A DNA stretch of 64,000 nucleotides from Sporichthya brevicatena (lineage in GTDB: Bacteria; Actinomycetota; Actinomycetes; Sporichthyales; Sporichthyaceae): positions 1 to 64,000 of the forward strand of contig NZ_BAAAHE010000036.1 in NCBI RefSeq assembly GCF_039525035.1. Direction: 5' to 3'. The position numbers and the translations under genes are program-made. Below the pieces are notes generated by a model, which was given only the letters and a program-made list of their open reading frames with translations, made no database searches and was not told where the DNA came from. This document shows, piece after piece, positions 1-64,000 of the stretch; within the stretch, counting starts at the first letter, position 1, and every line of letters starts with the position of its first letter.

Positions 1-104
1 CCTGACCATGACCCCGAGCCTGGCCGAACTTCCCCTCAGATCACTTGATCAACACGCCCTAGGACCGGTAGTTCGCCGGGCGTGAGACGCACCTCGGCTG
101 ACCC

Positions 105-110
105 TAAGCT
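105..110 (+). promoter_or_regulatory. Candidate -10 box of a leaderless promoter
   Basis: TAAGCT lies 6 bases before the ATG at 117, a spacing that fits transcription starting at or next to the start codon. The GGGGAC between box and ATG is at best a weak ribosome binding site. The rest of bases 1-104 shows no gene. This is inferred from sequence pattern only. Confidence 0.4.
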
Positions 111-116
111 GGGGAC

Positions 117-1127
117 ATGCAGACCGAACCGCTGGACGCGTTGAAGCAGGCGATCCTGCACAGTTCCGACCTGGCGATGCGAGCGACCGCCGCACGGTTC
201 AATCTCGATCAACCGGCCGACCGCAAGCGATCGAGCACGATTCTCTCGCGGCTCTTCTTCGACCTTGCGAACCTGGCCGAGATCGAGCTGTTCATCGAGG
301 TGGGTGCACGGGAGGCCGCCGCCAGCACACGGGCAAAGGCCTGGTTCCCTGAAGCCCGGGTCGTCGCGTTCGAAGCCAGCCCTTACACGTACGAGAACAA
401 CTCCACGCGACTAGCGGGTAAGGGCATCGAGTACCACCACCTCGCCGCCGCGACCTCCTCTGGCGACGTGATCATCAACGTCCACCGTGACGAACGCGGC
501 GCGCCGATCGCCAACGGTGAGGCTTCGCTCCTCAAGCGCACCAAGTCGGCGCGCGACCGCGAGCACGGTTTCGAGGAGGTCCGAGTCCCCGCAGTCGCGC
601 TCGACGACTTCTTCGCAGCCGATCTCGGAATGCGTTCGGCCGTCTGGATCGATGTCGAGGGCGGCTGTGGACTCGTACTCCCCGGCGCGACCAAGTTGCT
701 CAGCAACGCGTCCGTCGTCATCGTCGAGGTCGAGGACCAGGCGTACTGGGGCGAAGAGCACTGGCTTCGCAGTCAGACGCTCTCCTTCCTCTACGACTTG
801 GGCCTGATTCCCGTTGCGCGGGACTTCGAATACGCCCACCAACACAACGTCGTCCTGCTGCGCCGCGAACTGCTCGATGGCCCCGGACCCTTCCGCGCCG
901 CCCTGGCCCGCTTCACCTCGACCGCGGTGCTGCCGACCGAGGCTCAACCGCAGCGCCAGGCGGAGTCGGCGCCGAGCACTCCCAAGCCGACTCCGGCGCG
1001 TTCCGCCGCGCCGAAGACCGGCCCGGAAAAAGCAGTCCGAGTGGCGAAGAAAGCCTTGCGTCGATCGAAGCGGTTGGCGCTTCGGGCCAAGCGCAAAGCC
1101 GCCGCCCTCCAGGCTCGTAGTCGTTGA
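117..1127 (+). CDS. FkbM-type SAM-dependent methyltransferase
   Basis: This 336-residue protein looks like an FkbM-family O-methyltransferase, a fold that methylates sugar or lipid-linked hydroxyls. A glycine motif (IEVGAR, residues 60-65) fits the SAM-binding loop. An acidic strand end (FEASP, 85-89) and the family hallmark IDVEG (178-182) follow in the expected order. The last 60 or so residues are rich in Pro, Ala, Lys and Arg and look disordered and strongly basic, unusual for the family and perhaps a membrane- or polymer-contacting tail. It lies 53 bases before a large glycosyltransferase on the same strand, so methylation of that enzyme's product is a reasonable inference. The acceptor is unknown. 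Confidence 0.8.
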   Translation: MQTEPLDALKQAILHSSDLAMRATAARFNLDQPADRKRSSTILSRLFFDLANLAEIELFIEVGAREAAASTRAKAWFPEARVVAFEASPYTYENNSTRLAGKGIEYHHLAAATSSGDVIINVHRDERGAPIANGEASLLKRTKSARDREHGFEEVRVPAVALDDFFAADLGMRSAVWIDVEGGCGLVLPGATKLLSNASVVIVEVEDQAYWGEEHWLRSQTLSFLYDLGLIPVARDFEYAHQHNVVLLRRELLDGPGPFRAALARFTSTAVLPTEAQPQRQAESAPSTPKPTPARSAAPKTGPEKAVRVAKKALRRSKRLALRAKRKAAALQARSR

Positions 1128-1180
1128 CCTTTCCCATCCCTGGGGTCGTTCTGCCCCCGCTTCGGAGCTAAGGCGCATTC

Positions 1181-3751
1181 GTGGACCAAGGTGACAACCT
1201 GTTCCCCCGCTACCGGTTCTCTGTGGTGGTCGCGGTCTACAACGTCGAGCAGTATCTCGACGAATTCCTGCAGTCCTTGGACAAGCAGACCTTTCCTCGA
1301 GAGCGCTACGAGGTCATCCTCGTCAATGACGGGTCGACGGACGGCTCACTCGCCAAGCTCGAGGCCTGGGCCAGACGGAATCCGGAGCACACCAAGGTCC
1401 TGTCGAAACCGAACGGCGGCCAGTCATCGGCGCGAAACCGCGGTCTGAACGTCGCGGCCGGCGAGTGGGTGACCTTTCCCGACCCGGACGACATCCTCGA
1501 CCCGGCCTACCTCAAGCGGGTCGACAAGTTCCTGACGACCAACCCCGAGATCTACATGGTCGCCACGAACCGCATCAACTACATCGAGAAGACGGGGAAG
1601 ACTGCACCGCACCCGCTCGCCCGCCAGTTCGGCAACCGCAACCACGTGCGGGATCTGACCACCGATCCGGACTACTTTCACGGCAGCGCGCCCGCGGCGT
1701 TCTTCCTGCTGGACTCCTTGAACGAGACCGGCCTCCGGTTCGACGAGGAGCTCAGGCCGCGATTTGAGGACGGGCACTTTTGCAGTCGCTATCTCCTGCA
1801 GCGGAAGCGTCCCATCGTTGGCTTCGCTTCCAACGCTAAGTACACGTACCGCAAGCGCGCCGACGCCAGTTCGACGCTGTCGAAAGCAGACCTCGACCCC
1901 GGGCGATACACAACCGTGGTGGAGCGCGGATACCTGGATCTTCTGAAGACGGCCCAGGCCAAGCTCGGCTCCGTCCCGGGATGGCTCCAGACCTTCGTGC
2001 TCTACGAGCTGTGGTGGTACTTCGACTCGGAGGACCGCTTCACGTCCGCTGAGAACGCCGCCCACGGCGAGGTCGCCGACGAGTTTCACCGGTTGCTCCC
2101 GCAGTTGCTCGTGCACATCGACCCCGACCGCATCAGCTCGTTCTCTTTCCGGCCGTTCAAGCCGGACTGGCGCGACGCACTGCTGCACGGATATTCGGAT
2201 GCGCCCTGGCATCAGGACTACGTGACCGTGGACTGGCGCGACAAGCAGCAGGGACTCGTCCGCGTCTCCTTCCGGTACACCGGTGCCCTGCCTCGAGTCG
2301 ATTACTACGTGGAGGGGGCGCCAACGGAACCTGTCGCCGCGAAGTCACGGTCCATCACGTACTTCGAGCGAACCTTGCTGTTCGAACGCATCGCGTGGTT
2401 ACCCTTAGGCGCTCTGCGCGTGAGCGTGAACGGCCGAGATCTCGCCATCAAACTGAAAGACCCGGCGAGCGAACTCCGGTCAGCGCCACGAGGTTGGTTG
2501 ACCCGTCATGTGCCGACGGGCAAGCCGGTCGTAGCCCGCGACCTTCTCAACCCGGAGCAACTCCGGACCGACGCGCTGGTTCGCTTGAGTCAGTCGGCCC
2601 CCGTCAAGCGGACGTTCCTTGACGCCTGGGTCCTGATGGACAGGATTACGGAAGCCGATGACAGCGCCGAGCATCTCTTCCGTTACTTGCGGCGGAAGCA
2701 CCGCGAGATCAACGCATGGTTCGTGGTGGACGCGGCGTCACCGGACTACGAACGGTTGCGCAAGACATACCACCGCCGCGTCGTCGCCCACGGATCAACG
2801 ACGTGGAAACTCTTGATGCTCAACTGCGCCCATTTGATCTCGTCCCATATCGACGAACCGATTGTCCGCCCGCCGGAAATCCTGCCGATCCTTCCCCGCC
2901 CCCAGTGGCGTTTCACGTTTCTCCAGCACGGCGTCATTCGCGATGACATCTCGGCCTGGCTGAACACGAAGCACATCGATCTCATGATCACAAGCACACC
3001 GGCCGAGCATGCGTCGGTGACCGGCGATCCTTCTCCGTACCGGCTGACAGAGAAGGAAGTGAGGATGACCGGACTGCCACGCTTCGACCTGCTGCGCCGC
3101 GCCGGAGAGGCCTGGCCGGGAGAGAAGCGCAACCTCGTCCTGGTCGCGCCGACGTGGCGGAACTGGCTGAACCCGGGATCCGGACCGGACGGATTTCAAG
3201 AGGCGGCGGCCGCCTTCGTCAAGTCCGAGTTCGCCGTGGAGTGGCGGGCACTGCTCACCGCTCCCGAGCTCCGGGATCGCGCGGAGAAGGGCAACCTCGA
3301 GATCGGTTTGCTCCTGCACCACAATCTGCAACGATTGGCGCCGGCGCTGGACCTGCCTTCGTACATCAAGCCCCTGCGCTTCGCGAGCGGTCTCACGCGG
3401 GAGCACTTCGCCCGCGCCCGTGTCCTCGTCACGGACTACTCCTCAATGGCGTTCAACGGCGCCTTTCTGCTGCGGCCGGTCGTGTACTTCCAGTTCGATC
3501 ACGAGAGGGTTTTCGCCGGCGGTCATCTGGGGCGGCTGGGCTACTTCGAGTACCGACGGGACGGCTTCGGGCCCGTGACGACCGACCGATCGAGCGCTAT
3601 CGGTGCCGTATGCGAAGCACTCGACCGGGGGCCGGACCCGGCCCCCGACTACCTAGGGCGAATGGAGGCTGCGTTCCCGATGCGGGATGGTCAGAATCGA
3701 GCCCGTGTCGTCGCTGCGATCAAAGAGTCGGCGCAGCCGTACAGCTCCTGA
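1181..3751 (+). CDS. GT2 glycosyltransferase fused to CDP-glycerol-type polyol-phosphate transferase
   Basis: This 856-residue fusion starts at GTG. Residues 12-250 are a family 2 glycosyltransferase with a nucleotide-binding VNDGSTD (48-54) and an acidic PDPDD (100-104) in the DxD position. A beta-rich linker of about 200 residues follows. Residues 490-845 resemble TagF/TagB CDP-glycerol glycerophosphotransferases, with LQHGV near 581 and VLVTDYSSMAFN at 748-759. It should act at the inner membrane face, building a glycan-polyol-phosphate polymer like a teichoic acid. A close paralogue lies at 4769-7318. Its stop is only 7 bases from that of the convergent methyltransferase gene. Donor and acceptor cannot be read from the sequence. 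Confidence 0.82.
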   Translation: MDQGDNLFPRYRFSVVVAVYNVEQYLDEFLQSLDKQTFPRERYEVILVNDGSTDGSLAKLEAWARRNPEHTKVLSKPNGGQSSARNRGLNVAAGEWVTFPDPDDILDPAYLKRVDKFLTTNPEIYMVATNRINYIEKTGKTAPHPLARQFGNRNHVRDLTTDPDYFHGSAPAAFFLLDSLNETGLRFDEELRPRFEDGHFCSRYLLQRKRPIVGFASNAKYTYRKRADASSTLSKADLDPGRYTTVVERGYLDLLKTAQAKLGSVPGWLQTFVLYELWWYFDSEDRFTSAENAAHGEVADEFHRLLPQLLVHIDPDRISSFSFRPFKPDWRDALLHGYSDAPWHQDYVTVDWRDKQQGLVRVSFRYTGALPRVDYYVEGAPTEPVAAKSRSITYFERTLLFERIAWLPLGALRVSVNGRDLAIKLKDPASELRSAPRGWLTRHVPTGKPVVARDLLNPEQLRTDALVRLSQSAPVKRTFLDAWVLMDRITEADDSAEHLFRYLRRKHREINAWFVVDAASPDYERLRKTYHRRVVAHGSTTWKLLMLNCAHLISSHIDEPIVRPPEILPILPRPQWRFTFLQHGVIRDDISAWLNTKHIDLMITSTPAEHASVTGDPSPYRLTEKEVRMTGLPRFDLLRRAGEAWPGEKRNLVLVAPTWRNWLNPGSGPDGFQEAAAAFVKSEFAVEWRALLTAPELRDRAEKGNLEIGLLLHHNLQRLAPALDLPSYIKPLRFASGLTREHFARARVLVTDYSSMAFNGAFLLRPVVYFQFDHERVFAGGHLGRLGYFEYRRDGFGPVTTDRSSAIGAVCEALDRGPDPAPDYLGRMEAAFPMRDGQNRARVVAAIKESAQPYSS

Positions 3752-3758
3752 CGTTCCG

Positions 3759-4670
3759 TCAGTTCGGTACCGAGGACGGAACGAACAGAACATCCGTCGT
3801 GCGATCGATGTTGCTGACTTCGACAGGCTCGCCGGCCAGGTTCAGCGTGCGGTAACCGATCTGCTCCAGCGCCCGGAACATGGCAACTTCCTCCTCCCAT
3901 GCAGGGTGATGGCATCCCCAACCGATCTCGCACAGGATCACCGGCTTCGGGTCCCACTTCTCCAACGACGGAAGCAGCCCTTGGAGGACGCGGTACTCCG
4001 CTCCCTCCACGTCGATCTTGATCAAGGAAGGACGCTCCTCGATGCCCAGGCCGTCGAATCGTCGGATCGAGACCGGTTGACGCCGCATATCGGGTTGCGC
4101 CTGCTCCGAGACCAGGGTGTTCCACCCGAGGTTGCCGTTCGCCGAGATGTGGATCTCGGTCTCGACATCTGCGTCGCCGAGCCCCACCCGATAAACGGTC
4201 CAGGCGAATCCCGCCGAGGCCAAGTACTGCTCGCTCAGACCGGCGAGGTGCTCCACCGGTTCGAACAGGTGCGCCGTGCCGCGGAACCCGAGCACGCGCT
4301 CCAGGGTCGTGACGAAGTAACCGATGTTGGCCCCGACATCGAGGACCGTGCCGGAGCGGTCGAGGTAGGGCGACACGGCGTTTGCCAGAGCCTCGTAAGT
4401 ACGTTCGCGTCGCGCGAAGAAGGCGATCGCCTGGTCGAGCGCCACGTCCGTCGCGGTCGGGATCACTGCCGCGGGCTTCGCCGGCGCCTGCCGGTCGCGC
4501 CGCGTCACTGCCCGGGCTTGGCGCTCTGCACGCCGTGCCCGGTCCGCCGCCGCGAGGACGTCGGGATAGATCGTCAGCGCCGCCCGTCGGCGCAGCTCGT
4601 CCACGACGGCGCGGCCTCCGTCACGCCGCGCCAACACGTACGCACCCCGAAGCTGTTTCGGCAGACTCAA
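3759..4670 (-). CDS. FkbM-type SAM-dependent methyltransferase
   Basis: I chose the TTG at 4670 because CAGGAGGG sits just upstream of it. The open frame runs on to 4844 but would then overlap the previous gene. The resulting 303-residue protein has a basic, charged N-terminus of about 75 residues. It then has a clear SAM-binding DVGANIG (111-117), LFEPV (135-139) and the FkbM hallmark IDVEGAE (219-225). It is the better-preserved FkbM of the two here. It lies 98 bases downstream of the second GT2-polyol-phosphate transferase fusion and is probably cotranscribed with it, which points to methylation of the same surface polymer. The substrate is not known. Confidence 0.82.
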   Translation of the reverse strand: MSLPKQLRGAYVLARRDGGRAVVDELRRRAALTIYPDVLAAADRARRAERQARAVTRRDRQAPAKPAAVIPTATDVALDQAIAFFARRERTYEALANAVSPYLDRSGTVLDVGANIGYFVTTLERVLGFRGTAHLFEPVEHLAGLSEQYLASAGFAWTVYRVGLGDADVETEIHISANGNLGWNTLVSEQAQPDMRRQPVSIRRFDGLGIEERPSLIKIDVEGAEYRVLQGLLPSLEKWDPKPVILCEIGWGCHHPAWEEEVAMFRALEQIGYRTLNLAGEPVEVSNIDRTTDVLFVPSSVPN

Positions 4671-4768
4671 CGTGCCCTCCTGAGCGTTGTTCGGAGTGTC
4701 ATTCCCTCCTGTTCGCCGTCGACACCCCCGGCGGGGCGCGATGGTGGACGAGACCCTATTGGCTTCGA

Positions 4769-7318
4769 TCAAGCTCGAGAAGGGGTCGACAGGGAGCTGC
4801 CCTGGGCCGACGACTGGATCGCGTCGAAAACGCGCTCGCAGCACCGGCCATCACGAGTTGGGAAGGCCGCACCGATCCGCTGCCGGTACTCCTCGGCTGG
4901 GGAGGGTCCGCGACGGACTGTGTCGACGATAGCGGCCACAGCCTCGTCCAGCTTGTGAGTCACCGGACCGAACCCCTGCGACGAGTACTCGTAGTACCCC
5001 CGCCGACCTACATGGGCTCCGCCGAACATCGCATCGGCGTCGAACTGGAAGTACACGACAGGACGGTCGATGTAGGCGGCGTTGAAGGCCATCGAGGAGT
5101 AATCCGTCACGAGCACGCGGACACGGGCGAACAGTTCGCGGACATCCTGGTCCTGGAAGGAGAAACGGATGACGGAATCTGGCAGGCGCAGGTCGTCGGC
5201 CACGGCCTCCAGGTTCGGGTGGAGCAACGTTGCAACCTTCAGCCCAGTCTCCGCCGCCAACTGGCCGAGTTCCGGCGCGCCGATCAACGAGCGCCATTGG
5301 GTGGCGAACTCGGTCTCAGCGAATCCGTCAGCCGCGACCCGCCGTTGCGATCCCACGGCGACCGGTCGGACGAGCCAGTTCCGCCAGGTGGGCGCGATTA
5401 AAATGAGATCACGCGCCTCCGGCGCCACCTGAAGCCCGGCCTCGCGAACGCGGTCAAACCGTGGGAGGCCGGTCAGGACCGTCTCCTTCGTCGTGTAGAC
5501 GTACCGGGTTCCGTCGCCACAGACCGACTCGTACTCGTCCGGTGTGCTGGTCACGAACACCGAGATGTTCTTGGGGTTGAGCCAGCCTGAAAGGTCGTCC
5601 TTGATGACGCCGTGCTGCAGGAAGGTGAACCGCCACGTCGGCGACGGAATCAGGGACTTCAGCGCGGCCGGGTTCGTGATCGCGGCGTCCGCGTGCGACG
5701 AGATCAGGTGCTCACAGTTGAGCATGAGCAACTTCCACCGGAGGGAACCGTACGGAATGACCCGGCGGATCTTCTCCCTGCGCAACCGCTGGTGATCCGG
5801 CGTGCCCTTCTCGATGACGAACCATGCGTTGGTCTTCGGGCGGTTCTCCCGTATCCACCGGAAGAGATGCTCGCCGCTGTCGTCCGCGTCGTGCACGCGA
5901 TCGATCAACACCCAGGATTGGCGCAGGTAGTGCCGGGCCACCCGGGTACGAGCGAGGCGCCGCAGGAGTTCGTCCTGCGAGGGGAAGCGCTTCTTGGCAG
6001 CCTTCGGTTTCACCCAGCCCGGCGGCTTGTCACGGAGCGGCGGTCGCGGGTCCGACCCGCGCAGCTCGACGGGCGCACCGTCGAGGGAAACGGTGGCCTC
6101 GCCCCTCGGCACCCACACGATCCGCTCGCGGAGCATCAGTCGATCGAAGTAGTCCAGGTCCCGGGTCTTGGCATGAACCGGGGCCACGGCCGTGCCGTCG
6201 ACGACCAACTCCTCCGCCGGCAGATCGCCGGTGTAGCGGTACCGGATGCGGTCGAGCTGGGCCCGCCGGTCCCTCCGGTCGCGCACCACGAACGTGGGGC
6301 GCCAGGGGTCCGTGGAGTAGCCGTGCGCGAGGACTTCCCGCCAGAGGTACGGGAACGGGCGGGCGTTGAAGTTCTCGATCACTTCGGCGTCGAGGTGGCT
6401 CACGATCTGAGCCATCAGGGCGTGGAACTCGGCGGCGACGTCGCCGCGGGGTCCACCACCGCCACCGCTCTGCCGATCCTCGTAGGAGAACAGCCACGAC
6501 AGGTCGTAGATGACCTGGTTCTGCAGCCACAACGGGACACCGGCCGGACGCTCGGCCGCGCGGCGGAGCAGGTCGAGATAACCCCGCCGCGGCACGGTCG
6601 TGTAGCGCCGGGGGTCGGTGAAGACCACCTCCGACGTCGAGTCGCTGCGCCGTCGGTACAGATACTCGGCGGAGGCCAGGAAGCCGACCTGCGGGGCGCC
6701 CACCGCCAAGAGGTACCGGCCCAACATGTGAGCATCCTCGAAGCTCGGCCGCAGTTCCTCGTCGAACTCGATCCCGAGTTCATGCACCCGGCTCAGCGGC
6801 AGGAAGGCGCAGGGCGCGCTGCCGTAGAACAGAGAGGGGGACGAGTCGAGATCCACCAGCCGGTCGCCGAGCGCGAAGTGGTGGTCCAGCGGATGCTCGG
6901 CGCGCTCGCCGGAGGGCTCCAGCACGAGGGTGCGCCGACATCCCACGAGGTCGGCGCTCGGGTTCGCCCGGAGGAACTCGTCGACCGCAGTCAGGTACCC
7001 CGGGGCGATCATGTCGTCGGGGTCGGTGAAGGTGATCCATTCCCCCCGGGCCTGCCGCATCCCCTGGTTCCGAGCGGACGCAGCGCCACCGTTGGTCTTC
7101 GTCAGCACCGTCACCAGTCCGGGCCGGCGCTCGCCCCAGGCCCGGAGCCGGGCGAGGGAGTCGTCGGTCGAGCCGTCGTCGACGGCGATGACCTCCACCC
7201 GGTCCAGGGGAAACGTCTGAGCCTCGATCGACGCGATGAAATCGTCGAGGTAGGGCGCGACATTGTAGACCGCGGAAACGATCGAGAACCGCGGCGAGCC
7301 AGGAGCTGCAGACGTCAT
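4769..7318 (-). CDS. GT2 glycosyltransferase fused to CDP-glycerol-type polyol-phosphate transferase (paralogue)
   Basis: This 849-residue protein has the same architecture as the product of 1181-3751. The N-terminal GT2 domain has VDDGSTD (46-52) and TDPDDM (98-103). A middle beta-rich segment follows. The C-terminal TagF-like domain has LQHGV near 567 and VLVTDYSSMAFN near 734. The two copies are similar along their whole length, so they come from one duplicated fusion rather than two separate fusions. Each has an FkbM gene on its own strand, upstream in one pair and downstream in the other. A role in making a phosphopolymer on the cell surface is inferred. Confidence 0.82.
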   Translation of the reverse strand: MTSAAPGSPRFSIVSAVYNVAPYLDDFIASIEAQTFPLDRVEVIAVDDGSTDDSLARLRAWGERRPGLVTVLTKTNGGAASARNQGMRQARGEWITFTDPDDMIAPGYLTAVDEFLRANPSADLVGCRRTLVLEPSGERAEHPLDHHFALGDRLVDLDSSPSLFYGSAPCAFLPLSRVHELGIEFDEELRPSFEDAHMLGRYLLAVGAPQVGFLASAEYLYRRRSDSTSEVVFTDPRRYTTVPRRGYLDLLRRAAERPAGVPLWLQNQVIYDLSWLFSYEDRQSGGGGGPRGDVAAEFHALMAQIVSHLDAEVIENFNARPFPYLWREVLAHGYSTDPWRPTFVVRDRRDRRAQLDRIRYRYTGDLPAEELVVDGTAVAPVHAKTRDLDYFDRLMLRERIVWVPRGEATVSLDGAPVELRGSDPRPPLRDKPPGWVKPKAAKKRFPSQDELLRRLARTRVARHYLRQSWVLIDRVHDADDSGEHLFRWIRENRPKTNAWFVIEKGTPDHQRLRREKIRRVIPYGSLRWKLLMLNCEHLISSHADAAITNPAALKSLIPSPTWRFTFLQHGVIKDDLSGWLNPKNISVFVTSTPDEYESVCGDGTRYVYTTKETVLTGLPRFDRVREAGLQVAPEARDLILIAPTWRNWLVRPVAVGSQRRVAADGFAETEFATQWRSLIGAPELGQLAAETGLKVATLLHPNLEAVADDLRLPDSVIRFSFQDQDVRELFARVRVLVTDYSSMAFNAAYIDRPVVYFQFDADAMFGGAHVGRRGYYEYSSQGFGPVTHKLDEAVAAIVDTVRRGPSPAEEYRQRIGAAFPTRDGRCCERVFDAIQSSAQGSSLSTPSRA

Positions 7319-7330
7319 GGAGCGCTGACG

Positions 7331-8764
7331 CTACCGGGCGGGCTTCTCGTCCCGCTGCCAAACCCGGACCCAGTCGACGAGCATGCTGGTCGGGAGGCTG
7401 TCGTCGTCCAGGCGAGGGGTCTCCCACGCGGAGGCGAGCATGCTCAGGATGATCGCCTGCTCCCGGTGGGAGATGCCGACCTTGACGCGGGAGGTCTCGA
7501 TGCCGTCCATCCGGAAGATGTACTCGGTCGGGGTCCACTCGACCGAGTAGATGTGCCAGTCCTGGGACGGGAACCGGCCCTTCGGCAGGAGCTGGCCGCT
7601 CTTCTGCCCGCCACCGGTCTTGACGTTGGTGATCGTCCCGTCGGCCTCGCGGCGGGGCCAGTAGACGTAGCTGTGGTAGTCGCCGTTGCCGAAGTCGTCG
7701 CCGAAGTACTCGACGATGTCGACCTCCGCGCCCTTCTCCGCCGGGTCGTCGGGCGCGGGGCTGGCCGGGCCGGTCCCGGGCGCCGGGTAGAGCCAGAACG
7801 CCGAGTGGACGCCGTCGTTGGGGTGCACCTTCATCCGCGCGGCGAAGATGCCGTAGGTGAAGTTCTTCGCCTGGTCGGTGCCGATCTGGCTCGTGAGGAA
7901 CTGGCCGTCCTTGCACTTCTCGGTCTTCAGGGGCTTCTTCGAGGTGTCCCAGCTGGCGAACATCTCCAGGACGCCGCCCTTGACCTTGTTCTGCGACGGG
8001 TCGTTGACCGTGCAGGGCCGGTACGAGGTCCACATCCGCCAGTGCGGCTTCAGCTCGGTCCCGTCGAACTCGTCGCCCCACACGAACTTCCACGGCGTGC
8101 CGCGGACGACGGCGGTGACGAGTTCCTCGGCCTTGTTCTCGCCCTCGCTCCGGGCGCGATACTCGGTGTCGGCGTCCGCGGACGCCGGCAGGCGAAACGC
8201 GAACTCGCCGTTCTCGTCCTGCTGCCCGGAGGCGACCTTCGACCACGAGCCGCCCTTGGTCCTGCTCTCGACGACCACCGGCGCGCCCTTGCGGGACGGG
8301 GTGAACGCGGCGACGCCAGGCACCAGCTCGGTCTTGCCGTCGGGGCGCAGTCCGATCGCGGGCCGGATCAGCAGCGTGCCGCCGCTGTCGTAGGTCCGCA
8401 GCTCGACCTGCTCGGAGATCCGCGTCTTGTTCGACCCGGTGCTGACCGCGACGACCCGGTACGTTGTCGGCTCGGAACCGGGCTCGAGCTGAAAGCGGAA
8501 GCTGTTGTCCTCGCCGGAGGTCGTGGACTCCACCTGCTCCCAGGCCGAACCCGCCAGGCGCTCGAGGTTGACCGCACGGCCGGCCGGTCCGGCCTTGCCG
8601 GTGATCGCCACCGTCTCACCGGCGAGCGGCTTGCGCGGCTCCACGGAGACCTCGAGTGGCGGGCCCTCGCCCACCGCCGTCTTCTCGTCGCCCCCGCCGC
8701 CGCAGGCGGCGAGGCCGAGCAGCAACAGCAGGACGACGAACAGCCCGGAAGCCCTGACCTTCAC
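7331..8764 (-). CDS. Secreted GH16-family lipoprotein
   Basis: The GTG start has GGAGG 7 bases upstream. A type II signal peptide ends in the lipobox LAAC, so Cys21 is probably lipidated and holds the protein on the outer face of the membrane. Residues 25-225 hold two beta-sandwich-like modules. From about 230 a glycoside hydrolase family 16 domain follows, with the catalytic EVDIVE at 347-352 (nucleophile and acid/base Glu both present). GH16 enzymes cut or transfer beta-1,3/1,4-glucans and related polysaccharides. The stop lies 12 bases from the start of the upstream transferase fusion. A role in trimming or cross-linking the locus polysaccharide is inferred. Confidence 0.85.
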   Translation of the reverse strand: MKVRASGLFVVLLLLLGLAACGGGGDEKTAVGEGPPLEVSVEPRKPLAGETVAITGKAGPAGRAVNLERLAGSAWEQVESTTSGEDNSFRFQLEPGSEPTTYRVVAVSTGSNKTRISEQVELRTYDSGGTLLIRPAIGLRPDGKTELVPGVAAFTPSRKGAPVVVESRTKGGSWSKVASGQQDENGEFAFRLPASADADTEYRARSEGENKAEELVTAVVRGTPWKFVWGDEFDGTELKPHWRMWTSYRPCTVNDPSQNKVKGGVLEMFASWDTSKKPLKTEKCKDGQFLTSQIGTDQAKNFTYGIFAARMKVHPNDGVHSAFWLYPAPGTGPASPAPDDPAEKGAEVDIVEYFGDDFGNGDYHSYVYWPRREADGTITNVKTGGGQKSGQLLPKGRFPSQDWHIYSVEWTPTEYIFRMDGIETSRVKVGISHREQAIILSMLASAWETPRLDDDSLPTSMLVDWVRVWQRDEKPAR

Positions 8765-8808
8765 TCTTTGCCTCCCCGTGAGTTGCGGGTCAGCCTAGAG
8801 GCAGATGA

Positions 8809-9726
8809 TCACTTCTTCTGGTAGACCTTCACCCAGTCGACCTGCATGGTCGCCGGCATCGAGTTGCTCTTCTGCAGCGGCAGCATCCAGTCGGACGTCA
8901 GCATGCTGAACAGGATGAACTGCTTCCGCTTCGACACGCCCTTCGTGATCGTGGCCGTGACCTTGCCGTCGATCTTGAAGACGTACTTCTTCGGGGTCCA
9001 CTCCAGCGTGTAGGTGTGGAAGCCCTTCGAGGGCAGCTTGCCCTTCAGCGCCTTCTTCGAGCCGGGCTGCACGCCACCGGTCTTGATGGTCTTGACCCCG
9101 CCCGAGGTCTGCTTCGGCCAGTACACGAAGTGGTACATGCTGCCGACCGGCTTGTAGCGGTCACCGAAGTACTCGGCGATGTCGACCTCGCCGCCGCGGT
9201 AGGCCGCCAGGTTGCTCGGCGAGACGTCGGTGGGGTTCTCCTTGCCGGGCAGCAGCCAGAACGCGCCGCCCACGCCGGGCGAGGACTGGTACTTGATCCG
9301 GGCCTCGAACTTGCCGTAGCGGAACGCCTTCGTCGAGGCGATCTGGCCGTTGTAGAAGAACTTCTTGCACTGCGACGTGCCGGCCTTGCTCTTGTTGACG
9401 GTCGCGCGCACCTGCAGCTTGCCGTTCTTCGGCTTCGCCATCGAGGGCGCGGCGGTCGCGCACGTGCGACCCGCCCAGGGGCCGGTCGGGTACGTGTACC
9501 ACTTCGACGAGAGCTTGTTGCCGGAGAAGTTGTCGCTGAAGACCAGCTTCCACTTCTTCTTCGCCGACGTCTGGACGGCCGCACTCTCCGCGGCCTTGAC
9601 GGTCACGGACTCCTGCTGCTGCGGCGCGGTCTCGCCGGCGGAGGCGCCACCGACGGTCGCCAGGGACAGGGCGCCGGTGATCGCCAGGGCACCGGCGGTG
9701 GAGGCACCGACCAGAGATCGCTTCAT
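8809..9726 (-). CDS. Secreted GH16-family glycoside hydrolase
   Basis: This 305-residue protein has a normal signal peptide with likely cleavage after ASA at residue 30, so it is released rather than lipid-anchored. The GH16 domain covers about 60-305 and keeps both catalytic Glu residues in EVDIAE (180-185). The C-terminal half, ending VDWVKVYQ, closely resembles the end of the neighbouring lipoprotein (VDWVRVWQ), so the two catalytic domains are paralogues. The ATG is preceded by AAAGGG. The gene is followed 44 bases later by the lipoprotein gene on the same strand, and the two could be cotranscribed. Confidence 0.85.
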   Translation of the reverse strand: MKRSLVGASTAGALAITGALSLATVGGASAGETAPQQQESVTVKAAESAAVQTSAKKKWKLVFSDNFSGNKLSSKWYTYPTGPWAGRTCATAAPSMAKPKNGKLQVRATVNKSKAGTSQCKKFFYNGQIASTKAFRYGKFEARIKYQSSPGVGGAFWLLPGKENPTDVSPSNLAAYRGGEVDIAEYFGDRYKPVGSMYHFVYWPKQTSGGVKTIKTGGVQPGSKKALKGKLPSKGFHTYTLEWTPKKYVFKIDGKVTATITKGVSKRKQFILFSMLTSDWMLPLQKSNSMPATMQVDWVKVYQKK

Positions 9727-9931
9727 GACAGGGGGCCCTTTCGGAGCAGAACCGGGGCTCCCCCGGTGCGGTCACAGACTACGAAGGACGCCCGGTGAAA
9801 GACGCCTTTCCTCGACTGTGACAAGCCTGGGCCGTCCGCGCCAGCGCAGCGGCCCGAAATGACCCACATGGGTGGGATGTCCAACCGTCCGGACGAGTCC
9901 CGCTGTGCCCGTCCGGAGGGGTCCGGTGCCC

Positions 9932-9937
9932 TAGGGT
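9932..9937 (+). promoter_or_regulatory. Candidate -10 box of a leaderless promoter
   Basis: TAGGGT stands 7 bases before the ATG at 9945 with no purine-rich ribosome binding site between. The 218-base divergent spacer 9727-9944 must also carry the promoter of the GH16 gene. It contains a short palindrome, ACCCACATGGGT, at about 9859-9870. Confidence 0.35.
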
Positions 9938-9944
9938 TTGCCCC

Positions 9945-11717
9945 ATGGCCCGGTTCCGCTCCGTGGCGGACAAGGTCCGACGGTCCGCCCCGCCGGTCGA
10001 CCCGGCGGCTACCCCGTCCGCCGGCCCGAAACTGCTGGTCAGCGCGGGGACGGCAACCCCGGCCACCGACGGCTGGACGGCTGTCGACCTCAACACCCTC
10101 GGCCCGGGGCACGCCCAGGACTGGGCCGAGGTCGAGGTTCGCGCCGGGTCCCTGACCGAGCTCCGCCGGGCGCTCCCCTGGCTCGCTCACGCCGGCCGCA
10201 CTCCCCGGCTGCGCCTCACCGTGACGCGGACCGACCGGCCCCGGGCCCTCCGGCCGCCGGCGCTCGTCGGCAACCGGGCGGTCGCGAGCACCCGGCTGAC
10301 CCGCAAACCGCTCCAGATCGAGGTCGAGCTCACGAAGCCGGCGGCGGTCGCCACCCTCGTCCGAGCCTGTCTGTCCCCGGTCGAGGAGATCGGCCGCCGC
10401 CACGGCGCACCGGGTCTCCGCGCCGCCGTCACCGACCCGGGGGCCCTGTCCTGGACTCTCGGGCTCCCCCACGTCCCGGTGGCCCGCGAGGCCGATGCGG
10501 CCGACCCGCTCCCGGCGCCGGACCTCGTGCTGGGCCCGGAGCGCGCCGGCCTGCCGCCGGTCGACACGGCGTTCTGCTCCCCCGCCGGGTTCCGGGCCGA
10601 CGCTGCCGGGTTCGCCGACGTCGTCGCGACCCCGGAGGGCCTGCTCCTGCAGGGCCCGACCGGAACTCTCGGTGCACTCGACCCTCTGGTCGGTCTGACG
10701 GAAAATCACATCCGGTCGCTGCGGGAGTTCGCCGCCGTCCGCGTCGCCGACGTCTCCGCACCCGGTCTGTCCCGCGTGCTTTCCCAGCTGAGCTGCGCGG
10801 GCGTCCCGGTCTGCGCCCCCGACCTGACGGCCGACCTCGACGAGGAACTCGGGCCCGACCTCGCCGCCCGGCTGCGCGATCTGACGCCGAGCCAGCTCGA
10901 GGATCCGCTCGCCCGCGAGGCCTGGTCCGTGTCGACCCGCCGCACCGCGCTCGGGCGCTTCTCCCCCGACGCCTACTGGCGGACCCGCACCGGCGACGCC
11001 GGGCCCACCGTCAGCGTCGTGCTGGCGACCCGCCGCCCCGAACTGCTGTCGTTCGCGCTGGCGCAGGTCGAGCGCCAGGACCATCCGCGCCTCGAGGTGA
11101 TCCTCGTCCTGCACGGCGCGGCCGCGGACGACCCGGCGGTCACCACGGCGACCGCGTCGCTCAGCCGGCCGCTGACCGTGGTCGAGGTCCCCGCGGACGT
11201 CGTCTTCGGGCGCGCCCTGCAGGCCGGGCTCGAACGCTGCAGCGGGCGCCTCGTCACCAAGATGGACGACGACGACTGGTACGGCGTCCACCACGTCACC
11301 GACCTGGTGCAGGCCCACGCCCACAGCGGCGCGACGTTGGTCGGCTCGAGCGGTTACCACCTCTACGTCGCCGACGCCGACGCCACGCTCCGTTGGACCA
11401 AGAACCCGACCGAGGCCGCCGCCACCTGGGTCCACGGCGGCACGATGCTGCTCGCCCGCGACGACCTCACGGCTCTGGGCGGCTGGCCCGCGGTCCCCGT
11501 CGGGGAGGACGCCCACCTGATCCGGGCCGTCCGTGAGTCCGGCGGCTGGATCTACGGCATCCACGACCTCGGCTTCCTGTACTACCGCGGCCAGGGGCAC
11601 ACCTGGACGCCGGCGACCGGCTCGCAGTTCTGGCTCGACGCCGAGGTCCCCCGGACCGCCGGGTTCGCGCCGCCGCCCCAGCTGGACGCGCTCCCGCACC
11701 CCTGGGTCGCGCGCTAG
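9945..11717 (+). CDS. Family 2 glycosyltransferase with long N-terminal region
   Basis: This 590-residue protein has a GT2 domain in its C-terminal half. It starts with VSVVLATRRP near residue 355 and carries an acidic metal-binding DDDDW near 441-445. A late GEDAHL motif matches the acceptor-side acidic region of GT2 enzymes. The first 340 residues are Ala/Pro/Arg-rich alpha/beta sequence that I do not recognise. They could be a second, degenerate Rossmann domain. No membrane segment is visible, so it is probably a cytoplasmic enzyme adding sugars to a carrier-linked glycan. Its TAG stop overlaps the TAG of the convergent gene on a shared CTAG. Confidence 0.75.
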   Translation: MARFRSVADKVRRSAPPVDPAATPSAGPKLLVSAGTATPATDGWTAVDLNTLGPGHAQDWAEVEVRAGSLTELRRALPWLAHAGRTPRLRLTVTRTDRPRALRPPALVGNRAVASTRLTRKPLQIEVELTKPAAVATLVRACLSPVEEIGRRHGAPGLRAAVTDPGALSWTLGLPHVPVAREADAADPLPAPDLVLGPERAGLPPVDTAFCSPAGFRADAAGFADVVATPEGLLLQGPTGTLGALDPLVGLTENHIRSLREFAAVRVADVSAPGLSRVLSQLSCAGVPVCAPDLTADLDEELGPDLAARLRDLTPSQLEDPLAREAWSVSTRRTALGRFSPDAYWRTRTGDAGPTVSVVLATRRPELLSFALAQVERQDHPRLEVILVLHGAAADDPAVTTATASLSRPLTVVEVPADVVFGRALQAGLERCSGRLVTKMDDDDWYGVHHVTDLVQAHAHSGATLVGSSGYHLYVADADATLRWTKNPTEAAATWVHGGTMLLARDDLTALGGWPAVPVGEDAHLIRAVRESGGWIYGIHDLGFLYYRGQGHTWTPATGSQFWLDAEVPRTAGFAPPPQLDALPHPWVAR

Positions 11718-12577
11718 GCCTGCCCGCCTCCGAGGCACAGCTCCGCCAGGTCGCGGCTCGTCGGCCGGCAGCGCACGCCGAGGGCAGCCAGTCGACCCGG
11801 GTCCCCGACGACCCGGTCCGCGGCCGGCAGGGCCACGAGTTCGGGCACAGGCTCCACCCGGACCTCGACCCCCAGCACGGCGCCCATCGCCGCCAGGACC
11901 TCGCCGGGAGTCGTCCCGATCCCCGAGCAGACGTTGACGACGCCGAGGTGACGACCCTCGACGAGCGCCGTGAGCGCCTCAGCCACGAAGGTCGCCGGCA
12001 CGAAGTCGCGGACCACGTCCAGGCGTCCGCAGCGTACGAGTCGCTCCGGGCCGTCCTGCGCGAGCAACTGGGCACTCAGGTTCCCCAGCGGGGTGCGGGC
12101 CGGCGGCCGGGCCCCGACCACGTTGAAAGGCCGCGCGACCGTCAGCGGGATCCCGAGACTCTGCGCGAGGTCGGTCGCGAGCACGGTCGCCGCCACCTTC
12201 GCCCGGCCGTACTCGGTCACCGGGCGCAGCGGGGCGTCCTCCCCGATCAGCCCGCCCGCCGGCTCCCCGTCGCCGTACTCCGCCGCCGAGCCGATCACGA
12301 CGACGTGCGGACGCCCCGTCTCCCCGGCCGCGGTGAGCACGTTCCGCACGGTGTCGACGTTCGCGTAGCGCATCTCCTCCGGCCGTTCGCCCGGCCCACC
12401 CGCGAGATGGACGACGGCGTCGGGCGCGGCGTCCCGCACCACCCGCCGGGCGGCGGTCGGTTCGCCCAGGTCACCGTCCGAACGGTCGGCGGCCACCACC
12501 TCGTGGCCGTGCTGCCGCAGCACGGGAACCAGGTGCCGGCCGAGCATCCCGCCCGCGCCGGTCACGAGCACTCTCAC
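11714..12577 (-). CDS. Extended SDR nucleotide-sugar reductase/epimerase
   Basis: This 287-residue enzyme has TGAGGMLG (6-13) for NAD(P) binding and the catalytic pair in YGRAK (123-127). It belongs to the extended short-chain dehydrogenases that reduce or epimerise 4-keto sugars, much like GDP-4-keto-6-deoxymannose reductase. The GTG start overlaps the TGA of the upstream nucleotidyltransferase gene by four bases, so the two are translationally coupled. As the third gene of a dehydratase, nucleotidyltransferase and reductase set, it most likely finishes an activated deoxysugar. The exact sugar is unknown. Confidence 0.75.
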   Translation of the reverse strand: MRVLVTGAGGMLGRHLVPVLRQHGHEVVAADRSDGDLGEPTAARRVVRDAAPDAVVHLAGGPGERPEEMRYANVDTVRNVLTAAGETGRPHVVVIGSAAEYGDGEPAGGLIGEDAPLRPVTEYGRAKVAATVLATDLAQSLGIPLTVARPFNVVGARPPARTPLGNLSAQLLAQDGPERLVRCGRLDVVRDFVPATFVAEALTALVEGRHLGVVNVCSGIGTTPGEVLAAMGAVLGVEVRVEPVPELVALPAADRVVGDPGRLAALGVRCRPTSRDLAELCLGGGQA

Positions 12578-13281
12578 GGCAGGAAGAACGAGGGATCCTC
12601 GTTGAAGCGTTCCGTCGCCGCGTTCAGGTCGTCCATCGCGCCGAGATCGAGCCAGTACGCGTCACTCGGGACCACCCGGACGCGCCGCCCGGACTTCATC
12701 AGAGCCCGCATCAGATCCGGCATGTCGAGGCGCTGCCCCGGCGGGACGAACCCGGAGATGACGTCCGCCGAGATGACGTAGATGCCCATGCTCACCGCGT
12801 AGGAGAGCTTCGGCTTCTCGATGTACTCGGCGAGATAACCGTCGCCGTCGCTCTCGAGCACGCCGTAGTCGACGGCCACCGACCGCTGGTTCGCGAAGAT
12901 CGTCGCGCCGTCGGCGGGGTCGTGGGCGCGGTAGGCCTCGGCGAAGTCCACGTTGGTGAGGATGTCGCCGTTGAGCACGAGCACACGGTCGTCGGTGAGG
13001 TCCTCGACGAGCGAGAGGCAGCCGGCCGTGCCGAGCGGCTCGTCCTCGTGCACGTAGTCGATCTCGATCCCCCACGCCTTGCCGTCACCGCAGTACGCGT
13101 GGATCAGCGAGGCGAGGTGCCCCACGGCGATCGTCATGCGGTCGAAGCCCTGCGCAGCCAGTTGCTTCGCGAGGATCTCGATGATCGAGAACTCCCCGAC
13201 GGGCACGAGCGGCTTCGGGATGACGATGGTGAGCGGACGCAGGCGGTTACCGAGGCCGCCGGCCAGGACGAAGGCACGCAT
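12574..13281 (-). CDS. Sugar-1-phosphate nucleotidyltransferase
   Basis: This 235-residue NTP-transferase activates a sugar 1-phosphate to an NDP-sugar in the cytoplasm. It has the full signature AGGLGNRLRPLT (7-18), PKPLVPVG (22-29) and the metal-binding NGDI (104-107). It is short, lacking the beta-helix extension of bifunctional GlmU- or ManC-type enzymes. The base and sugar (GDP, dTDP or CDP) cannot be told from the sequence. It starts 2 bases after the stop of the 4,6-dehydratase gene and overlaps the next gene by four bases, so this is one operon. Confidence 0.85.
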   Translation of the reverse strand: MRAFVLAGGLGNRLRPLTIVIPKPLVPVGEFSIIEILAKQLAAQGFDRMTIAVGHLASLIHAYCGDGKAWGIEIDYVHEDEPLGTAGCLSLVEDLTDDRVLVLNGDILTNVDFAEAYRAHDPADGATIFANQRSVAVDYGVLESDGDGYLAEYIEKPKLSYAVSMGIYVISADVISGFVPPGQRLDMPDLMRALMKSGRRVRVVPSDAYWLDLGAMDDLNAATERFNEDPSFFLP

Positions 13282-13283
13282 CG

Positions 13284-14264
13284 TCAGACCGTGTAGCTCG
13301 TCGGGTCGGTGGGCCGGCTCTCCGCAACGTGGTCGCGCAGCCGGCGCAGCCCCTCCAGGAACGACACCTGCGGGGTGAAGCCGAACGCGTCCCGGGCCCG
13401 GCTGAAGTCGGACAGCAGCTCGTCGACCTCACTGCGCTCAGGGCGGACCCGCTCGCTGTCGGTCCGGACCGGCTTCCGCTCCCCCGTCACCTCGAACACC
13501 ATCTCGATCATCTCGCCCACGCTGTGGGCGACGCCGGTGCCGAGGTTGTAGACCTCGCCCTCCAGGCCCTCCGCCGCCCCGGCCAGCAGGAAGCCGTTGA
13601 CGGTGTCGGACACGTACGTCATGTCGCGCCGCGGCTCGACCGAGCCGACCTTGACCTCGTCGGCGTACAACGCCTGCGCCATCACCGTCGGGAGCACCGC
13701 GCGCATCGACTGCCGCGGCCCGAAGGTGTTGAACGGACGGATGGTCACGACCGGCACGTCGAACGAGCGGTGGTAGCTGCCGGCGAGCTGGTCCGCGGCC
13801 ACCTTGGTCGCCGCATACGGCGACTGCGCGACAGCGGGGTGCTTCTCGTCGATCGGCGTGTACTGCGCGGTGCCGTACGTCTCGGAGGTGGAGGTGTGGA
13901 TCAACCGTCGCACCCCTTCGCGTCGGACGGCCTCGAGCACCGCCAGCGTGCCGCCGACGTTGACCCGAACATAGTGGCCGGGAGCCACGTACGAGTAGGG
14001 AATCCCGATCAGCGCGGCGAGGTGGAAGACCGTGTCGCACCCGGCCACCACGTCCCGCGTGAACTCCTGGTCGGAGACGTCACCGAGCCGGATGTCCAGG
14101 TCCGGGTGGGACAGCCCCTCGAGGAACCCCCGCGAGTTCGCCGCGTTGTACAGGTCGAGAACCCGGACCCGCGCGCCCTCCGCCAGGAGTGCCTCCACCA
14201 GGTGCGAGCCGATGAACCCGCAACCACCCGTCACGAGGACGTCTCGACCCACCCAGGCGCTCAT
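13284..14264 (-). CDS. NAD-dependent nucleotide-sugar 4,6-dehydratase (LegB-like)
   Basis: This 326-residue extended SDR has TGGCGFIG (12-19) for NAD and YAATK (150-154) as the catalytic Tyr-Lys. The run STSETYGTAQYTPIDEKHP and the later RPFNTFGPRQS are, from memory, very close to LegB-type 4,6-dehydratases, which make 4-keto-6-deoxy intermediates from NDP-HexNAc. This is the first gene of the three-gene sugar operon. No sialic-acid-type synthase (NeuB/LegI) follows, so legionaminic acid itself is not supported. A deoxy-amino sugar or plain deoxyhexose is the likelier product. Confidence 0.78.
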   Translation of the reverse strand: MSAWVGRDVLVTGGCGFIGSHLVEALLAEGARVRVLDLYNAANSRGFLEGLSHPDLDIRLGDVSDQEFTRDVVAGCDTVFHLAALIGIPYSYVAPGHYVRVNVGGTLAVLEAVRREGVRRLIHTSTSETYGTAQYTPIDEKHPAVAQSPYAATKVAADQLAGSYHRSFDVPVVTIRPFNTFGPRQSMRAVLPTVMAQALYADEVKVGSVEPRRDMTYVSDTVNGFLLAGAAEGLEGEVYNLGTGVAHSVGEMIEMVFEVTGERKPVRTDSERVRPERSEVDELLSDFSRARDAFGFTPQVSFLEGLRRLRDHVAESRPTDPTSYTV

Positions 14265-14272
14265 CGCAGTGG

Positions 14273-14278
14273 ATGCTA
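14273..14278 (-). promoter_or_regulatory. Candidate -10 box of a leaderless promoter
   Basis: Read on the minus strand, TAGCAT lies 8 bases before the ATG at 14264, with no ribosome binding site between. It would drive the nucleotide-sugar operon. Confidence 0.4.
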
Positions 14279-14319
14279 GGGCACCGGGCCCCCGGATCGG
14301 CCGAGGCAGTTCCCGGACT

Positions 14320-15282
14320 TCAGTTCCCGAACGGCGGCAGCCCGCCGCGCAGCCGCTCCTGCACCGTGGCGACCGCGTGCGCGGTGTCCGCCGAGGTGGC
14401 GGTCGCGACGGCGAGGTTGTTCTCCATCTGCTGCAGGCGCGCGTTGAGCCCGCCGATCACCTTCTGCAGTTCGGTCATCTGCTGGCGGACGGTGAGCATC
14501 TCCTGGGCGAGCTTGGCGGTGTTCGAGCGGCCGCGCTCGACACCGCGCCAGCCGTAGACGAGCTGCAGCAGGACCAGGGCGCCCACGGCGGACACCACCA
14601 CCTCGACGAACGAGGCCTCACTGACGGCGAGCACCAGCGCCGCGACGACGACGATCGCCCCGGCGCAGGCCAACAGCATCCGGCCACCGCGGCTGAGGAT
14701 CCCGTCCCGGGCCGGGGGTGCCGGGGAGCTGCTCACCGCCTCGTGGGCGCGCAACTGCTCCTGGGCGGACGCCAGGGCGGACCGCAGGTGCGCGACCTCC
14801 GCCCGCAGCTCCAGCATCGTGGCCGCGGGGACCGCCGGCACGTCGACCTCGGCCAGCAGGGCGCTCACGTCCGGGACCGACTCCCGCAGCGGCGCCCGCT
14901 CGAAGCGCAGGCACGGCACGCCGGCGACGGTAAGGCCCTCGATAACGGTTAGGCCACGGAGCGCGTCGCTGTTGTCGCTCAATTGTGTCTGGAGCGAACC
15001 CGCGACATCCAGGACAATCTCGACATTGCCAGGGCACCCGTCCAGGACGTGCCGGACGATGCCCGCCAACTGCCCCCCACGGGCTGGAAAGCCGGCAATA
15101 CCCACCACGGACAAGTCGTGACATTCCGTAGCAAGAACGTCACTCAACTCGTCCGGGGTGGCGGCGACGACGTCGTCGAACCCCATGGCGAACGCGGCGG
15201 CACGCTCGATCGTCGGCGCGATGACCAGCGCTCGGCCCGGCAGGGAAGGAAGGGTGCGCACGGCGGACGGGATTGCCGTCAC
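14320..15282 (-). CDS. Membrane protein with two helices and flanking coiled coils, function unknown
   Basis: I do not recognise this 320-residue protein. Residues 15-130 alternate strands and helices like a Rossmann-type domain. Residues 155-180 form a short heptad-like helix. Two hydrophobic helices at about 203-220 and 224-244 form a hairpin. Residues 255-292 are a second coiled-coil candidate (many Gln, Leu and Met). Both soluble parts would then face the cytoplasm. The GTG start at 15282 has a weak ribosome binding site, so the start is uncertain. It sits between sugar genes and a divergent glycosyltransferase, which hints at a scaffold for glycan assembly, but this is guesswork. Confidence 0.65.
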   Translation of the reverse strand: MTAIPSAVRTLPSLPGRALVIAPTIERAAAFAMGFDDVVAATPDELSDVLATECHDLSVVGIAGFPARGGQLAGIVRHVLDGCPGNVEIVLDVAGSLQTQLSDNSDALRGLTVIEGLTVAGVPCLRFERAPLRESVPDVSALLAEVDVPAVPAATMLELRAEVAHLRSALASAQEQLRAHEAVSSSPAPPARDGILSRGGRMLLACAGAIVVVAALVLAVSEASFVEVVVSAVGALVLLQLVYGWRGVERGRSNTAKLAQEMLTVRQQMTELQKVIGGLNARLQQMENNLAVATATSADTAHAVATVQERLRGGLPPFGN

Positions 15283-15349
15283 GCGGAAGTGGGTAGCGCT
15301 GTGAGCATCCCGACAGATTAGCGGATCGGGATCCGGAGCCTTTTCACGC

Positions 15350-15355
15350 TAGTAT
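15350..15355 (+). promoter_or_regulatory. Candidate -10 box for the GT2 gene at 15407
   Basis: TAGTAT lies 52 bases before the TTG start, in the 124-base spacer shared with the divergent membrane-protein gene. The spacer also holds GAGGGAGGT at 15391-15399, the ribosome binding site for that start. Confidence 0.35.
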
Positions 15356-15406
15356 TCGGCCGGTATTGCCGTCAGAAGGGCGGCCCAGAGTGAGGGAGGT
15401 ATCGAA

Positions 15407-16411
15407 TTGATCTCCCGCGCTCTCCCGCTATTCGATCATAACGATCGGGTTTCTGCAGACGAACTCGACGTTTCTGTGATCATTGGCAGCTATCAAGGCG
15501 CCACCAAGATCGGCGGCATGTTGCGCGCTCTGGCCGCGCAGACGTTGGCGAAGTCGCGTTTCGAGATCGTCGTCGTGCTCAACGGTTCGCGGCATCACAC
15601 GATCAAGGTCATCAACGAGATCCGTGAAGAACACCCGGATCTGATCATTCGCCACCTGGCGTACTCGGCCCTCGGACTCGGCCGCGCCCGGAACGCCGGT
15701 ATGGCGATGGCCCGCGGCCGCTACGTCACCTTCGTGGACGACGACGACACCGTCTCGCCGGGCTACCTGGCGGGGCTGCTGACCTGCAGCGCCCCGGACA
15801 CGGTCGGCCTCGCGCACCTCGCGGACGTCCACGGCAACGGCGTCGCCCCGAACTTCGACACACGCATGTCGCGGCAGCTCGAACTCGCGGGCCGCACCCT
15901 GCACATCAGCGAAATTCCGGTCGCCCTGACCTACAGCGTCGGCAAGATGATGCCGACCGCCCTGGCGCGCGAGGTCGGATTCGACCCCGAACTGCGGAAC
16001 GGCGAGGACATCGCCTTCTACATCCGCTTCTTCATGCGGCACCCGCTGAAGATCCGCATTTGTCCGTTGGACGCGAACGCGACCTACTACCGCGCCGTCG
16101 TCCCCGGGTCGATGTCGCGTCAGTCGCCGTCCTACGACTTCAACGTCACGCAGCGCCTCGACATCCTCGAGCGGCTCGAGGAATTGCACCCGACCGAGGA
16201 GTGGCACGCGGTCGCTCTGCGGCAATTGCGCCGGAGCGTCACCGCGTTCATTCGCCGCTATCTGCGTTCGCACCCCGAGCAGTGGCCGGCGATCGTCGCC
16301 GACGTCGAGCGCCGTCGTCTCACGACGGTTCCGCTCGACATGCTGATGCAGGTCGTGCAGGAGCACGAGGCGGCCCAGCAGCAGTCGACCCCGCTCTTCC
16401 TCGCCGGCTGA
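15407..16411 (+). CDS. Family 2 glycosyltransferase
   Basis: This 334-residue GT2 enzyme starts at TTG, chosen because of the strong GAGGGAGGT just upstream. The nucleotide-binding start is DVSVIIGSYQG (21-31), and the metal-binding acidic cluster VDDDD is at 110-114. A GEDIAF motif later in the chain fits the catalytic-base region. No membrane segment is visible. The last 164 bases of the gene, plus the terminator region after it, occur again at 18209-18516 beyond an insertion sequence, so this is the intact survivor of a duplicated gene. The sugar it transfers is unknown. Confidence 0.82.
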   Translation: MISRALPLFDHNDRVSADELDVSVIIGSYQGATKIGGMLRALAAQTLAKSRFEIVVVLNGSRHHTIKVINEIREEHPDLIIRHLAYSALGLGRARNAGMAMARGRYVTFVDDDDTVSPGYLAGLLTCSAPDTVGLAHLADVHGNGVAPNFDTRMSRQLELAGRTLHISEIPVALTYSVGKMMPTALAREVGFDPELRNGEDIAFYIRFFMRHPLKIRICPLDANATYYRAVVPGSMSRQSPSYDFNVTQRLDILERLEELHPTEEWHAVALRQLRRSVTAFIRRYLRSHPEQWPAIVADVERRRLTTVPLDMLMQVVQEHEAAQQQSTPLFLAG

Positions 16412-16555
16412 CCGAACCGGCCCTCCGGCGCCCGCAGCGGGCCCCCTACGCGCCCTCGTCGGCGCGCGCTTCCCCACGCCTCCTCGTCGGCGCCTCACAC
16501 GCGACCGGGGCGGGCACCGAATCGGTGCCCGCCCCGGGTTGTGCGGAGCTGCTAC
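16248..16555 (+). repeat. Direct repeat copy 1: GT2 3' end plus terminator
   Basis: These 308 bases match 18209-18516 with 7 mismatches by eye, all within the first 92 bases. The last 216 bases are identical. The copy stops where the insertion sequence begins. Confidence 0.9.
16505..16537 (+). terminator. Strong hairpin after the GT2 gene
   Basis: A perfect 16-bp stem (CCGGGGCGGGCACCGA pairing with its complement around one A) lies 93 bases after the stop. It has no long T-run, common for terminators in high-GC actinobacteria. The same hairpin recurs at 18466-18498. Confidence 0.65.
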
Positions 16556-16557
16556 CC

Positions 16558-16568
16558 GAGTTGGCTCA
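16558..16568. repeat. Left inverted repeat of the IS1634-type element
   Basis: GAGTTGGCTCA matches the complement of the right end (GACTTGGCTCA) at 10 of 11 positions. No target-site duplication is visible outside the two ends. Confidence 0.5.
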
Positions 16569-16587
16569 AATTAGTGCGCACCTCGGA

Positions 16588-18096
16588 TCAGACGATTTGA
16601 GCGAGGGCATTGCGTAGGTCGGCCGGGAGCGGGTCTTCGGCGGTGAGCAGGTGTTGGCCGGCGCGGATCTGGACGGTGCGGTAGCGCCGGGCGGTCTGGA
16701 CGAACTTCTTGATCGACCAGCCGGTGCGGGCCTCGATGAGCCGGGTGACGGCCAGGGCGGCGAAGACGATGGCCAGGTGCGCGTCGATGGACTCGCGCTT
16801 GTGGTGGTAGATCGGGCGGGCCCGCAGGTCGTGCTTGGACATCCGGAAGGACTTCTCGATCCGCCAGAGCTGGTGGTAGGCGCCGATCACGAACTCCGGG
16901 GACGGGTTGGTGATGTTGGTGGTGTAGCCCTTTATCCCGGCCAGAGCGCGGACCTTGGCATCCAGGTCCCGGTTCACGCTCTTGCTCGCTCCGGTCAAGG
17001 TGATGAACCGGTTCCGCTTCACCGAGGCCTTCCCGGCGACAGCGTTCTCGGCCTTGGCCACCTGCTGATCGATCCCGCGCAGGCTGCGCCGGGCGCGGTC
17101 GGCCCTGTACTGGTAGTAGATCGTCTGGTCCCGGCGGCCGCGCTCCTTCTCCAATGAGCTGGCCGGCCAGGGCTGGGTGAACACGTGCCCGTCTGGGATC
17201 TCGGCGTCGGGGTTCTGCCGGCGCCATTGGCTGACCACGTAAGGGATGTCGGGGATGCGGGTGCCGAGGATGAAGGACAGGCCCGCGGCCTCGATCCCGA
17301 GCTGGTTGGCCGCGGAAATCATCCCGGCGTCCGCGACGACGATCACGTCTTTGATCTGATGGGCCGTCATGAACGCGGTGATCACCGGCAACATCGTGTG
17401 CGTCTCGGCCTTGTTCCCCTCGAAGGCCTCCAGCATCAGCGGGAACCCGCTCGCGTCGGTGAGCAGCCCGATGGTGATCTGCGGATCCAGGCGGCGTTCC
17501 TTGGAGAACCCCGGCTCACGGAACCCGTCACCGGCGTCGACCTCGAAGTGCAGCGTGGACACGTCGTAGAGGACCAACGAAGCCGGCCCCAGTGCCGCGT
17601 GTTTCGCGCAGGCCGCCGCGAGCCCGTCGCGCCAGGAGTCCTTCGCGTACTCCGGCAGGCGACGCTTGAGGGTGGCGTAGGACGCCGAGGGCACCCCGAC
17701 CTCGTCCAGGACCCGCAGCGCGTCCTGTTTGGAAGTGGGCTCGATAATCCGGGCCAGCACCAGGTCACGGAACACCTCGTCCCCACCGGTGGCTGCGGGA
17801 AAGCCCAGGGCGTCGAAGGCCCGGTTCAGCGCGTCCCACAGATGCCCCATCCGCGAGCCGGCGATCTCCAGCGGCCGCTGCGCGGTCCCGGCCTCGCCCG
17901 CCAACGCGCTGCCCAGATCCAGCTCGGACTGCCCGCCCGCCAGGCGCGCGGCCGCCGCGACCTTGAGCGCTTCGAGCTGCGCGTCATCATGCGCGGAACC
18001 GACGTGCTCGATGTCCCGCGACCCCCGCCGCGAGGAGTGCACGATCTGCACCGCGGTGGCCCCGGACGCCGTCTTCACCGTCCGCACGTAGGCCAT
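16588..18096 (-). CDS. IS1634-family (IS4 superfamily) DDE transposase
   Basis: This 502-residue transposase appears intact. The catalytic triad can be placed at Asp178 (LYDVSTL), Asp256 (VVADAGM) and Glu414 (WRIEKSFRMSK). The family's Y...RPIYHHKRESI signature is at 427-437. A long insertion between the second Asp and the Glu is usual for IS1634 members. No frameshift or internal stop is seen, so the element may be active. It is transcribed against the upstream GT2 gene, whose terminator faces it. Confidence 0.92.
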   Translation of the reverse strand: MAYVRTVKTASGATAVQIVHSSRRGSRDIEHVGSAHDDAQLEALKVAAAARLAGGQSELDLGSALAGEAGTAQRPLEIAGSRMGHLWDALNRAFDALGFPAATGGDEVFRDLVLARIIEPTSKQDALRVLDEVGVPSASYATLKRRLPEYAKDSWRDGLAAACAKHAALGPASLVLYDVSTLHFEVDAGDGFREPGFSKERRLDPQITIGLLTDASGFPLMLEAFEGNKAETHTMLPVITAFMTAHQIKDVIVVADAGMISAANQLGIEAAGLSFILGTRIPDIPYVVSQWRRQNPDAEIPDGHVFTQPWPASSLEKERGRRDQTIYYQYRADRARRSLRGIDQQVAKAENAVAGKASVKRNRFITLTGASKSVNRDLDAKVRALAGIKGYTTNITNPSPEFVIGAYHQLWRIEKSFRMSKHDLRARPIYHHKRESIDAHLAIVFAALAVTRLIEARTGWSIKKFVQTARRYRTVQIRAGQHLLTAEDPLPADLRNALAQIV

Positions 18097-18194
18097 CCAG
18101 CGAGCCTAGAAGCCCGCCTTAGTGCACAAATTCTGCGGCTCCCACGAACGAACCCGCAGGTCAGCCAACCGCGCCACCGCTCAGACCCCGGGCG

Positions 18195-18205
18195 TGAGCC
18201 AAGTC
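18195..18205. repeat. Right inverted repeat of the IS1634-type element
   Basis: TGAGCCAAGTC is the inverted partner of 16558-16568, with one mismatch. The GT2 gene stump begins 3 bases outside it. Confidence 0.5.
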
Positions 18206-18208
18206 AGG

Positions 18209-18372
18209 TCATTCGCCGCTATCTGCGTTCCCACCCGGACCAGTGGCCGGCGATCGTCGCCGACATCGAGCGCCGCCGACTCACGACGGTCCCGCTCGAC
18301 ATGCTGATGCAGGTCGTGCAGGAGCACGAGGCGGCCCAGCAGCAGTCGACCCCGCTCTTCCTCGCCGGCTGA
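18209..18372 (+). pseudogene. 3' stump of a second GT2 gene
   Basis: The last 53 codons and the stop of a paralogue of the GT2 gene at 15407-16411 remain; the rest is gone. The differences from the intact copy are synonymous or conservative (Glu to Asp, Val to Ile, several third positions). This means the copy was once translated and under selection, not a recent passive duplication. The insertion sequence ends 3 bases before it. It should have no product. Confidence 0.85.
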
Positions 18373-18465
18373 CCGAACCGGCCCTCCGGCGCCCGCAGCG
18401 GGCCCCCTACGCGCCCTCGTCGGCGCGCGCTTCCCCACGCCTCCTCGTCGGCGCCTCACACGCGA

Positions 18466-18498
18466 CCGGGGCGGGCACCGAATCGGTGCCCGCCCCGG
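18466..18498. terminator. Hairpin between GT2 stump and binding-protein gene
   Basis: This is an exact repeat of the 16-bp stem at 16505-16537. Here it lies 40 bases beyond the stop of the minus-strand binding-protein gene and could end transcription from that side too. Confidence 0.6.
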
Positions 18499-18537
18499 GT
18501 TGTGCGGAGCTGCTACGCCGGGATCACCGGCGATCGA

Positions 18538-20151
18538 TCACTTGCCGGTGTAGATGTGGAACTGGTCGGGGTCCGGCTGGAAGCCCGACGGGGAACCGTC
18601 CGGGTTGGAGACGGTGTTGGTCGACGTGTACTTGTACATGTACTCGTGACCCTGGCCGTTCTCCGGGTTCCAGGTCTGGTCCGTGCCACTGCCACCACGC
18701 TCGGCCTTGCTCCACGAGAACCGCTGGTCGAGCGAGGCGTCGGCGGCGTAGATGTCGCCGTTGCCGAGCTGGGCCATCAGGCGCTCACGGGTCAGGTTCG
18801 GGCCGACCGCCTTGGCGGCGCGCTCGAAGACGAGGACGCCGACGTAGCTGGCCTGGACGATGTGGTGGTTCAGACCCTTGTTGCCGCGGGCGTACTTGTT
18901 CATGGTCGCCATGAACTCGGCGCCCCACAGCTTGTAGGTCGTGTTCGTCCAGTACCGGTTGACCGGGTGCTTGCCGAACAGCGAGCCCAGGATCTCCGTC
19001 GCGAGGTGGTTACCCGAGATGCCCTTGGGCGGGTAGTAGCCCTGCTGCGCGGCCTCGACCATGAACTTCGTCATCGTCGCGGGGTTGATGACGTAGTGGA
19101 CGATGTGGTCCGGGTTCGCCGCGCGCATCGAGAGGATCTGCGCCGACATCGAGGTCTCCGAGATGCCCACGTCGATTTTCTTGACCATCTTCGCGCCGCT
19201 GTCGTCGAGGATGCGCTGCACCTCGTTGCACGAGAGCTGCATCTCCGGGCTGGTCAGGCAGACCAGGCCGTAGGTCTTCGGCTTGATGACGTTCTTGACC
19301 CACTGAGCGTTGGCCATCGCCTCGTGGATCATCGACATGTGGGTCGGGAACATGTACGGGTCCTGCCACTCGGTCTGGGAGTACGCCCAGGTACCGATGG
19401 CCGGAATCTTGTACTGCGCCAGGTCCGAGTGGATCGACGCCGAGGCCCAGCTGGAGTAGCTCAGGAAGGCGAAGACCTTGTCCTGGCCGACCAGCTTCTT
19501 GATGCAGGCCTTCGAGCGCGAGACCTCACCCGGACCGTCGTCGCAGTCGACGAGGGACATCCGGCGACCGAGGACGCCGCCGCGGTCGTTCACCGAGGCC
19601 ATGGTGGCCTTGATGCCGTTGACCAGCGGGGTGGCGAGCAGGTTCCCGAGCGCGATGCCGTGCATCGTCACGGTGCCCATCTTGATGCTGTCCTTGGTGA
19701 TGCCCATGTCCGTGGCACCGTTCTTGGACGCCGCGATGCGCTCGTTCTCCGCACGCTGGGCCTCGGTGTCGATGGCCGTCAGACCCTTGAGGTCGGCCGC
19801 CTTCGCCGTCTTGGCACCGGCCGAACCCTTGGTGCCGGTCTTGGCCGCTGCGCCCTTCTGGCCCTTGTTCTGGCCGGCGACGGGGGCCGCGCCCGCGTCA
19901 CCCGTGACCGGGGCTGCGCCCGTGGCGCCCTCGGCGACCGGGGCAGCGCCGGCGGGGGCGTCGGTCGTGCCCGTGGCCGCACCGGACGCATCGGCCGGCG
20001 CCGCCCCGACGTCGGCCGCAACCGCGCCGGGGTCCTGTTGTGCTGCGTTGTCCGCGTCGTCACTACCGCCGCCGCAGGCACTGAGAATCAATGCCGAACT
20101 CACGACGATGGGTAGGACGGCGAGCAGACCATGCTTCTTCGCTCTCCGCAC
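18538..20151 (-). CDS. Branched-chain-amino-acid-type ABC substrate-binding lipoprotein (orphan)
   Basis: This 537-residue lipoprotein has the lipobox LSAC with Cys26, so it should sit on the outer membrane face. Residues 27-120 are an Ala/Pro/Gly-rich low-complexity linker. The rest is a type I periplasmic-binding fold of the LivJ/amide-binding kind (GGVLGRR and YYPPKGISG are landmarks). No permease or ATPase gene adjoins it, so it may feed a transporter encoded elsewhere or act as a receptor. A paralogue with the same start (MRRAKKHGLLA) is at 29389-30993. The GTG start has GAGGAG upstream. The ligand is unknown; surrounding genes suggest a hydrophobic carboxylate. Confidence 0.85.
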   Translation of the reverse strand: MRRAKKHGLLAVLPIVVSSALILSACGGGSDDADNAAQQDPGAVAADVGAAPADASGAATGTTDAPAGAAPVAEGATGAAPVTGDAGAAPVAGQNKGQKGAAAKTGTKGSAGAKTAKAADLKGLTAIDTEAQRAENERIAASKNGATDMGITKDSIKMGTVTMHGIALGNLLATPLVNGIKATMASVNDRGGVLGRRMSLVDCDDGPGEVSRSKACIKKLVGQDKVFAFLSYSSWASASIHSDLAQYKIPAIGTWAYSQTEWQDPYMFPTHMSMIHEAMANAQWVKNVIKPKTYGLVCLTSPEMQLSCNEVQRILDDSGAKMVKKIDVGISETSMSAQILSMRAANPDHIVHYVINPATMTKFMVEAAQQGYYPPKGISGNHLATEILGSLFGKHPVNRYWTNTTYKLWGAEFMATMNKYARGNKGLNHHIVQASYVGVLVFERAAKAVGPNLTRERLMAQLGNGDIYAADASLDQRFSWSKAERGGSGTDQTWNPENGQGHEYMYKYTSTNTVSNPDGSPSGFQPDPDQFHIYTGK

Positions 20152-20295
20152 CTGAATCTCCTCAGGGTGAATGGCGCGCGCTCACGCACGCATCGGGACG
20201 CCGCCACTCCGGGCTCCGACCGCCTGGAGATCCGAAGAAAGTGGCTGAGAAAATCTTGGCCTTCGCGTGCGCTGGGTCACATCGCCCGAAATGGG

Positions 20296-20337
20296 TATTT
20301 GTCACCCGGACGGGGGACCTGGGGGTACTTTTTCCCG
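20296..20337 (-). promoter_or_regulatory. G-run-rich region upstream of the binding-protein gene
   Basis: The spacer 20152-20393 holds no gene. About 150 bases before the GTG start it contains CACCCGGACGGGGG followed by GGGGGTACTTTTTCCC, the latter a GGG...CCC dyad. Similar C-run/G-run dyads precede the paralogous binding-protein gene. A response-regulator or LuxR-type site is possible but unproven. Confidence 0.25.
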
Positions 20338-20393
20338 CTTGCGCCACGCTCGGCGCGGCGGGTTGACGGGCTCTTGGCCCCGAAGTCTGGCCC

Positions 20394-21494
20394 TCAAAGG
20401 CCCGCGAGGTCCGCCACGGCGAGTCGGTGGGCAGCAGCGCCCCCGACGAGGGTGCCGGCGGCTCGGGCGCGCCGGTAGTACAGGTGCATGTCGTGCTCCC
20501 AGGTGAAGCCGATGCCGCCGAGCAGGTGCACGCCCGCCTCGGTCTGGACGCGGTAGTCCTCCCCCGCCCGCAGCGCGGCCACGTGACTCGCGAGGTCGGC
20601 CTCGCCCGCCCCGTTCTCGGCCGCGACGGCCGCCCAGCGCGCCGCGGCGTGCGCGGAGCGCGCGGCCCCGTAGAGCTCGACGCAGGCGTGCGCGACGGCC
20701 TGGTACGAGCCGATGATGCGGCCGAACTGCTGCCGGGTCTTCGCGTACTCGACGCACGTGCCCGCGCACCAGTCCAGCCCGCCCGCGGCCTCGGCGGCCA
20801 GGGCCAGCCGCAGGTGCCGCCCGACCACCGCGAGCAGCGGCGCGGCGCCGCCGGGCTCCCCCAGCAGTGTTGCCGGGGTCTCGGCGAGGTCGAGCGTCGC
20901 CAGACGGCGCGTCAGATCCATGCCGGTCATGGGCGCGGACGTGCGGCCCGCGGCACCGGGCTCGACGACGAACAGGGCGTCTCCGGCCGGGGTACGCGCG
21001 AGCACGACGACGAGGTCGGCCGCGGAACCCGCGATCACGTGCCACCGGCGGCCGGTCAGCCGCCAGGCGCCGCCGGACTCGGTCGCCGTCACGCCCTCGC
21101 CGGTCCAGTTCCCGCGCCGGTCGGCGAGCGCGACCGTCGCCACGGTCTCGCCCGCCGCGACGGACGGAACGGCCGCCTCGGCCCCGGCCGCCAGCAGAGC
21201 GGTGGTCGCCAGCGACGTGGCCAGGAACGGGCCCGGATACAGGGCGCGGCCGAGCTCGTGGTGGACGACATTCGCCGCCGACCAGCTCAGCCCCAACCCA
21301 CCGTGCTGCTCGGGGACGAGCAGGCCGCACAGCCCGACGTCGCCGGCCAGGGCCTTCCACGCCGTGGCGGCGTAGCCGGCCTCGGAGTCGAAGTCCGCGC
21401 GAACCTGCGCGATCGGCGACAGGTCGGTCAGGACGTCGCGCACGGTCTCGGCCAGGGCGCGCTCGTCCTCGCTGGGCACGAGCTCGGCAGTCAT
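20394..21494 (-). CDS. Acyl-CoA dehydrogenase, smaller (FadE27-like) subunit type
   Basis: This 366-residue flavoprotein fold oxidises acyl-CoA to enoyl-CoA. I chose the ATG at 21494 because GAGGGAG precedes it and the longer frame overlaps the upstream gene. The C-terminal GGIGFTWEHD followed by a YYRRA segment is typical of the shorter partner in heteromeric acyl-CoA dehydrogenases such as the mycobacterial cholesterol side-chain pair (family recollection). It lies 40 bases downstream of a 406-residue dehydrogenase on the same strand. The two probably form one alpha2-beta2 enzyme, with flavin and catalysis mainly in the larger chain. Confidence 0.82.
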   Translation of the reverse strand: MTAELVPSEDERALAETVRDVLTDLSPIAQVRADFDSEAGYAATAWKALAGDVGLCGLLVPEQHGGLGLSWSAANVVHHELGRALYPGPFLATSLATTALLAAGAEAAVPSVAAGETVATVALADRRGNWTGEGVTATESGGAWRLTGRRWHVIAGSAADLVVVLARTPAGDALFVVEPGAAGRTSAPMTGMDLTRRLATLDLAETPATLLGEPGGAAPLLAVVGRHLRLALAAEAAGGLDWCAGTCVEYAKTRQQFGRIIGSYQAVAHACVELYGAARSAHAAARWAAVAAENGAGEADLASHVAALRAGEDYRVQTEAGVHLLGGIGFTWEHDMHLYYRRARAAGTLVGGAAAHRLAVADLAGL

Positions 21495-21534
21495 CTGATG
21501 CTCCCTCAGGTCGTCGCCGACGTTCCGGTCTCGG

Positions 21535-22755
21535 TCAGCTGGGCCGGGGTAGGCCGAGCACACGCTGCGCGACGGTGTTCTTGAGGATCTCGTCGGTCCC
21601 GCCGCCGAGCCGGAAGCCCGGGGCGCCGAGCACGAGGCTCGACCAGGCGTAGGTCCCCCACTCCCCGGTGTCGGCCGCGACCTCGGGGCCGAGCAGTTCG
21701 GAGACGAAGTCGCCGAGCCGGCGCAGATTGTCCGACAGCGCGATCTTGCTCAGCCCGATCTCGGCGCCGGGCGGACGACCGGCCCGGGCCTGGGCCCCGA
21801 CCACCTCGTTGACGTACCGCGCCGCGCGCAGGTGCGAGACGACCTCGCCGAACTGCTGTCGCACCGCCGGGTCGTCGTCGAGCCCCTGGTGCCGGACCAG
21901 CCCGGCCAGCCGGTCGGTCGAGAGGATCCCGACCCCGCCGAACGAGCTGCTGCCGAGCGAGTTGCGTTCGTTGGCGAGCGTCGTGATCGCGATTGTCCAG
22001 CCCTCGCCGACCTCGCCGAGCCGGTCGGTGTCCGGCACCACGACGTCGTCGAGGAAGACCTCGTTGAACGCCGCGCCGCCGGTCATCTGCCGCAGCGGAC
22101 GGACGGTCACGCCGGGAGCATGCATGTCGACCAGAAAGGCCGTCAGATTCTTGTGCCGCGGCTCGGGCGACGTGCGGCAGATGATCTCGCCGATGTCGGA
22201 GAGGTGGGCACCCGAGGTCCACACCTTCTGCCCGCTGATCCGCCAGACGTCGCCGTCCCGCACCGCCCGCGTGCTGATCGAGGCCAGGTCGGACCCGGCC
22301 CCGGGCTCACTGAACAGCTGGCAGGCGATCTTCTCGCCGCGGTAGAGCGCCGGCAGGTAGCGCTGCTTCTGCTCCTCCGTGCCGTGCTGAAGGATCGTCG
22401 GCGCGATCATCCCGAGCCCGATGGTCAGCGACGCGTCGCCGGGGACGTCGAACTGCCGGCTGACCTGCTCGAAGGCACGCTGGTACGCCGCCGGGAGCCC
22501 GGCCCCGCCGTACTCGGTCGGGCCGGTGATCCAGCCGTAGCCGGCCTCCCACAGGCCCGCCCGCCACGCCCGGATGGCGTCGACGGCGTCCGCCTCCGAA
22601 CTGGGGTCCGGCTCGGCGAACACGCGGATCTCGTCGCTGCCCTCGCCCCACACGAAGCGGCGCTTGCCGGTGTCGGCCGCCGCGACGGGGTAACGCTCGG
22701 CCAGCCAGGCCCGCGCCGCCGCAGTGAACTCCTCGAGGGAGGGTCGCTCGCTCAT
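21535..22755 (-). CDS. Acyl-CoA dehydrogenase, larger (FadE26-like) subunit type
   Basis: This 406-residue acyl-CoA dehydrogenase has the FAD-contacting QLFSEPGAGSDLA segment, a WRISGQKVWTSGA strand and the C-terminal GGGTDEILKN motif. It should oxidise a CoA thioester, handing electrons to an electron-transfer flavoprotein. Its ATG overlaps the stop of the upstream hydratase gene by four bases, so translation is coupled. The following gene encodes a smaller dehydrogenase. Paired dehydrogenases next to a double-hotdog hydratase suit a bulky or branched acyl-CoA such as a steroid or terpenoid side chain, but the substrate is inferred from context only. Confidence 0.85.
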   Translation of the reverse strand: MSERPSLEEFTAAARAWLAERYPVAAADTGKRRFVWGEGSDEIRVFAEPDPSSEADAVDAIRAWRAGLWEAGYGWITGPTEYGGAGLPAAYQRAFEQVSRQFDVPGDASLTIGLGMIAPTILQHGTEEQKQRYLPALYRGEKIACQLFSEPGAGSDLASISTRAVRDGDVWRISGQKVWTSGAHLSDIGEIICRTSPEPRHKNLTAFLVDMHAPGVTVRPLRQMTGGAAFNEVFLDDVVVPDTDRLGEVGEGWTIAITTLANERNSLGSSSFGGVGILSTDRLAGLVRHQGLDDDPAVRQQFGEVVSHLRAARYVNEVVGAQARAGRPPGAEIGLSKIALSDNLRRLGDFVSELLGPEVAADTGEWGTYAWSSLVLGAPGFRLGGGTDEILKNTVAQRVLGLPRPS

Positions 22756-23960
22756 GCCCGGGCCCGGCGCCCCGCCGGGGAGCCGTCCTCGCCACGCACC
22801 GGCAGGGCCACGACGGCCCAGCCCGGCATCACGGTCTCGCCGCGCTGGTTCACGGCAGCGGTCCGAATGTCGACGACGTGGTCGCCGTCCTCGTCGACCC
22901 GCTTGCCGGTGATCGTGCCGGTCAGCCGGACGACGTCGGAGAGGTACACGAACTTCCGGTACTCCGAGTGCGCCGACTTGATCCAGGCGTGGTCGCCGGA
23001 CCAGTGCGTGAGGTGGTGCAGCTGCCAGCACTGGCGCTGGAACCCGACGTCGTACTGGAACGCGACGCTCATCGCCCGCGCCGCCTGGTAGTTGTAGTGG
23101 ACCGAGTAGATCGGCTCCTTGGCGCCCGTGATCGGGTCGCGGAACGCCCACGCGGGGTGGGCGGCGTAGTCGTGCAGCGCGGCGGCGTGGGCCTTCAGCC
23201 GCGGGATCGGCGTGCCGCCGCCGGCGACGAAGGCGATCTCGTCGGTGAGCCCGATCGGGCCCTTGGTGACGACGTCGAGTTCCTGACCTTCCGTCACATC
23301 GTCCCAGTAGCGGGGTTCCGCACCACGCGGGCGCTCGGCGAGGACCTGCGCCTCGATCTCGGCGATCTCCTCCTCGGCCCACGGGTGCGGCAGCTGCGGC
23401 TGCGGCTTCGCGTTCGTGGACTTCTGCTTCTGCGAGGCGCTGCCCCGCTCGAAGTTGATGACGTTCCATTCGATCGTCGCGATCAGCTCGCCGTGCTGGT
23501 TGTGGTAGCTGTTGCAGAACTTGTCGGTCACCGTGCGGCCGGCGAAGCTGCTCGGCGACGGACCGTCGAAGCCGGTGTACACGCAGGACGCGTCGACCAC
23601 GTCGCCCCAGTAGACCGGGCGGTGGAAGGTCAGCGTCGACTCCGAGTGGAACGACCCCAGCCCCGGCCAGCCGAACTGGATGCCGGAGAAGCAGCCGATG
23701 ATGAAGCTCGGCGGGGCCACGGGCGCGCCGTACGGCGAGGCCGTGGCGTGCTCGGCGTCGGTCCACAGCGGGTTGATGTCGCCGATCCCGCCGACGAACT
23801 TGGTTACCGCGATCCGCGAGGCCAGTTCGTTGTTCACCGAGTGGTCGATCCGCAGGTTCGCGCCGACCTTCGCCTGCATCGAGGCGATCATCTCGTCGGT
23901 GATGACCGCCTGCGGCATCTGGGCTTGCTTCTCGGCTGGTTTTGCTGTCTCGACGCTCAC
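22752..23960 (-). CDS. Double-hotdog MaoC-like enoyl-CoA hydratase
   Basis: This 402-residue protein has an N-terminal FAS1-type dehydratase-like hotdog domain (about 15-185) and a second MaoC-like hotdog domain (about 215-385). This arrangement is known from hydratases that act on large acyl-CoAs. The GTG at 23960 was preferred because GAGGGA sits just upstream; the frame itself opens at 24005. The chain is rich in Trp, His and Tyr around GDINPLW and HHLTHWSGDHAW, which could line the active-site tunnel. It is followed, with a four-base overlap, by the larger acyl-CoA dehydrogenase. It probably hydrates the enoyl-CoA made by that enzyme. Confidence 0.75.
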   Translation of the reverse strand: MSVETAKPAEKQAQMPQAVITDEMIASMQAKVGANLRIDHSVNNELASRIAVTKFVGGIGDINPLWTDAEHATASPYGAPVAPPSFIIGCFSGIQFGWPGLGSFHSESTLTFHRPVYWGDVVDASCVYTGFDGPSPSSFAGRTVTDKFCNSYHNQHGELIATIEWNVINFERGSASQKQKSTNAKPQPQLPHPWAEEEIAEIEAQVLAERPRGAEPRYWDDVTEGQELDVVTKGPIGLTDEIAFVAGGGTPIPRLKAHAAALHDYAAHPAWAFRDPITGAKEPIYSVHYNYQAARAMSVAFQYDVGFQRQCWQLHHLTHWSGDHAWIKSAHSEYRKFVYLSDVVRLTGTITGKRVDEDGDHVVDIRTAAVNQRGETVMPGWAVVALPVRGEDGSPAGRRARA

Positions 23961-24063
23961 GCGGTCCCTCGCACTCGACTCCGGTCCACAAACGCTACGG
24001 CTCAATAGTCTAGTTGTCGAGTATTTGTGACGCGACTACCTGGTCCGGCGGGGCCGATCTGCG

Positions 24064-24140
24064 CACTCGGCGCACCTCGGCCCCGACCCCACCGCCCGCA
24101 CCGGTGCTCAAGTGCACACTCGGCGCACCTCGGCTCCGAC
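24064..24140. repeat. Imperfect 24-bp direct repeat
   Basis: CACTCGGCGCACCTCGGCCCCGAC at 24064-24087 recurs at 24117-24140 with one change. It lies in the 321-base gene-free stretch between the hydratase and APH-like genes. Confidence 0.7.
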
Positions 24141-24184
24141 CGCCGGTTGTCGGGCGCATCCCCCGGGGGGTCGTCGGGGGGAGG

Positions 24185-24267
24185 TCGGGGGGAGGTCGGG
24201 AGGCGGAGCCCCCCGACTGTCGGGGTCGTCGGGGGGAGGTCGGGAGGCGGAGCCCCCCGACTGTCGG
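24185..24267. repeat. Tandem 39-bp repeat (two copies, period 44)
   Basis: A 39-base unit at 24185-24223 is repeated exactly at 24229-24267. Each unit holds GGGGGG-AGGTCGGGAGGCGGAG-CCCCCC, able to fold as a hairpin. A partial third unit lies upstream. No gene is seen in 23961-24281 beyond promoter sequence. Confidence 0.8.
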
Positions 24268-24273
24268 TATACA
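24268..24273 (+). promoter_or_regulatory. Candidate -10 box of a leaderless promoter
   Basis: TATACA lies 8 bases before the ATG at 24282 and directly abuts the tandem repeat. No ribosome binding site is visible, which favours the ATG at 24282 over the one at 24273. Confidence 0.45.
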
Positions 24274-24281
24274 TGCATCCC

Positions 24282-25337
24282 ATGAGCGATCCGTCAGCCC
24301 TGACCGCCGCGTGGACCGAGAAGGTGCTCGCCTGGCTGCCCGGCGTGCTGCCCGGGGACGGGCCGATCGAGCTGGAGCCCCTCGTCGCGGGGCACTCGAA
24401 CCTCGTGTTCGCCCTGCGCCGGGGCGAGGACCGCTACATCCTGCGCCGCCCGCCGATGGGCGAGTACGCGGCGTCCGCGCACGATGTGCTGCGCGAGGCA
24501 CGCCTGCTGACGGTGCTCGCCGACGTCGGCTCGACCCGCACGCCGCGGGTCGTCGCGATCGCCGAGACCGGGGACGCCGCCGGCATCGGACCCGCCTACG
24601 TCATGACGCGCCTGCCCGGCGAGGCCATCCGGACCGAGGCGCCGCCATGGCTGGACAGCCCGGAGAAGCGCGCGACGGTCGGCCGGGAGCTCGTCAGCGC
24701 GCTCGCCGAGCTGCACGCGCTGCCGATCGAGCCGTTCGAGGCCGCCAAGCTCGGCCGCGCCGGCGGGTATCTGTCGCGTCAGCTGAAGCGGTGGTCCGGC
24801 CAGCGGGACGAATTCGTCGCCAAGGGCGTCCGTCCCCTCGCCGACGAGCCGCCGATCCGCGAGTGGCTGTTCGCGAACCAGCCCGAGGAGCGGGCCTCCA
24901 CGCTCGTCCACGGCGACTTCAAGCTCGACAACGTCCTCGTCGACCCCGAGACCAGCAGGGTCACCTGCGTCCTGGACTGGGAGATGGCGACGATCGGCGA
25001 CCCCCTCGCCGATCTCGGATTCCTCCTCTCCTTCTGGCCGGACTCCCCCGAGACCGCCGCGGTCTTCTCGGAGCTGCTCGGCGAGGTCACCCTCGGCGAG
25101 GGCTTCCCGGACCGCGCCGGCCTCGTCGAGATCTACGCCGAGCTGACGCAGCAGAAGCTCACGATGGACGATCTGCGCTGGTACCAGGTCCTCGCGATGT
25201 GGAAGATGGCGCTCCTGCTCGAGGCCAGCTACACCCGCCACCTCGCCGGAACCACGGACGACCCGTTCTTCGCGTGCCTGGACACGGCGAACCCGCGCCT
25301 GCTCGCCGCTGCCCTCGCGCTCACGAAGTCCGGCTGA
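24282..25337 (+). CDS. APH-family phosphotransferase (ACAD10-like)
   Basis: This protein kinase-like fold of 351 residues belongs to the aminoglycoside-phosphotransferase family. It has the catalytic HGDFKLDN and a metal-binding LDWEMATIGDPLADLG. Members next to acyl-CoA dehydrogenase genes resemble the kinase domain of ACAD10/11, which phosphorylates 4-hydroxyacyl-CoAs so that they can be turned into ordinary beta-oxidation intermediates. That role is plausible here because dehydrogenase, hydratase and SDR genes surround it. Antibiotic modification is less likely. It is followed 19 bases later by an alpha/beta hydrolase gene. Confidence 0.8.
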   Translation: MSDPSALTAAWTEKVLAWLPGVLPGDGPIELEPLVAGHSNLVFALRRGEDRYILRRPPMGEYAASAHDVLREARLLTVLADVGSTRTPRVVAIAETGDAAGIGPAYVMTRLPGEAIRTEAPPWLDSPEKRATVGRELVSALAELHALPIEPFEAAKLGRAGGYLSRQLKRWSGQRDEFVAKGVRPLADEPPIREWLFANQPEERASTLVHGDFKLDNVLVDPETSRVTCVLDWEMATIGDPLADLGFLLSFWPDSPETAAVFSELLGEVTLGEGFPDRAGLVEIYAELTQQKLTMDDLRWYQVLAMWKMALLLEASYTRHLAGTTDDPFFACLDTANPRLLAAALALTKSG

Positions 25338-25356
25338 TCCGGCACGGGAGTCGACG

Positions 25357-26241
25357 GTGAACCCCGAGCGACTGCGGGTCTCCGCGAACGGTCTGGCGTT
25401 CGAGGTGCTGGTTTGGGGCCGCCCGGACGATCCGCTCGTCCTGTGCCTGCACGGGTTCCCCGACACCCCGTGGACCTGGCGGGAGCTCGGCCCGTACCTG
25501 GCCGCGCGCGGCCGCCGCGTGGTCGCGCCGTTCCTCCGCGGCTACGCGCCGACCGACCTCGCGCCCGACGACGACTATTCGGCGCCGGCCATCGCTCAGG
25601 ACGTGCTCGCGCTGCACGCCGCGCTCGGCGGGGACACACGGGCGGCGCTGGTCGGCCACGACTGGGGCGCGGTCGTCACCTACGCCGTCACCCAGGCCGC
25701 GCCGGCGACGTTCGCGCGGTACGTCACGCTCGCGGTTCCGCCGACGGCCGCCGTGATCGCCCCGTTCCGCCGGCGCGCGACGCTGACCATCGGCCTGGGC
25801 CAGTTGCGCCGGAGTTGGTACACCGCGTTCAACCAGCTGCCCGGGATCGCGGAGCGCTCCCTGGACCGCTTGATCCCGAAGCTCTGGCGCGACTGGTCCC
25901 CCGGGTTCGCCGGCCGCGGCGACGCCGAGACCGCACTGACGGCGCTGCAGCGACCGGAGAACCGCCGCGCCGCGCTCCGCTACTACCGGGACAACCTGCG
26001 CCCGGGCGCGATCCGGACCGGCATCGCCCCGCTCGGCGCGCCGCTGCTGTACCTGCACGGGGTCGACGACGGCTGCATGCGCGTCGAGCTCCTGCCGCTC
26101 GCCGAGCCGCACCTGCCGCCCGGCAGCCGCGCCGTCGCGGTCGACGACGCCGGCCACTTCCTCCAGCTGGAGAAGCCGGAGGTCGTGAACGGCCTGATCG
26201 GCCGGTGGATCGCCGAGCGGGACCCCAACGGTCAGCGCTGA
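25357..26241 (+). CDS. Alpha/beta hydrolase, epoxide-hydrolase-like
   Basis: The 294-residue product has the oxyanion-hole motif HGFPD (32-36) and the nucleophile elbow GHDWG (100-104), with Asp102 as nucleophile. An Asp in this position is typical of epoxide hydrolases and haloalkane dehalogenases, not esterases. The catalytic His is probably in DDAGHFLQLEKP near the C-terminus. The HGFPDTPWTWR start suits epoxide hydrolases. It starts at GTG 19 bases after the APH-like gene. It may open epoxides formed from unsaturated terpenoid or fatty substrates. Confidence 0.8.
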   Translation: MNPERLRVSANGLAFEVLVWGRPDDPLVLCLHGFPDTPWTWRELGPYLAARGRRVVAPFLRGYAPTDLAPDDDYSAPAIAQDVLALHAALGGDTRAALVGHDWGAVVTYAVTQAAPATFARYVTLAVPPTAAVIAPFRRRATLTIGLGQLRRSWYTAFNQLPGIAERSLDRLIPKLWRDWSPGFAGRGDAETALTALQRPENRRAALRYYRDNLRPGAIRTGIAPLGAPLLYLHGVDDGCMRVELLPLAEPHLPPGSRAVAVDDAGHFLQLEKPEVVNGLIGRWIAERDPNGQR

Positions 26242-26295
26242 CCGTGGAGGTGGCATCCTCCTGTTACCCCCGAGTAGTTGGCAGAGGAGAAGCAC

Positions 26296-27057
26296 GTGAA
26301 CATCAGCGGAAGCTCCGCCCTGGTCACCGGCGGGGCCTCGGGCCTCGGCCTGGCCACCGTCAAGAAGCTGCACGCGTCCGGCGCCAAGGTCGTGATCGTC
26401 GACCTTCCGTCCTCCGACGGCGAGGCCGTCGCCAAGAGCCTCGGTGAGGGTGCGGTCTTCGCCGGCGCCGACGTGCGTGACCCCGAGGCCGTCCAGGCCG
26501 CGGTCGACGCCGCGGGCGCGCTCGCCCCGCTCCGCGTGGTCATCAACTGCGCCGGCATGGGCTACGCGATCAAGACCCTCGGCAAGGAGGGCCCGCACGA
26601 CCTCGAGAGCTTCGAGCGCACGATCACCATCAACCTGATCGGCACGTTCAACGTCATCCGCCTCGCCGCCGCGGCGATCGCGAAGAACGACGAGGTCGAC
26701 GGCGAGCGTGGCGTCATCGTCAACACCGCCTCGGTCGCGGCCTTCGACGGCCAGATCGGCCAGGCCGCGTACTCGGCGTCGAAGGGCGGCATCGTCGGCA
26801 TGACCCTGCCGATCGCGCGTGACCTCGCCTCGACGAAGATCCGCGTCGTCACCGTCGCCCCGGGCCTGTTCAAGACCCCGCTGTTCGACAGCCTGCCGCC
26901 GGAGGCGATCGCCTCGCTCGAGAAGTCGGTGCCGCACCCGTCGCGCCTCGGCGACCCGGCCGAGTTCGCCGACCTGATCGACCACATCGTGTCGAACCCG
27001 ATGCTCAACGGCGAGACGATCCGCCTCGACGGCGCGATCCGGATGGCGCCGCGGTAG
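26296..27057 (+). CDS. SDR 3-hydroxyacyl-CoA dehydrogenase (HSD17B10-like)
   Basis: The 253-residue classical SDR has TGGASGLG (11-18) for NAD and YSASK (159-163) for catalysis. The insertion after [14 protein letters not shown] and the [15 protein letters not shown] segment resemble type-2/HSD17B10-like 3-hydroxy-2-methylacyl-CoA dehydrogenases. I chose GTG at 26296 because GAGGAGAAG sits just upstream; an upstream TTG at 26278 would place that site inside the gene. It probably oxidises the 3-hydroxyacyl-CoA made by a hydratase of the same pathway. It is followed 9 bases later by an enoyl-CoA hydratase gene. Confidence 0.85.
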
Positions 27058-27066
27058 AAAGTCCTC

Positions 27067-27840
27067 ATGGCTCCCCTCCGGATCGAGCGGGACGGGCCGC
27101 TGGCCGTTCTGACCATCGCCAACCCGCCGCTCAACCTGTGGGACGCCACGACGGGGCCCGCGTTCGTCGCGGCCCTCGACACGCTCGACGCCGACCCTCC
27201 GCGTGGACTCCTGGTCCGCGCGGAGGGTCGCGTGTTCACCGGGGGTGTCGACGTCCACCTGTTCTCGGGGTTGGACGCCGAACGCGGCACCGCCCTCGCG
27301 CGCGAACTCCTCGGCATCGCCGACCGGATCGCCGCGCTCCCGTACCCGACGGTCCTGGCCGCGCACGCCCTCTGCCTGACGTGGGGCTTCGAACTCGCCC
27401 TGGCCTGCGACCTCCTCCTCGCCGCCGAGGGCGCGCAGTTCGCCCTGGTCGAGCAGATCGTCGGCCTCAGCCCGTTCATGGGCGGGCCCCAGCGCCTCGC
27501 CCTGCGCGTCGGCCCGGCGCGGGCGAAGGAGTTCGTCTACACCGGCGACCGCTACGACGCCGCGACGCTCGAGTCGTGGGGCGTGGTGAACCGCGTCCTG
27601 CCCGCCGACAACTTCGACGCGACCGCACGCGAGGTCGCCCGCTGGCTCGCGAACGGACCCACCCGGGCGCACGCGATGACCAAGCACCTGATCGACACCG
27701 CCTGCTCCGCCGGTGCACCCGCCGCCACCGCGATCACGGCCGACCTCGCCGGCGCCCTGTTCGAGACCGCGGACACCCGCAACGCGGTCGCCTCGTTCCT
27801 GGCCGACGGCCCCGGGAAGGCGACCCACTCCGGGCGGTGA
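27067..27840 (+). CDS. Enoyl-CoA hydratase/isomerase
   Basis: This 257-residue crotonase-fold enzyme has the CoA-binding strand-turn around [11 protein letters not shown] and the helix entry [14 protein letters not shown]. At the usual second catalytic Glu it shows the sequence [16 protein letters not shown], where Glu is kept. The first position is less clear, so isomerase rather than hydratase activity is possible. It is the last gene of a four-gene plus-strand run (APH-like, hydrolase, SDR, this), followed by a long inverted repeat acting as a boundary. Confidence 0.82.
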
Positions 27841-27854
27841 TCCCGGCCCCCGAG

Positions 27855-27921
27855 ACTCCCGAAAGCGCAGCATGGCACCCGCGAAGGTCAAATCGGGGTG
27901 ACGTAGTGCGCTTTCGGGAGT
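27855..27921. terminator. Long inverted repeat between convergent genes
   Basis: A perfect 15-bp pair, ACTCCCGAAAGCGCA (27855-27869) and its complement (27907-27921), encloses 37 bases with a smaller CACCC/GGGTG stem. It lies between two convergent genes and could end transcription from both sides. Confidence 0.6.
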
Positions 27922-27935
27922 GATGCCGCGTCGGA

Positions 27936-28691
27936 TCAGAAGATCGTGTAGCCGCCGTCGACGACGATCTCGTTGCCGGTGTGGAAGGTCAGGCCGGGGT
28001 CCGCGAGGAACGGGGCGACCGCCTCGAACTCCTCGGGGTCGGCCCAGCGTCGCACCGGCGTGCGGGCCGTCGTCGCGGTCATGAACTTCTCGCTGGCCTG
28101 GGCCTGGGCGTTCAGCGGTGTCCGGGTCCAGCCCGGGATCAGGATGTTGCACCGGACCCGGTGGCGCGCGAGCTCGACCGCCAGCGTGCGGCCCAGACCG
28201 ATCAGCGCGGTCTTGCTGGCGGCGTAGGACGCCTGACCCGCGCCGCCGTAGCGCGAGATCGTCGAGGAGACCACGACCATCGAGCCACCGGTCCCCTGCT
28301 CGATGAAGACGCGCGCGGCCTCACGCGTGGTGAGGAACGCGCCGTCGAGGTTCACGCGCATCACCTCGCGCCAGTCCTCGAAGGCCATGTCCTGGATGGG
28401 CGCCGCGGCGTGCATACCGGCGTTGGCGAAGAAGCAGTCGAGCCGGCCGAACTCGGCCAGCGTCTCCTGCATGGCGGTCGCGACCTCGCCCTCGTCGCCG
28501 ACGTCGCAGCGGACGGGCAGCACGCGGCGTCCGTGCACCGCGAGCATGGCCGCAGCGCCCGCGTTCCGGGACTTGTTGCGGCCCCAGATCGCCACGTCCG
28601 CCCCGGCGCGCGCCGCTCCGGCCGCGAGGGAGAGCCCGATGCCGGAGTTGCCGCCGGTGACGACGACGGTCCGGCCGGTCAGATCGTGCAC
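27936..28691 (-). CDS. SDR-family oxidoreductase
   Basis: The 251-residue classical SDR has TGGNSGIG (12-19), NAG in the expected place and YAASK for catalysis. The end of the chain has the TGNEIVVDGG motif of the FabG/2,3-dihydrodiol dehydrogenase group. It acts on an alcohol or keto group of an unknown substrate. GTG is preceded by GGGAG. It follows the MarR gene by 20 bases and may be controlled by it. Confidence 0.82.
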   Translation of the reverse strand: MHDLTGRTVVVTGGNSGIGLSLAAGAARAGADVAIWGRNKSRNAGAAAMLAVHGRRVLPVRCDVGDEGEVATAMQETLAEFGRLDCFFANAGMHAAAPIQDMAFEDWREVMRVNLDGAFLTTREAARVFIEQGTGGSMVVVSSTISRYGGAGQASYAASKTALIGLGRTLAVELARHRVRCNILIPGWTRTPLNAQAQASEKFMTATTARTPVRRWADPEEFEAVAPFLADPGLTFHTGNEIVVDGGYTIF

Positions 28692-28711
28692 GCCGACTCC
28701 CGGTACTCGCG

Positions 28712-29206
28712 CTACTTGGTGTCACCCAGGCCGCGGCGCACCGCGCGGAGGTCCGCGGTGATCCGGTCGGCGGTCGCGTCGTCGACACCGGGCAGGCCGA
28801 ACCCTACGGCCGCCAGCGCCTTGCTCGCGCGGGTGGCCGTCTCGTCCCCCTCGGGAGTGAGCTCGGCGAGCACCGTCCGCCGGTCCGTCGGGTGCGGCCG
28901 CCGCGCCACCAGGCCCGCGTTCTCGAGCTGGTCGATGACCATCGTGACCGTGGTCGGGTGGACGAGCAGCCGCTTCGACAGCTGTCCGAGCGGACGTGAC
29001 GCCCCGTCAGACGCCTGCAGCGTGATCATCACCATGTAGCCGGTACGCGTCAGGCCCTGCTCCTTGAGGACGCGGTCGACCTCCTCGGTCATCAACGCCG
29101 CGGCCCGCATCACCGAGAACAAGGCGGCGAACTGAGCGGGAGCCGGCGCCCCACGGGCCTCCCACCGCGCGCGCATCCACCCGATCGCGTCGGAATCCTC
29201 GGCCAC
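28712..29206 (-). CDS. MarR-family transcriptional regulator
   Basis: The 164-residue protein has a winged helix-turn-helix in the MarR pattern: a helix around LTRTGYMVMITLQ, the recognition helix PLGQLSKRLLVHPTTVTMVIDQLENAGLV, and the wing R.P.PTDRRTVLAELT. MarR dimers repress nearby genes and release DNA on binding small phenolic or lipid ligands. GTG is preceded by AGGAG. It leads a two-gene unit with the SDR at 27936. The upstream sequence ATACTG-CAGCGT-CAGATAT (about 29249-29267) is an imperfect dyad that could be its operator. Confidence 0.85.
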   Translation of the reverse strand: MAEDSDAIGWMRARWEARGAPAPAQFAALFSVMRAAALMTEEVDRVLKEQGLTRTGYMVMITLQASDGASRPLGQLSKRLLVHPTTVTMVIDQLENAGLVARRPHPTDRRTVLAELTPEGDETATRASKALAAVGFGLPGVDDATADRITADLRAVRRGLGDTK

Positions 29207-29295
29207 GGCGTCTCCTGTCGTCCGGGCTTCCGCCCTCGCCCGCAGGATACTGCAGCGTCAGATATTTGGGCACTGGAGCAATCACGAAACGCCGA

Positions 29296-29325
29296 CGTCC
29301 CGGCCGTGAGGAGGCGGCCGGGACG
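29296..29325. terminator. Hairpin after the second orphan binding-protein gene
   Basis: CGTCCCGGCCG and its complement form an 11-bp perfect stem with an 8-base loop, 64 bases beyond the minus-strand stop. No T-run follows. Confidence 0.5.
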
Positions 29326-29388
29326 ACGACGGGGGATGCTCTGGTCAGCGCGCCCGGAGAGCGGGGACGCGCGTCGTTCGGCGGTCGG

Positions 29389-30993
29389 TCACTTGTCCGT
29401 GTAGATGATGAACTGGTCCGGGTCCGGCTGCCAGCCGTTCGGCGACCCGTCGGGGTTCGAGGCCGTGTTCGTGGTGTTGTACTTGTACATGAACTCGCGG
29501 CCCTGCCCGTAGTTCCGGTTCCAGGTCTGGTTCTCCTGCGACCCGCCGCGTTCGGCCTTGGAGTACGAGAACCGCTGGTCCAGCGAGGCGTCCGAGGCGT
29601 ACACGTCCCCGTTGCTCAGCTGCGCCATCAACCGCTCGCGCGTCAGGTTCGGACCCACGGCCTTGGCCGCCCGCTCGAAGACCAGGGCGCCGACGTAGTT
29701 GGCCTGGACGATGTGGTGGTTCAGACCCTTGTTGCCGCGGGCGTACTTGTTCATCACGGCCATGAACTCCGAGCCCCACAGCTTGTAGGTCGTGTTCGTC
29801 CAGTACCGACCGGCCGGGTGCTTGCCGAACAGCTGGCCCAGGACCTCGGCCGCGAGGTGGTTGCCCGAGATCCCCTTCGGCGGGTAGTAGCCCTGCTGCG
29901 CGGCCTCGACCATGAACTTGACGATCGTCGCGGGGTTGATCACGTAGTGCACGATCGTGTCCGGGTTCGCCGCGCGCATCGCGAGCACCTGCGCCGACAT
30001 CGACGTCTCCGAGATTCCGACGTCCATCCGCTTGACGAGCTGCGCACCCGAGGCGTCGAGGACCTTCTTCACCGCGTCGCAGGAGAGCTGCATCTCCGGG
30101 CTGGTCAGGCAGATCAGGCCGTAGGTCTTCGGCTTGACGACGTTCTTCACCCACTGCGCGTTGGCCATCGCCTCGTGGATCATCGACATGTGGGTCGGGA
30201 ACATGTACGGGTCCTGCCACTCGGTCTGGGAGTACGCCCACGTCCCGACGGCCGGCAGCCGGTACTGCGCGAGGTCGGAGTGCACCGAGGCGCTGGCCCA
30301 ACTCAGGTAGCCGAGCAGCGCGAAGACCTTGTCCTGCCCGACCAGCTTCTTGATGCAGGCCTTCGACCGCGAGACCTCGCCCGGGCCGTCGTCGCAGTCG
30401 ACCAGGGAGAGCCGCCGGCCGAGGACGCCGCCGCGGTCGTTGATCGAGGCGAACGTCGCCTTCGTCCCGTTGAGCATCGGGTTCACGATCAGGTTGCCGA
30501 GGGCGACGCCGTGCATCGACACCGTGCCCAACTTGATCGAGTCCTTGGTGACGCCCATGTCCGTGGCGCCGTTCTTCTGCGCCGCGATCTTCGCGTTCGC
30601 CGCCCGCTGCGCGGCGTTGTCGATGCCCGTCAGGCCGGCGGTGTCCCCGACCTCGGTCGTGGCGGCCTTGGTCTTCCCGCTCTCGGACTTCGCATTGGTC
30701 TTCGCCCTGGAGCCCGACTTCGCGGCGTCGGCGACGGGGGCGGCGCCGGTGGCGTCGACCGGAGCGAGACCGGCGTCCGCCACTCCCTCCGCGGTCCCCG
30801 TGTCGACCGGCGCGGCCCCACTGACGTCCGGTGCGGGCGCGGCCTCGGCAGCGGTGTCGAGGGCGGCGGCCGGCTCCTGCTGGGCGGCGTTCTCGTCGCT
30901 GCCGGAACCGCCGCCGCACGCGCTCAGCACCAGCGCCGCGCTGACGACGAGGGGAAGGGCCGCGAGCAGACCGTGCTTCTTCGCTCTGCGCAT
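29389..30993 (-). CDS. Branched-chain-amino-acid-type ABC substrate-binding lipoprotein (orphan paralogue)
   Basis: I chose ATG 30993 because AAGGAG precedes it and the product then starts MRRAKKHGLLA like its paralogue at 18538-20151; the open frame runs further upstream but without similarity. The 534-residue lipoprotein has lipobox LSAC (Cys26) and an Ala-rich linker unlike that of the paralogue. Its binding core is otherwise nearly the same, with YMFPTHMSMIHEAMANAQW and YYPPKGISGNHLA shared. Again no permease genes adjoin. Two such receptors with matching cores suggest one transporter with two binding partners or closely related ligands. Confidence 0.85.
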   Translation of the reverse strand: MRRAKKHGLLAALPLVVSAALVLSACGGGSGSDENAAQQEPAAALDTAAEAAPAPDVSGAAPVDTGTAEGVADAGLAPVDATGAAPVADAAKSGSRAKTNAKSESGKTKAATTEVGDTAGLTGIDNAAQRAANAKIAAQKNGATDMGVTKDSIKLGTVSMHGVALGNLIVNPMLNGTKATFASINDRGGVLGRRLSLVDCDDGPGEVSRSKACIKKLVGQDKVFALLGYLSWASASVHSDLAQYRLPAVGTWAYSQTEWQDPYMFPTHMSMIHEAMANAQWVKNVVKPKTYGLICLTSPEMQLSCDAVKKVLDASGAQLVKRMDVGISETSMSAQVLAMRAANPDTIVHYVINPATIVKFMVEAAQQGYYPPKGISGNHLAAEVLGQLFGKHPAGRYWTNTTYKLWGSEFMAVMNKYARGNKGLNHHIVQANYVGALVFERAAKAVGPNLTRERLMAQLSNGDVYASDASLDQRFSYSKAERGGSQENQTWNRNYGQGREFMYKYNTTNTASNPDGSPNGWQPDPDQFIIYTDK

Positions 30994-31078
30994 GCTCACT
31001 CCTTGAGTCGGACTCACACCTGACGGAGGCTCAGGTGTTTCCCGAGAGCAACGCCAGTATTCGGCGGGCCCTCGAGGG

Positions 31079-31100
31079 CTACACCCCCCGTAGGGGGTAG
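31079..31100. promoter_or_regulatory. C-run/G-run dyad upstream of the binding-protein gene
   Basis: CTACACCCCCCGTAGGGGGTAG is a near-perfect inverted repeat about 90 bases before the ATG at 30993, in the 155-base gene-free spacer. It looks like a protein-binding site. The neighbouring GAF-LuxR regulator is a candidate, but this is untested. Confidence 0.35.
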
Positions 31101-31148
31101 ATCCCGGTCCTTTGGGGGGACATGTCTCCCTCCACCGGGGCAGTCGGT

Positions 31149-32495
31149 CTACGTTCCCTGCAGGGTGCGGACGACGCGCTCCGCAGCGAGTTGCCCGCTG
31201 CGCACGGCACCCTCCACCCACGGCGCCGTCATGTGGTCGCCGGCGAGGTCGATGCGCGACCCCGGCAGAGCCGCACGGGCCGCACGGAGGCGTTGCACCG
31301 ACCCGGCGGTGAACGTCGGCGTGTACGGGTCGTGGCGTACGACCCGACGCCCCGTCACCTGACCCACCATCTCGGGGTGCAGTTTCTCGACGTCGCTCTG
31401 CAGTTCGTCTGCGAGCTGTTCGTCGCTCTTCGTGGCCGCGCCCGCACCGTTCGCGGCGGTGACGAGCCACAGCCCGCCCGCGCGCACCCAGCCGTTCGCC
31501 ACGTAGACACCGCCGACCGTCCGGCCGGCCACCTCCGGCGGGGTGATCACCTCCATGCCCACCGGCCGCCCGCCCGCCCGCAGGGTCAGGGCGTCACGAG
31601 TCCGGAGGTACACGAAGTCGATGCGCGAGTAGACCGTGCGCGTCAGGTGCTCCCGGACGGGCGCGGGGGCCTGCGGCCACAACCGGGCCGAGACGTCGGC
31701 GGGACAGGCGAGCACGGCCGCCCGGGCGCGGAGCGACCCGCCGTCCGCCGTCCGGACGACGACGCCGGCACCGTCCTCCTCCACCCGCTCCACCGCCGTG
31801 CCGTACCGGACGTCCAGGTCAGCCGCGACCGCCTCGACCCATCGGCTCGCCCCGCCGCGCAGCTCGCAGAGGTCGCCGGTGAAGACGTGCAGCTGCAGCG
31901 CGAGCATCGCGTAGGAGATCTGCTCACTCGGGACGCCCCAGAGGAATTCGTGGGGGCCCGCGGTGAAGTAGGTCGACGCTCGCGTCGTCAGACCGGCCGA
32001 GGCGGCCCGGGTGTCCAGGTGCGCCAGTCCGACCAGGTCCCCCAGGTCCCGCGAGGCCGCCCGCTTGGCGAGGAGGGCCGGGATCGCCGCGCGCACGACG
32101 GACAGCCGGTCGCGCCACCCGAGCGCACCGAAGGCGACCGGACCCCACAGAGACCCGTAGTCGACGTGCTCCCACTGCTCCGCCACGCGGACGCAGGCGG
32201 AGAACGCCGTCGGCAGGGCGACAACGTCGCCGGCCAGACCGAGTTCGCCGAGCAGGGCACGGAAGGCGCGGTAGCCGGCGGTGTGGAAGATGCCGCCGTG
32301 CTCGTAGTGGTCGGAGCCCTCCCGCTCCGTTCGGATGCGTCCCCCGGAGTACGACTCGCGCTCCAACAGACGGACCGTCAGCCCACGGGCCGTCAGTTCC
32401 CGCGCCGTCACGAGTCCGGCCGCGCCGGCCCCGACCACCACCACGTCGACGTCCATGTCGACGTCCAGCTCCAGGTCCCGCTTCAGGTCAGCCAT
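31149..32495 (-). CDS. FAD-dependent amine-oxidase/phytoene-desaturase-like oxidoreductase
   Basis: With the ATG at 32495 the product has 448 residues. An FAD-binding dinucleotide fold starts at VVVVGAGAAGLVTARE (GAGAAG 22-27), followed by the ERESYSGGRIRT segment typical of amine oxidases, protoporphyrinogen oxidases and desaturases. The C-terminus has the expected second FAD contact around IDLAGDHM. A GTG at 32537 is possible but would overlap a promoter-like box. Substrate unknown; oxidation of a polycyclic or polyene compound would suit the family. Confidence 0.75.
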   Translation of the reverse strand: MADLKRDLELDVDMDVDVVVVGAGAAGLVTARELTARGLTVRLLERESYSGGRIRTEREGSDHYEHGGIFHTAGYRAFRALLGELGLAGDVVALPTAFSACVRVAEQWEHVDYGSLWGPVAFGALGWRDRLSVVRAAIPALLAKRAASRDLGDLVGLAHLDTRAASAGLTTRASTYFTAGPHEFLWGVPSEQISYAMLALQLHVFTGDLCELRGGASRWVEAVAADLDVRYGTAVERVEEDGAGVVVRTADGGSLRARAAVLACPADVSARLWPQAPAPVREHLTRTVYSRIDFVYLRTRDALTLRAGGRPVGMEVITPPEVAGRTVGGVYVANGWVRAGGLWLVTAANGAGAATKSDEQLADELQSDVEKLHPEMVGQVTGRRVVRHDPYTPTFTAGSVQRLRAARAALPGSRIDLAGDHMTAPWVEGAVRSGQLAAERVVRTLQGT

Positions 32496-32501
32496 GGCGG
32501 G

Positions 32502-32558
32502 AGCGTAGGGATCCGCACCCGGCCCGGGGATCCGCACTCGGGGGTGGAACCGTCCCCC
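32502..32558 (-). promoter_or_regulatory. Promoter with two 11-bp direct repeats and a G/C dyad
   Basis: On the minus strand TACGCT (32502-32507) lies 6 bases before the ATG at 32495. Upstream, GTGCGGATCCC occurs twice (32508-32518 and 32527-32537), 19 bases apart or about two helical turns. GGGGG-TGGAACCGT-CCCCC lies at 32540-32558. This is a plausible activator-binding layout. Confidence 0.4.
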
Positions 32559-32565
32559 TTCCGGG

Positions 32566-33831
32566 TTACTCCCCCGGCACCCGCTGCTGCCGCTCGAGCT
32601 GCACCCATCGCGAGACCGCCTCGGCGCGGTTGGAGGCGCCGAGCTTGCGGAGGATGTGCTTCACGTGGGTCTTCACGGTGCCCTCGGAGATCACCAGGCG
32701 CCGCGCGATGCGCGCGTTGGTGTCGCCCTCGGCCATGCGGCGCAGCACCTCGACCTCACGGCGGGTCAGCGCGGCCTCGCCGTCCTCGCCCGGCGCGAGG
32801 AAGGTCTGCAGGAACGCGTGTCCGTTCGAGGCAGGCGGATCGCTCGGCGGATCGAGCGGCCGGTGCAGCGACCAGTCCGCCACGGGCAGCGCGGTCGTCA
32901 CTCCGCTGACCAGGTTGCCGAGGTCGACGCGAACCGCGTTGAGCCGGTCCAGGACGGCGCTGCGGGCGAGGGCGTACCCGAGGCCCTCGCCGAAGGCCGC
33001 CAGCACCTCGCGGTCGGTCTCGTCGAGGTTGCGCTTCTGGTAGTAGCAGTCGGCGTGGAGGAACCCGACCACGCTGCCGTGCGCGACGATCGGCGCCGCG
33101 ACGTAGGACCGGGACAGGGAGGTCTCCGCGATGGGCCGGTTCACACCCGGGTTCTGCTGGGCGTCCGAGATCAGCAGCGCCGTACCCCGGCGCACCATCT
33201 CCCACTCCGGCACGTTCTCGTCGAGCACGACGGGGTTCTCCCGGCCGGCGGCGAGGATCTCCTCCGCCCACCGCGCGTCCCGGCCGACGTAGACCGTTTC
33301 CGGGAGCCAGCGGCCGTGGTCGATGCGCGAGACGATCGCCCGGTCGAAGCCGAGACTGCACACCGCGACCGCCGCCTCGTTGACCAGGGTCGCCGTCGCG
33401 TCGATGCGGCGCAGGGCGGCCAGCGCCTCCCGAACGCGGCCCAGAGCGGCGTCACGCAACTCCAGTCGCTCGTCGCGGATGTCGTCGTCGAAGGCCTTGA
33501 GGTCGCGGATCAGGTCGATCAGGTCGTCCAGCGCCGGCGTCGACCCGTTGAGGTGCGCACCCGACCCGTTCGTCCCGGCCGGGTGACCGACCGGGTGCGT
33601 ACCGAGTGCGCCGAGGAGGATCTCCCACCCGGCGGCAATTACGTCGTGCGCGGCGGCGTAGTCGACGACGAGCGCGGGGTCCCAGAGGTCGTCGCGCCCG
33701 GTCAGGTCGGCGACCCGGCCCAGCAGCGCGCGCAACTGCTCGCGGCGACCCGCGGGCAGCAGGTAGCCACGGCCGGGCCACGGGGCGCCGGGGTCCCGGG
33801 AGCGCATGAACTCCACGCGGGAGCTGCTCAC
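32566..33831 (-). CDS. GAF-domain LuxR-family transcriptional regulator
   Basis: The 421-residue protein ends in a LuxR/NarL-type helix-turn-helix (about 350-415: LTRREVEVLRRMAEG, then ISEGTVKTHVKHILRKLG), a clean match. The middle (about 130-290) looks like a GAF domain, so a small ligand rather than phosphorylation would control it. The start may be GTG 33831 or ATG 33807; neither has a strong ribosome binding site. It starts 4 bases after the stop of an SDR gene, so the two are cotranscribed. Likely targets are the oxidoreductase gene just downstream and the dyad-bearing promoters nearby. Confidence 0.85.
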   Translation of the reverse strand: MSSSRVEFMRSRDPGAPWPGRGYLLPAGRREQLRALLGRVADLTGRDDLWDPALVVDYAAAHDVIAAGWEILLGALGTHPVGHPAGTNGSGAHLNGSTPALDDLIDLIRDLKAFDDDIRDERLELRDAALGRVREALAALRRIDATATLVNEAAVAVCSLGFDRAIVSRIDHGRWLPETVYVGRDARWAEEILAAGRENPVVLDENVPEWEMVRRGTALLISDAQQNPGVNRPIAETSLSRSYVAAPIVAHGSVVGFLHADCYYQKRNLDETDREVLAAFGEGLGYALARSAVLDRLNAVRVDLGNLVSGVTTALPVADWSLHRPLDPPSDPPASNGHAFLQTFLAPGEDGEAALTRREVEVLRRMAEGDTNARIARRLVISEGTVKTHVKHILRKLGASNRAEAVSRWVQLERQQRVPGE

Positions 33832-33835
33832 GACG

Positions 33836-34666
33836 TCAGCTCACGGGGTCGACGAACAGGTCCGGGGCGAAATCGGGGCCGGCGCCGTACTTCGACAGAT
33901 CGGTGACCCCGGCCGCGGCCAGGACGTCGTCGTCGATCAGGCACTCCCCGGACCGCCGTGGACCGGTGAAGATCGCGACCGCCGCGTCGCCCATGATCTC
34001 GGGCGAGCGGGAGGCGTCCGCGGCGCCCGGAATCAGGTTGATCACCGCGGCCGTCGCGATGGTCGTGCGCGGCCACAGGCAGTTCGCCGCGATGCCGTCG
34101 GACTCGAACTCGGCCGCGAAACCCAGCGTCAGCAGCGTCATGCCGTACTTGGAGAGCGTGTAGGCCGGGTGCGGGCCGAGCCAGCGCGGCGCCAGGCTGA
34201 TCGGCGGCGACAGCGTCAGGATCTGCCCCGCGTCGGAGCGCTTGAGATGCGGGACGCACGCCTTCGACAGGACGAAGGTGCCGCGGGTGTTGATCTGCTG
34301 CATCAGGTCGAAGCGCTTGACCGGCAGCTCCTCGGTCCCGGTCAGGTTGAGCGCGCTGGCGTTGTTGACGCAGATGTCGATGCCGCCGAACGTCTCGACG
34401 GCGGTGTCGACCGCGCGCTGGACGTCCTCCTCGTTGCGCACGTCGCCCACCACCGCGACGGCCTTCCCGCCCGCCGCCTCGATCTCGGCGACCGCGGTGT
34501 GCACGGTGCCGGGCAGCCGGGGATCCGGCTGGTCGGTCTTCGCGAGGAAGACCACGTTCGCGCCCTCGCGCGCGGCGGCGACCAGAATCGCCAGGCCGAT
34601 GCCACGGCTGCCGCCCGACATGACGATCGTGCGGCCGGCCAGCTTCTGGGACGATGCCGTACCCAA
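33836..34666 (-). CDS. SDR-family oxidoreductase (HSDL2-like)
   Basis: The 276-residue SDR starts at TTG with AAGGAG upstream. SGGSRGIG (17-24) binds the nucleotide and YTLSK is the catalytic pair. The segment PDPRLPGTVHTAVAEIEAAG after the nucleotide-binding strand is characteristic of hydroxysteroid-dehydrogenase-like protein 2 (recalled family feature). HSDL2-like enzymes are linked with lipid or sterol metabolism but their substrates are poorly known. It is followed by the GAF-LuxR gene and transcribed away from the thiolase gene. Confidence 0.8.
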   Translation of the reverse strand: MGTASSQKLAGRTIVMSGGSRGIGLAILVAAAREGANVVFLAKTDQPDPRLPGTVHTAVAEIEAAGGKAVAVVGDVRNEEDVQRAVDTAVETFGGIDICVNNASALNLTGTEELPVKRFDLMQQINTRGTFVLSKACVPHLKRSDAGQILTLSPPISLAPRWLGPHPAYTLSKYGMTLLTLGFAAEFESDGIAANCLWPRTTIATAAVINLIPGAADASRSPEIMGDAAVAIFTGPRRSGECLIDDDVLAAAGVTDLSKYGAGPDFAPDLFVDPVS

Positions 34667-34768
34667 GGGGGACTCCTTCGCCGGGTACTACGCGGGGTAC
34701 TCCCGCCGGGTCCGGGGGGATGAACCGGACGGCCGGAGCCTAGTGGGCGGGGTCATACACCGGAAACC

Positions 34769-34825
34769 TTGACATCGCCTCCAGTCAACGGTGACTGTTT
34801 GAGAGAGCTCCCTTACTGGCGAGTA
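34769..34825 (+). promoter_or_regulatory. Promoter and dyad before the thiolase gene
   Basis: TTGACA (34769-34774) is a consensus -35 box, though the expected -10 at 34792 (TGACTG) is poor. TACT-GGCG-AGTA (34814-34825) is a short perfect dyad of the kind bound by TetR-type fatty-acid regulators. Both lie in the 188-base divergent spacer. Confidence 0.35.
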
Positions 34826-34854
34826 CACCGCCCCCGACCTCTGGAGACCGACAC

Positions 34855-36015
34855 ATGCGCGATGCGGTCATCGTCGATGCAGTCCGTACCCCCCTCGGCA
34901 AGCGCAACGGCGCCCTCGCGGGCGTTCACCCCGCCGAGCTGTCCTCCCACGTCCTGACCTCCCTCGTCGAGCGCACCGGCATCGACCCCGTCGTCGTCGA
35001 CGACGTGGTGTGGGGCTGCGTCATGCAGGTCAACGAGCAGGCCATGAACGTCGGCCGCACCGCCGTGCTCTCGGCCGGCTGGCCCGAGACGGTCACCGCC
35101 ACCACCGTCGACCGCGCCTGCGGTTCCTCGCAGCAGGCCGTGCACTTCGCCGCGGCCGGCCTCATCTCCGGCCAGTACGACGTCGCCGTCGCCGGCGGTG
35201 TCGAGTCGATGACGCGCGTCCCGATGTTCTCCTCGTTCGCCCCCGGCGAGCCGTTCGGCCCGAGCTTCAACGCCCGCTACCCCGGCGACGCTCCGAACCA
35301 GGGCATCGGCGCCGAGATGATGGTCGAGCGCTGGGGCTTCAGCCGCACCCAGCTCGACCAGTTCGCGCTCGACTCGCACGCCAAGGCCGCGGCCGCGCAG
35401 GACTCCGGCGCGTTCGACTCCCAGATCGTCCCGGTCAAGGCTCCCGACGCCGAGGGCAACCTGCAGCTCGTCACCACCGACGAGGGCGTCCGCCGCGGCG
35501 GCACGCTGGAGGCACTGGCCGGTCTCAAGACGGTCTTCCGCCCCGAGGGTGGCGCGATCACCGCCGGCAACAGCTCGCAGATCACCGACGGCGCCTCGGC
35601 GCTGCTGATGATGACCTCCGAGAAGGCGAAGTCGCTCGGCCTCACCCCGATCGCCCGCGTCCACACCGCGGTGCTCGCCGGTGACGACCCGGTCATCATG
35701 CTCACCGCCCCGATCCCCGCGACCCAGAAGGCACTGACCAAGTCGGGCCTGAAGATCAGCGACATCGGCGCGTTCGAGGTCAACGAGGCGTTCGCCCCGG
35801 TCCCGCTCGCCTGGCTTCAGGAGCTCGGCGCCGACCCGGCCGCCCTCAACCCGAACGGTGGCGCGATCGCCCTCGGCCACCCGCTCGGTGGCTCCGGCGC
35901 CCGCCTCATGACCACCCTGGTCCACCACATGAAGGCCAACGGCATCCGGTACGGCCTGCAGACCATGTGCGAGGCCGGCGGCATGGCCAACGCCACGATC
36001 GTCGAGCTGCTCTGA
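34855..36015 (+). CDS. Acetyl-CoA acyltransferase (thiolase)
   Basis: The 386-residue thiolase has its nucleophile Cys89 in [11 protein letters not shown]. The NEAFAP motif, the catalytic His in [16 protein letters not shown] and the second Cys in [10 protein letters not shown] are all in place. It should cleave a 3-ketoacyl-CoA with CoA to release acetyl- or propionyl-CoA, the last step of a beta-oxidation turn, or condense acetyl-CoA in reverse. ATG is preceded by GGAGACC. It is transcribed alone and is ended by an unusually long terminator. It supplies the missing step for the acyl-CoA gene set at 20-28 kb. Confidence 0.92.
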
Positions 36016-36046
36016 CGCGGCGCGCTCCGCGCGCGCCCACTGTGTC

Positions 36047-36096
36047 AAAAAAGGGTGACACCCCTTACTGCGAAGTAAGGGGTGTCACCCTTTTTT
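36047..36096. terminator. Perfect 23-bp bidirectional terminator
   Basis: AAAAAAGGGTGACACCCC and onward forms a 23-bp perfect stem with the loop GCGA and ends in TTTTTT. A-run before and T-run after make it a textbook Rho-independent terminator for both the thiolase and the convergent PRC-barrel gene. Confidence 0.95.
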
Positions 36097-36133
36097 CACG
36101 GCCGGTTCTTCACGGCCGGTTCTTCACGGCCGG
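36097..36133. repeat. 14-bp tandem repeat at a gene end (2.6 copies)
   Basis: CACGGCCGGTTCTT is repeated at 36097 and 36111, with a partial copy at 36125. The third unit codes for the last residues and the stop of the PRC-barrel gene, so the repeat has re-created spare copies of that stop region between gene and terminator. Confidence 0.9.
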
Positions 36134-36427
36134 CAGGTGCCAGTAGTCGCGCAGCAGGGCCTCGTCGTCGGCGGTGAGCTCGCGGCGCGGGCGCAGCGGG
36201 GCCTCGACGATCTTCTCCCGGGGGTACGGCACGGTGACCGCCCCGCCCGCGACGTTGATCCGCGTCAGCGGGACGAGGTGCCGCTTCCGGCGGAAGCGGC
36301 TCGTCCGCACCTCGAGAAACTCCGCCCGGCCCGAGCCCGGGTCGACGTAGACGTCGTCGATCCGGCCGACGGTCTCCCCGTCGGCGTCGACCAGCGGCTG
36401 GCCCTTGAGCACCGAGCTGTCCGGCAT
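36110..36427 (-). CDS. PRC-barrel domain protein
   Basis: A 105-residue protein from ATG 36427 with one PRC-barrel fold (GQPLVDADGETVGRIDDVYVD, then a strand-rich part), followed by a short tail. PRC barrels occur in photosynthetic reaction centre H subunits, RimM and many small actinobacterial proteins of unknown role, where they bind partner proteins or membranes. The ribosome binding site is weak. The tail after RRELTADDEALLRDYW is helical. It lies alone between the terminator and the P450 operon end. No specific function can be given. Confidence 0.8.
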   Translation of the reverse strand: MPDSSVLKGQPLVDADGETVGRIDDVYVDPGSGRAEFLEVRTSRFRRKRHLVPLTRINVAGGAVTVPYPREKIVEAPLRPRRELTADDEALLRDYWHLPAVKNRP

Positions 36428-36492
36428 GCAACCCACCCCCCACGTCCCAGTGTGCACCGGGAACGGCTTGTGGGGACGGGCTTACCCCAGGC

Positions 36493-37722
36493 TCAGCCGG
36501 TGATGCCGGCGAACTCCAGGGCCTCCGACCAGGACGCCCGCTGGGCGATCATGCGCTTGTACTTCATGATCTGGTTCTGCCGGTCGATGGTGAGCACGCC
36601 ACCGAGCCGGTCGCCGCGCCGGTAGAGCGCGAGGAACTTCTCCTCGCCCAGTTCCTCGGAGACCACGCGGACCTCCTCGGAGTGCGGGATCCCGACGAAC
36701 TGAATCCGGGACTCGTACCAGTCCGACCAGAAGTACGGCACGGCCTGCGAGGGCTTGGCCTCGTCGGGGAACAGCGCGTTCTTGGCCGCCAGGGCGCCCT
36801 GCTCGGCCGCGTTGGTCCACTGCTCGACGCGCATCATCTCGCCGTCGAAGAGCGGGTTCGGGAAGTGCGCGACGTCGCCCGCGGCATAGACGCCGGGCAG
36901 GCTGGTACGCAGGAACTCGTCGCAGAGGATCCCGCCGTCGCGCTCGTGCAGCGCGATGCCGGAGCTCTCCAGCCAGCCCGTGGACGGGCGGACGCCGATG
37001 CCGACGACGACCAGGTCGGCCTCGATGACCGTGCCGTCGTCGAGCACGACCTTCTCGACGCGCGTCGAGCCCTCGAGCGCCTTGACGCCGATCCCGCAGC
37101 GCAGGTCGGTGCCGTACTTGCGGTGGAGTTCGGCCGCGACCTTGCCGGTCTCGGGCCCGACCGACCGGACGAGCGGGACCGGCAGCGCCTCGAGCACGGT
37201 GCACTCCAGCCCGCGCTTGCGCGCGGCGGAAGCCACCTCGCTGCCGATGAAGCCGGCGCCGATGACGACGGTCCGCGCGCCCGCGTCGAGCGCCTTGCGG
37301 ACGGCGAGGGCGTCGTCGAGGGTCCGCAGCACGTGGACGCCCTCGAGCGACTCGCCACCGGGCAGGTTCCGGGCATCGCCACCCGTGGCAATAATCAGCT
37401 GGGTGTAGGGAACGGCGTCGCCGTCGAGGAGGACGACCTGGCCGGCGGGCGCGAGTGCCGTGGCCGGCGCCCCCAGCCGCAGGTCGACGTTCATCTCGTC
37501 GCGGAGCGTGGCCTCGTCGCGGAACGTCGGCACCACCGGCGCGCCGTTCTCGTCCTCGTCGGCGTCGAGGAACGCCTTGGACAACGGGGGCCGGTCGTAG
37601 GGCAGATGCGGCTCGTTGCCGATCAGCGTGATGGGGCCGTCATAGCCGGATCGGCGTGCGGCCTCGATGGCCCGCAGACCAGCCAGAGAGGCGCCGACGA
37701 CGACGAGTCGGGAGTTCCGCAC
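36493..37722 (-). CDS. NAD(P)H:ferredoxin reductase (FAD/NAD-linked)
   Basis: The 409-residue flavoprotein belongs to the BphA4/putidaredoxin reductase group. The FAD-binding GASLAG is at 10-15, the second dinucleotide fold GAGFIG at 155-160, and GVYAAGDVA near 290 contacts FAD. It should move electrons from NAD(P)H to the ferredoxin encoded 6 bases upstream, which then reduces the P450. The GTG start and very short gaps show an operon of P450, ferredoxin and reductase. This gives a complete class I electron chain. Confidence 0.9.
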   Translation of the reverse strand: MRNSRLVVVGASLAGLRAIEAARRSGYDGPITLIGNEPHLPYDRPPLSKAFLDADEDENGAPVVPTFRDEATLRDEMNVDLRLGAPATALAPAGQVVLLDGDAVPYTQLIIATGGDARNLPGGESLEGVHVLRTLDDALAVRKALDAGARTVVIGAGFIGSEVASAARKRGLECTVLEALPVPLVRSVGPETGKVAAELHRKYGTDLRCGIGVKALEGSTRVEKVVLDDGTVIEADLVVVGIGVRPSTGWLESSGIALHERDGGILCDEFLRTSLPGVYAAGDVAHFPNPLFDGEMMRVEQWTNAAEQGALAAKNALFPDEAKPSQAVPYFWSDWYESRIQFVGIPHSEEVRVVSEELGEEKFLALYRRGDRLGGVLTIDRQNQIMKYKRMIAQRASWSEALEFAGITG

Positions 37723-37728
37723 GGGTGC

Positions 37729-37926
37729 TTAGTCCTCCACCAGAGTCAGGGCCTCGGTCGGGCACGCGTCGACCGCCGCCTGCGCCGCCGCGAGCTCGTC
37801 GGAACCCGGGGTGTCGTTGAGCACCTTCAGGCTGCCGTCGTCCTGGACCTCGAACAGGTCAGGCGCCTCGGCCTCGCACATGCCGAGGCCGGTGCACTTG
37901 TTGTAGTCGACCACGATGCGTGGCAT
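37729..37926 (-). CDS. [3Fe-4S] ferredoxin
   Basis: The 65-residue protein has three cysteines placed as in P450-associated [3Fe-4S] ferredoxins: Cys11 and Cys17 (CTGLGMC) and Cys55 (ACPTEAL). The residue in the position of a fourth ligand is Gly, as in that group, so a 3Fe cluster is expected. It shuttles electrons from the reductase gene product downstream to the P450 upstream. Its ATG directly follows the P450 stop codon with no gap. Confidence 0.92.
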   Translation of the reverse strand: MPRIVVDYNKCTGLGMCEAEAPDLFEVQDDGSLKVLNDTPGSDELAAAQAAVDACPTEALTLVED

Positions 37927-39264
37927 TCATGTCTCCTTGCGCTCGGGCGTGAACTCGAAGTCCAGGTGGGTGACCGCCCGCATGAAGTTTGTCCCCATGA
38001 AGCGCGGGTTGCTGGTCTGAAACTCCGGGATCCGGAACAGCAACTCCTTCAGTGCGTGCCGGAGCATCATTTTCGCAAGCTGGCTGCCGAGGCAGTAATG
38101 CACCCCTCCCCCGCCGAATCCGCAGTGCGGGTTGGGATCCCGGGAGAGGTCCAGCTCCCACGGGCGGTCGATCAACGTGTCGTCGCGATTGCCCGACGCG
38201 TAGAGGAAAACCACCTTGTCACCAGGCATGATGCGCTGCCCGGCGATCTCCGTCTCCCGCACCGCGGTGCGCCGGAAGGTCATCACCGGCGTGCCGAAAC
38301 GGATGAACTCCTCGACCGCCCCGTCAATGCGGTTGTCGAAGTCCTCGAGCAGCCACTTCTTCTGCTCGGGGAATTCCGTGAGCCCCATCACGGCGAATGT
38401 CGTGGTGTGCTGCGTGGTGTCGGTGCCGGCCACGGACATCAACACGAAGAAGGCGCCGATCTGCGCCTCGTCGAGCTGTTCGCCGTCGATCTCGGCGTCC
38501 ATCAGCGCCTGCATGAGGTCGTCACGACGGTTCTGCCGTCGCTCCGAGATCATCTCGGCGGCGATGTCGTGCAGGCGGGCACAGGCCTCGACCTGGACCT
38601 CCTGCGGGTCCCGGCCGGCGAGCAGGTCCGGGTCGGCCCAGGCGACGACGTCGCGGGCCGCGGCCCCGGTCTCCTCGGCGAGGTGGTCCGGCACGCCCCA
38701 GATCGCGCAGTGGACTCTCAGCGGGAAGCGGCTGCAGAACTCGGCCGGAAAGTCGATCTTCCCCTTGTCGACGATGTCGTCGACGCACTGCGTGGTGATC
38801 TCGCGGATCTTGTCCTCCATGCGCCGGACCTGCCTCGGGGTGAAGGCGGAGGACACCAGCCGGCGCAGCTTCGCGTGCTCCGGGTCGTCCATCGCGAGGA
38901 AGGACTGCGACATCTCCAGGAAGATCGGCGGGAGCATGTCGAACAGCACGCCCTGCCCCGAGATGAAGGTCTCGTTGTCGCGGCTGACCCGCTGGATGTC
39001 CTCCAGGCGGGTCAGCGCCCAGAAGCCGGGGTCGTCCGGGTCCGGGGTCACCGCGTCCTCGACGGGACGCTGCCAGGACACCGGACGCTCCCGGCGCAGG
39101 ATCGCGAACGAGCGGTCCTGATCCTCGAGCAACTGGCTCCAGAACGCCTTCGACGAGACGTCCACCGGGTCGTAGTCCGGCTTGTTCAGGTTCGTCGCCG
39201 GGAGGAAGTCGGCCTGGCCGTCGTCATCCCAGTCGATGTCGGGAAGCTGGTGCTCGATCGTCAT
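37927..39264 (-). CDS. Cytochrome P450 (CYP124/125-like group)
   Basis: The 445-residue P450 has the I-helix AGTDTT (279-284), the K-helix ExxR in EEFIR (318-322) and the heme-binding FGGGGVHYCLG with the thiolate Cys391. The GFGGxGxHxC spelling is, from memory, typical of the mycobacterial CYP124/125 types that hydroxylate methyl-branched lipids and sterol side chains. A strong ribosome binding site precedes the ATG. Ferredoxin and reductase follow at once and an alcohol dehydrogenase and an SCP2 protein precede, so terminal hydroxylation then oxidation of a lipid or sterol chain is a fair inference. Confidence 0.9.
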   Translation of the reverse strand: MTIEHQLPDIDWDDDGQADFLPATNLNKPDYDPVDVSSKAFWSQLLEDQDRSFAILRRERPVSWQRPVEDAVTPDPDDPGFWALTRLEDIQRVSRDNETFISGQGVLFDMLPPIFLEMSQSFLAMDDPEHAKLRRLVSSAFTPRQVRRMEDKIREITTQCVDDIVDKGKIDFPAEFCSRFPLRVHCAIWGVPDHLAEETGAAARDVVAWADPDLLAGRDPQEVQVEACARLHDIAAEMISERRQNRRDDLMQALMDAEIDGEQLDEAQIGAFFVLMSVAGTDTTQHTTTFAVMGLTEFPEQKKWLLEDFDNRIDGAVEEFIRFGTPVMTFRRTAVRETEIAGQRIMPGDKVVFLYASGNRDDTLIDRPWELDLSRDPNPHCGFGGGGVHYCLGSQLAKMMLRHALKELLFRIPEFQTSNPRFMGTNFMRAVTHLDFEFTPERKET

Positions 39265-39311
39265 TTCTGGTGCTCCTGTCCGGGACGTGACGGAGAGTCA
39301 GATGATCAGGA

Positions 39312-40367
39312 TCAGCGTGCGGGGTCGAGCAGGATCTTCGTGGCCTCGCGAGCCTCGAACATGCGGTACGCCTCGGCCGCCTCGGTGAGCGGCAAGGTGT
39401 GCGAGATGACGGCGGAGGGCGAGAGCTTGCCGGCGGCGATGAGGTTGATGACCTCGTCCATGTAGAGCGTGAAGTTCGAGATGCCGCCGGAGATGTTGAG
39501 GCTCTTCATCCACATCTCGCCCCACGGCAGCTCCAGCGACTCCTCGGCGTAGGCGCCGGGGATGTAGAGCGAGCCGCCGAAGCGCGGCAGCTTCAGCGCG
39601 GTCTCCAGGGCCGACGGGTGACCCACGGCGTCGATCACGAGGTCGGCGCCGCGCCACTCGGTCAGGTCGTAGACGGCGTCGACGACGTTGGTCTCGTCGG
39701 CGTTGATACCGATGGCGCCGAAGGCCTCGGCCTCCTTCAGCCGGGAGGCGACCTTGTCGATCACGATGACCTTGCCCATGCCGAGCGCCTGGGCGGCCAT
39801 CGCCGCACACATGCCGACCGGGCCGGCGCCGACGATCGCGACGATGTCGCCGGGGCGGCCGAAGTGACGGACCGACTCGTAGCCGGTGGTCATGATGTCG
39901 CCGACGAACAGGAAGTCGTCGTCGGTGCCGGCGGTGCCCTCGGGGACCTTCCGCATCGAGAGGTCCGCGGCGGGGACGATCACGTACTCGGACTGACCAC
40001 CGTCGAGTCCGCCGAACGTCAGGCCCATGCCGTACATCCGCACGCCCTGGCACTTGCCGGGCTGCTGGCGACGGCACTGGTGGCAGAAGCCGCAGTTGAC
40101 GACGCAGGACGCGACGCCGCGGTCACCCTCACTGAACAGGCCGACAGCGGAACCGACCTCGACGACCGTGCCGAGGAACTCGTGGCCGAGGCGCAGGTCG
40201 GGCTCGAGCTCCATACGCCCGTCGTAGACGTGGAGGTCGGTGCCGCAGATGGCGGTCTTCTCGACCTTCAGCAGGACCTCGTCGGGGCCGATCTCGGAGG
40301 GGACGGGCACCTCCTCGACGACCACGTCGTGCGGGCCCCGCAGCACCACCGCTTTCATCGTCGCCAC
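39312..40367 (-). CDS. Zinc-dependent alcohol dehydrogenase (MDR family)
   Basis: The 351-residue medium-chain dehydrogenase has the catalytic zinc ligands Cys41 and GHE (61-63). Four structural-zinc cysteines lie at 92, 95, 98 and 106. GAGPVG (180-185) binds NAD(P). The GTG start has GGAGAG upstream. It lies 47 bases before the P450 gene on the same strand and could oxidise the alcohol that the P450 makes, although order in an operon does not prove order in a pathway. A formaldehyde or polyol dehydrogenase role cannot be excluded. Confidence 0.88.
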   Translation of the reverse strand: MATMKAVVLRGPHDVVVEEVPVPSEIGPDEVLLKVEKTAICGTDLHVYDGRMELEPDLRLGHEFLGTVVEVGSAVGLFSEGDRGVASCVVNCGFCHQCRRQQPGKCQGVRMYGMGLTFGGLDGGQSEYVIVPAADLSMRKVPEGTAGTDDDFLFVGDIMTTGYESVRHFGRPGDIVAIVGAGPVGMCAAMAAQALGMGKVIVIDKVASRLKEAEAFGAIGINADETNVVDAVYDLTEWRGADLVIDAVGHPSALETALKLPRFGGSLYIPGAYAEESLELPWGEMWMKSLNISGGISNFTLYMDEVINLIAAGKLSPSAVISHTLPLTEAAEAYRMFEAREATKILLDPAR

Positions 40368-40442
40368 GATTGCTCTCCTTCGTCTCGGACCCCGTCGCTC
40401 GGACAGGCTGTCCGGATTTTATGTCCGGGAAGCTGCGCGGCG

Positions 40443-40471
40443 GGCGCCGGGTCCGGGTGGTGCCCGGCGCC
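40443..40471. terminator. Hairpin between SCP2 and alcohol dehydrogenase genes
   Basis: GGCGCCGGG and CCCGGCGCC form a 9-bp perfect stem with an 11-base loop in the 151-base spacer, with no T-run. It could be a weak terminator that lowers expression of the downstream dehydrogenase. Confidence 0.35.
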
Positions 40472-40518
40472 GCCGCGGCTGCAGTACGACGGCGCCGGTA
40501 CGGCCGACGCCGGGGAGG

Positions 40519-40917
40519 TCAGCCCTGGGCGTCCTTCTCCGCGATCGCCTCGCGGTACATCGGGAACAGCGGCTTGGTCAGCGGGACGAGCTTGAGGATC
40601 TTGTTGACCGGGCCCTTGGCCTTGACCTCGCCCTTGGCCATGCCGACGGCGAGGTTGTACTCACCGCGCCAGAACTTGTCGGCGGTGTCGGCCTTCATCA
40701 TCAGCGTCACGTCGGCCTCCTCGTCGATCGGACCGAGGACGACCTGCATCGGGTCGCGCATGACGATGTTCATCTCGACGTCGGGGTCCGTGTAGAGGAC
40801 CTTCATCACGATGCCCGCGGACTTGAACTTCGGGCCGTTCTCCGGGTGCTCCGCGGCAGCGCGGAAGACACCACCGATGTACTTGTCGACCTCGTTGGCG
40901 TCGGCGAAGTAAGCCAT
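40519..40917 (-). CDS. SCP2 sterol-binding domain protein
   Basis: A single SCP2 (sterol carrier) domain of 132 residues, with the pattern VEMNIVMRDP, then ADVTLMMKADTADKFWRGEYN and AMAKGEVKAKGPVNKILKL. SCP2 domains form a hydrophobic tunnel that holds sterols, fatty acids or acyl-CoAs. It may hand the lipid substrate to the P450 or dehydrogenase encoded downstream. AAAGGAG precedes the ATG. It is transcribed away from a TetR gene, a common layout for a regulator and its target. Confidence 0.88.
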   Translation of the reverse strand: MAYFADANEVDKYIGGVFRAAAEHPENGPKFKSAGIVMKVLYTDPDVEMNIVMRDPMQVVLGPIDEEADVTLMMKADTADKFWRGEYNLAVGMAKGEVKAKGPVNKILKLVPLTKPLFPMYREAIAEKDAQG

Positions 40918-41092
40918 GCTGAGCTGCTCCTTTGGCTAGTCGGTCGGCTGCCGGCCCGGGACGGCGAACCTGCAGCCTCCGCCCGAGCAGCATCCGTTAC
41001 GTGTGCATCAGACCACATCTGCCTTCGGTGGTGTTCAACGCGCCGAACGGGATATCTCTTGGCAGGTCGAGGGGTATTCCGGCCCCGTTCAC

Positions 41093-41098
41093 TACGCT
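41093..41098 (+). promoter_or_regulatory. Candidate -10 box of a leaderless promoter
   Basis: TACGCT lies 7 bases before the GTG at 41106 with no ribosome binding site. The 188-base divergent spacer 40918-41105 would also hold the SCP2 promoter and the TetR operator; I could not pick a clear dyad. Confidence 0.4.
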
Positions 41099-41105
41099 GA
41101 CGTGC

Positions 41106-41774
41106 GTGACGGACCCTGCGCAGGCCCCCTCCTCCGGCGGTCCCACCGACGGAGCGCCGGGCGCCGGCCGCCGACGCGGGGACCGGAGCGCGGACAGCCG
41201 CGCCCTGATCCTTGAGGCCGCCGTGAACTGCCTGGCCGAGAAGGGCTACGCGGACACGACGACGCTCGCGATCCAGGCGCGCGCCGGAGTCTCCCGCGGC
41301 CGTCTGCTGCACCACTTCCCCTCCCGCGACGCGCTGCTGGTCGCGGCCGCCCAGCACCTGGCCGCGGAGCGCCTGCTCGACGGCGAGCGTTGGGCCGCGG
41401 GGCTGGGTCCGGAGTCCGGCGGTGACCGCGAGCGGGTGATCGCGGCCGTCAAGCGGTGCTGGTCGACGTTCGAGCAGCCCTACTTCTGGGCCGCGGTCGA
41501 GCTCTGGGTCGCCTGCCGCACCCGTCCGGAGCTGCGGGAGACGCTCCGCCCCGAGGAGCATCGCCTCGGCGCGGCGATCCGGCAGACCGTCGCGGTCATG
41601 TACGGGCCCAAGCTCTCGGCGCACCCGAACTTCCCGGCGGTGCGCGACCTGCTCTTCACCTCGATGCGCGGGGTCATGCTCACCTACACCTTCGACGCCC
41701 GGGACCCGGCCGCGGACCGGCACCTACCGATCTGGATCGACGCGGCGCTGACCCTGCTGGAAGTTGAGGACTGA
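41106..41774 (+). CDS. TetR-family transcriptional regulator
   Basis: The 222-residue protein (GTG 41106) has the N-terminal TetR helix-turn-helix: SRALILEAAVNCLAEKGY, TTTLAIQARAGVSRG and the RLLHHFPSRDALL recognition end. The C-terminal domain would bind a ligand. Divergence from the SCP2 gene suggests that it represses the SCP2/dehydrogenase/P450 unit. The frame is open further upstream to 40932 but lacks a start signal and would cover the promoter region. The gene ends exactly where the prephenate dehydratase gene starts (TGAGTG). Confidence 0.87.
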   Translation: MTDPAQAPSSGGPTDGAPGAGRRRGDRSADSRALILEAAVNCLAEKGYADTTTLAIQARAGVSRGRLLHHFPSRDALLVAAAQHLAAERLLDGERWAAGLGPESGGDRERVIAAVKRCWSTFEQPYFWAAVELWVACRTRPELRETLRPEEHRLGAAIRQTVAVMYGPKLSAHPNFPAVRDLLFTSMRGVMLTYTFDARDPAADRHLPIWIDAALTLLEVED

Positions 41775-42653
41775 GTGAGTTCACCGTCTCCCGGTCGATC
41801 CCCCGGCCGGATCGCCTACCAGGGTGAGCCCGGCTCCAACTCGCAGCTGGCGTGCGCTCAGGCGTGGCCGGACCACCCGACCGTGCCGCTGCCGACCTTC
41901 GAGGACGTCTTCGCCGCCGTGGTCGACGGTGAGGTCGAGCGCGCGCTGATCCCCATCGAGAACTCCGTGGCCGGTCGCGTGGCCGACATCCACCACCTGC
42001 TGCCCACGTCCGGGCTGCACATCGTCGGCGAGCACTTCCTGCCGATCCACTTCCACCTGATGGTGCTGCCCGGCGCCCCGGTGGAGAAGCTGCGCACCGC
42101 GCACAGTCACGCCCACGCACTCGGCCAGTGCCGCAAGGCGATCCGCCGCCTCGGTCTGCGCCCGGTCGTCGCCGGGGACACCGCCGGCGCGGCGCGCGAG
42201 ATCGCGGAGGCGGGCGACCCGACGGCCGCGGCCCTCTCCCCCGAGCCGGCCGCCGAGCTCTACGGACTTGAGATCGCCGAGCGCAACGTCGAGGACGAGG
42301 CGCACAACGCGACCCGCTTCGTCATGCTCGCGCGCGAGCCCGCGGAGGTCCCCGAGGACGCCCCCGACGTCGTGACCGCGTTCGTGTTCCGCGTCCGCAA
42401 CCTGCCGGCCGCGCTGTACAAGGCACTCGGCGGGTTCGCCACCAACGGCGTGAACATGACCAAGCTCGAGTCGTACATGGTCGACGGACAGTTCGCGGCC
42501 ACCCAGTTCTACGCCGAGGTGGACGGCCACCCCGCCTCGCCGGGTCTGGCGCGGGCCCTCGAGGAACTCACCTTCTTCGCGGCCGAGCTCAAGATGCTCG
42601 GCACGTTCTCCGGCTCCCCGCTCCGGCACGAGTTCGTCAACGCCGGCGACTGA
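41775..42653 (+). CDS. pheA: Prephenate dehydratase
   Basis: The 292-residue enzyme decarboxylates and dehydrates prephenate to phenylpyruvate for phenylalanine synthesis. The catalytic domain covers 12-185, with IPIENSVAGRV (59-69) and the essential TRF (180-182). A C-terminal ACT domain (200-275) senses phenylalanine. Its ESRP motif is replaced by TKLESYMVDGQF (229-240), a form I recall from alpha-proteobacterial enzymes and not from most actinobacterial ones. It follows the TetR gene with no gap, which is odd for a biosynthetic gene. Confidence 0.9.
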   Translation: MSSPSPGRSPGRIAYQGEPGSNSQLACAQAWPDHPTVPLPTFEDVFAAVVDGEVERALIPIENSVAGRVADIHHLLPTSGLHIVGEHFLPIHFHLMVLPGAPVEKLRTAHSHAHALGQCRKAIRRLGLRPVVAGDTAGAAREIAEAGDPTAAALSPEPAAELYGLEIAERNVEDEAHNATRFVMLAREPAEVPEDAPDVVTAFVFRVRNLPAALYKALGGFATNGVNMTKLESYMVDGQFAATQFYAEVDGHPASPGLARALEELTFFAAELKMLGTFSGSPLRHEFVNAGD

Positions 42654-42660
42654 CGCCCCC

Positions 42661-42733
42661 GGGATGACGTCCCGGGGACGCCCCGTGTCAGCCCGCAGGA
42701 GGGCTGACACGGGCGCGTACGGGACGTCATCCC
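42661..42733. terminator. Nested double hairpin between convergent genes
   Basis: An outer perfect 13-bp pair (GGGATGACGTCCC, 42661-42673 and 42721-42733) encloses an inner perfect 13-bp pair (CCCGTGTCAGCCC, 42682-42694 and 42701-42713). It lies between convergent genes and probably ends both transcripts. Confidence 0.65.
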
Positions 42734-42752
42734 GCAGAAGGGTGACGAGGCG

Positions 42753-43547
42753 TCAGGCCACGCGGGCGACGAAGGTCGCGACCTCGTCGAGCACCTCGTT
42801 CTTGTTGGTCTCGTTGAAGACCTCGTGCGCGGCGCCCGGGTACGAACGGGCGAGGAGGTCGTTGCCGGCGACCTTCTCGACGAGGACCTTCGCCGACGGG
42901 TAGTCGGCGAGCTGGTCGGCCTCGCCGTGCACCCACAGCACCGGGAGCGAGAGCACCGGGCCGGCGGCGACGGCCTCGACGGCGGCGAACATGCCGACGA
43001 ACGACTCCTTGATCAGCGGACCGTGGTAGACCAGCGGGTCCGCCGCGTAGGCCTCGCCCACGGCGGGGTCGCGCGAGAGCGCGGCCGGGTCGATGGGGAT
43101 GTCCGGCAGGACCTCCATGTCGAGCAGCGGCGCCATCGCCGGGTTGCCGAGGAACGGGCCGGAGACGACGAGCCCGGTCAGCGCCGAGCCGTACCGCTGG
43201 GCGTAGCGCAGCGACATCAGCCCGCCCATCGAGTGGCCGATGAGCACCAGCGGCAGGCCGGGGTTCTCCTCGGCGGCGCGCGCCACGACCAGGTTCAGGT
43301 CGTCCGCCATCGCCTCCACGTCGTCCACGACCGCCCGCGGGCCGTCGGACCGGCCGTGGCCCCGGTGGTCCGGCGCGTACACGACGGCCCCGTCGGCGAC
43401 CAGGCGGTCGATGACGTGCGCGTACCGGCCGGAGTGCTCACCGAAGCCGTGCGCGATCACGACGACGCGCTGTGCCGTGGCCGGCGTCGCCTTACGGACG
43501 ACGAGCTTGCCCTGGGAGCCGGTGAGCTCGAAGTCGGTGGTGGTCAT
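42753..43547 (-). CDS. Monoacylglycerol-lipase-like alpha/beta hydrolase
   Basis: The 264-residue serine hydrolase has the oxyanion motif HGFGEHSGRY (33-42) and the nucleophile elbow GHSMGG with Ser106. The catalytic His is in YPGAAHEVFNE. HGxxEHSxRY is characteristic of monoacylglycerol lipases and lysophospholipases. ATG 43547 overlaps the stop of the previous hydrolase gene by four bases. It is the last of five coupled genes that make and handle acylglycerols, so release of fatty acids from monoacylglycerol fits. Confidence 0.87.
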   Translation of the reverse strand: MTTTDFELTGSQGKLVVRKATPATAQRVVVIAHGFGEHSGRYAHVIDRLVADGAVVYAPDHRGHGRSDGPRAVVDDVEAMADDLNLVVARAAEENPGLPLVLIGHSMGGLMSLRYAQRYGSALTGLVVSGPFLGNPAMAPLLDMEVLPDIPIDPAALSRDPAVGEAYAADPLVYHGPLIKESFVGMFAAVEAVAAGPVLSLPVLWVHGEADQLADYPSAKVLVEKVAGNDLLARSYPGAAHEVFNETNKNEVLDEVATFVARVA

Positions 43548-44395
43548 TCGGCGGGTTCCTCCGTCGCACGTCGGGTGGTTGGTGGGGTCGTGGGGTGGTC
43601 GACGCGGTCGGTGAACTCCAGGATCGTGCGCGTCACCAACGCGGGGTCGTCGTACATGGGGACGTGCCCGATGCCGGGCATCGTGAGGAACTCGGCGCCG
43701 GGAAGGATCTCCCGCCACGGCGCGCCGTAGCGCTTGTACGGGATCGTGCGGTCGCGCTCGGCCCACACGATGCGGACGGGGCAGTCGGCCGCGATCGCGA
43801 GCTCGCGGGTCGGGCCGGTCTGCCGAAGCGAGGCGAGCAGGCCGTCGAGCATCGTGCAGGCCTGCAGGTCCTCGTTCATGCCGGCGAGGTCCTCAGCCGG
43901 GATGAGGTCGCCGCGCAGCATCGCGGAGCGCAGCAGCACCTTCCGGGTACGCGGCTTCGCCATCAGTCGGGCGACGGACTTCCGATGCGCGGTCGCCTTC
44001 GCCACCTTGAGCAGCGTCCCGATCCGGCGCAGGTCGCGCTCGGAGGTGTACGTGCCCGCCGGCGAGAACGCGACGACGGACCGGCCGCGGCCGCGGGCCG
44101 CCATCTCCAGCGCGAGCCAGCCACCCAGGGAGTTGCCGACCAGATGGGCGCGGGAGATCCCCGCCTTGTCCATCCGGTTCTCCATGTCGTCCGCGATGAC
44201 GCGGATGCCGTTGGGGCCGGCCGCGAGCTCCGGGCCGCCCCGGTGGCCGATCAGCGTCGGGACGAACAGCGCATGCCGCTGCTCGAGCGTCGGGATCACC
44301 GGGCGCCAGATGCGCCAGGACCCGTTGATGCCGTGGAAGAGCACCATCGGGGTCCCGGTGCCGCCCACGTAGGCATCGGTCAACGGCTCGCTCAT
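43544..44395 (-). CDS. Alpha/beta hydrolase
   Basis: The 283-residue hydrolase has HGING (21-25) and the nucleophile elbow GNSLGG (Ser89). The acid Asp lies in WAERDRTIP and the His in GIGHVPMYDDP. The fold suits an esterase or lipase. It starts 10 bases after the WS/DGAT stop and overlaps the next gene by four bases. Its place in a storage-lipid operon suggests turnover of wax esters or acylglycerols, but the substrate is not shown. Confidence 0.85.
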   Translation of the reverse strand: MSEPLTDAYVGGTGTPMVLFHGINGSWRIWRPVIPTLEQRHALFVPTLIGHRGGPELAAGPNGIRVIADDMENRMDKAGISRAHLVGNSLGGWLALEMAARGRGRSVVAFSPAGTYTSERDLRRIGTLLKVAKATAHRKSVARLMAKPRTRKVLLRSAMLRGDLIPAEDLAGMNEDLQACTMLDGLLASLRQTGPTRELAIAADCPVRIVWAERDRTIPYKRYGAPWREILPGAEFLTMPGIGHVPMYDDPALVTRTILEFTDRVDHPTTPPTTRRATEEPAE

Positions 44396-44405
44396 CGCCG
44401 CCCTC

Positions 44406-45842
44406 CTAGCGCGCCAGCACCGGCGGCGGGTTGTCGCCGCCGACCCGCAGCACCTCGTCGAACCCGCCCACGAGCGAGTGCACGAAGGTCTCCGGGTCGG
44501 TGAACGACGCCGCGTCGTAGTTGACGCCGACGCACGCGACCGGGCCGTGCGTCGCGAGGGTGATCATCGCGGGACACCCCGGCAGCGGGGCGTACCCGTA
44601 CAACCGTTCCACGCGCACCCCGGCGAGGTGGACCTCGACCCGGGGACCGGGGACGTTGCTCGCCTGGAGGTCGTTCGCCCTCGTCATGCCGCCCGCGATC
44701 TGGGCGATGACGCCCGCGGGGAGCCGGGCGATCGCCGGGGCGATCACGCTGAGGTTGTTCATCGCCGGCTCAGCGCGGGCGCGGCGCACCTGATCCCCGA
44801 TCTCGAGCATCCGCTTCGCGGGGTCGACGATCTCCATCGGTCCGGCGAGGCGGGCGCTGGCGATCTCGTTGCCGCCGTTCGCGGCCTCCGCGGGACGCAG
44901 CGACATCGGGATGGCGATCGGCACCGGCTGCGGGGGCACCCCCATCGCCTCGTGGTAGAGCCGGTACCCGCCGAGCAGGGCGGCGAGGTAGGCGTCGTTG
45001 ATCGAGGCGCCGACGGTCTTCGCGGCCGCGCGCAGCGCGGCGAAGTCGACGTCCAGCGCGGCGAAGCGCCAGTTGGTGCTCCGCTCCGCCAGCAGCGGGG
45101 ACGGTTCCGCCGCGGGGGGCGAGAGCACCCGCTTGAGCGAGGAGGTGTAACGCGCCGAGGCGCGGACCGACTCCGGCGGGTTCGACAGCGCCCGCAGCGC
45201 GGTGCCGCCGGCCTTCCGCAGGACGTCCGGCGTCCCGAGCACGCCCTCGACCGCGTGGGCGCGCAGGGCGTCGAGGGGCGTCATCACTTTGCTCGGACGG
45301 GGCGTCAGTTCCGGGCCGGGCGGGGTCTCCAGCCCGGCCGGCGGATTCAGGTACGTCAGCAGCTTCATGATCCCGAGACCGTCGGAGATCGAGTGATGCA
45401 GCTTCAGGACGTACGCCGACTTGCCGTCCGGCATGCCCTCGTAGAGCACGGCCTCCCACGGCGGGCGCGCCCGGTCGAAGCCGCGCATCGCCGCCTTCTC
45501 CGCGGCAGCGAGCAGGCCCGCCCAGCCCGCGTCGTCGGGCAGACGCGTCCGGCGCAGGTGGTAGTGCAGGTCGAAGTTCGGGTCCTCGGCCCACCGCGGC
45601 GGCGCCAGCCCCATCGGCGGGGAGACGACGCGGTGCCGCAGGCGCGGGATCAGCCGGGTCAGGCGGTGGTGCGTCTCGACGACAGCGTTCCAGTTCGGCG
45701 TGCCGTCGAGCAGCTCGATGCCGACGCAGGTCGACCGAACCGGGGAGGCGTCCTCGACCCGCCACATGAGCGCCTCGAAGGCGTTCATCACGTCGCTGCC
45801 GCCGCCCCACTCGGCGCTCGCCATGGGGGTCTCGGTGGTCAC
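44406..45842 (-). CDS. Wax ester synthase/diacylglycerol acyltransferase (WS/DGAT)
   Basis: The 478-residue enzyme has the catalytic HHSISDG (149-155), matching HHxxxDG. The conserved SNVPGP segment comes near the C-terminus. It joins acyl-CoA to a fatty alcohol or to diacylglycerol at the membrane or lipid-droplet surface. The GTG at 45842 overlaps the upstream stop by four bases. It takes the diacylglycerol that PlsB and PlsC-type steps would supply, so triacylglycerol storage is the likely role, with wax esters possible. Confidence 0.92.
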   Translation of the reverse strand: MTTETPMASAEWGGGSDVMNAFEALMWRVEDASPVRSTCVGIELLDGTPNWNAVVETHHRLTRLIPRLRHRVVSPPMGLAPPRWAEDPNFDLHYHLRRTRLPDDAGWAGLLAAAEKAAMRGFDRARPPWEAVLYEGMPDGKSAYVLKLHHSISDGLGIMKLLTYLNPPAGLETPPGPELTPRPSKVMTPLDALRAHAVEGVLGTPDVLRKAGGTALRALSNPPESVRASARYTSSLKRVLSPPAAEPSPLLAERSTNWRFAALDVDFAALRAAAKTVGASINDAYLAALLGGYRLYHEAMGVPPQPVPIAIPMSLRPAEAANGGNEIASARLAGPMEIVDPAKRMLEIGDQVRRARAEPAMNNLSVIAPAIARLPAGVIAQIAGGMTRANDLQASNVPGPRVEVHLAGVRVERLYGYAPLPGCPAMITLATHGPVACVGVNYDAASFTDPETFVHSLVGGFDEVLRVGGDNPPPVLAR

Positions 45843-47323
45843 GGCGTCGCCTTTCCGGCGCCGTCGGTCACCGACTCGGGAGCGGAGGGCCGGCCCGGCC
45901 AGTGCGCGAGCGTGTGCAGCCAGTCGTTGCGGATCGCCTCGGCGTGCGCGCTGACGTCCTCGGCCTTCCAGTCGGTGGTCTCGACCGGCGGGAGCACGAC
46001 GACCTCGATGACACCGGACCGCACGGTCTGAGAACCCCGCCACATGACCTCGTTCTGACCCTTCATCACCATCGAGACGATGGGGACGCCGGCCTGCATG
46101 GCCATGTGGAACGCGCCCTTCTTGAAGGGCCCGAGGCGCGGGGTGGGCGAGCGCGTGCCCTCCGGGGAGAGCACGATCGACAGGCCGTTGCGGAGCTTCT
46201 CGACCGCCGGCGCCAGCGCGGCCTTGGGGTCTTTGACGTTGCCACGGTCGATGAAGGCGACGTCGGCGATCTGGAACAGCTGGCCGAAGCCGGGGATGTT
46301 CTTCGCCTCCTTCTTCGCCACGCCCGTGTAGCTCTGGCGCACCAGCTTCATCGCGACGACCGCGTCGATGTTGCTCTGGTGGTTGAAGATGAACACCGCG
46401 GGCCGGCGCGACCACAGGTGCTCGGCGCCGGAGATGACCTTCACCTCGACCCCGGCGAGCGCGAAGCCGAGGTCGGTGCCGATCGTCGAGGTGATGTCGA
46501 CGATCTGCCCGCGGCTGCGGTTGAGCAGGCCCGCGCCCAGGCCGGCCACGAACGCTCCGGCGAAGGCGCCGTAGAACGCGCCGGTGCGGGCGAGATCGAC
46601 GACGCCCGGGCGCTTCCCGCGCGGCACGCAGTCCAGCACGGGCCAACCGCGCCGCTCCGCCTCCTCGCGCAGACCCTTGTCGGGCGCGACCGCGGTGGGG
46701 TGCGCGACCGTGGACAGGAACGGGACGTCCTCGTCGCCGTTGCTGTAGGCGAACGAGCGCGTCAGGTCAATGCCCTTGGCGCGGGCGAGATCGACGACGG
46801 CGTTGGCTTTCTGACTCCCCCACAGCGGCGTGCCGCCGGTGCGGCCGGTGAGGACGCCGTCGATCGCCTCGAGCGGGGTGCACAGCACGTGGTCGGCCCC
46901 GATCGCCTCGGCCATCGGCTCGACCTGGAACCGCGTCGCCGACGACGCCAGCACGATGGTGTGCTCCATCGCGCGGTGGGCCTCGACCAGCTCCCAGATC
47001 TCCGTGTGCAGCTTGCCGGCGATCTCGGAGACGAAGAGCTTCTGACCGAGCTTGGTCATGTCCTCCTCGGTCTTGCCGCTCCAGGCACCGAGGGAGAGCT
47101 CGAGGAGCGCGGCGAAGTCCTCCTCCGTGTGGATTCCCCGCACGGCGGTCCACAGCGTCCTGGCCAGTTCCTGGGGACCGATGTCGAGGTCCTTGAAGCG
47201 CTGGTTGTAGAAGGTCGTCGCGGAGTAGCCCGTGATCAGCGTGCCGTCGTAGTCGAAGAAGGCGCCGATCTCCGGCCCGCGGGGCGAGGAGAAGACGTCC
47301 GCCAGCAGCTTGTCCAGAGTCAT
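45839..47323 (-). CDS. HAD-IB phosphatase fused to 1-acylglycerol-3-phosphate acyltransferase
   Basis: A 494-residue fusion. Residues 20-225 are an HAD-IB hydrolase with the nucleophile motif FDYDGT (23-28) and GDEDVPFL in the place of motif IV. Residues 290-470 are a PlsC-type acyltransferase with NHQSNID near 315 and EGTRS near 386. A hydrophobic stretch between them (about 250-275) may anchor it. It could acylate lysophosphatidate and dephosphorylate a lipid intermediate, covering two steps from glycerol-3-phosphate to diacylglycerol. The phosphatase substrate is inferred. It overlaps both neighbours by four bases. Confidence 0.88.
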   Translation of the reverse strand: MTLDKLLADVFSSPRGPEIGAFFDYDGTLITGYSATTFYNQRFKDLDIGPQELARTLWTAVRGIHTEEDFAALLELSLGAWSGKTEEDMTKLGQKLFVSEIAGKLHTEIWELVEAHRAMEHTIVLASSATRFQVEPMAEAIGADHVLCTPLEAIDGVLTGRTGGTPLWGSQKANAVVDLARAKGIDLTRSFAYSNGDEDVPFLSTVAHPTAVAPDKGLREEAERRGWPVLDCVPRGKRPGVVDLARTGAFYGAFAGAFVAGLGAGLLNRSRGQIVDITSTIGTDLGFALAGVEVKVISGAEHLWSRRPAVFIFNHQSNIDAVVAMKLVRQSYTGVAKKEAKNIPGFGQLFQIADVAFIDRGNVKDPKAALAPAVEKLRNGLSIVLSPEGTRSPTPRLGPFKKGAFHMAMQAGVPIVSMVMKGQNEVMWRGSQTVRSGVIEVVVLPPVETTDWKAEDVSAHAEAIRNDWLHTLAHWPGRPSAPESVTDGAGKATP

Positions 47324-49599
47324 CCCAGCACCTCTTCGAGCAGGTCAGCCTCGAGCCGGTCGATCCGGCCGAGCCGTTCGAGCACGTCGGTCACCTCGGC
47401 GAGGTAGTGATGCCGGGCGGCCTGCACCGCTTCGGCCTCGACGGTGCCCGGGGCCGCCGTCTCCAGCAACCCGCGGTGCCGGGCCAGACGCAGCGCCGTC
47501 GAGTACAGCTCCCGCGACACGGAGTCCGCGCGGTGCAGGCGCCCGCGCAGCAGCATCTGCTGCCCGAGACCGAGGCACTCCTCCAGGAACGGACCGGTCA
47601 CGACCTCCGCGGCCGGGTCCCGTTCGGCGAGCGCGGTCGCGACGACGAGCTGCGCGTCGAAGAACGAGCGCAGCGCCCGGTGCGCGACCAGCAGCCGCGA
47701 GGAGGACAGGATCTTGGCGCCGCCGTCGGGCCCGTCCTGGTTCTCCCAGTTCGGGTCGAGCAGCTGGAGCTCCTTCACCACGTCGGAGCGGAACTGCTCG
47801 CTCGGCGGGAAGAAGAACTCGAACTTGAGGAGGTCGCGCATCCGCTGCGCCTCCGCCCACGACTCGGCGATCGAGGACTCGCACACCGGCTTGGCGGACA
47901 CCTCGAGCAGGGCGAGTTCGACGATCGCGCGCGTGACCAGGTGGTGCAGGGCGCCGTTGCGGTAGAACGCGGCGACCCGGTGCTGCCCGGCCTGGATCGA
48001 CCACACCGGCTCGGGGCCACCGGTGAACACCGTCGCGACGCCGACGGCGACCAGGTGGTCGAGGGCGGCGCGGAGCCCGGCCTCCTCGCGGAGCGAGTGC
48101 GGCGAGGCGGAGTCGTTGTCGGTCCGCGGGATGCCGCGGGCGTCGAGGTAGTCGAGCAGCGGGGCCAGGACGCGACCGACCTCGGCGAGGGTGAGAGCCC
48201 GGTCGTGACTGCCGAGCAGCGTGAACGTCAGCAACGCCGACGAGGTCACCGGCGTCGCGCGGTTGATGCCGTCGCAGATGCGGAACGCGACCTTGTCCAG
48301 CTGCGCGGGACCCTCCCCCGCCTCGTCGAGCGCCTGCCGGAGCGAGAAGGGCTCCCCGAAGCGGATCCAGGCGTTGCCGCTCATCCGCTGCTGCCCGCGG
48401 ACGTAGCGCGCGAGCCACCGGGTGCTCTCGGCCGCCTTCGCAGCGCCGCCCTGCTCGGCGTCCAGCGCGCGCACCTCGGCCATGTGGTCGTAGACGATCG
48501 AGACCGGGACCATCGCGACGTCCTCGGTCCGCTCGTCCTGGAGCGCGCGGACCAGGTACGCGAGCAGGCCCATCTTCGGCGGCCGCAGCTTGCCGGTCCG
48601 GGTCCGGCCACCCTCGATGTACCACTCGAGGTTGAACTTCTTGGCCGTCAGATATCCGAGGTACTCGCGCAGGGCGAACTTGTAGATCGCGTCGCCGGCG
48701 GCGTCGGTGTCCGCCCGGCGGATGAAGATGACGCCCGCCCGCTTGCCGAGCGGCCCGATCGGCCAGAACGACATGTTGTTGCCGCCGAGCAGGTGGTTGC
48801 GCGGGAAGTCCTTCTCGTGGAGGACCTCGGCGAGCACCAGCGGGTCGACGTACGAGCGGTGCGCGGGCAGGAAGACCAGCGCCTGCTCCTTGTTGAGCGC
48901 GCGCAGGCGCTCCAGGTTCGAGGTGTCGACCTGCACCTTCCACGCCCGCGAGTGCATGGGCGACAGGACGGTGCGGAACGCGTCGATCGCAGCCGGGCTC
49001 TGCACGGTGACGAGCTCGTTCAGGCACTCGCGGGCCTCGGCGAGCACCTCGGCCTCGGGTCGGCTGAGCTGCTGTGCGAGCTCGGCGGCCTTGGCGCGGA
49101 AGCGGGAGGACGCGGTGATCTGCTCGACCACCTGGCGCGGGACCTTGTAACGGTCACCGATCAGGCGGCGCTCCGCCCGGTCGACGGCCACCGTGGCGAC
49201 CCGGCTCACGAAGGTCGCGAACGACGACGCGTTGCCGGTCTCCTCGGCGAACCGGGCACGCAGGTCCCCGACCGTGGCCGGCTCGCCGCGGACGACGCCG
49301 GCCCGGCCCGGGGAGTTGCGCACCAGGACCTTCTGCAGCGGGCCCGGTGGGCGCCGCGGCGAGAGGTGGGCCAGCAGCTCGGAGGGCCGGCGCGAGGAGG
49401 ACGAGGTCGAGACCCAGGTGACCCGGACCGGCACCAGGAGGGTGTCGTCGGACAGGTCGTCGAAGCTGGCCTCGGAGTCGAGGTCGCGGATCGGGGCCCC
49501 GCGGTGGTTCGCGGCGACCCACTCGCGGATCAGCTGTTGTTCGGTCCGTGTGCGCCCCTGCGCCAGTACGACGACGGGTACATCCGGAGGGACGCTCAC
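47320..49599 (-). CDS. plsB: Glycerol-3-phosphate 1-O-acyltransferase
   Basis: The 759-residue protein matches the large PlsB family: an N-terminal region of about 220 residues, then the acyltransferase block with AHRSYVDPLVL near 244-254, GGRTRTGK and MVPVSIVYDH. It starts phospholipid and triacylglycerol synthesis by acylating glycerol-3-phosphate at the membrane. The GTG start has AGGAG upstream and the stop overlaps the next ATG by four bases. It is the first gene of the coupled storage-lipid unit. Confidence 0.9.
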   Translation of the reverse strand: MSVPPDVPVVVLAQGRTRTEQQLIREWVAANHRGAPIRDLDSEASFDDLSDDTLLVPVRVTWVSTSSSSRRPSELLAHLSPRRPPGPLQKVLVRNSPGRAGVVRGEPATVGDLRARFAEETGNASSFATFVSRVATVAVDRAERRLIGDRYKVPRQVVEQITASSRFRAKAAELAQQLSRPEAEVLAEARECLNELVTVQSPAAIDAFRTVLSPMHSRAWKVQVDTSNLERLRALNKEQALVFLPAHRSYVDPLVLAEVLHEKDFPRNHLLGGNNMSFWPIGPLGKRAGVIFIRRADTDAAGDAIYKFALREYLGYLTAKKFNLEWYIEGGRTRTGKLRPPKMGLLAYLVRALQDERTEDVAMVPVSIVYDHMAEVRALDAEQGGAAKAAESTRWLARYVRGQQRMSGNAWIRFGEPFSLRQALDEAGEGPAQLDKVAFRICDGINRATPVTSSALLTFTLLGSHDRALTLAEVGRVLAPLLDYLDARGIPRTDNDSASPHSLREEAGLRAALDHLVAVGVATVFTGGPEPVWSIQAGQHRVAAFYRNGALHHLVTRAIVELALLEVSAKPVCESSIAESWAEAQRMRDLLKFEFFFPPSEQFRSDVVKELQLLDPNWENQDGPDGGAKILSSSRLLVAHRALRSFFDAQLVVATALAERDPAAEVVTGPFLEECLGLGQQMLLRGRLHRADSVSRELYSTALRLARHRGLLETAAPGTVEAEAVQAARHHYLAEVTDVLERLGRIDRLEADLLEEVLG

Positions 49600-49641
49600 C
49601 GAGGCTCCTGTCGACGGGCCACCGGCCGGGACCGGCCGTGG

Positions 49642-50247
49642 TCAGACGGTACCGGCCACTGCCAGGTCCGTGACCAGCCCCGCCTTGCGCAGTTTGGCGA
49701 ACTCGACGACCTGCTTGGCCACGGTCTCCAGGCCGAACTTGGCGCGCTCGTCGATGCAGGCGCCGTCGCCATCGAAGATCTTCTCCGTCGCGTTGATGGT
49801 GGCGCCGAACGGGCTCGGCCAGCCGCGCAGCGCGTGCACGGTCGTGCGCAGGCTCTGCAGCGTCGAGACGGTGGCCTGCCAGCCGTAGGACACGGCGATG
49901 CAGCCCACCGGGACCCCGTCGAGGTACACGCGCTCGTCCTTGTTGGTGTCCTCGAGGTAGTCGAGAACGTTCTTGATCATCCCCGACATCGAACCGTGGT
50001 AGCCCGGCGAAGCGACGATCAGGGCGTCGGCGGCCCGGGCCGCCGCGACGAACCGCTCCGCCTCCGGGGTCCGCTCCGACGTCTCCGTGTCGTAAATGGG
50101 GAGCATCAGGTCGCGGCTGACGATCAGGTCGACCACCGCTCCCTCGGCCTCCGCGGCCGCGGCACTGACCCGCACGGCCTTCTCCGAACTCGAGTTCGGG
50201 CGCGTCGAGCCCCCGATGCAGAGCACCCGGATCGGGCTTTCGGTCAT
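49642..50247 (-). CDS. NADPH-dependent FMN reductase
   Basis: The 201-residue flavodoxin-like protein has the FMN-phosphate loop GGSTRPNSSSEKA (12-24) and the SPGYHGSMSGMIKN loop near 80-93, which stacks on the flavin. Such enzymes provide reduced FMN to monooxygenases or reduce quinones and azo compounds. ATG 50247 has AGGAGG ahead. It lies 42 bases before plsB on the same strand, but a role in lipid synthesis is not obvious; it may serve a monooxygenase of the region. Confidence 0.88.
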   Translation of the reverse strand: MTESPIRVLCIGGSTRPNSSSEKAVRVSAAAAEAEGAVVDLIVSRDLMLPIYDTETSERTPEAERFVAAARAADALIVASPGYHGSMSGMIKNVLDYLEDTNKDERVYLDGVPVGCIAVSYGWQATVSTLQSLRTTVHALRGWPSPFGATINATEKIFDGDGACIDERAKFGLETVAKQVVEFAKLRKAGLVTDLAVAGTV

Positions 50248-50339
50248 GCCACTCGCCTCCTGTGTTCCGGTCACGCCGGAATCAACACCGGCGCAGACGC
50301 CCAACCTAGCGGGCGTCCGCGCCGGCGACGAACTCGTGC

Positions 50340-51311
50340 TCAGGCGCCCAGGCTCGCCACGAAGGCCGCCATGTCGAAGTCTTCCTCCCAGTAGTGCGGG
50401 CGGAGAATCGGGACGCCCAGCTGCACGAAGACGCGGTTGTCCTCGATGCAGGTCGACTCCAGGAGAATCTTCCCCTCCTCGTCGAACTGGTGGAAGGTCG
50501 AGCCCAGGGTCCGGATCGTCTGGCCGTTCGTCGGCAGGCCCCGGTAGGTGCTCGCGCCCTCGACGGTGAGGTTCCAGTGGGTGAGCTGGTGCCCGTTGCC
50601 CTCGAAGACCTCGGTCGCCTCCAGCGTCCAGCGGCCGTTCTCGCCGCTGGAGAGGCCGCCGAGCTGCGCGGCGAGCATCTCGCGGTCGGTGATGGTGTCC
50701 TCGAGGTGGTCGTCGACCATGTTCCACTCGGACGTGAAGTAGTCCGAGTAGAGGTGGCCGAGCGCCTCGACGTCGTTGCTGACCGCCGCACACCAACGCT
50801 GCGCGTGCTCCAGGCCGGAGCCGGCGCGGGTGAAGGCCGACCCGTCGCCCGCCTTGGCCACACCCGTGACCCCGGTCAGGCTCTTGGTCGGGCTGACCGG
50901 GCCGACCTGGCGCAGGACCGCGCCGGCGTCCCACCAGGAGGACTCGCGCACGATGCGGCCGGCCTCGTTGTAGATGTGGAAGGTGTGGCCCTGGGTGCCG
51001 AAGGGCTTGCCCGCGACGTCCAGGCCGATGAACATCCCGGCGTGCTCGGGGGCCCACTCCCAGCGCAGCAGGCCTGAGCGGCGGTCCCCGACGTAGGACC
51101 GGATCTTGAAGTTGTGGATGCCGAAGCCGTTCGTCGCGTCCTTGTTGGCGTACAGCGAGAACAGGCGCAGCAGGTCGGGCTTGGTGTGAATGTTGTGCTG
51201 ATCGAGCATGACGTCCTCGAAGACGAAGCCCTCATCTTCATAGAGCGCGCAGACCGTCTCGGGGGCGTCCCGAAAAGCCTTCAGCCACTCGATCCCGAAG
51301 TTGTAGTGCAC
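50340..51311 (-). CDS. Tandem NTF2/SnoaL-like domain protein
   Basis: The 323-residue protein (GTG 51311, GGAGG upstream) appears to hold two NTF2-like cone-fold domains: residues 1-150 and 170-310. Each has the helix-rich start and curved-sheet pattern of SnoaL-type isomerases and of delta-5-3-ketosteroid isomerase relatives. Many such domains bind hydrophobic ligands and some isomerise or hydrolyse them. I see no firm catalytic set. The two candidate TTAAC dyads in its promoter are shared with the AtuA-family gene, suggesting common control. Confidence 0.65.
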   Translation of the reverse strand: MHYNFGIEWLKAFRDAPETVCALYEDEGFVFEDVMLDQHNIHTKPDLLRLFSLYANKDATNGFGIHNFKIRSYVGDRRSGLLRWEWAPEHAGMFIGLDVAGKPFGTQGHTFHIYNEAGRIVRESSWWDAGAVLRQVGPVSPTKSLTGVTGVAKAGDGSAFTRAGSGLEHAQRWCAAVSNDVEALGHLYSDYFTSEWNMVDDHLEDTITDREMLAAQLGGLSSGENGRWTLEATEVFEGNGHQLTHWNLTVEGASTYRGLPTNGQTIRTLGSTFHQFDEEGKILLESTCIEDNRVFVQLGVPILRPHYWEEDFDMAAFVASLGA

Positions 51312-51368
51312 GGCGAGTCCCTCCGGTCGGGGGTCGGACGGGACGCCGGGGGCGTCCACGTTTATCGT

Positions 51369-51382
51369 GGTTAACACTAACC
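51369..51382. promoter_or_regulatory. Candidate operator GGTTAACACTAACC
   Basis: A near-perfect dyad 58 bases upstream of the NTF2-like gene. Its core GTGGTTAAC (51367-51375) also occurs at the AtuA promoter, and a further GGTTAACA lies at 51426-51433. Confidence 0.4.
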
Positions 51383-51472
51383 GGGCACATTGAACCGGCG
51401 CAAGCCCGTTCGAGGGCCAGGATTTGGTTAACAGCGACTCTCAGTGACGCGACACGGGAAGGGAGGCGCGCG

Positions 51473-51721
51473 ATGGACGGCCGCGAGAAGGAGAAGGCCG
51501 TCGGGTCGGTTCCCGTCCCGGTGGAACCGACCCGACGGCACGCGGGGAGTTCGAAGCCTCCGCATGCGGTCGCGGCTTCTCCGGCTCACCATCCCCAGTG
51601 CGCCGGCTCCCCGTCGGGCCCGGTGCGGCTGACATCCGCGATGGGCACCGTCGAAGGGGGTGGGCAGCGGGACCCTCCCGGGGGACAGGTTACTGACGGC
51701 CAAACACAGCTGACAAGGTAG
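51473..51721 (+). CDS. Possible small ORF with internal hairpin (low confidence)
   Basis: An 82-residue frame starts at ATG with GGGAGG 9 bases upstream, in a 512-base stretch (51312-51823) without a clear gene. The product is Pro/Gly/Ser-rich with no known domain. A 17-bp perfect hairpin lies over codons 9-23, which argues that this is untranslated leader or small RNA rather than protein. Confidence 0.2.
   Translation: MDGREKEKAVGSVPVPVEPTRRHAGSSKPPHAVAASPAHHPQCAGSPSGPVRLTSAMGTVEGGGQRDPPGGQVTDGQTQLTR
51497..51539. other. Perfect 17-bp stem-loop of unknown role
   Basis: GCCGTCGGGTCGGTTCC pairs with 51523-51539 around a 9-base loop. GAGAAG before it can pair with CTTCTC at 51576-51581, giving a second tier. 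No T-run follows and no gene ends nearby, so it is not an ordinary terminator. Confidence 0.7.
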
Positions 51722-51823
51722 AAGAGCCGGCGTTCGGCGCCGACCCCGACGCGAACTGCGTCGTTAGACTTCAGGGCCCCTCCGGGGCGCCCGTCCCAGG
51801 ACCCCTCGCAGGATGCGGAGATC

Positions 51824-53080
51824 ATGGCTCGTCGACCCGGCCGGGTGACCGGTAAAGCCGCCCGGCGCAACCGCTGGTACAGCAAGCGGCGCAATCAGTG
51901 GATCGCGGCGGTGGTCGCGCTCGTCGTCCTCTGTGCGGGCGGGGTCGCCCTCGCCCTGAGCGGCTCGGACGACGACAAGGAGACCGCCGGCGACCGCTGG
52001 AAGCGGGAGGTCGTCGGTGACTTCGCCGGGATGTCCCAGGGCGCGGTCTCGTACCTGCAGACCGTCAACGAGTGGCGGACGGACAAGGCCGACGAGCGGA
52101 GCGTCGACGCAGCCGCTGACCTCGCCCTCGGTCAGTTCCTGACCACCCGGGAGTCGCTCGCGGAGCGGGAGCCCTTCCCTCCTGCCCCCCGCGCGCTGAC
52201 CAACTACCGCGACGCGGTCGAGCTCTACATCGCCCACGCCCGGCTCGCCAAGCTCGGCGCCGCGCTCCGCGGGAAGGACAACGAACAGCTCAACCGGCAA
52301 ATCCAGCTGATCATGGGCCGCGTCCGGTACATCGCCGACCGGACCTACGACCTCGGCAGTGACGAACTCGCGCCCTTCACCACACAGGAGCAGGAGGTCC
52401 CTGGCTTCGAGTACAACCGGGCCGTCGACGTCCCGTCATTCGCCGGGACCGACCTGGCACCCGGCGCGCCGCTGTCCCAGCCCCAGCCGGGTGTGCCGCA
52501 GAACCGCGAGTACCAGAACGTGCGCCCCGAGGGCACGATCGAGGACTGGAAGGCGGCGGTGGAGGCCGCGAAGATCCCCCCGGTCGAAGCCGAGGTGAAG
52601 GCGATCCGGGACGGATCGTCCGACGAACTGGATCGGCTCGCGAAGGAGCTGACCGCGGCCGCCGACGCCCTCTACGCCGCCCCGGACCCGCAGGACGAGC
52701 GCGAACTCAACACCCGCGTCATGCTCGGCCTGCTCACCCAGGCCGAGGCGATGCGCGTGGCCCAGGTCAGCCGGCTGGTCCCGGCCGAGCTCAAGACCGA
52801 GGCCATCGAGATCACCCAGGTGCTCGCGCTGCTCGGCAACGGCATGTGGGACGACGCCCGGCTCGGCGAGCGCGACCCGGGTTACCCGCGGACGCTGCTG
52901 ACCGAGCGCCCCGCGGTCGCCCCGCCGCCGCTGCCGGAGGTCCCGGACGAGCCCATCGGCGAACCCAGCGCCTCCCCCGACGCCTCGCCGGGTGGCGAGG
53001 AGTCGCCGGAGCCCAGCGGGACGCCGGCGGCGAGCCCGGCCGCAACGCCGGAGCCGAGCGCTACGCCGGTGGCCGGATAG
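51824..53080 (+). CDS. Membrane-anchored extracytoplasmic protein, function unknown
   Basis: I do not recognise this 418-residue protein. A basic N-terminus (15 Arg/Lys in 25 residues by eye) leads to one membrane helix at about 26-46, so the bulk should lie outside the cell. Residues 55-350 are mainly helical, with a central Pro/Gln-rich loop near 210-225. The last 55 residues are Pro/Ser/Glu/Thr-rich, like a wall-spanning or disordered tail. Its end overlaps the convergent phosphate acetyltransferase gene by 20 bases. ATG is preceded by GGAGATC. Confidence 0.75.
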
Positions 53081-53999
53081 CGGCGGCCTGGAGTGCGGTG
53101 ACGCAGGCGAGGTCGACGATCTCGTCGGCGTTCGCGCCGCGCGACAGGTCGTTCATCGGGAGCGCGAGGCCCTGCAGCACCGGGCCGACCGCGACCGCCC
53201 CGCCGAGGCGGGCGACGAGCTTGTAGGCGATGTTCGCGGCGTCGAGGTCCGGGAAGACCAGGACGTTCGCGGCACCGGCGACAGGGCTGCCGGGCGCCTT
53301 CGCCGCGGCCACAGTTGCGTCGAGCGCGGCGTCCGCCTGAAGTTCACCATCGACCGCGAGGTCGGGGTGCTGCTCCTGGACGAGCTTGAGGGCCGCCCGG
53401 ACCTTGTCGACCCGCGGGTGCTGGGCGCTGCCCTTGGTCGAGAAGCTGAGCAGCGCCACCCGGGCGGTCTCGCCCAGCAGCGCCTGCGCGCTGCCCGACG
53501 ACGCCACGGCGATGTCCGCGAGCTGTTCGACGGTCGGGTCGGGCACCACTCCCCCGTCGGCGAAGACGACCGTCCGCGGACCGCCCGCGGCGTGCGGGCA
53601 GTCCATGAGGAAGAAGCTGGAGACCGTCGACACCCCGGCCGCCGGACCGATGCCGCGGAGCGCGGCACGGACGGTCGCGGCCGTCGTCGCCACCGCGCCG
53701 GCCACGGCCCCGTCGGCGAGCCCCGCGCGGACCATCAGCGCACCGACGAGAAGCGGGTCGTCGAGTTCGGCGGCCGCGTCCTCGGCGGAGACGCCCCGGG
53801 CGGCGCGCCGCTCGACATGACCCGGCGTCAGGTCGGGTCGGACCTGCTCCCGCAGTTCGGCGGTCAGCAACACCGGCGTGCCGAGGCCGTCCCCGAAGGT
53901 TCCGGCGGCGGCCCGGACGCGCGGATCGTCCGCCTCGCAGAAGACGATCCGGGCGGGCCGGGCCGCGGCGCCGGCCCGCAGCCGTTCCGAGAGCGTCAC
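53061..53999 (-). CDS. pta: Phosphate acetyltransferase (short form)
   Basis: The 312-residue enzyme is a short phosphotransacetylase lacking the N-terminal regulatory domains of enterobacterial Pta. Landmarks are [34 protein letters not shown], the [12 protein letters not shown] segment and [12 protein letters not shown]. It interconverts acetyl-CoA (or another short acyl-CoA) and acyl phosphate. No acetate kinase gene follows. The GTG start overlaps the stop of the AtuA-family gene by four bases, so the two are coupled. A propionyl or branched acyl substrate is possible. Confidence 0.88.
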
Positions 54000-55813
54000 G
54001 CGGCGGTGGCCACCAGGGCGGCCGGGACGGTGACCTCCATCGCGAGCAGGTACTGGGCGAAAGTCTTGCCCTGGGCGTCGAAGCGCAGCGAGTTCGCGCC
54101 ACCGCCGCCGAGACTTTCGTGCAGCAGGAAGTTCAGGGCGAGCAGGTTGGGCAGTTCGAAGCGCTCGACCTCGCCGTTGCAGATGCCCTTGAACTGCTGC
54201 TTGACGACCTCGGAGGTGAGGTTCGCCTTGATCCAGTGGTAGATCTCCGGGCTCCGGGCGCGGATGCCGACGTTGCCGGTGTCGCCCTTGTCGCCGGAGC
54301 GGGCGATGCACAGCTGCATCAGCGGAACGGTGACGGTCTGCGAATCTCCGGGCAGGTCGGCGAGCTCGCGGGCGTCGTCGGCCGGGGTGGCCTTGCCCAG
54401 CGGCGCGGGCGCGACGCGGACATCGGTGTAGGCCGCGGCGGCCGAGGAGACCGGTTCGGTGTTGCCGTCGACGGTGACGGTGGCCTTGACCGCGTCGCGG
54501 GCGATCAGCGCGGGCCAGTGGGCCACGACCTCGGCCACGCGCGGGCGGCCCTGGTCGGCCGGCACCGTCATGCCGGGCAGGGCCTGAAGCATGATGCCGA
54601 CCACCATCGGGGCGAAGTTCGCCTCGATCTTGGCCCGGTCCCGGTCGCGGACCCCGAACTGGACCAGCACCTCGCTGGGCTCGGTGGCGGTCAGCGAGGG
54701 GTGGGAGGCGTCCCAGCCGATGAACTGCGTCGAGGCCTCTTCGTAGGCGTCCATCCCGCCGGCCGCGTGCCAGAAGATCTCCGCGACCTTGTTGGCCTTA
54801 CGCAGCGTGTCCGGGCCCGAGAGCAGCAGCCGCCCGACCGAGCGGTACCCGTCGGAGTAGGAGACGGCGACCTTGAGCAGCTCGGGCGGCGGCGCGCCGA
54901 CGATGCCGGAGACGCGGACGCGGTCCGGGCCCTCCTGGGCCAGCTCGATCGAGTCGAAGCGCGCGATGCAGTCCGGGGACAGGTAGGCCGGGCCGCCCAT
55001 CTCATACAGCAACTGCTCGGAGACCGTGTGGACGCTGACCAGGCCCCCGGTGCCCGGGTGCTTGGTGACGACGAACTCCCCGTCCGGGTACACCTCGACC
55101 AACGGGTAGCCCATGTTGCGGTGGTCCGGGACCAGGTGCCAGTCGGTGAAGTTCCCGCCCGTGCACTGGCAGCCACACTCGATGATGTGCCCCGCCACCA
55201 CCCCGGCCGCGAGCTTGTCCCAGTCGTCGGCCGCCCACCCGAAGCGGTGGATCATCGGCGCCATCGCCACCGAGGTGTCGGTGACCCGCCCGGCCACGAT
55301 CACGTTCGCGCCCAGCTCCAGGGCCCGCACGATCGCCGGTGCCCCGATGTAGACGTTCGCCGACTGCACCCGCTCGCGGATGTCGCTGAGCGGACGGCCG
55401 GTCTCCATGTTCGTCAGCGCCTGACCCGAGGCGAGCAGATCGTCCAGGTCCGTGTACAGGTCGTCCCCGGACACCACACCGAGCTTGACCTTGTCCCGGA
55501 CCCCGAGCTCGGTCGCGAGCTTCTCCACCGCCGCCGCACACGCATGCGGGTTCACCCCGCCGGCGTTCGCGATGATCGTGACGCCCTTCTCCACACACGG
55601 CACCAGCACGTCCCGCAGCTGGGTCAGAAAGTCCCCCGCGTACCCCAGCTCAGGGCGCTTGGCCTTCTGCTTCTGCAGGATCGCCATCGTCACCTCGGCC
55701 AGGTAGTCCATGACCAGGTAGTCGATCGGCCCACCCTCGACCTGCCGCTTCGCCGCCGTGGGGTCATCCCCCCAGAACCCGCCGCAGTTGGCGATGACGA
55801 TCTTCTCGGTCAC
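53996..55813 (-). CDS. AtuA-family protein (DUF1446 with C-terminal AtuA-like domain)
   Basis: The 605-residue protein has the DUF1446 core (about 1-450), with [18 protein letters not shown] and the [12 protein letters not shown] block, and the smaller AtuA-like C-terminal domain (about 495-595; [18 protein letters not shown]). AtuA belongs to the acyclic terpene (citronellol/geraniol) utilisation gene set of Pseudomonas, though its reaction is not settled. GTG is preceded by GGAGG. Here it is coupled to a phosphate acetyltransferase, an unusual partner. A TTAAC dyad lies 33 bases upstream. Confidence 0.85.
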
Positions 55814-55845
55814 GGGGAACCTCCGGGTGAGACGGTGTCGGGTCA

Positions 55846-55861
55846 GTTAACCACAGTTAAC
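55846..55861. promoter_or_regulatory. Candidate operator GTTAAC-CACA-GTTAAC
   Basis: Two GTTAAC half-sites four bases apart, centred about 40 bases before the GTG of the AtuA-family gene. On the minus strand it reads GTGGTTAAC, matching the site at 51367-51375. Confidence 0.45.
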
Positions 55862-55901
55862 GTGCGCCGCCGGATGGAGCTGCTGGGAGCTTAAGCACAT
55901 C

Positions 55902-55930
55902 CGCCCGCCGACTGGAAAAGCCGGCGGGCG
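55902..55930 (-). terminator. Hairpin after the multi-pass membrane protein gene
   Basis: CGCCCGCCG and CGGCGGGCG form a 9-bp perfect stem, 21 bases past the minus-strand stop at 55951. The distal arm is followed by short A/T-poor sequence. It separates the ABC operon from the AtuA unit. Confidence 0.5.
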
Positions 55931-55950
55931 AAGGTACCAACTATCGGTCG

Positions 55951-56835
55951 TCAGACGACGGTGGCGGCGATCCGCTCCGTGCGGCTCATCGGCGAGAGCG
56001 ACGGGGCCCGGCCCTCGAGCTCCGCGAGCCGCTGGACCGCGAACAGCGCCTGGCTGGTCCAGTACAGGCCGGCCGCGGCCAGGCCGATGCTCACCGGAGC
56101 CATGGCCCACATGATCGCCGTCGAGGGGTTCGGCGCGTTCATCGCGACCAGCGTCGGGAAGCCCGCACCGAGGCACTCGAACGCGAAGTTCGCCGGGAAC
56201 ACCATGAACACGATCAGGTTGTGCTGCCACTTGGTGGCGCGCAGCTTGATCACCGCGCACAGCACCGCGAAGCCGGTGATCTGCGCGCACTCCATGAACG
56301 CGATGAACAACGGGTAGTTGAGGAACCGCATCGGCGCCTCCCCGTAGTAGGTGTACAGGCCCGAGTTCACCGCGATGGTCTCGAACAGCGCCGTCGTGAA
56401 GGCGGTCAACGCGGCGTAGGAGTAGATCTTCTTCAGCGTCACTCCGGCCGCGAAGGCGCGGTAGAGGAGCACCGCCGGCAACGCGAACACGACCACGTAG
56501 GCCGGCATGACCCAGACCGGTTGCGGCAGTCCGAACGAGGTGAAGAGCGTCCACTGGGGGCCGTTGCCCTCGGCGTCTGCTCCGAGCCAGTGCAGGTGGT
56601 AGGTGATGTCGTAGATGGGCTCGAAGATGCTGCCGGCGGCGACGGCCAGGACGATGAACACGGGGAGCGGCGAGCGCTCCTGGCGGCCGATCCTGGCGGC
56701 GTAGACGAGCAGAGCGATCGTGCCCGCCCACAGGCCGACGGTGGCGACGGTCTGCATGACCTCGTTGAGGTCACGGCCGTACGTCTCCGGCGTGGGCAGC
56801 GGGACGGGTCCCGCGTCACCCTGAAGTCGATTCAT
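55951..56835 (-). CDS. Multi-pass membrane protein, possibly AveC-like
   Basis: The 294-residue protein has about seven or eight hydrophobic helices (near 30-50, 58-75, 105-130, 138-160, 175-195, 205-225 and 235-255). Conserved-looking polar residues sit near helix ends (EPIYDITYHLHWLG, SGLYTYYGEAPMRF). The pattern reminds me of the AveC family, which in Streptomyces acts as a membrane dehydratase/spirocyclase in avermectin synthesis. This match is from memory and moderate. ATG is preceded by AAGGA. It lies 116 bases after the transporter-linked secreted protein gene and may take part in import or first transformation of the substrate. Confidence 0.55.
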   Translation of the reverse strand: MNRLQGDAGPVPLPTPETYGRDLNEVMQTVATVGLWAGTIALLVYAARIGRQERSPLPVFIVLAVAAGSIFEPIYDITYHLHWLGADAEGNGPQWTLFTSFGLPQPVWVMPAYVVVFALPAVLLYRAFAAGVTLKKIYSYAALTAFTTALFETIAVNSGLYTYYGEAPMRFLNYPLFIAFMECAQITGFAVLCAVIKLRATKWQHNLIVFMVFPANFAFECLGAGFPTLVAMNAPNPSTAIMWAMAPVSIGLAAAGLYWTSQALFAVQRLAELEGRAPSLSPMSRTERIAATVV

Positions 56836-56899
56836 CAGGAGTCCTTCGGGTCAGCGTTGAGCTTCCGGAGGTCGGGCTGGGGAACCGGGGACGAACGGC

Positions 56900-56936
56900 C
56901 GAGGTCCGCCGCCCCCGACCGGGACGACGGACCTCG
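56900..56936. terminator. Intercistronic hairpin
   Basis: CGAGGTCCG and CGGACCTCG form a 9-bp perfect stem with a 19-base loop in the 116-base gap, possibly a weak terminator or mRNA-stabilising fold. Confidence 0.4.
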
Positions 56937-56951
56937 GGAACCAGAGCGCCG

Positions 56952-58316
56952 TCAGACGCCGCGGTTCATCGCGAACCGACCGAACAGGAGGTGCCCGCCC
57001 AGCACCGCCATGCCACCCAGGAGGAGCAGCCCGTAGAGCAGCTCCGTGTCGGTGCCGCGCTGAGCGGCGGCAGGAACGAACCCGAGTGAGGTCGGGAGGA
57101 TCTCCCCGGAGACGAGCGGGCCGGCCACGTCGGCGACGCCCTCGGGCAGCGGGCTCAGGCCCGTGTCCGTACCGGGCAGGGCACCGACGGCGCCGGTGCC
57201 GAGATCGACCGCCGGGGCACCAGCGGCGTCCACGGTTGCACCCGTGTCGGCGCCGCTGATGCCGCCGGCGGTCGTGGAGTCGGTGCTCGCCCCCGAGTTG
57301 GCCGACCCCGATCCGACGCTGTCCGACTTCGCGAAGTCGATGGCGTCGTTGAGCGCGCTGACCGAAGCGCGGCCCAGGATGAACGTGACCGTCAGCGGCT
57401 CCGCCCCGGGAACCGCCTGCGTCGTCGTGACCTTGAGACCACCAATGGTGTAGGTCATCGCCCCGGTGGCGGCGTCGGTGGCCGTCTCGATCGGCGCGAC
57501 GTCGAGCTGGATCCCGGCGTTCTTCAGGACCTCGTTCGCCTGGGCGATCGCGTCCTTGGAGCTGGCCTCCTGGCCCAGGTAGCGGAACCCGTTCTGGTTG
57601 AAGCCGAAGTCCTGGCCGTTCACCGAGAACCGACCGAAGGTCTGCGAGGTGATCGTCGGGGCCTTGCCGGGCGTGGTGCTGTCGACGATCTTCGCCTGCG
57701 CCACGGAGTACCCGACCTCGAGCGGACCCTGCACGAAGCCGGCGACCGTGCCCGAGGCCTCGGCAACCGCGTTGTCCTTCACGACGGAGACGACAGCGTC
57801 CGCGGTCTCCTGCTGGTTCGGCGCCGGGATCTCCGGCGGCGCGCCCTGCTCGCCGTGCGCCTTGACCGTCGTCTCGCCACAGTCCACGGTCGTGCGGTAC
57901 CAGCCGCCGTCGTCGGCGGCCTTGTCCGGCGAGCGGCACTCGATGTAGCCAGGAACTCGGGTGAAGGGCACCGGAAGGGCGAACCCGAAACCCGACGGTA
58001 GACCCGCCGCCGTGCCAGGTAGATTCTGCCCCGTAGTCCCGAGGTAGGGCGAACTGGCGAACGCTTCGCCAAGGCCGTTAGCCAATTCGGCATGAGCAAC
58101 GAGCGAGGACGCCTCGACCTCGGGGGAAGCGGGCACGCTGGCCGAGATGACCTCATAATATTGCGCGTCGCCCTGGGCGGTCAGCGAGTACGTCGTGTTC
58201 ATGTCCGCAGGAATCAAAGGGTCAGCGCTGGCCGACCCGACGGGTAACGTGATGAGTGCCCCCGTGCTGGCGGTCGCGACCGCGGTGAGGGCGAGAGCCC
58301 AGTGCGGCGCCCTCAT
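56952..58316 (-). CDS. Secreted, C-terminally membrane-anchored protein coupled to ABC genes
   Basis: The 454-residue protein has a signal peptide (likely cut after ASA near 31), a large strand-rich extracellular part, and a Gly/Ala/Ser/Asp-rich stretch (about 330-420). It ends in a membrane helix (about 427-446) and a short basic tail (RFAMNRGV). This is a surface protein held by its C-terminus; there is no LPXTG. I recognise no catalytic domain. Two Cys (about 128 and 146) could form a disulfide. Its ATG overlaps the LivF stop by four bases, so its dose is tied to the transporter and it may be a surface receptor or substrate-gathering protein. Confidence 0.7.
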   Translation of the reverse strand: MRAPHWALALTAVATASTGALITLPVGSASADPLIPADMNTTYSLTAQGDAQYYEVISASVPASPEVEASSLVAHAELANGLGEAFASSPYLGTTGQNLPGTAAGLPSGFGFALPVPFTRVPGYIECRSPDKAADDGGWYRTTVDCGETTVKAHGEQGAPPEIPAPNQQETADAVVSVVKDNAVAEASGTVAGFVQGPLEVGYSVAQAKIVDSTTPGKAPTITSQTFGRFSVNGQDFGFNQNGFRYLGQEASSKDAIAQANEVLKNAGIQLDVAPIETATDAATGAMTYTIGGLKVTTTQAVPGAEPLTVTFILGRASVSALNDAIDFAKSDSVGSGSANSGASTDSTTAGGISGADTGATVDAAGAPAVDLGTGAVGALPGTDTGLSPLPEGVADVAGPLVSGEILPTSLGFVPAAAQRGTDTELLYGLLLLGGMAVLGGHLLFGRFAMNRGV

Positions 58317-59011
58317 GACGCCAACGACCCGAGGTAGCTGTTCATGATCGTTTCCTCCGAGATCTCGCCGGGCTCTCCGGCAAAACTGATACGGCCGCGG
58401 TCGAGGATGTAGACGTAGTCGGCCAGCTGCAGGGCTTGACCGACGTACTGCTCGACGAGCAGCTGCGAGATGTTCGACTTCGACAGGTCGTGGAGGTAGG
58501 CGAAGATCTCCTCCACGATCTTGGGTGCGAGGCCCATCGACACCTCGTCCAGCAGCACCACGCGAGGGTTGCCGACGTAGGCGTACGAGAGCGCGAGCAT
58601 CTGCTGCTCGCCACCACTCATCGTCCGCGCCACCTGGTTGGCCCGCTCACCGAGACGCGGGAAGACCGACGTGGCCTTCTTCAGGGACGCCTTGAAGTTG
58701 CCGGGCGGGGCCTGCAGCCGGATGTTGTCCGTGACCGTGAGCGAGGGGAAGATCCCGCGACCCTCGGGCACGTGGCACACCCCACGCTTGGCCAGCTGAT
58801 GCGGCTTCAGATTCGTCACGTCCTCGCCGTCGATCAGGATCTGTCCCGACCGCGGCTTCAGCAGCCCTGAGGCGACGCGCAGCAGCGTGGTCTTTCCGGC
58901 CCCGTTCGGGCCGAGCAGGGCCACGACCGCGTTGTCCGGCACGGTGATGCTGACGTCGCGCAGGACGGTGCCGGTGTCGTAGCCGGCCGTGATGTTCCGT
59001 AGCTCAAGCAA
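58313..59011 (-). CDS. ABC transporter ATP-binding protein, LivF type
   Basis: The 232-residue ATPase has Walker A GPNGAGKT (34-41), the signature MSGGEQQML and Walker B VVLLDE followed by the LivF-like VSMGLAPKIVEEIF. It powers import by a branched-chain-amino-acid-type (HAAT) ABC system with the LivG protein. Its start overlaps the LivG gene end by 8 bases. The substrate need not be an amino acid: this family also takes up amides, urea and aromatic or lipid-like acids. Confidence 0.9.
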   Translation of the reverse strand: MLELRNITAGYDTGTVLRDVSITVPDNAVVALLGPNGAGKTTLLRVASGLLKPRSGQILIDGEDVTNLKPHQLAKRGVCHVPEGRGIFPSLTVTDNIRLQAPPGNFKASLKKATSVFPRLGERANQVARTMSGGEQQMLALSYAYVGNPRVVLLDEVSMGLAPKIVEEIFAYLHDLSKSNISQLLVEQYVGQALQLADYVYILDRGRISFAGEPGEISEETIMNSYLGSLAS

Positions 59012-59771
59012 CGCTGGCCTCCCCCAGGTAAGCAGCGCGCACGAGCTCGCTGTGCAGGGCCTGTTGTGTGGTGCCCTCGTAGATGATCTTTCCGAAGTCG
59101 AGGACGTAGATCCGCTCGCAGATCTCGGCGACGAGCGGCATGTCGTGCTCGACGATGAGGATCCCGGTGCCGGTGTCCGCCACGAAGTCCGTCAGGACCT
59201 TCCCGAACACGTGCGTCTCGGAGACGTCCAGACCGGACGACGGCTCGTCGAGCAGGAGGAACTTGAACGGTGTCGCGATGGCCCGGGCCAGTTCGACGAG
59301 CCGGCGATGACCGGTCGACAGGTCACCGACCGTCTTGTTGGCCAGGTGCGTGATGCCGCAGCGCTCCATCGCCTCGTTCGCTCGCCGGTTGACCTCCGCC
59401 GCCTCCTTGCGGGTGGCGTAGATCTGACCGAGGAGCCGGAAGCTCGAGAAGTGCGCGGACGGACCGGTCCGCACGTTCTCGGCCACCGAGAGGCTCTCGA
59501 ACAGCTCCATCCGCTGGAACGTGCGACCCAGGCCGTGGTGCGCCCGGTTCGACGTGCGGTGGCCGTCCAGCCGGTGATCCCCGAGCTGCACGGTGCCCGA
59601 GGTCGGGCGGTTGCGGCCGGTGCACGCGTTGAAGAAGGTCGTCTTGCCGGCGCCGTTGGGCCCGATCAGCCCGGTGATGGTGCCGCCCTTCGCGTACACG
59701 GTCGCGTCGTTGACCGCGGTGATGCCACCGAACTTCACGGTGACGTTGCGGACGTCGAGATCGACGCTCAC
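59004..59771 (-). CDS. ABC transporter ATP-binding protein, LivG type
   Basis: The 255-residue ATPase has Walker A GPNGAGKT (37-44), a signature spelled LSTGHRR (the usual LivG form is LSYGQQR, from memory) and Walker B FLLLDEPSSGLD. The fold around TSNRAHHGLGRTFQRMELFESLSVAENV matches LivG. The changed signature motif is still compatible with ATP binding because the Ser-x-Gly core is kept. Start and stop overlap both neighbours. It forms the second ATPase of this importer. Confidence 0.9.
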   Translation of the reverse strand: MSVDLDVRNVTVKFGGITAVNDATVYAKGGTITGLIGPNGAGKTTFFNACTGRNRPTSGTVQLGDHRLDGHRTSNRAHHGLGRTFQRMELFESLSVAENVRTGPSAHFSSFRLLGQIYATRKEAAEVNRRANEAMERCGITHLANKTVGDLSTGHRRLVELARAIATPFKFLLLDEPSSGLDVSETHVFGKVLTDFVADTGTGILIVEHDMPLVAEICERIYVLDFGKIIYEGTTQQALHSELVRAAYLGEASVA

Positions 59772-61780
59772 TGCTCGCCTCCTCTTCCGCCGGTCCCGCT
59801 GCCGACCAGCTCCCGGGAGTCCGGACGCTCGACGGACGTGCGGAGCTGCACCGGCCGCACCGGGGTGGACGCCACGCGCTCACGGTTCGGGCTCCGGACA
59901 TCGCGCTCGGCGCCGAAGCGTCCGAGTCGCGCCACCCGGCCGGGAACGTCGAGCGCGGGCCAGATCGCCACCAGCACCGCGAGCGCACCGAAGATCACGC
60001 CCTGGTACTTGATGAAGGTCTCGGTGTTGAACGGCGGGTAGATCTTGATCAGCTGGAACAGGATCGCCGCGATCAGCGGGGAGGCGATCGGACGCCGACC
60101 GGCGAACCCGAGCACCGCCACCATGACGAGCGAGACCGTGATGTTGAACGGACCCGTGAGGGCACCACTCGCGCTGCCCGGGACGCCGGCGATCAGGACG
60201 CCGCCGACGGCCGCCATGGCCGAGGCCATGCAGAACACCACGACCCGCATGAGGTTCGTGTTCGCGCCGTGGGCGTCGAGCGCCACCGGCGAGTCGGACA
60301 TCGCACGGAGCAGGCTGCCCAGACGGCTCCGGCGGACCAGCAGGACCGCCGCGCCCATCAGGACCGCGACTATGAGGCAGAGGTAGTAGTAGCCCCGACT
60401 GGTAGTGAAGTCGATCCCGAGGATCACCGGGCGCGGGACCGCGATCTGCTGCACGTCACCGAACATGAACGGCGTCCCGTAGAACACCTGCTGCATGACG
60501 ATGCCGAAGCCGAACGTCGCGACCGCGACGTAGATGCCGGCGAGGCGGATGGCCGGGATGGCCACGATCGCACCGGCCGGGATGGCGACGAGCGCACCGA
60601 TGAGCACCGCGAGCGTCCACGGCACCCCGCGACCGAGCATGTGCCCGGCGGTGCCGGCACCGATCGCTGCGAAGGCCATTTGGCAGAGCGAGATCTGGCC
60701 CGACATCCAGACGAGCATCCCGAGCGAGGCGAAGACCACGAAGTAGCCCAGCATCGAGGCGTACTGCGTGATGTCCGTCGTCGGGACCACGAACGGGATC
60801 GCGACCAGGACCGCGAGGAGGGCGCCGAAGCCACCCCGCGTGACCGGCGGGCTGTACGTGCGGATCGGCTTCAGGCGGCGCGCGTTGCGAACTCCACGCT
60901 CCGTCAGTTTTCGCGCCGGCACGATCAGGAAGACGATGAACAACACCAGGAACGGCAGGTTCGCCGGGAGGAGCTGGATGGTCAGGTCGTCCGACCACTT
61001 GGTGGTCTGGGACGGCAGGTAGGCCACCAGGATGCCGATACCCATGGCGCCGACGACCGTCAGCGGAAGGCTCTCGAACCGCCCGACCGCCGCGGCACCG
61101 TAGGCCGCGATGACCAGGAGGATCAGCGTGTTGACCGACACACCGAGGCGCGGGGCGAGGAAGACACCCGAGACCGAGGCGAAGCAGCAGCCGACGATCC
61201 AGCTCAGGCGCCGCACGGTGGCCGGGTTGATCGCCTGCAGGCTGAGCAGGTTCGGGTCGTCGACGACCGCGGTCGTCGCCTTGCCGAGGCGGGTCTTCTC
61301 GAAGAAGAACCAGAGCGCAGCCGCCGCACCGAGGGAGAAGATCACGATCGCGACGTCCTCGACGGTCACCTGGAAGGTGTCGATCGTGAACAACGTGTCG
61401 CGGGGCAGATAGGGCTCCATGAAGATGTTCGCCGAACCGTAGACCGCCGTGCACAAAGACTGCAGGAGCACCAGGAGTCCGACGGTGGCGACCACCACCA
61501 TCACGGTGGGCGCGGTCGAGAGCAGCGACGCCAGTCGTTCGACGAGGAGACCGCCGATCACGCCGACGAGGAGCACGGACAGGGCGAAGGCCGGGGCCCA
61601 GTGCATGCCCTGCTTCATGTGCAGGTCGTAGAAGACGTACGCCGCAGCGGCCGCGATACCGCCGTGGGCAAAGTTGAAGATGCCCGAGGTCTTGTAGGTC
61701 AGGACCAGCCCGAGCGCGACCAGGGCGTAGATCGATCCGGCGCTGATGCCGGACGGGAGGAAGGTGATGAACTCTCTCAT
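59768..61780 (-). CDS. Fused LivH-LivM-type ABC permease
   Basis: The 670-residue protein joins both membrane subunits of a HAAT importer. Residues 1-290 resemble LivH (SAGSIYALVALGLVLTYKTSGIFNFAHG at the start) and residues 320-630 resemble LivM (FASLGMLVWMSGQISLCQMAF, then the GIYVAVATFGFG segment). A charged linker separates them and a basic, Arg-rich cytoplasmic tail of about 40 residues follows. The ATG overlaps the preceding stop by four bases. A single-chain permease fixes a 1:1 ratio of the halves. Confidence 0.9.
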   Translation of the reverse strand: MREFITFLPSGISAGSIYALVALGLVLTYKTSGIFNFAHGGIAAAAAYVFYDLHMKQGMHWAPAFALSVLLVGVIGGLLVERLASLLSTAPTVMVVVATVGLLVLLQSLCTAVYGSANIFMEPYLPRDTLFTIDTFQVTVEDVAIVIFSLGAAAALWFFFEKTRLGKATTAVVDDPNLLSLQAINPATVRRLSWIVGCCFASVSGVFLAPRLGVSVNTLILLVIAAYGAAAVGRFESLPLTVVGAMGIGILVAYLPSQTTKWSDDLTIQLLPANLPFLVLFIVFLIVPARKLTERGVRNARRLKPIRTYSPPVTRGGFGALLAVLVAIPFVVPTTDITQYASMLGYFVVFASLGMLVWMSGQISLCQMAFAAIGAGTAGHMLGRGVPWTLAVLIGALVAIPAGAIVAIPAIRLAGIYVAVATFGFGIVMQQVFYGTPFMFGDVQQIAVPRPVILGIDFTTSRGYYYLCLIVAVLMGAAVLLVRRSRLGSLLRAMSDSPVALDAHGANTNLMRVVVFCMASAMAAVGGVLIAGVPGSASGALTGPFNITVSLVMVAVLGFAGRRPIASPLIAAILFQLIKIYPPFNTETFIKYQGVIFGALAVLVAIWPALDVPGRVARLGRFGAERDVRSPNRERVASTPVRPVQLRTSVERPDSRELVGSGTGGRGGEQ

Positions 61781-62250
61781 GGGAGGCACACTCCGCAGGG
61801 GGTTCGACCGGCCCGCTCGTGCTCCGCGCGGGAGCGAGCGGTCCAATCACGGTCGGCGGCGAGAGCGCAACTCTCGCGGTGGTAGTGACGCAGGTCGTCC
61901 GCCCCGACGAGCGCAGGCTCGGTGGCCGGCGTGACGTCGAGCGACGCACGCCCCACGGGCACCAACTCGGGGACAGGGCCCAGCACGGCGACCCGTCGCA
62001 TCGACACCGCGCGCCGGCCCGCGATCAGCAGGGCGACCCCCGCTGCGTTGGCGAGGACCGTGCCGAGGACGGCGAGGCTGATGCCGGGGACCTGGTCGTC
62101 GTACACGACCTCGCTACTCACACGCGAGGAACCCACGACGAACAGGACGAGCCCGACGCCCACCACGGCGGACGCGAGGCCGACCATCTGGGGCGTCCAC
62201 GGCGCCAACGTCGACGAGGAGCGGCCCCGCGTTCGGCTACGCGTGCTCAC
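61777..62250 (-). CDS. Small membrane protein with predicted zinc-binding tail
   Basis: With the GTG at 62250 this is 157 residues. Two membrane helices lie at about 20-41 and 55-77. The C-terminal tail has HxxxC, then about 25 residues and AGRTPCGVCLP. This His, Cys, CxxC spacing ending in PCxxC resembles the small Ada-type or phage-like zinc-binding module with the pattern YHxxxC...AGYRPCKVC. Such tails bind zinc and sometimes DNA or protein. The start is set by frame and by a 14-base overlap with the previous gene. Location inside an ABC operon is unusual and no function is known. Confidence 0.6.
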   Translation of the reverse strand: MSTRSRTRGRSSSTLAPWTPQMVGLASAVVGVGLVLFVVGSSRVSSEVVYDDQVPGISLAVLGTVLANAAGVALLIAGRRAVSMRRVAVLGPVPELVPVGRASLDVTPATEPALVGADDLRHYHRESCALAADRDWTARSRAEHERAGRTPCGVCLP

Positions 62251-62635
62251 GGGAGGACACCGCGTTGGCGAGAGCAGGCTGCGTCGTGGCGGCCGAACCG
62301 TTGACCGCGCGGCTCTGGGACCGCTGGGCGACGTTGGCAGCGGAGGAGTCCGTGCCGTCGCTCCACCGGAGCACGCCGTCACCGAGGGCCTGCTCGATGC
62401 GGTCGAGCTTGCGCCACTCGTCCCGCAGGTCCGCGGAGATCCACAGGGTGGCCCCGAGACCGAGCATGAACAGACCGGCAATGCCGCCGGACACGATGTA
62501 GCGGGTCTGTTCGGCCAGGACCACGGAGTCGGCGACCCCGATGTAACCCGCGAAGAGCGCGATGACGCCGGCAAGCGTCAGGACGACTGCCGCGGTTCGA
62601 TCCCACTGCTTCTGCATGACATTGATGAGGTTCAT
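62237..62635 (-). CDS. Small two-helix membrane protein in the ABC operon
   Basis: The 132-residue protein (ATG 62635, GGAGTGG upstream) has two hydrophobic helices at about 12-32 and 41-62, then an amphipathic helix (DLRDEWRKLDRIEQAL) and a polar Ser/Ala/Asn-rich tail. I do not recognise it. It lies between the binding protein and the zinc-tail membrane protein, with a 14-base overlap to the latter, so it is made together with the transporter and could be an accessory subunit. Confidence 0.65.
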   Translation of the reverse strand: MNLINVMQKQWDRTAAVVLTLAGVIALFAGYIGVADSVVLAEQTRYIVSGGIAGLFMLGLGATLWISADLRDEWRKLDRIEQALGDGVLRWSDGTDSSAANVAQRSQSRAVNGSAATTQPALANAVSSREHA

Positions 62636-62716
62636 TACCACTCCGGGTCGGGTTGCTCGTCGCGAGCCGTTCTGCGATGGAGGTTCAGAGGGTGACCCTT
62701 CAGCGGGCCCAGTGGT

Positions 62717-62752
62717 GCTGTGCCCGGCAGCGTTCCTGCTGCCGGGCACAGC
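62717..62752 (-). terminator. Hairpin just after the binding-protein stop
   Basis: GCTGTGCCCGGCAG and CTGCCGGGCACAGC form a 14-bp perfect stem with an 8-base loop, starting 6 bases past the stop at 62759. Placed between binding protein and permease genes, it may stop most transcripts so that the binding protein is made in excess. Confidence 0.65.
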
Positions 62753-62758
62753 GGCAAA

Positions 62759-64000
62759 TCACTTGCTCTGCGGGTCGCTCGGGGCGATCACGTCGGTGCA
62801 CTGGAGCTTGGTGTCCACGGAGCCCCAGCCCTTGTTGGCCTTGTCCGAGGTCGCGCCGTACAGGCAGTACGGAACCTTCGGCGTGCCGCCCTTGTTGAAG
62901 GTGAGCGGACCGGAGAGGCCACCGAGCTCGGTGAACTTCTGGCCCTTGAACTCGTAGAGCGCGTCGAGGAACTGCGCCGTGGTCGGGTTCTCCGTGAGCT
63001 TGGTGCTCGCGGCGACCAGCAGAGCGCCCGCCTGCCAGCCGAGGCTGGCCGCGCCACCGGCGTTGTAGCCGGGGCGGAACTTCGCGACGGCCTGCTGGTA
63101 GTACTGCATCGCCGCGTTGCCCGGGAACTGGCCCTTGCCCGCCATCCACGGGAAGTGGTTCATCGGGACGTAGGTGCCGCCGAGGTTCGGGTTCCCGAGG
63201 AACTGAGCCTCGTTACCCACACCGAGCGGGTAGCCCAGCCACTGAGGCTTGTAGCCGACCTTGGCGCAGCTGTTGGCGAACCGGTTCTGCGTCGGAGCGT
63301 CGTTGGTCTGCGCCATGACGGTGACACCGGCGTTGCGCGCCGCGATGCACTGCGGCGTGTAGTCCGGCGAGGTGATGGAGATCTGCACCTGGTAGGCGGC
63401 CTCGACGCCGAACTTCGGTGCCAGTTCCTCGAACGCCCGGTTGATCTGGGTGCAGGCCTGCGGAACCTCGAGGCAGTAGTTGTTACCGACCTTCTTGGCG
63501 CCGAGTTGCTTGGCCTTGTTCAGGTAGCCGTAGGCGATCGACTGCGGCGGCGAGCCCTGCGGGAAGAGCAGGGGCTGCGTGAACCAGGTGTTGTTGGTCA
63601 GGTCGCCACCGATGATCGGGATGCCGGTCTCGTTGACGACCTTGATGATGCCGTCGACGGTGAGGACCTGGATGTTGCCGAGGAAGGCCAGGATCTTGTT
63701 GTTCTGGATCATCTTGCGACCCTCGGTGACCGCGGTGGCCGGGTCGCCCTGGTCGTCGGCGATGAACAGCTTGATCGGGTGGCCATTGAGGCCACCACAG
63801 GCGTTCTGCGACGCCACGAAGATCTGCAGCGCCGGGACGACCGGGCTGAACAGCTCACCGAGGACGCCCGAGAGCGTCGAGACATTGCCGATGTTGATCG
63901 GGGTGCCGGTCGCCGGCTTGCACGCGGCCTTGCCGCCGAAGATCGGCAGGTTGGCCAGCGCCGCGGTGCCCGTTGCCCCGCCGGAGGCGGACCCGCCACC
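62759..64000 (-). CDS. ABC substrate-binding protein, branched-chain type (5' end beyond the window)
   Basis: The frame runs to the window edge, giving 413 residues without the start; the signal region is missing. The visible N-terminus is Gly/Ala/Ser-rich (GGSASGGATGTAA), a linker like that after a lipobox. Then a type I binding fold starts at INIGNVSTLSGVLGE, with IKLFIADDQGDPATAV further on. It differs clearly from the two orphan binding proteins at 18.5 and 29.4 kb. It is the receptor of the LivFG-LivHM system downstream. The ligand is unknown; co-located genes favour a terpenoid or other hydrophobic acid over amino acids. Confidence 0.85.
   Translation of the reverse strand, partial: GGGSASGGATGTAALANLPIFGGKAACKPATGTPINIGNVSTLSGVLGELFSPVVPALQIFVASQNACGGLNGHPIKLFIADDQGDPATAVTEGRKMIQNNKILAFLGNIQVLTVDGIIKVVNETGIPIIGGDLTNNTWFTQPLLFPQGSPPQSIAYGYLNKAKQLGAKKVGNNYCLEVPQACTQINRAFEELAPKFGVEAAYQVQISITSPDYTPQCIAARNAGVTVMAQTNDAPTQNRFANSCAKVGYKPQWLGYPLGVGNEAQFLGNPNLGGTYVPMNHFPWMAGKGQFPGNAAMQYYQQAVAKFRPGYNAGGAASLGWQAGALLVAASTKLTENPTTAQFLDALYEFKGQKFTELGGLSGPLTFNKGGTPKVPYCLYGATSDKANKGWGSVDTKLQCTDVIAPSDPQSK

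Follow-up and report, generated by a model that had tools for sequence, protein, structure and literature searches.

The window, a 64,000-nucleotide stretch of contig NZ_BAAAHE010000036.1 from Sporichthya brevicatena, ends in a minus-strand operon in which, on re-calling, all genes run in one direction. In order of transcription they encode a substrate-binding lipoprotein (S), two small membrane proteins (a and b), a fused LivHM permease, LivG, LivF, a surface protein (C), a multi-pass membrane protein (M), AtuA and a PTA-family protein (Table 1). From b through the permease, LivG and LivF to C, each gene overlaps the start of the next by 4-8 bases. Divergent from the operon, upstream of it, are genes for a TetR regulator, for both the beta and the alpha subunit of an acyl-CoA carboxylase, for a CoA ligase and for an acyl-CoA dehydrogenase. 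Re-calling and Pfam domains recovered every part of the one-direction HAAT-type operon described in the earlier note, the gene coordinates bear out its mostly overlapping ends for the run from b through C, and the AtuA-type catabolism that it placed after the transporter is found downstream.

Table 1. Genes of the transporter operon and its AtuA neighbour, in order of transcription; positions are those of the window.
Feature	Position	Strand	Evidence and remarks
S, substrate-binding lipoprotein, LIV type	62759..64000, cut by window end; full gene from contig 64348	-	Peripla_BP_6 E 5.9e-43
a, small two-helix membrane protein, QWDR and SADLRDEW motifs	62237..62635	-	31 strong paralogues in genome
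b, paralogue of a, hairpin and C-terminal H-C-C-C tail	61777..62250	-	GTG start 62250, alternative start 62187
Fused LivH-LivM permease	59768..61780	-	Two BPD_transp_2 domains; in module clade of tree
LivG-like ATPase	59004..59771	-	ABC_tran E 2.3e-29; best NCBIfam model LivG, below cut-off
LivF/UrtE-like ATPase	58313..59011	-	ABC_tran E 2.2e-29; best NCBIfam models UrtE and LivF, below cut-off
C, surface protein, C-terminal membrane helix	56952..58316	-	33 copies in genome; structure model; without Pfam match
M, multi-pass membrane protein, associated with AtuA, outside module	55951..56835	-	9 paralogues
AtuA-type catabolic protein with AtuA ferredoxin-like domain (neighbour)	53996..55813	-	AtuA E 4e-151

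The core of the operon is that of a HAAT importer, with a Peripla_BP_6 binding protein, the LivH and LivM BPD_transp_2 domains within one 670-residue protein, and two ATPases, a set of parts that it shares with the LivJ/K, LivH, LivM, LivG and LivF systems and with UrtABCDE. Unlike Liv and Urt systems, it has its permease halves fused, it carries C, a and b in addition, and its ATPases miss the NCBIfam equivalog cut-offs for both families. Read on the contig beyond the window end, S has a lipoprotein signal (lipobox) followed by an Asn/Ala/Gly-rich linker, and its AlphaFold model (pLDDT 90.1) adopts a LIV-type fold, with a best Z of 39.2 over 365 residues.

The added proteins have conserved features of their own, and none of the three matched a Pfam or NCBIfam family apart from stray sub-threshold matches (DUF6233 in 7 of 24 b sequences and choice-of-anchor P in 1 of 32 C sequences). 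The motifs of a are conserved, and in both a and b the distribution of charge places the two ends inside the cell; for a, this orientation follows from flanks that are more basic than the loop. Beyond a hairpin like that of a, b extends into a tail in which H124, C128, C152 and C155 are invariant in all 24 sequences of this genome and the H-C-C-C pattern is kept in 38 of 40 sequences from other genomes, a pattern suggestive of a putative metal-binding site of the zinc type. Profile comparison identifies a and b as paralogues (probability 96.8). Since several divergent homologues are single hairpin proteins that bear the H-C-C-C tail, and since a and b are paralogous, the pair probably arose by duplication of a single tailed hairpin protein, with the tail subsequently lost in a. 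Sequence and structural model agree on the architecture of C, in which a signal peptide precedes a beta domain (residues ~42-325), a disordered linker of ~100 residues and the C-terminal helix. The beta domain is modelled with confidence; Foldseek and VIA-align searches returned nothing stronger than barrel-like matches of low similarity (best Z 5.8, TM-scores <0.2), so we claim no fold for C and exclude no family.

To place this operon among its relatives in the genome, permease loci were assigned from BPD_transp_2 coordinates, up to 20 kb around each transporter was taken, genes were called and family profiles were built. The 5.2 Mb genome holds 88 BPD_transp_2 domains, corresponding to 44 HAAT-type transporter loci, itself an unusual expansion. 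C, a and/or b accompany 32 of the 36 fused permeases, all three being present at 26 by called genes, counts that are affected by our home-made codon-usage caller, which missed some small genes; in two of the incomplete loci (L037 and L038) it had passed over a, which the profile then found, and a few module loci are left without a or b. The remaining four fused permeases are larger proteins and have no module, and among the eight split-gene systems a single one is accompanied, by a divergent C/a pair. The module thus accompanies every permease of one clade (32 of 32) vs 1 of the 12 others (Fisher p ~1.6e-9), which excludes chance as the source of the linkage, and each of the genome's 31 strong copies of a adjoins a fused permease. 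A permease tree (n=83) places all 71 module permeases in a single clade (support 0.995), with the genome's 12 other systems outside it. Gene order is mostly C-a-b-permease (18 loci) or a-b-permease-ATPases-C (6 loci, including that of the window), and at most module loci the gene ends overlap or touch, with a median gap of -4 both for C-a and for b-permease.

One HAAT transporter with split genes and a divergent C-like/a-like pair (L026 and L204) is kept in a congener and possibly represents a version of the module that is older or of independent origin. Near-identical module copies lie at the ends of contigs C20 and C8 (L037 and L038), perhaps through recent duplication or as an effect of assembly. 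At L041 (contig C16:97001-112800), five consecutive binding-protein genes follow a single module permease, which suggests that several binding proteins serve one transporter. Within the window, two paralogues of 537 and 534 aa (18538-20151 and 29389-30993) were caught by the binding-protein profile and have no adjoining permease; they may be orphan binding proteins.

The module extends well beyond this genome. A scan of an 84,980-species collection with a alone returned 43 loci, from Sporichthya, Streptomyces, Haloechinothrix and Nocardioides and from metagenome-assembled Actinophytocola, Frankiales, Acidimicrobiia and others. At 33 of the 43, b, the permease and C were all present; where they were not, the contig mostly breaks off within the block, and nearly every contig of sufficient length has it. 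Divergent relatives across the phylum lie beside HAAT genes at 14 of 14 loci. Linkage to the transporter in other genomes, on which the earlier note had made its proposal depend, therefore held among both close and divergent relatives. Copy number is highest near the window's own lineage: genomes of its family have 15-34 copies of a, against 0-6 for the rest of those sampled, and a profile search with C gave 33 copies in this genome, against 25 and 16 for two congeners and 17 and 15 for two sister-genus genomes. One locus (L165) belongs to a metagenome-assembled genome labelled Acidobacteria (SM_70_13), which could be a case of transfer or of a bin that is wrongly labelled or contaminated. The recurrent order, the overlapping ends in many genomes and the restriction to one permease clade make it scarcely credible that the extra genes are passengers with no functional tie to the transporter, a description that fits M; for C, a and b, linkage in this genome, in other genomes and at divergent loci rules it out. 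C, a and b constitute a conserved accessory module attached to an importer of known type.

M had been counted by the earlier note as a fourth extra protein of the transporter; the other three form the module, and M is not tied to transporters elsewhere in the genome. None of its nine paralogues stands beside a HAAT permease here, though a few lie near modules on Sporichthya contigs (L152 and L158), and, one weak match aside, it matched no described family. In the sister species M adjoins AtuA, with two genes between M and C, and we treat M as belonging to the AtuA side. The arrangement of transporter next to AtuA recurs in the sister species and in an Acidimicrobiaceae genome, where an orthologous transporter is likewise followed by AtuA, and the pairing is thus not local to one species. 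The genome has three AtuA copies of ~93 percent identity, on contigs C36, C23 (2777-4585) and C8 (258767-260560), and the copy on C8 sits between two module regions.

The catabolic genes around the modules bear on what the transporters carry. Around the modules, genes for acyl-CoA dehydrogenases, CoA ligases, luciferase-like monooxygenases, P450s and thiolases are numerous, as are those for TetR regulators; the catabolic ones among them would serve to degrade fatty, terpene-like or steroid-like compounds. The genome is generally rich in catabolic genes; at comparison loci around M paralogues, which are not a neutral background, neighbours of these kinds are fewer, with the exception of P450s and SDRs. 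As in Atu clusters, AtuA, a biotin-dependent acyl-CoA carboxylase alpha/beta pair, an acyl-CoA dehydrogenase and a CoA ligase flank the operon of the window, where, unlike in those clusters, a dedicated transporter stands beside AtuA. Candidate substrates of the carboxylase are geranyl-CoA and methylcrotonyl-CoA. Because AtuA, the carboxylase and the ligase adjoin the transporter, its substrate at this locus is probably a branched or isoprenoid acid. Elsewhere in the window (42753-49599), a lipase-like hydrolase, a wax ester synthase/DGAT and acyltransferases, conserved in congeners, are probable storage-lipid genes.

The ligand site of the binding proteins gives a second view of the substrate. 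The best fold matches of the S model place the fatty-acid-named structure 4n03 alongside valine-bound and leucine-bound structures, the valine binders ranking equally high, and S is only 14-18 percent identical to these solved relatives, which leaves residue equivalence uncertain. Ser79 and Thr102 (Liv numbering) are ligand contacts that we take to anchor the amino acid in Liv-type proteins. With the corresponding positions placed through a low-identity alignment with Atu2422, the serine is found in 2 and the threonine in 6 of 35 module binding proteins, which share a different motif, GGD; by this alignment the module proteins, unlike Liv proteins, have mostly lost the anchoring serine. HAAT domains throughout and the valine-bound and leucine-bound matches would suit an importer of amino acids or other small polar compounds, in which the extra proteins only anchor or stabilise the complex and the catabolic neighbours reflect a genome full of such genes. 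We consider this unlikely, as by the alignment the serine is mostly absent and a GGD motif is conserved, the genome carries more than 30 divergent copies, too many for amino acids alone, and the neighbours are acyl-CoA catabolic genes. The earlier note had proposed uptake of a hydrophobic compound, and the catabolic neighbours and the apparent loss of anchoring residues partly favour that reading on genomic grounds.

We therefore weigh most heavily, though as a proposition about evenly poised between right and wrong, that the operon encodes a HAAT importer with three dedicated accessory subunits for hydrophobic, probably carboxylated, carbon sources, which would then be CoA-activated and degraded. 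In such a system, substrate would be captured by the lipid-anchored binding protein on its long flexible linker, while C, tethered by its helix and ~100-residue linker, would stand in the wall space and receive or concentrate poorly soluble substrate or position the binding protein. The fused permease would be flanked by a and b as a pair of paralogous hairpins whose two ends face the cell interior, and the metal-type tail of b, on the ATPase side, may stabilise or regulate the complex. LivG and LivF would drive transport, and the imported acids would be activated to CoA thioesters and degraded.

The metal-type cytosolic tail of b, the divergent TetR gene at the window locus and the frequency of TetR genes beside modules could also be read as signs of signalling, with the binding protein and C sensing an extracellular compound, the tail relaying their state to the ATPases or a regulator, and transport being secondary. 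Nearly all loci have a complete permease and ATPases, and catabolic genes generally often have a TetR gene nearby; we regard a sensing role as improbable. A purpose like that of CamABCD, an ABC transporter that takes up hydrophobic, steroid-derived cholate metabolites in Rhodococcus jostii RHA1 (PMC8399759) and is reported as four genes, ro04888 to ro04885 (PMC6498646), would make the module an exporter or re-importer of lipids or pathway intermediates in place of an importer of primary substrates. The likeness, drawn from the published description of CamABCD, lies in ABC uptake of hydrophobic catabolites. A binding protein with a LIV-type permease points to import, the data do not separate primary substrates from intermediates, and we rate this account as rather improbable.

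Mce systems are multi-part importers of hydrophobic compounds in actinobacteria, and actinobacterial sterol uptake is known mainly through them. No operon protein, C, a and b included, matched an MCE/MlaD domain, and unlike Mce systems the present transporter has a permease and binding protein of another family. The genome carries a single mce operon with six MlaD/MCE proteins (contig C19:2009-7508) alongside its expanded HAAT modules. Knowledge of bile acid transport has been described in a review as very limited (PMC8399759), and we found no published description of such a module in the literature searched, which covered few subscription journals.

With ~30 copies in a single genome, the clade-specific, conserved three-protein accessory module offers a concrete candidate that can be tested. 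As a broader proposal, plausible to us yet somewhat more doubtful than not, the module may define a phylum-wide subclass of HAAT transporters that form a larger complex, with the hairpin pair of a and b providing a cytosolic metal site and C a tethered beta-domain receptor, and that would offer actinobacteria, next to Mce, another general means of taking up hydrophobic carbon sources. Such systems are likely annotated only as branched-chain amino acid transporters and hypothetical proteins, and the substrate range of many genomes may for that reason be misread.
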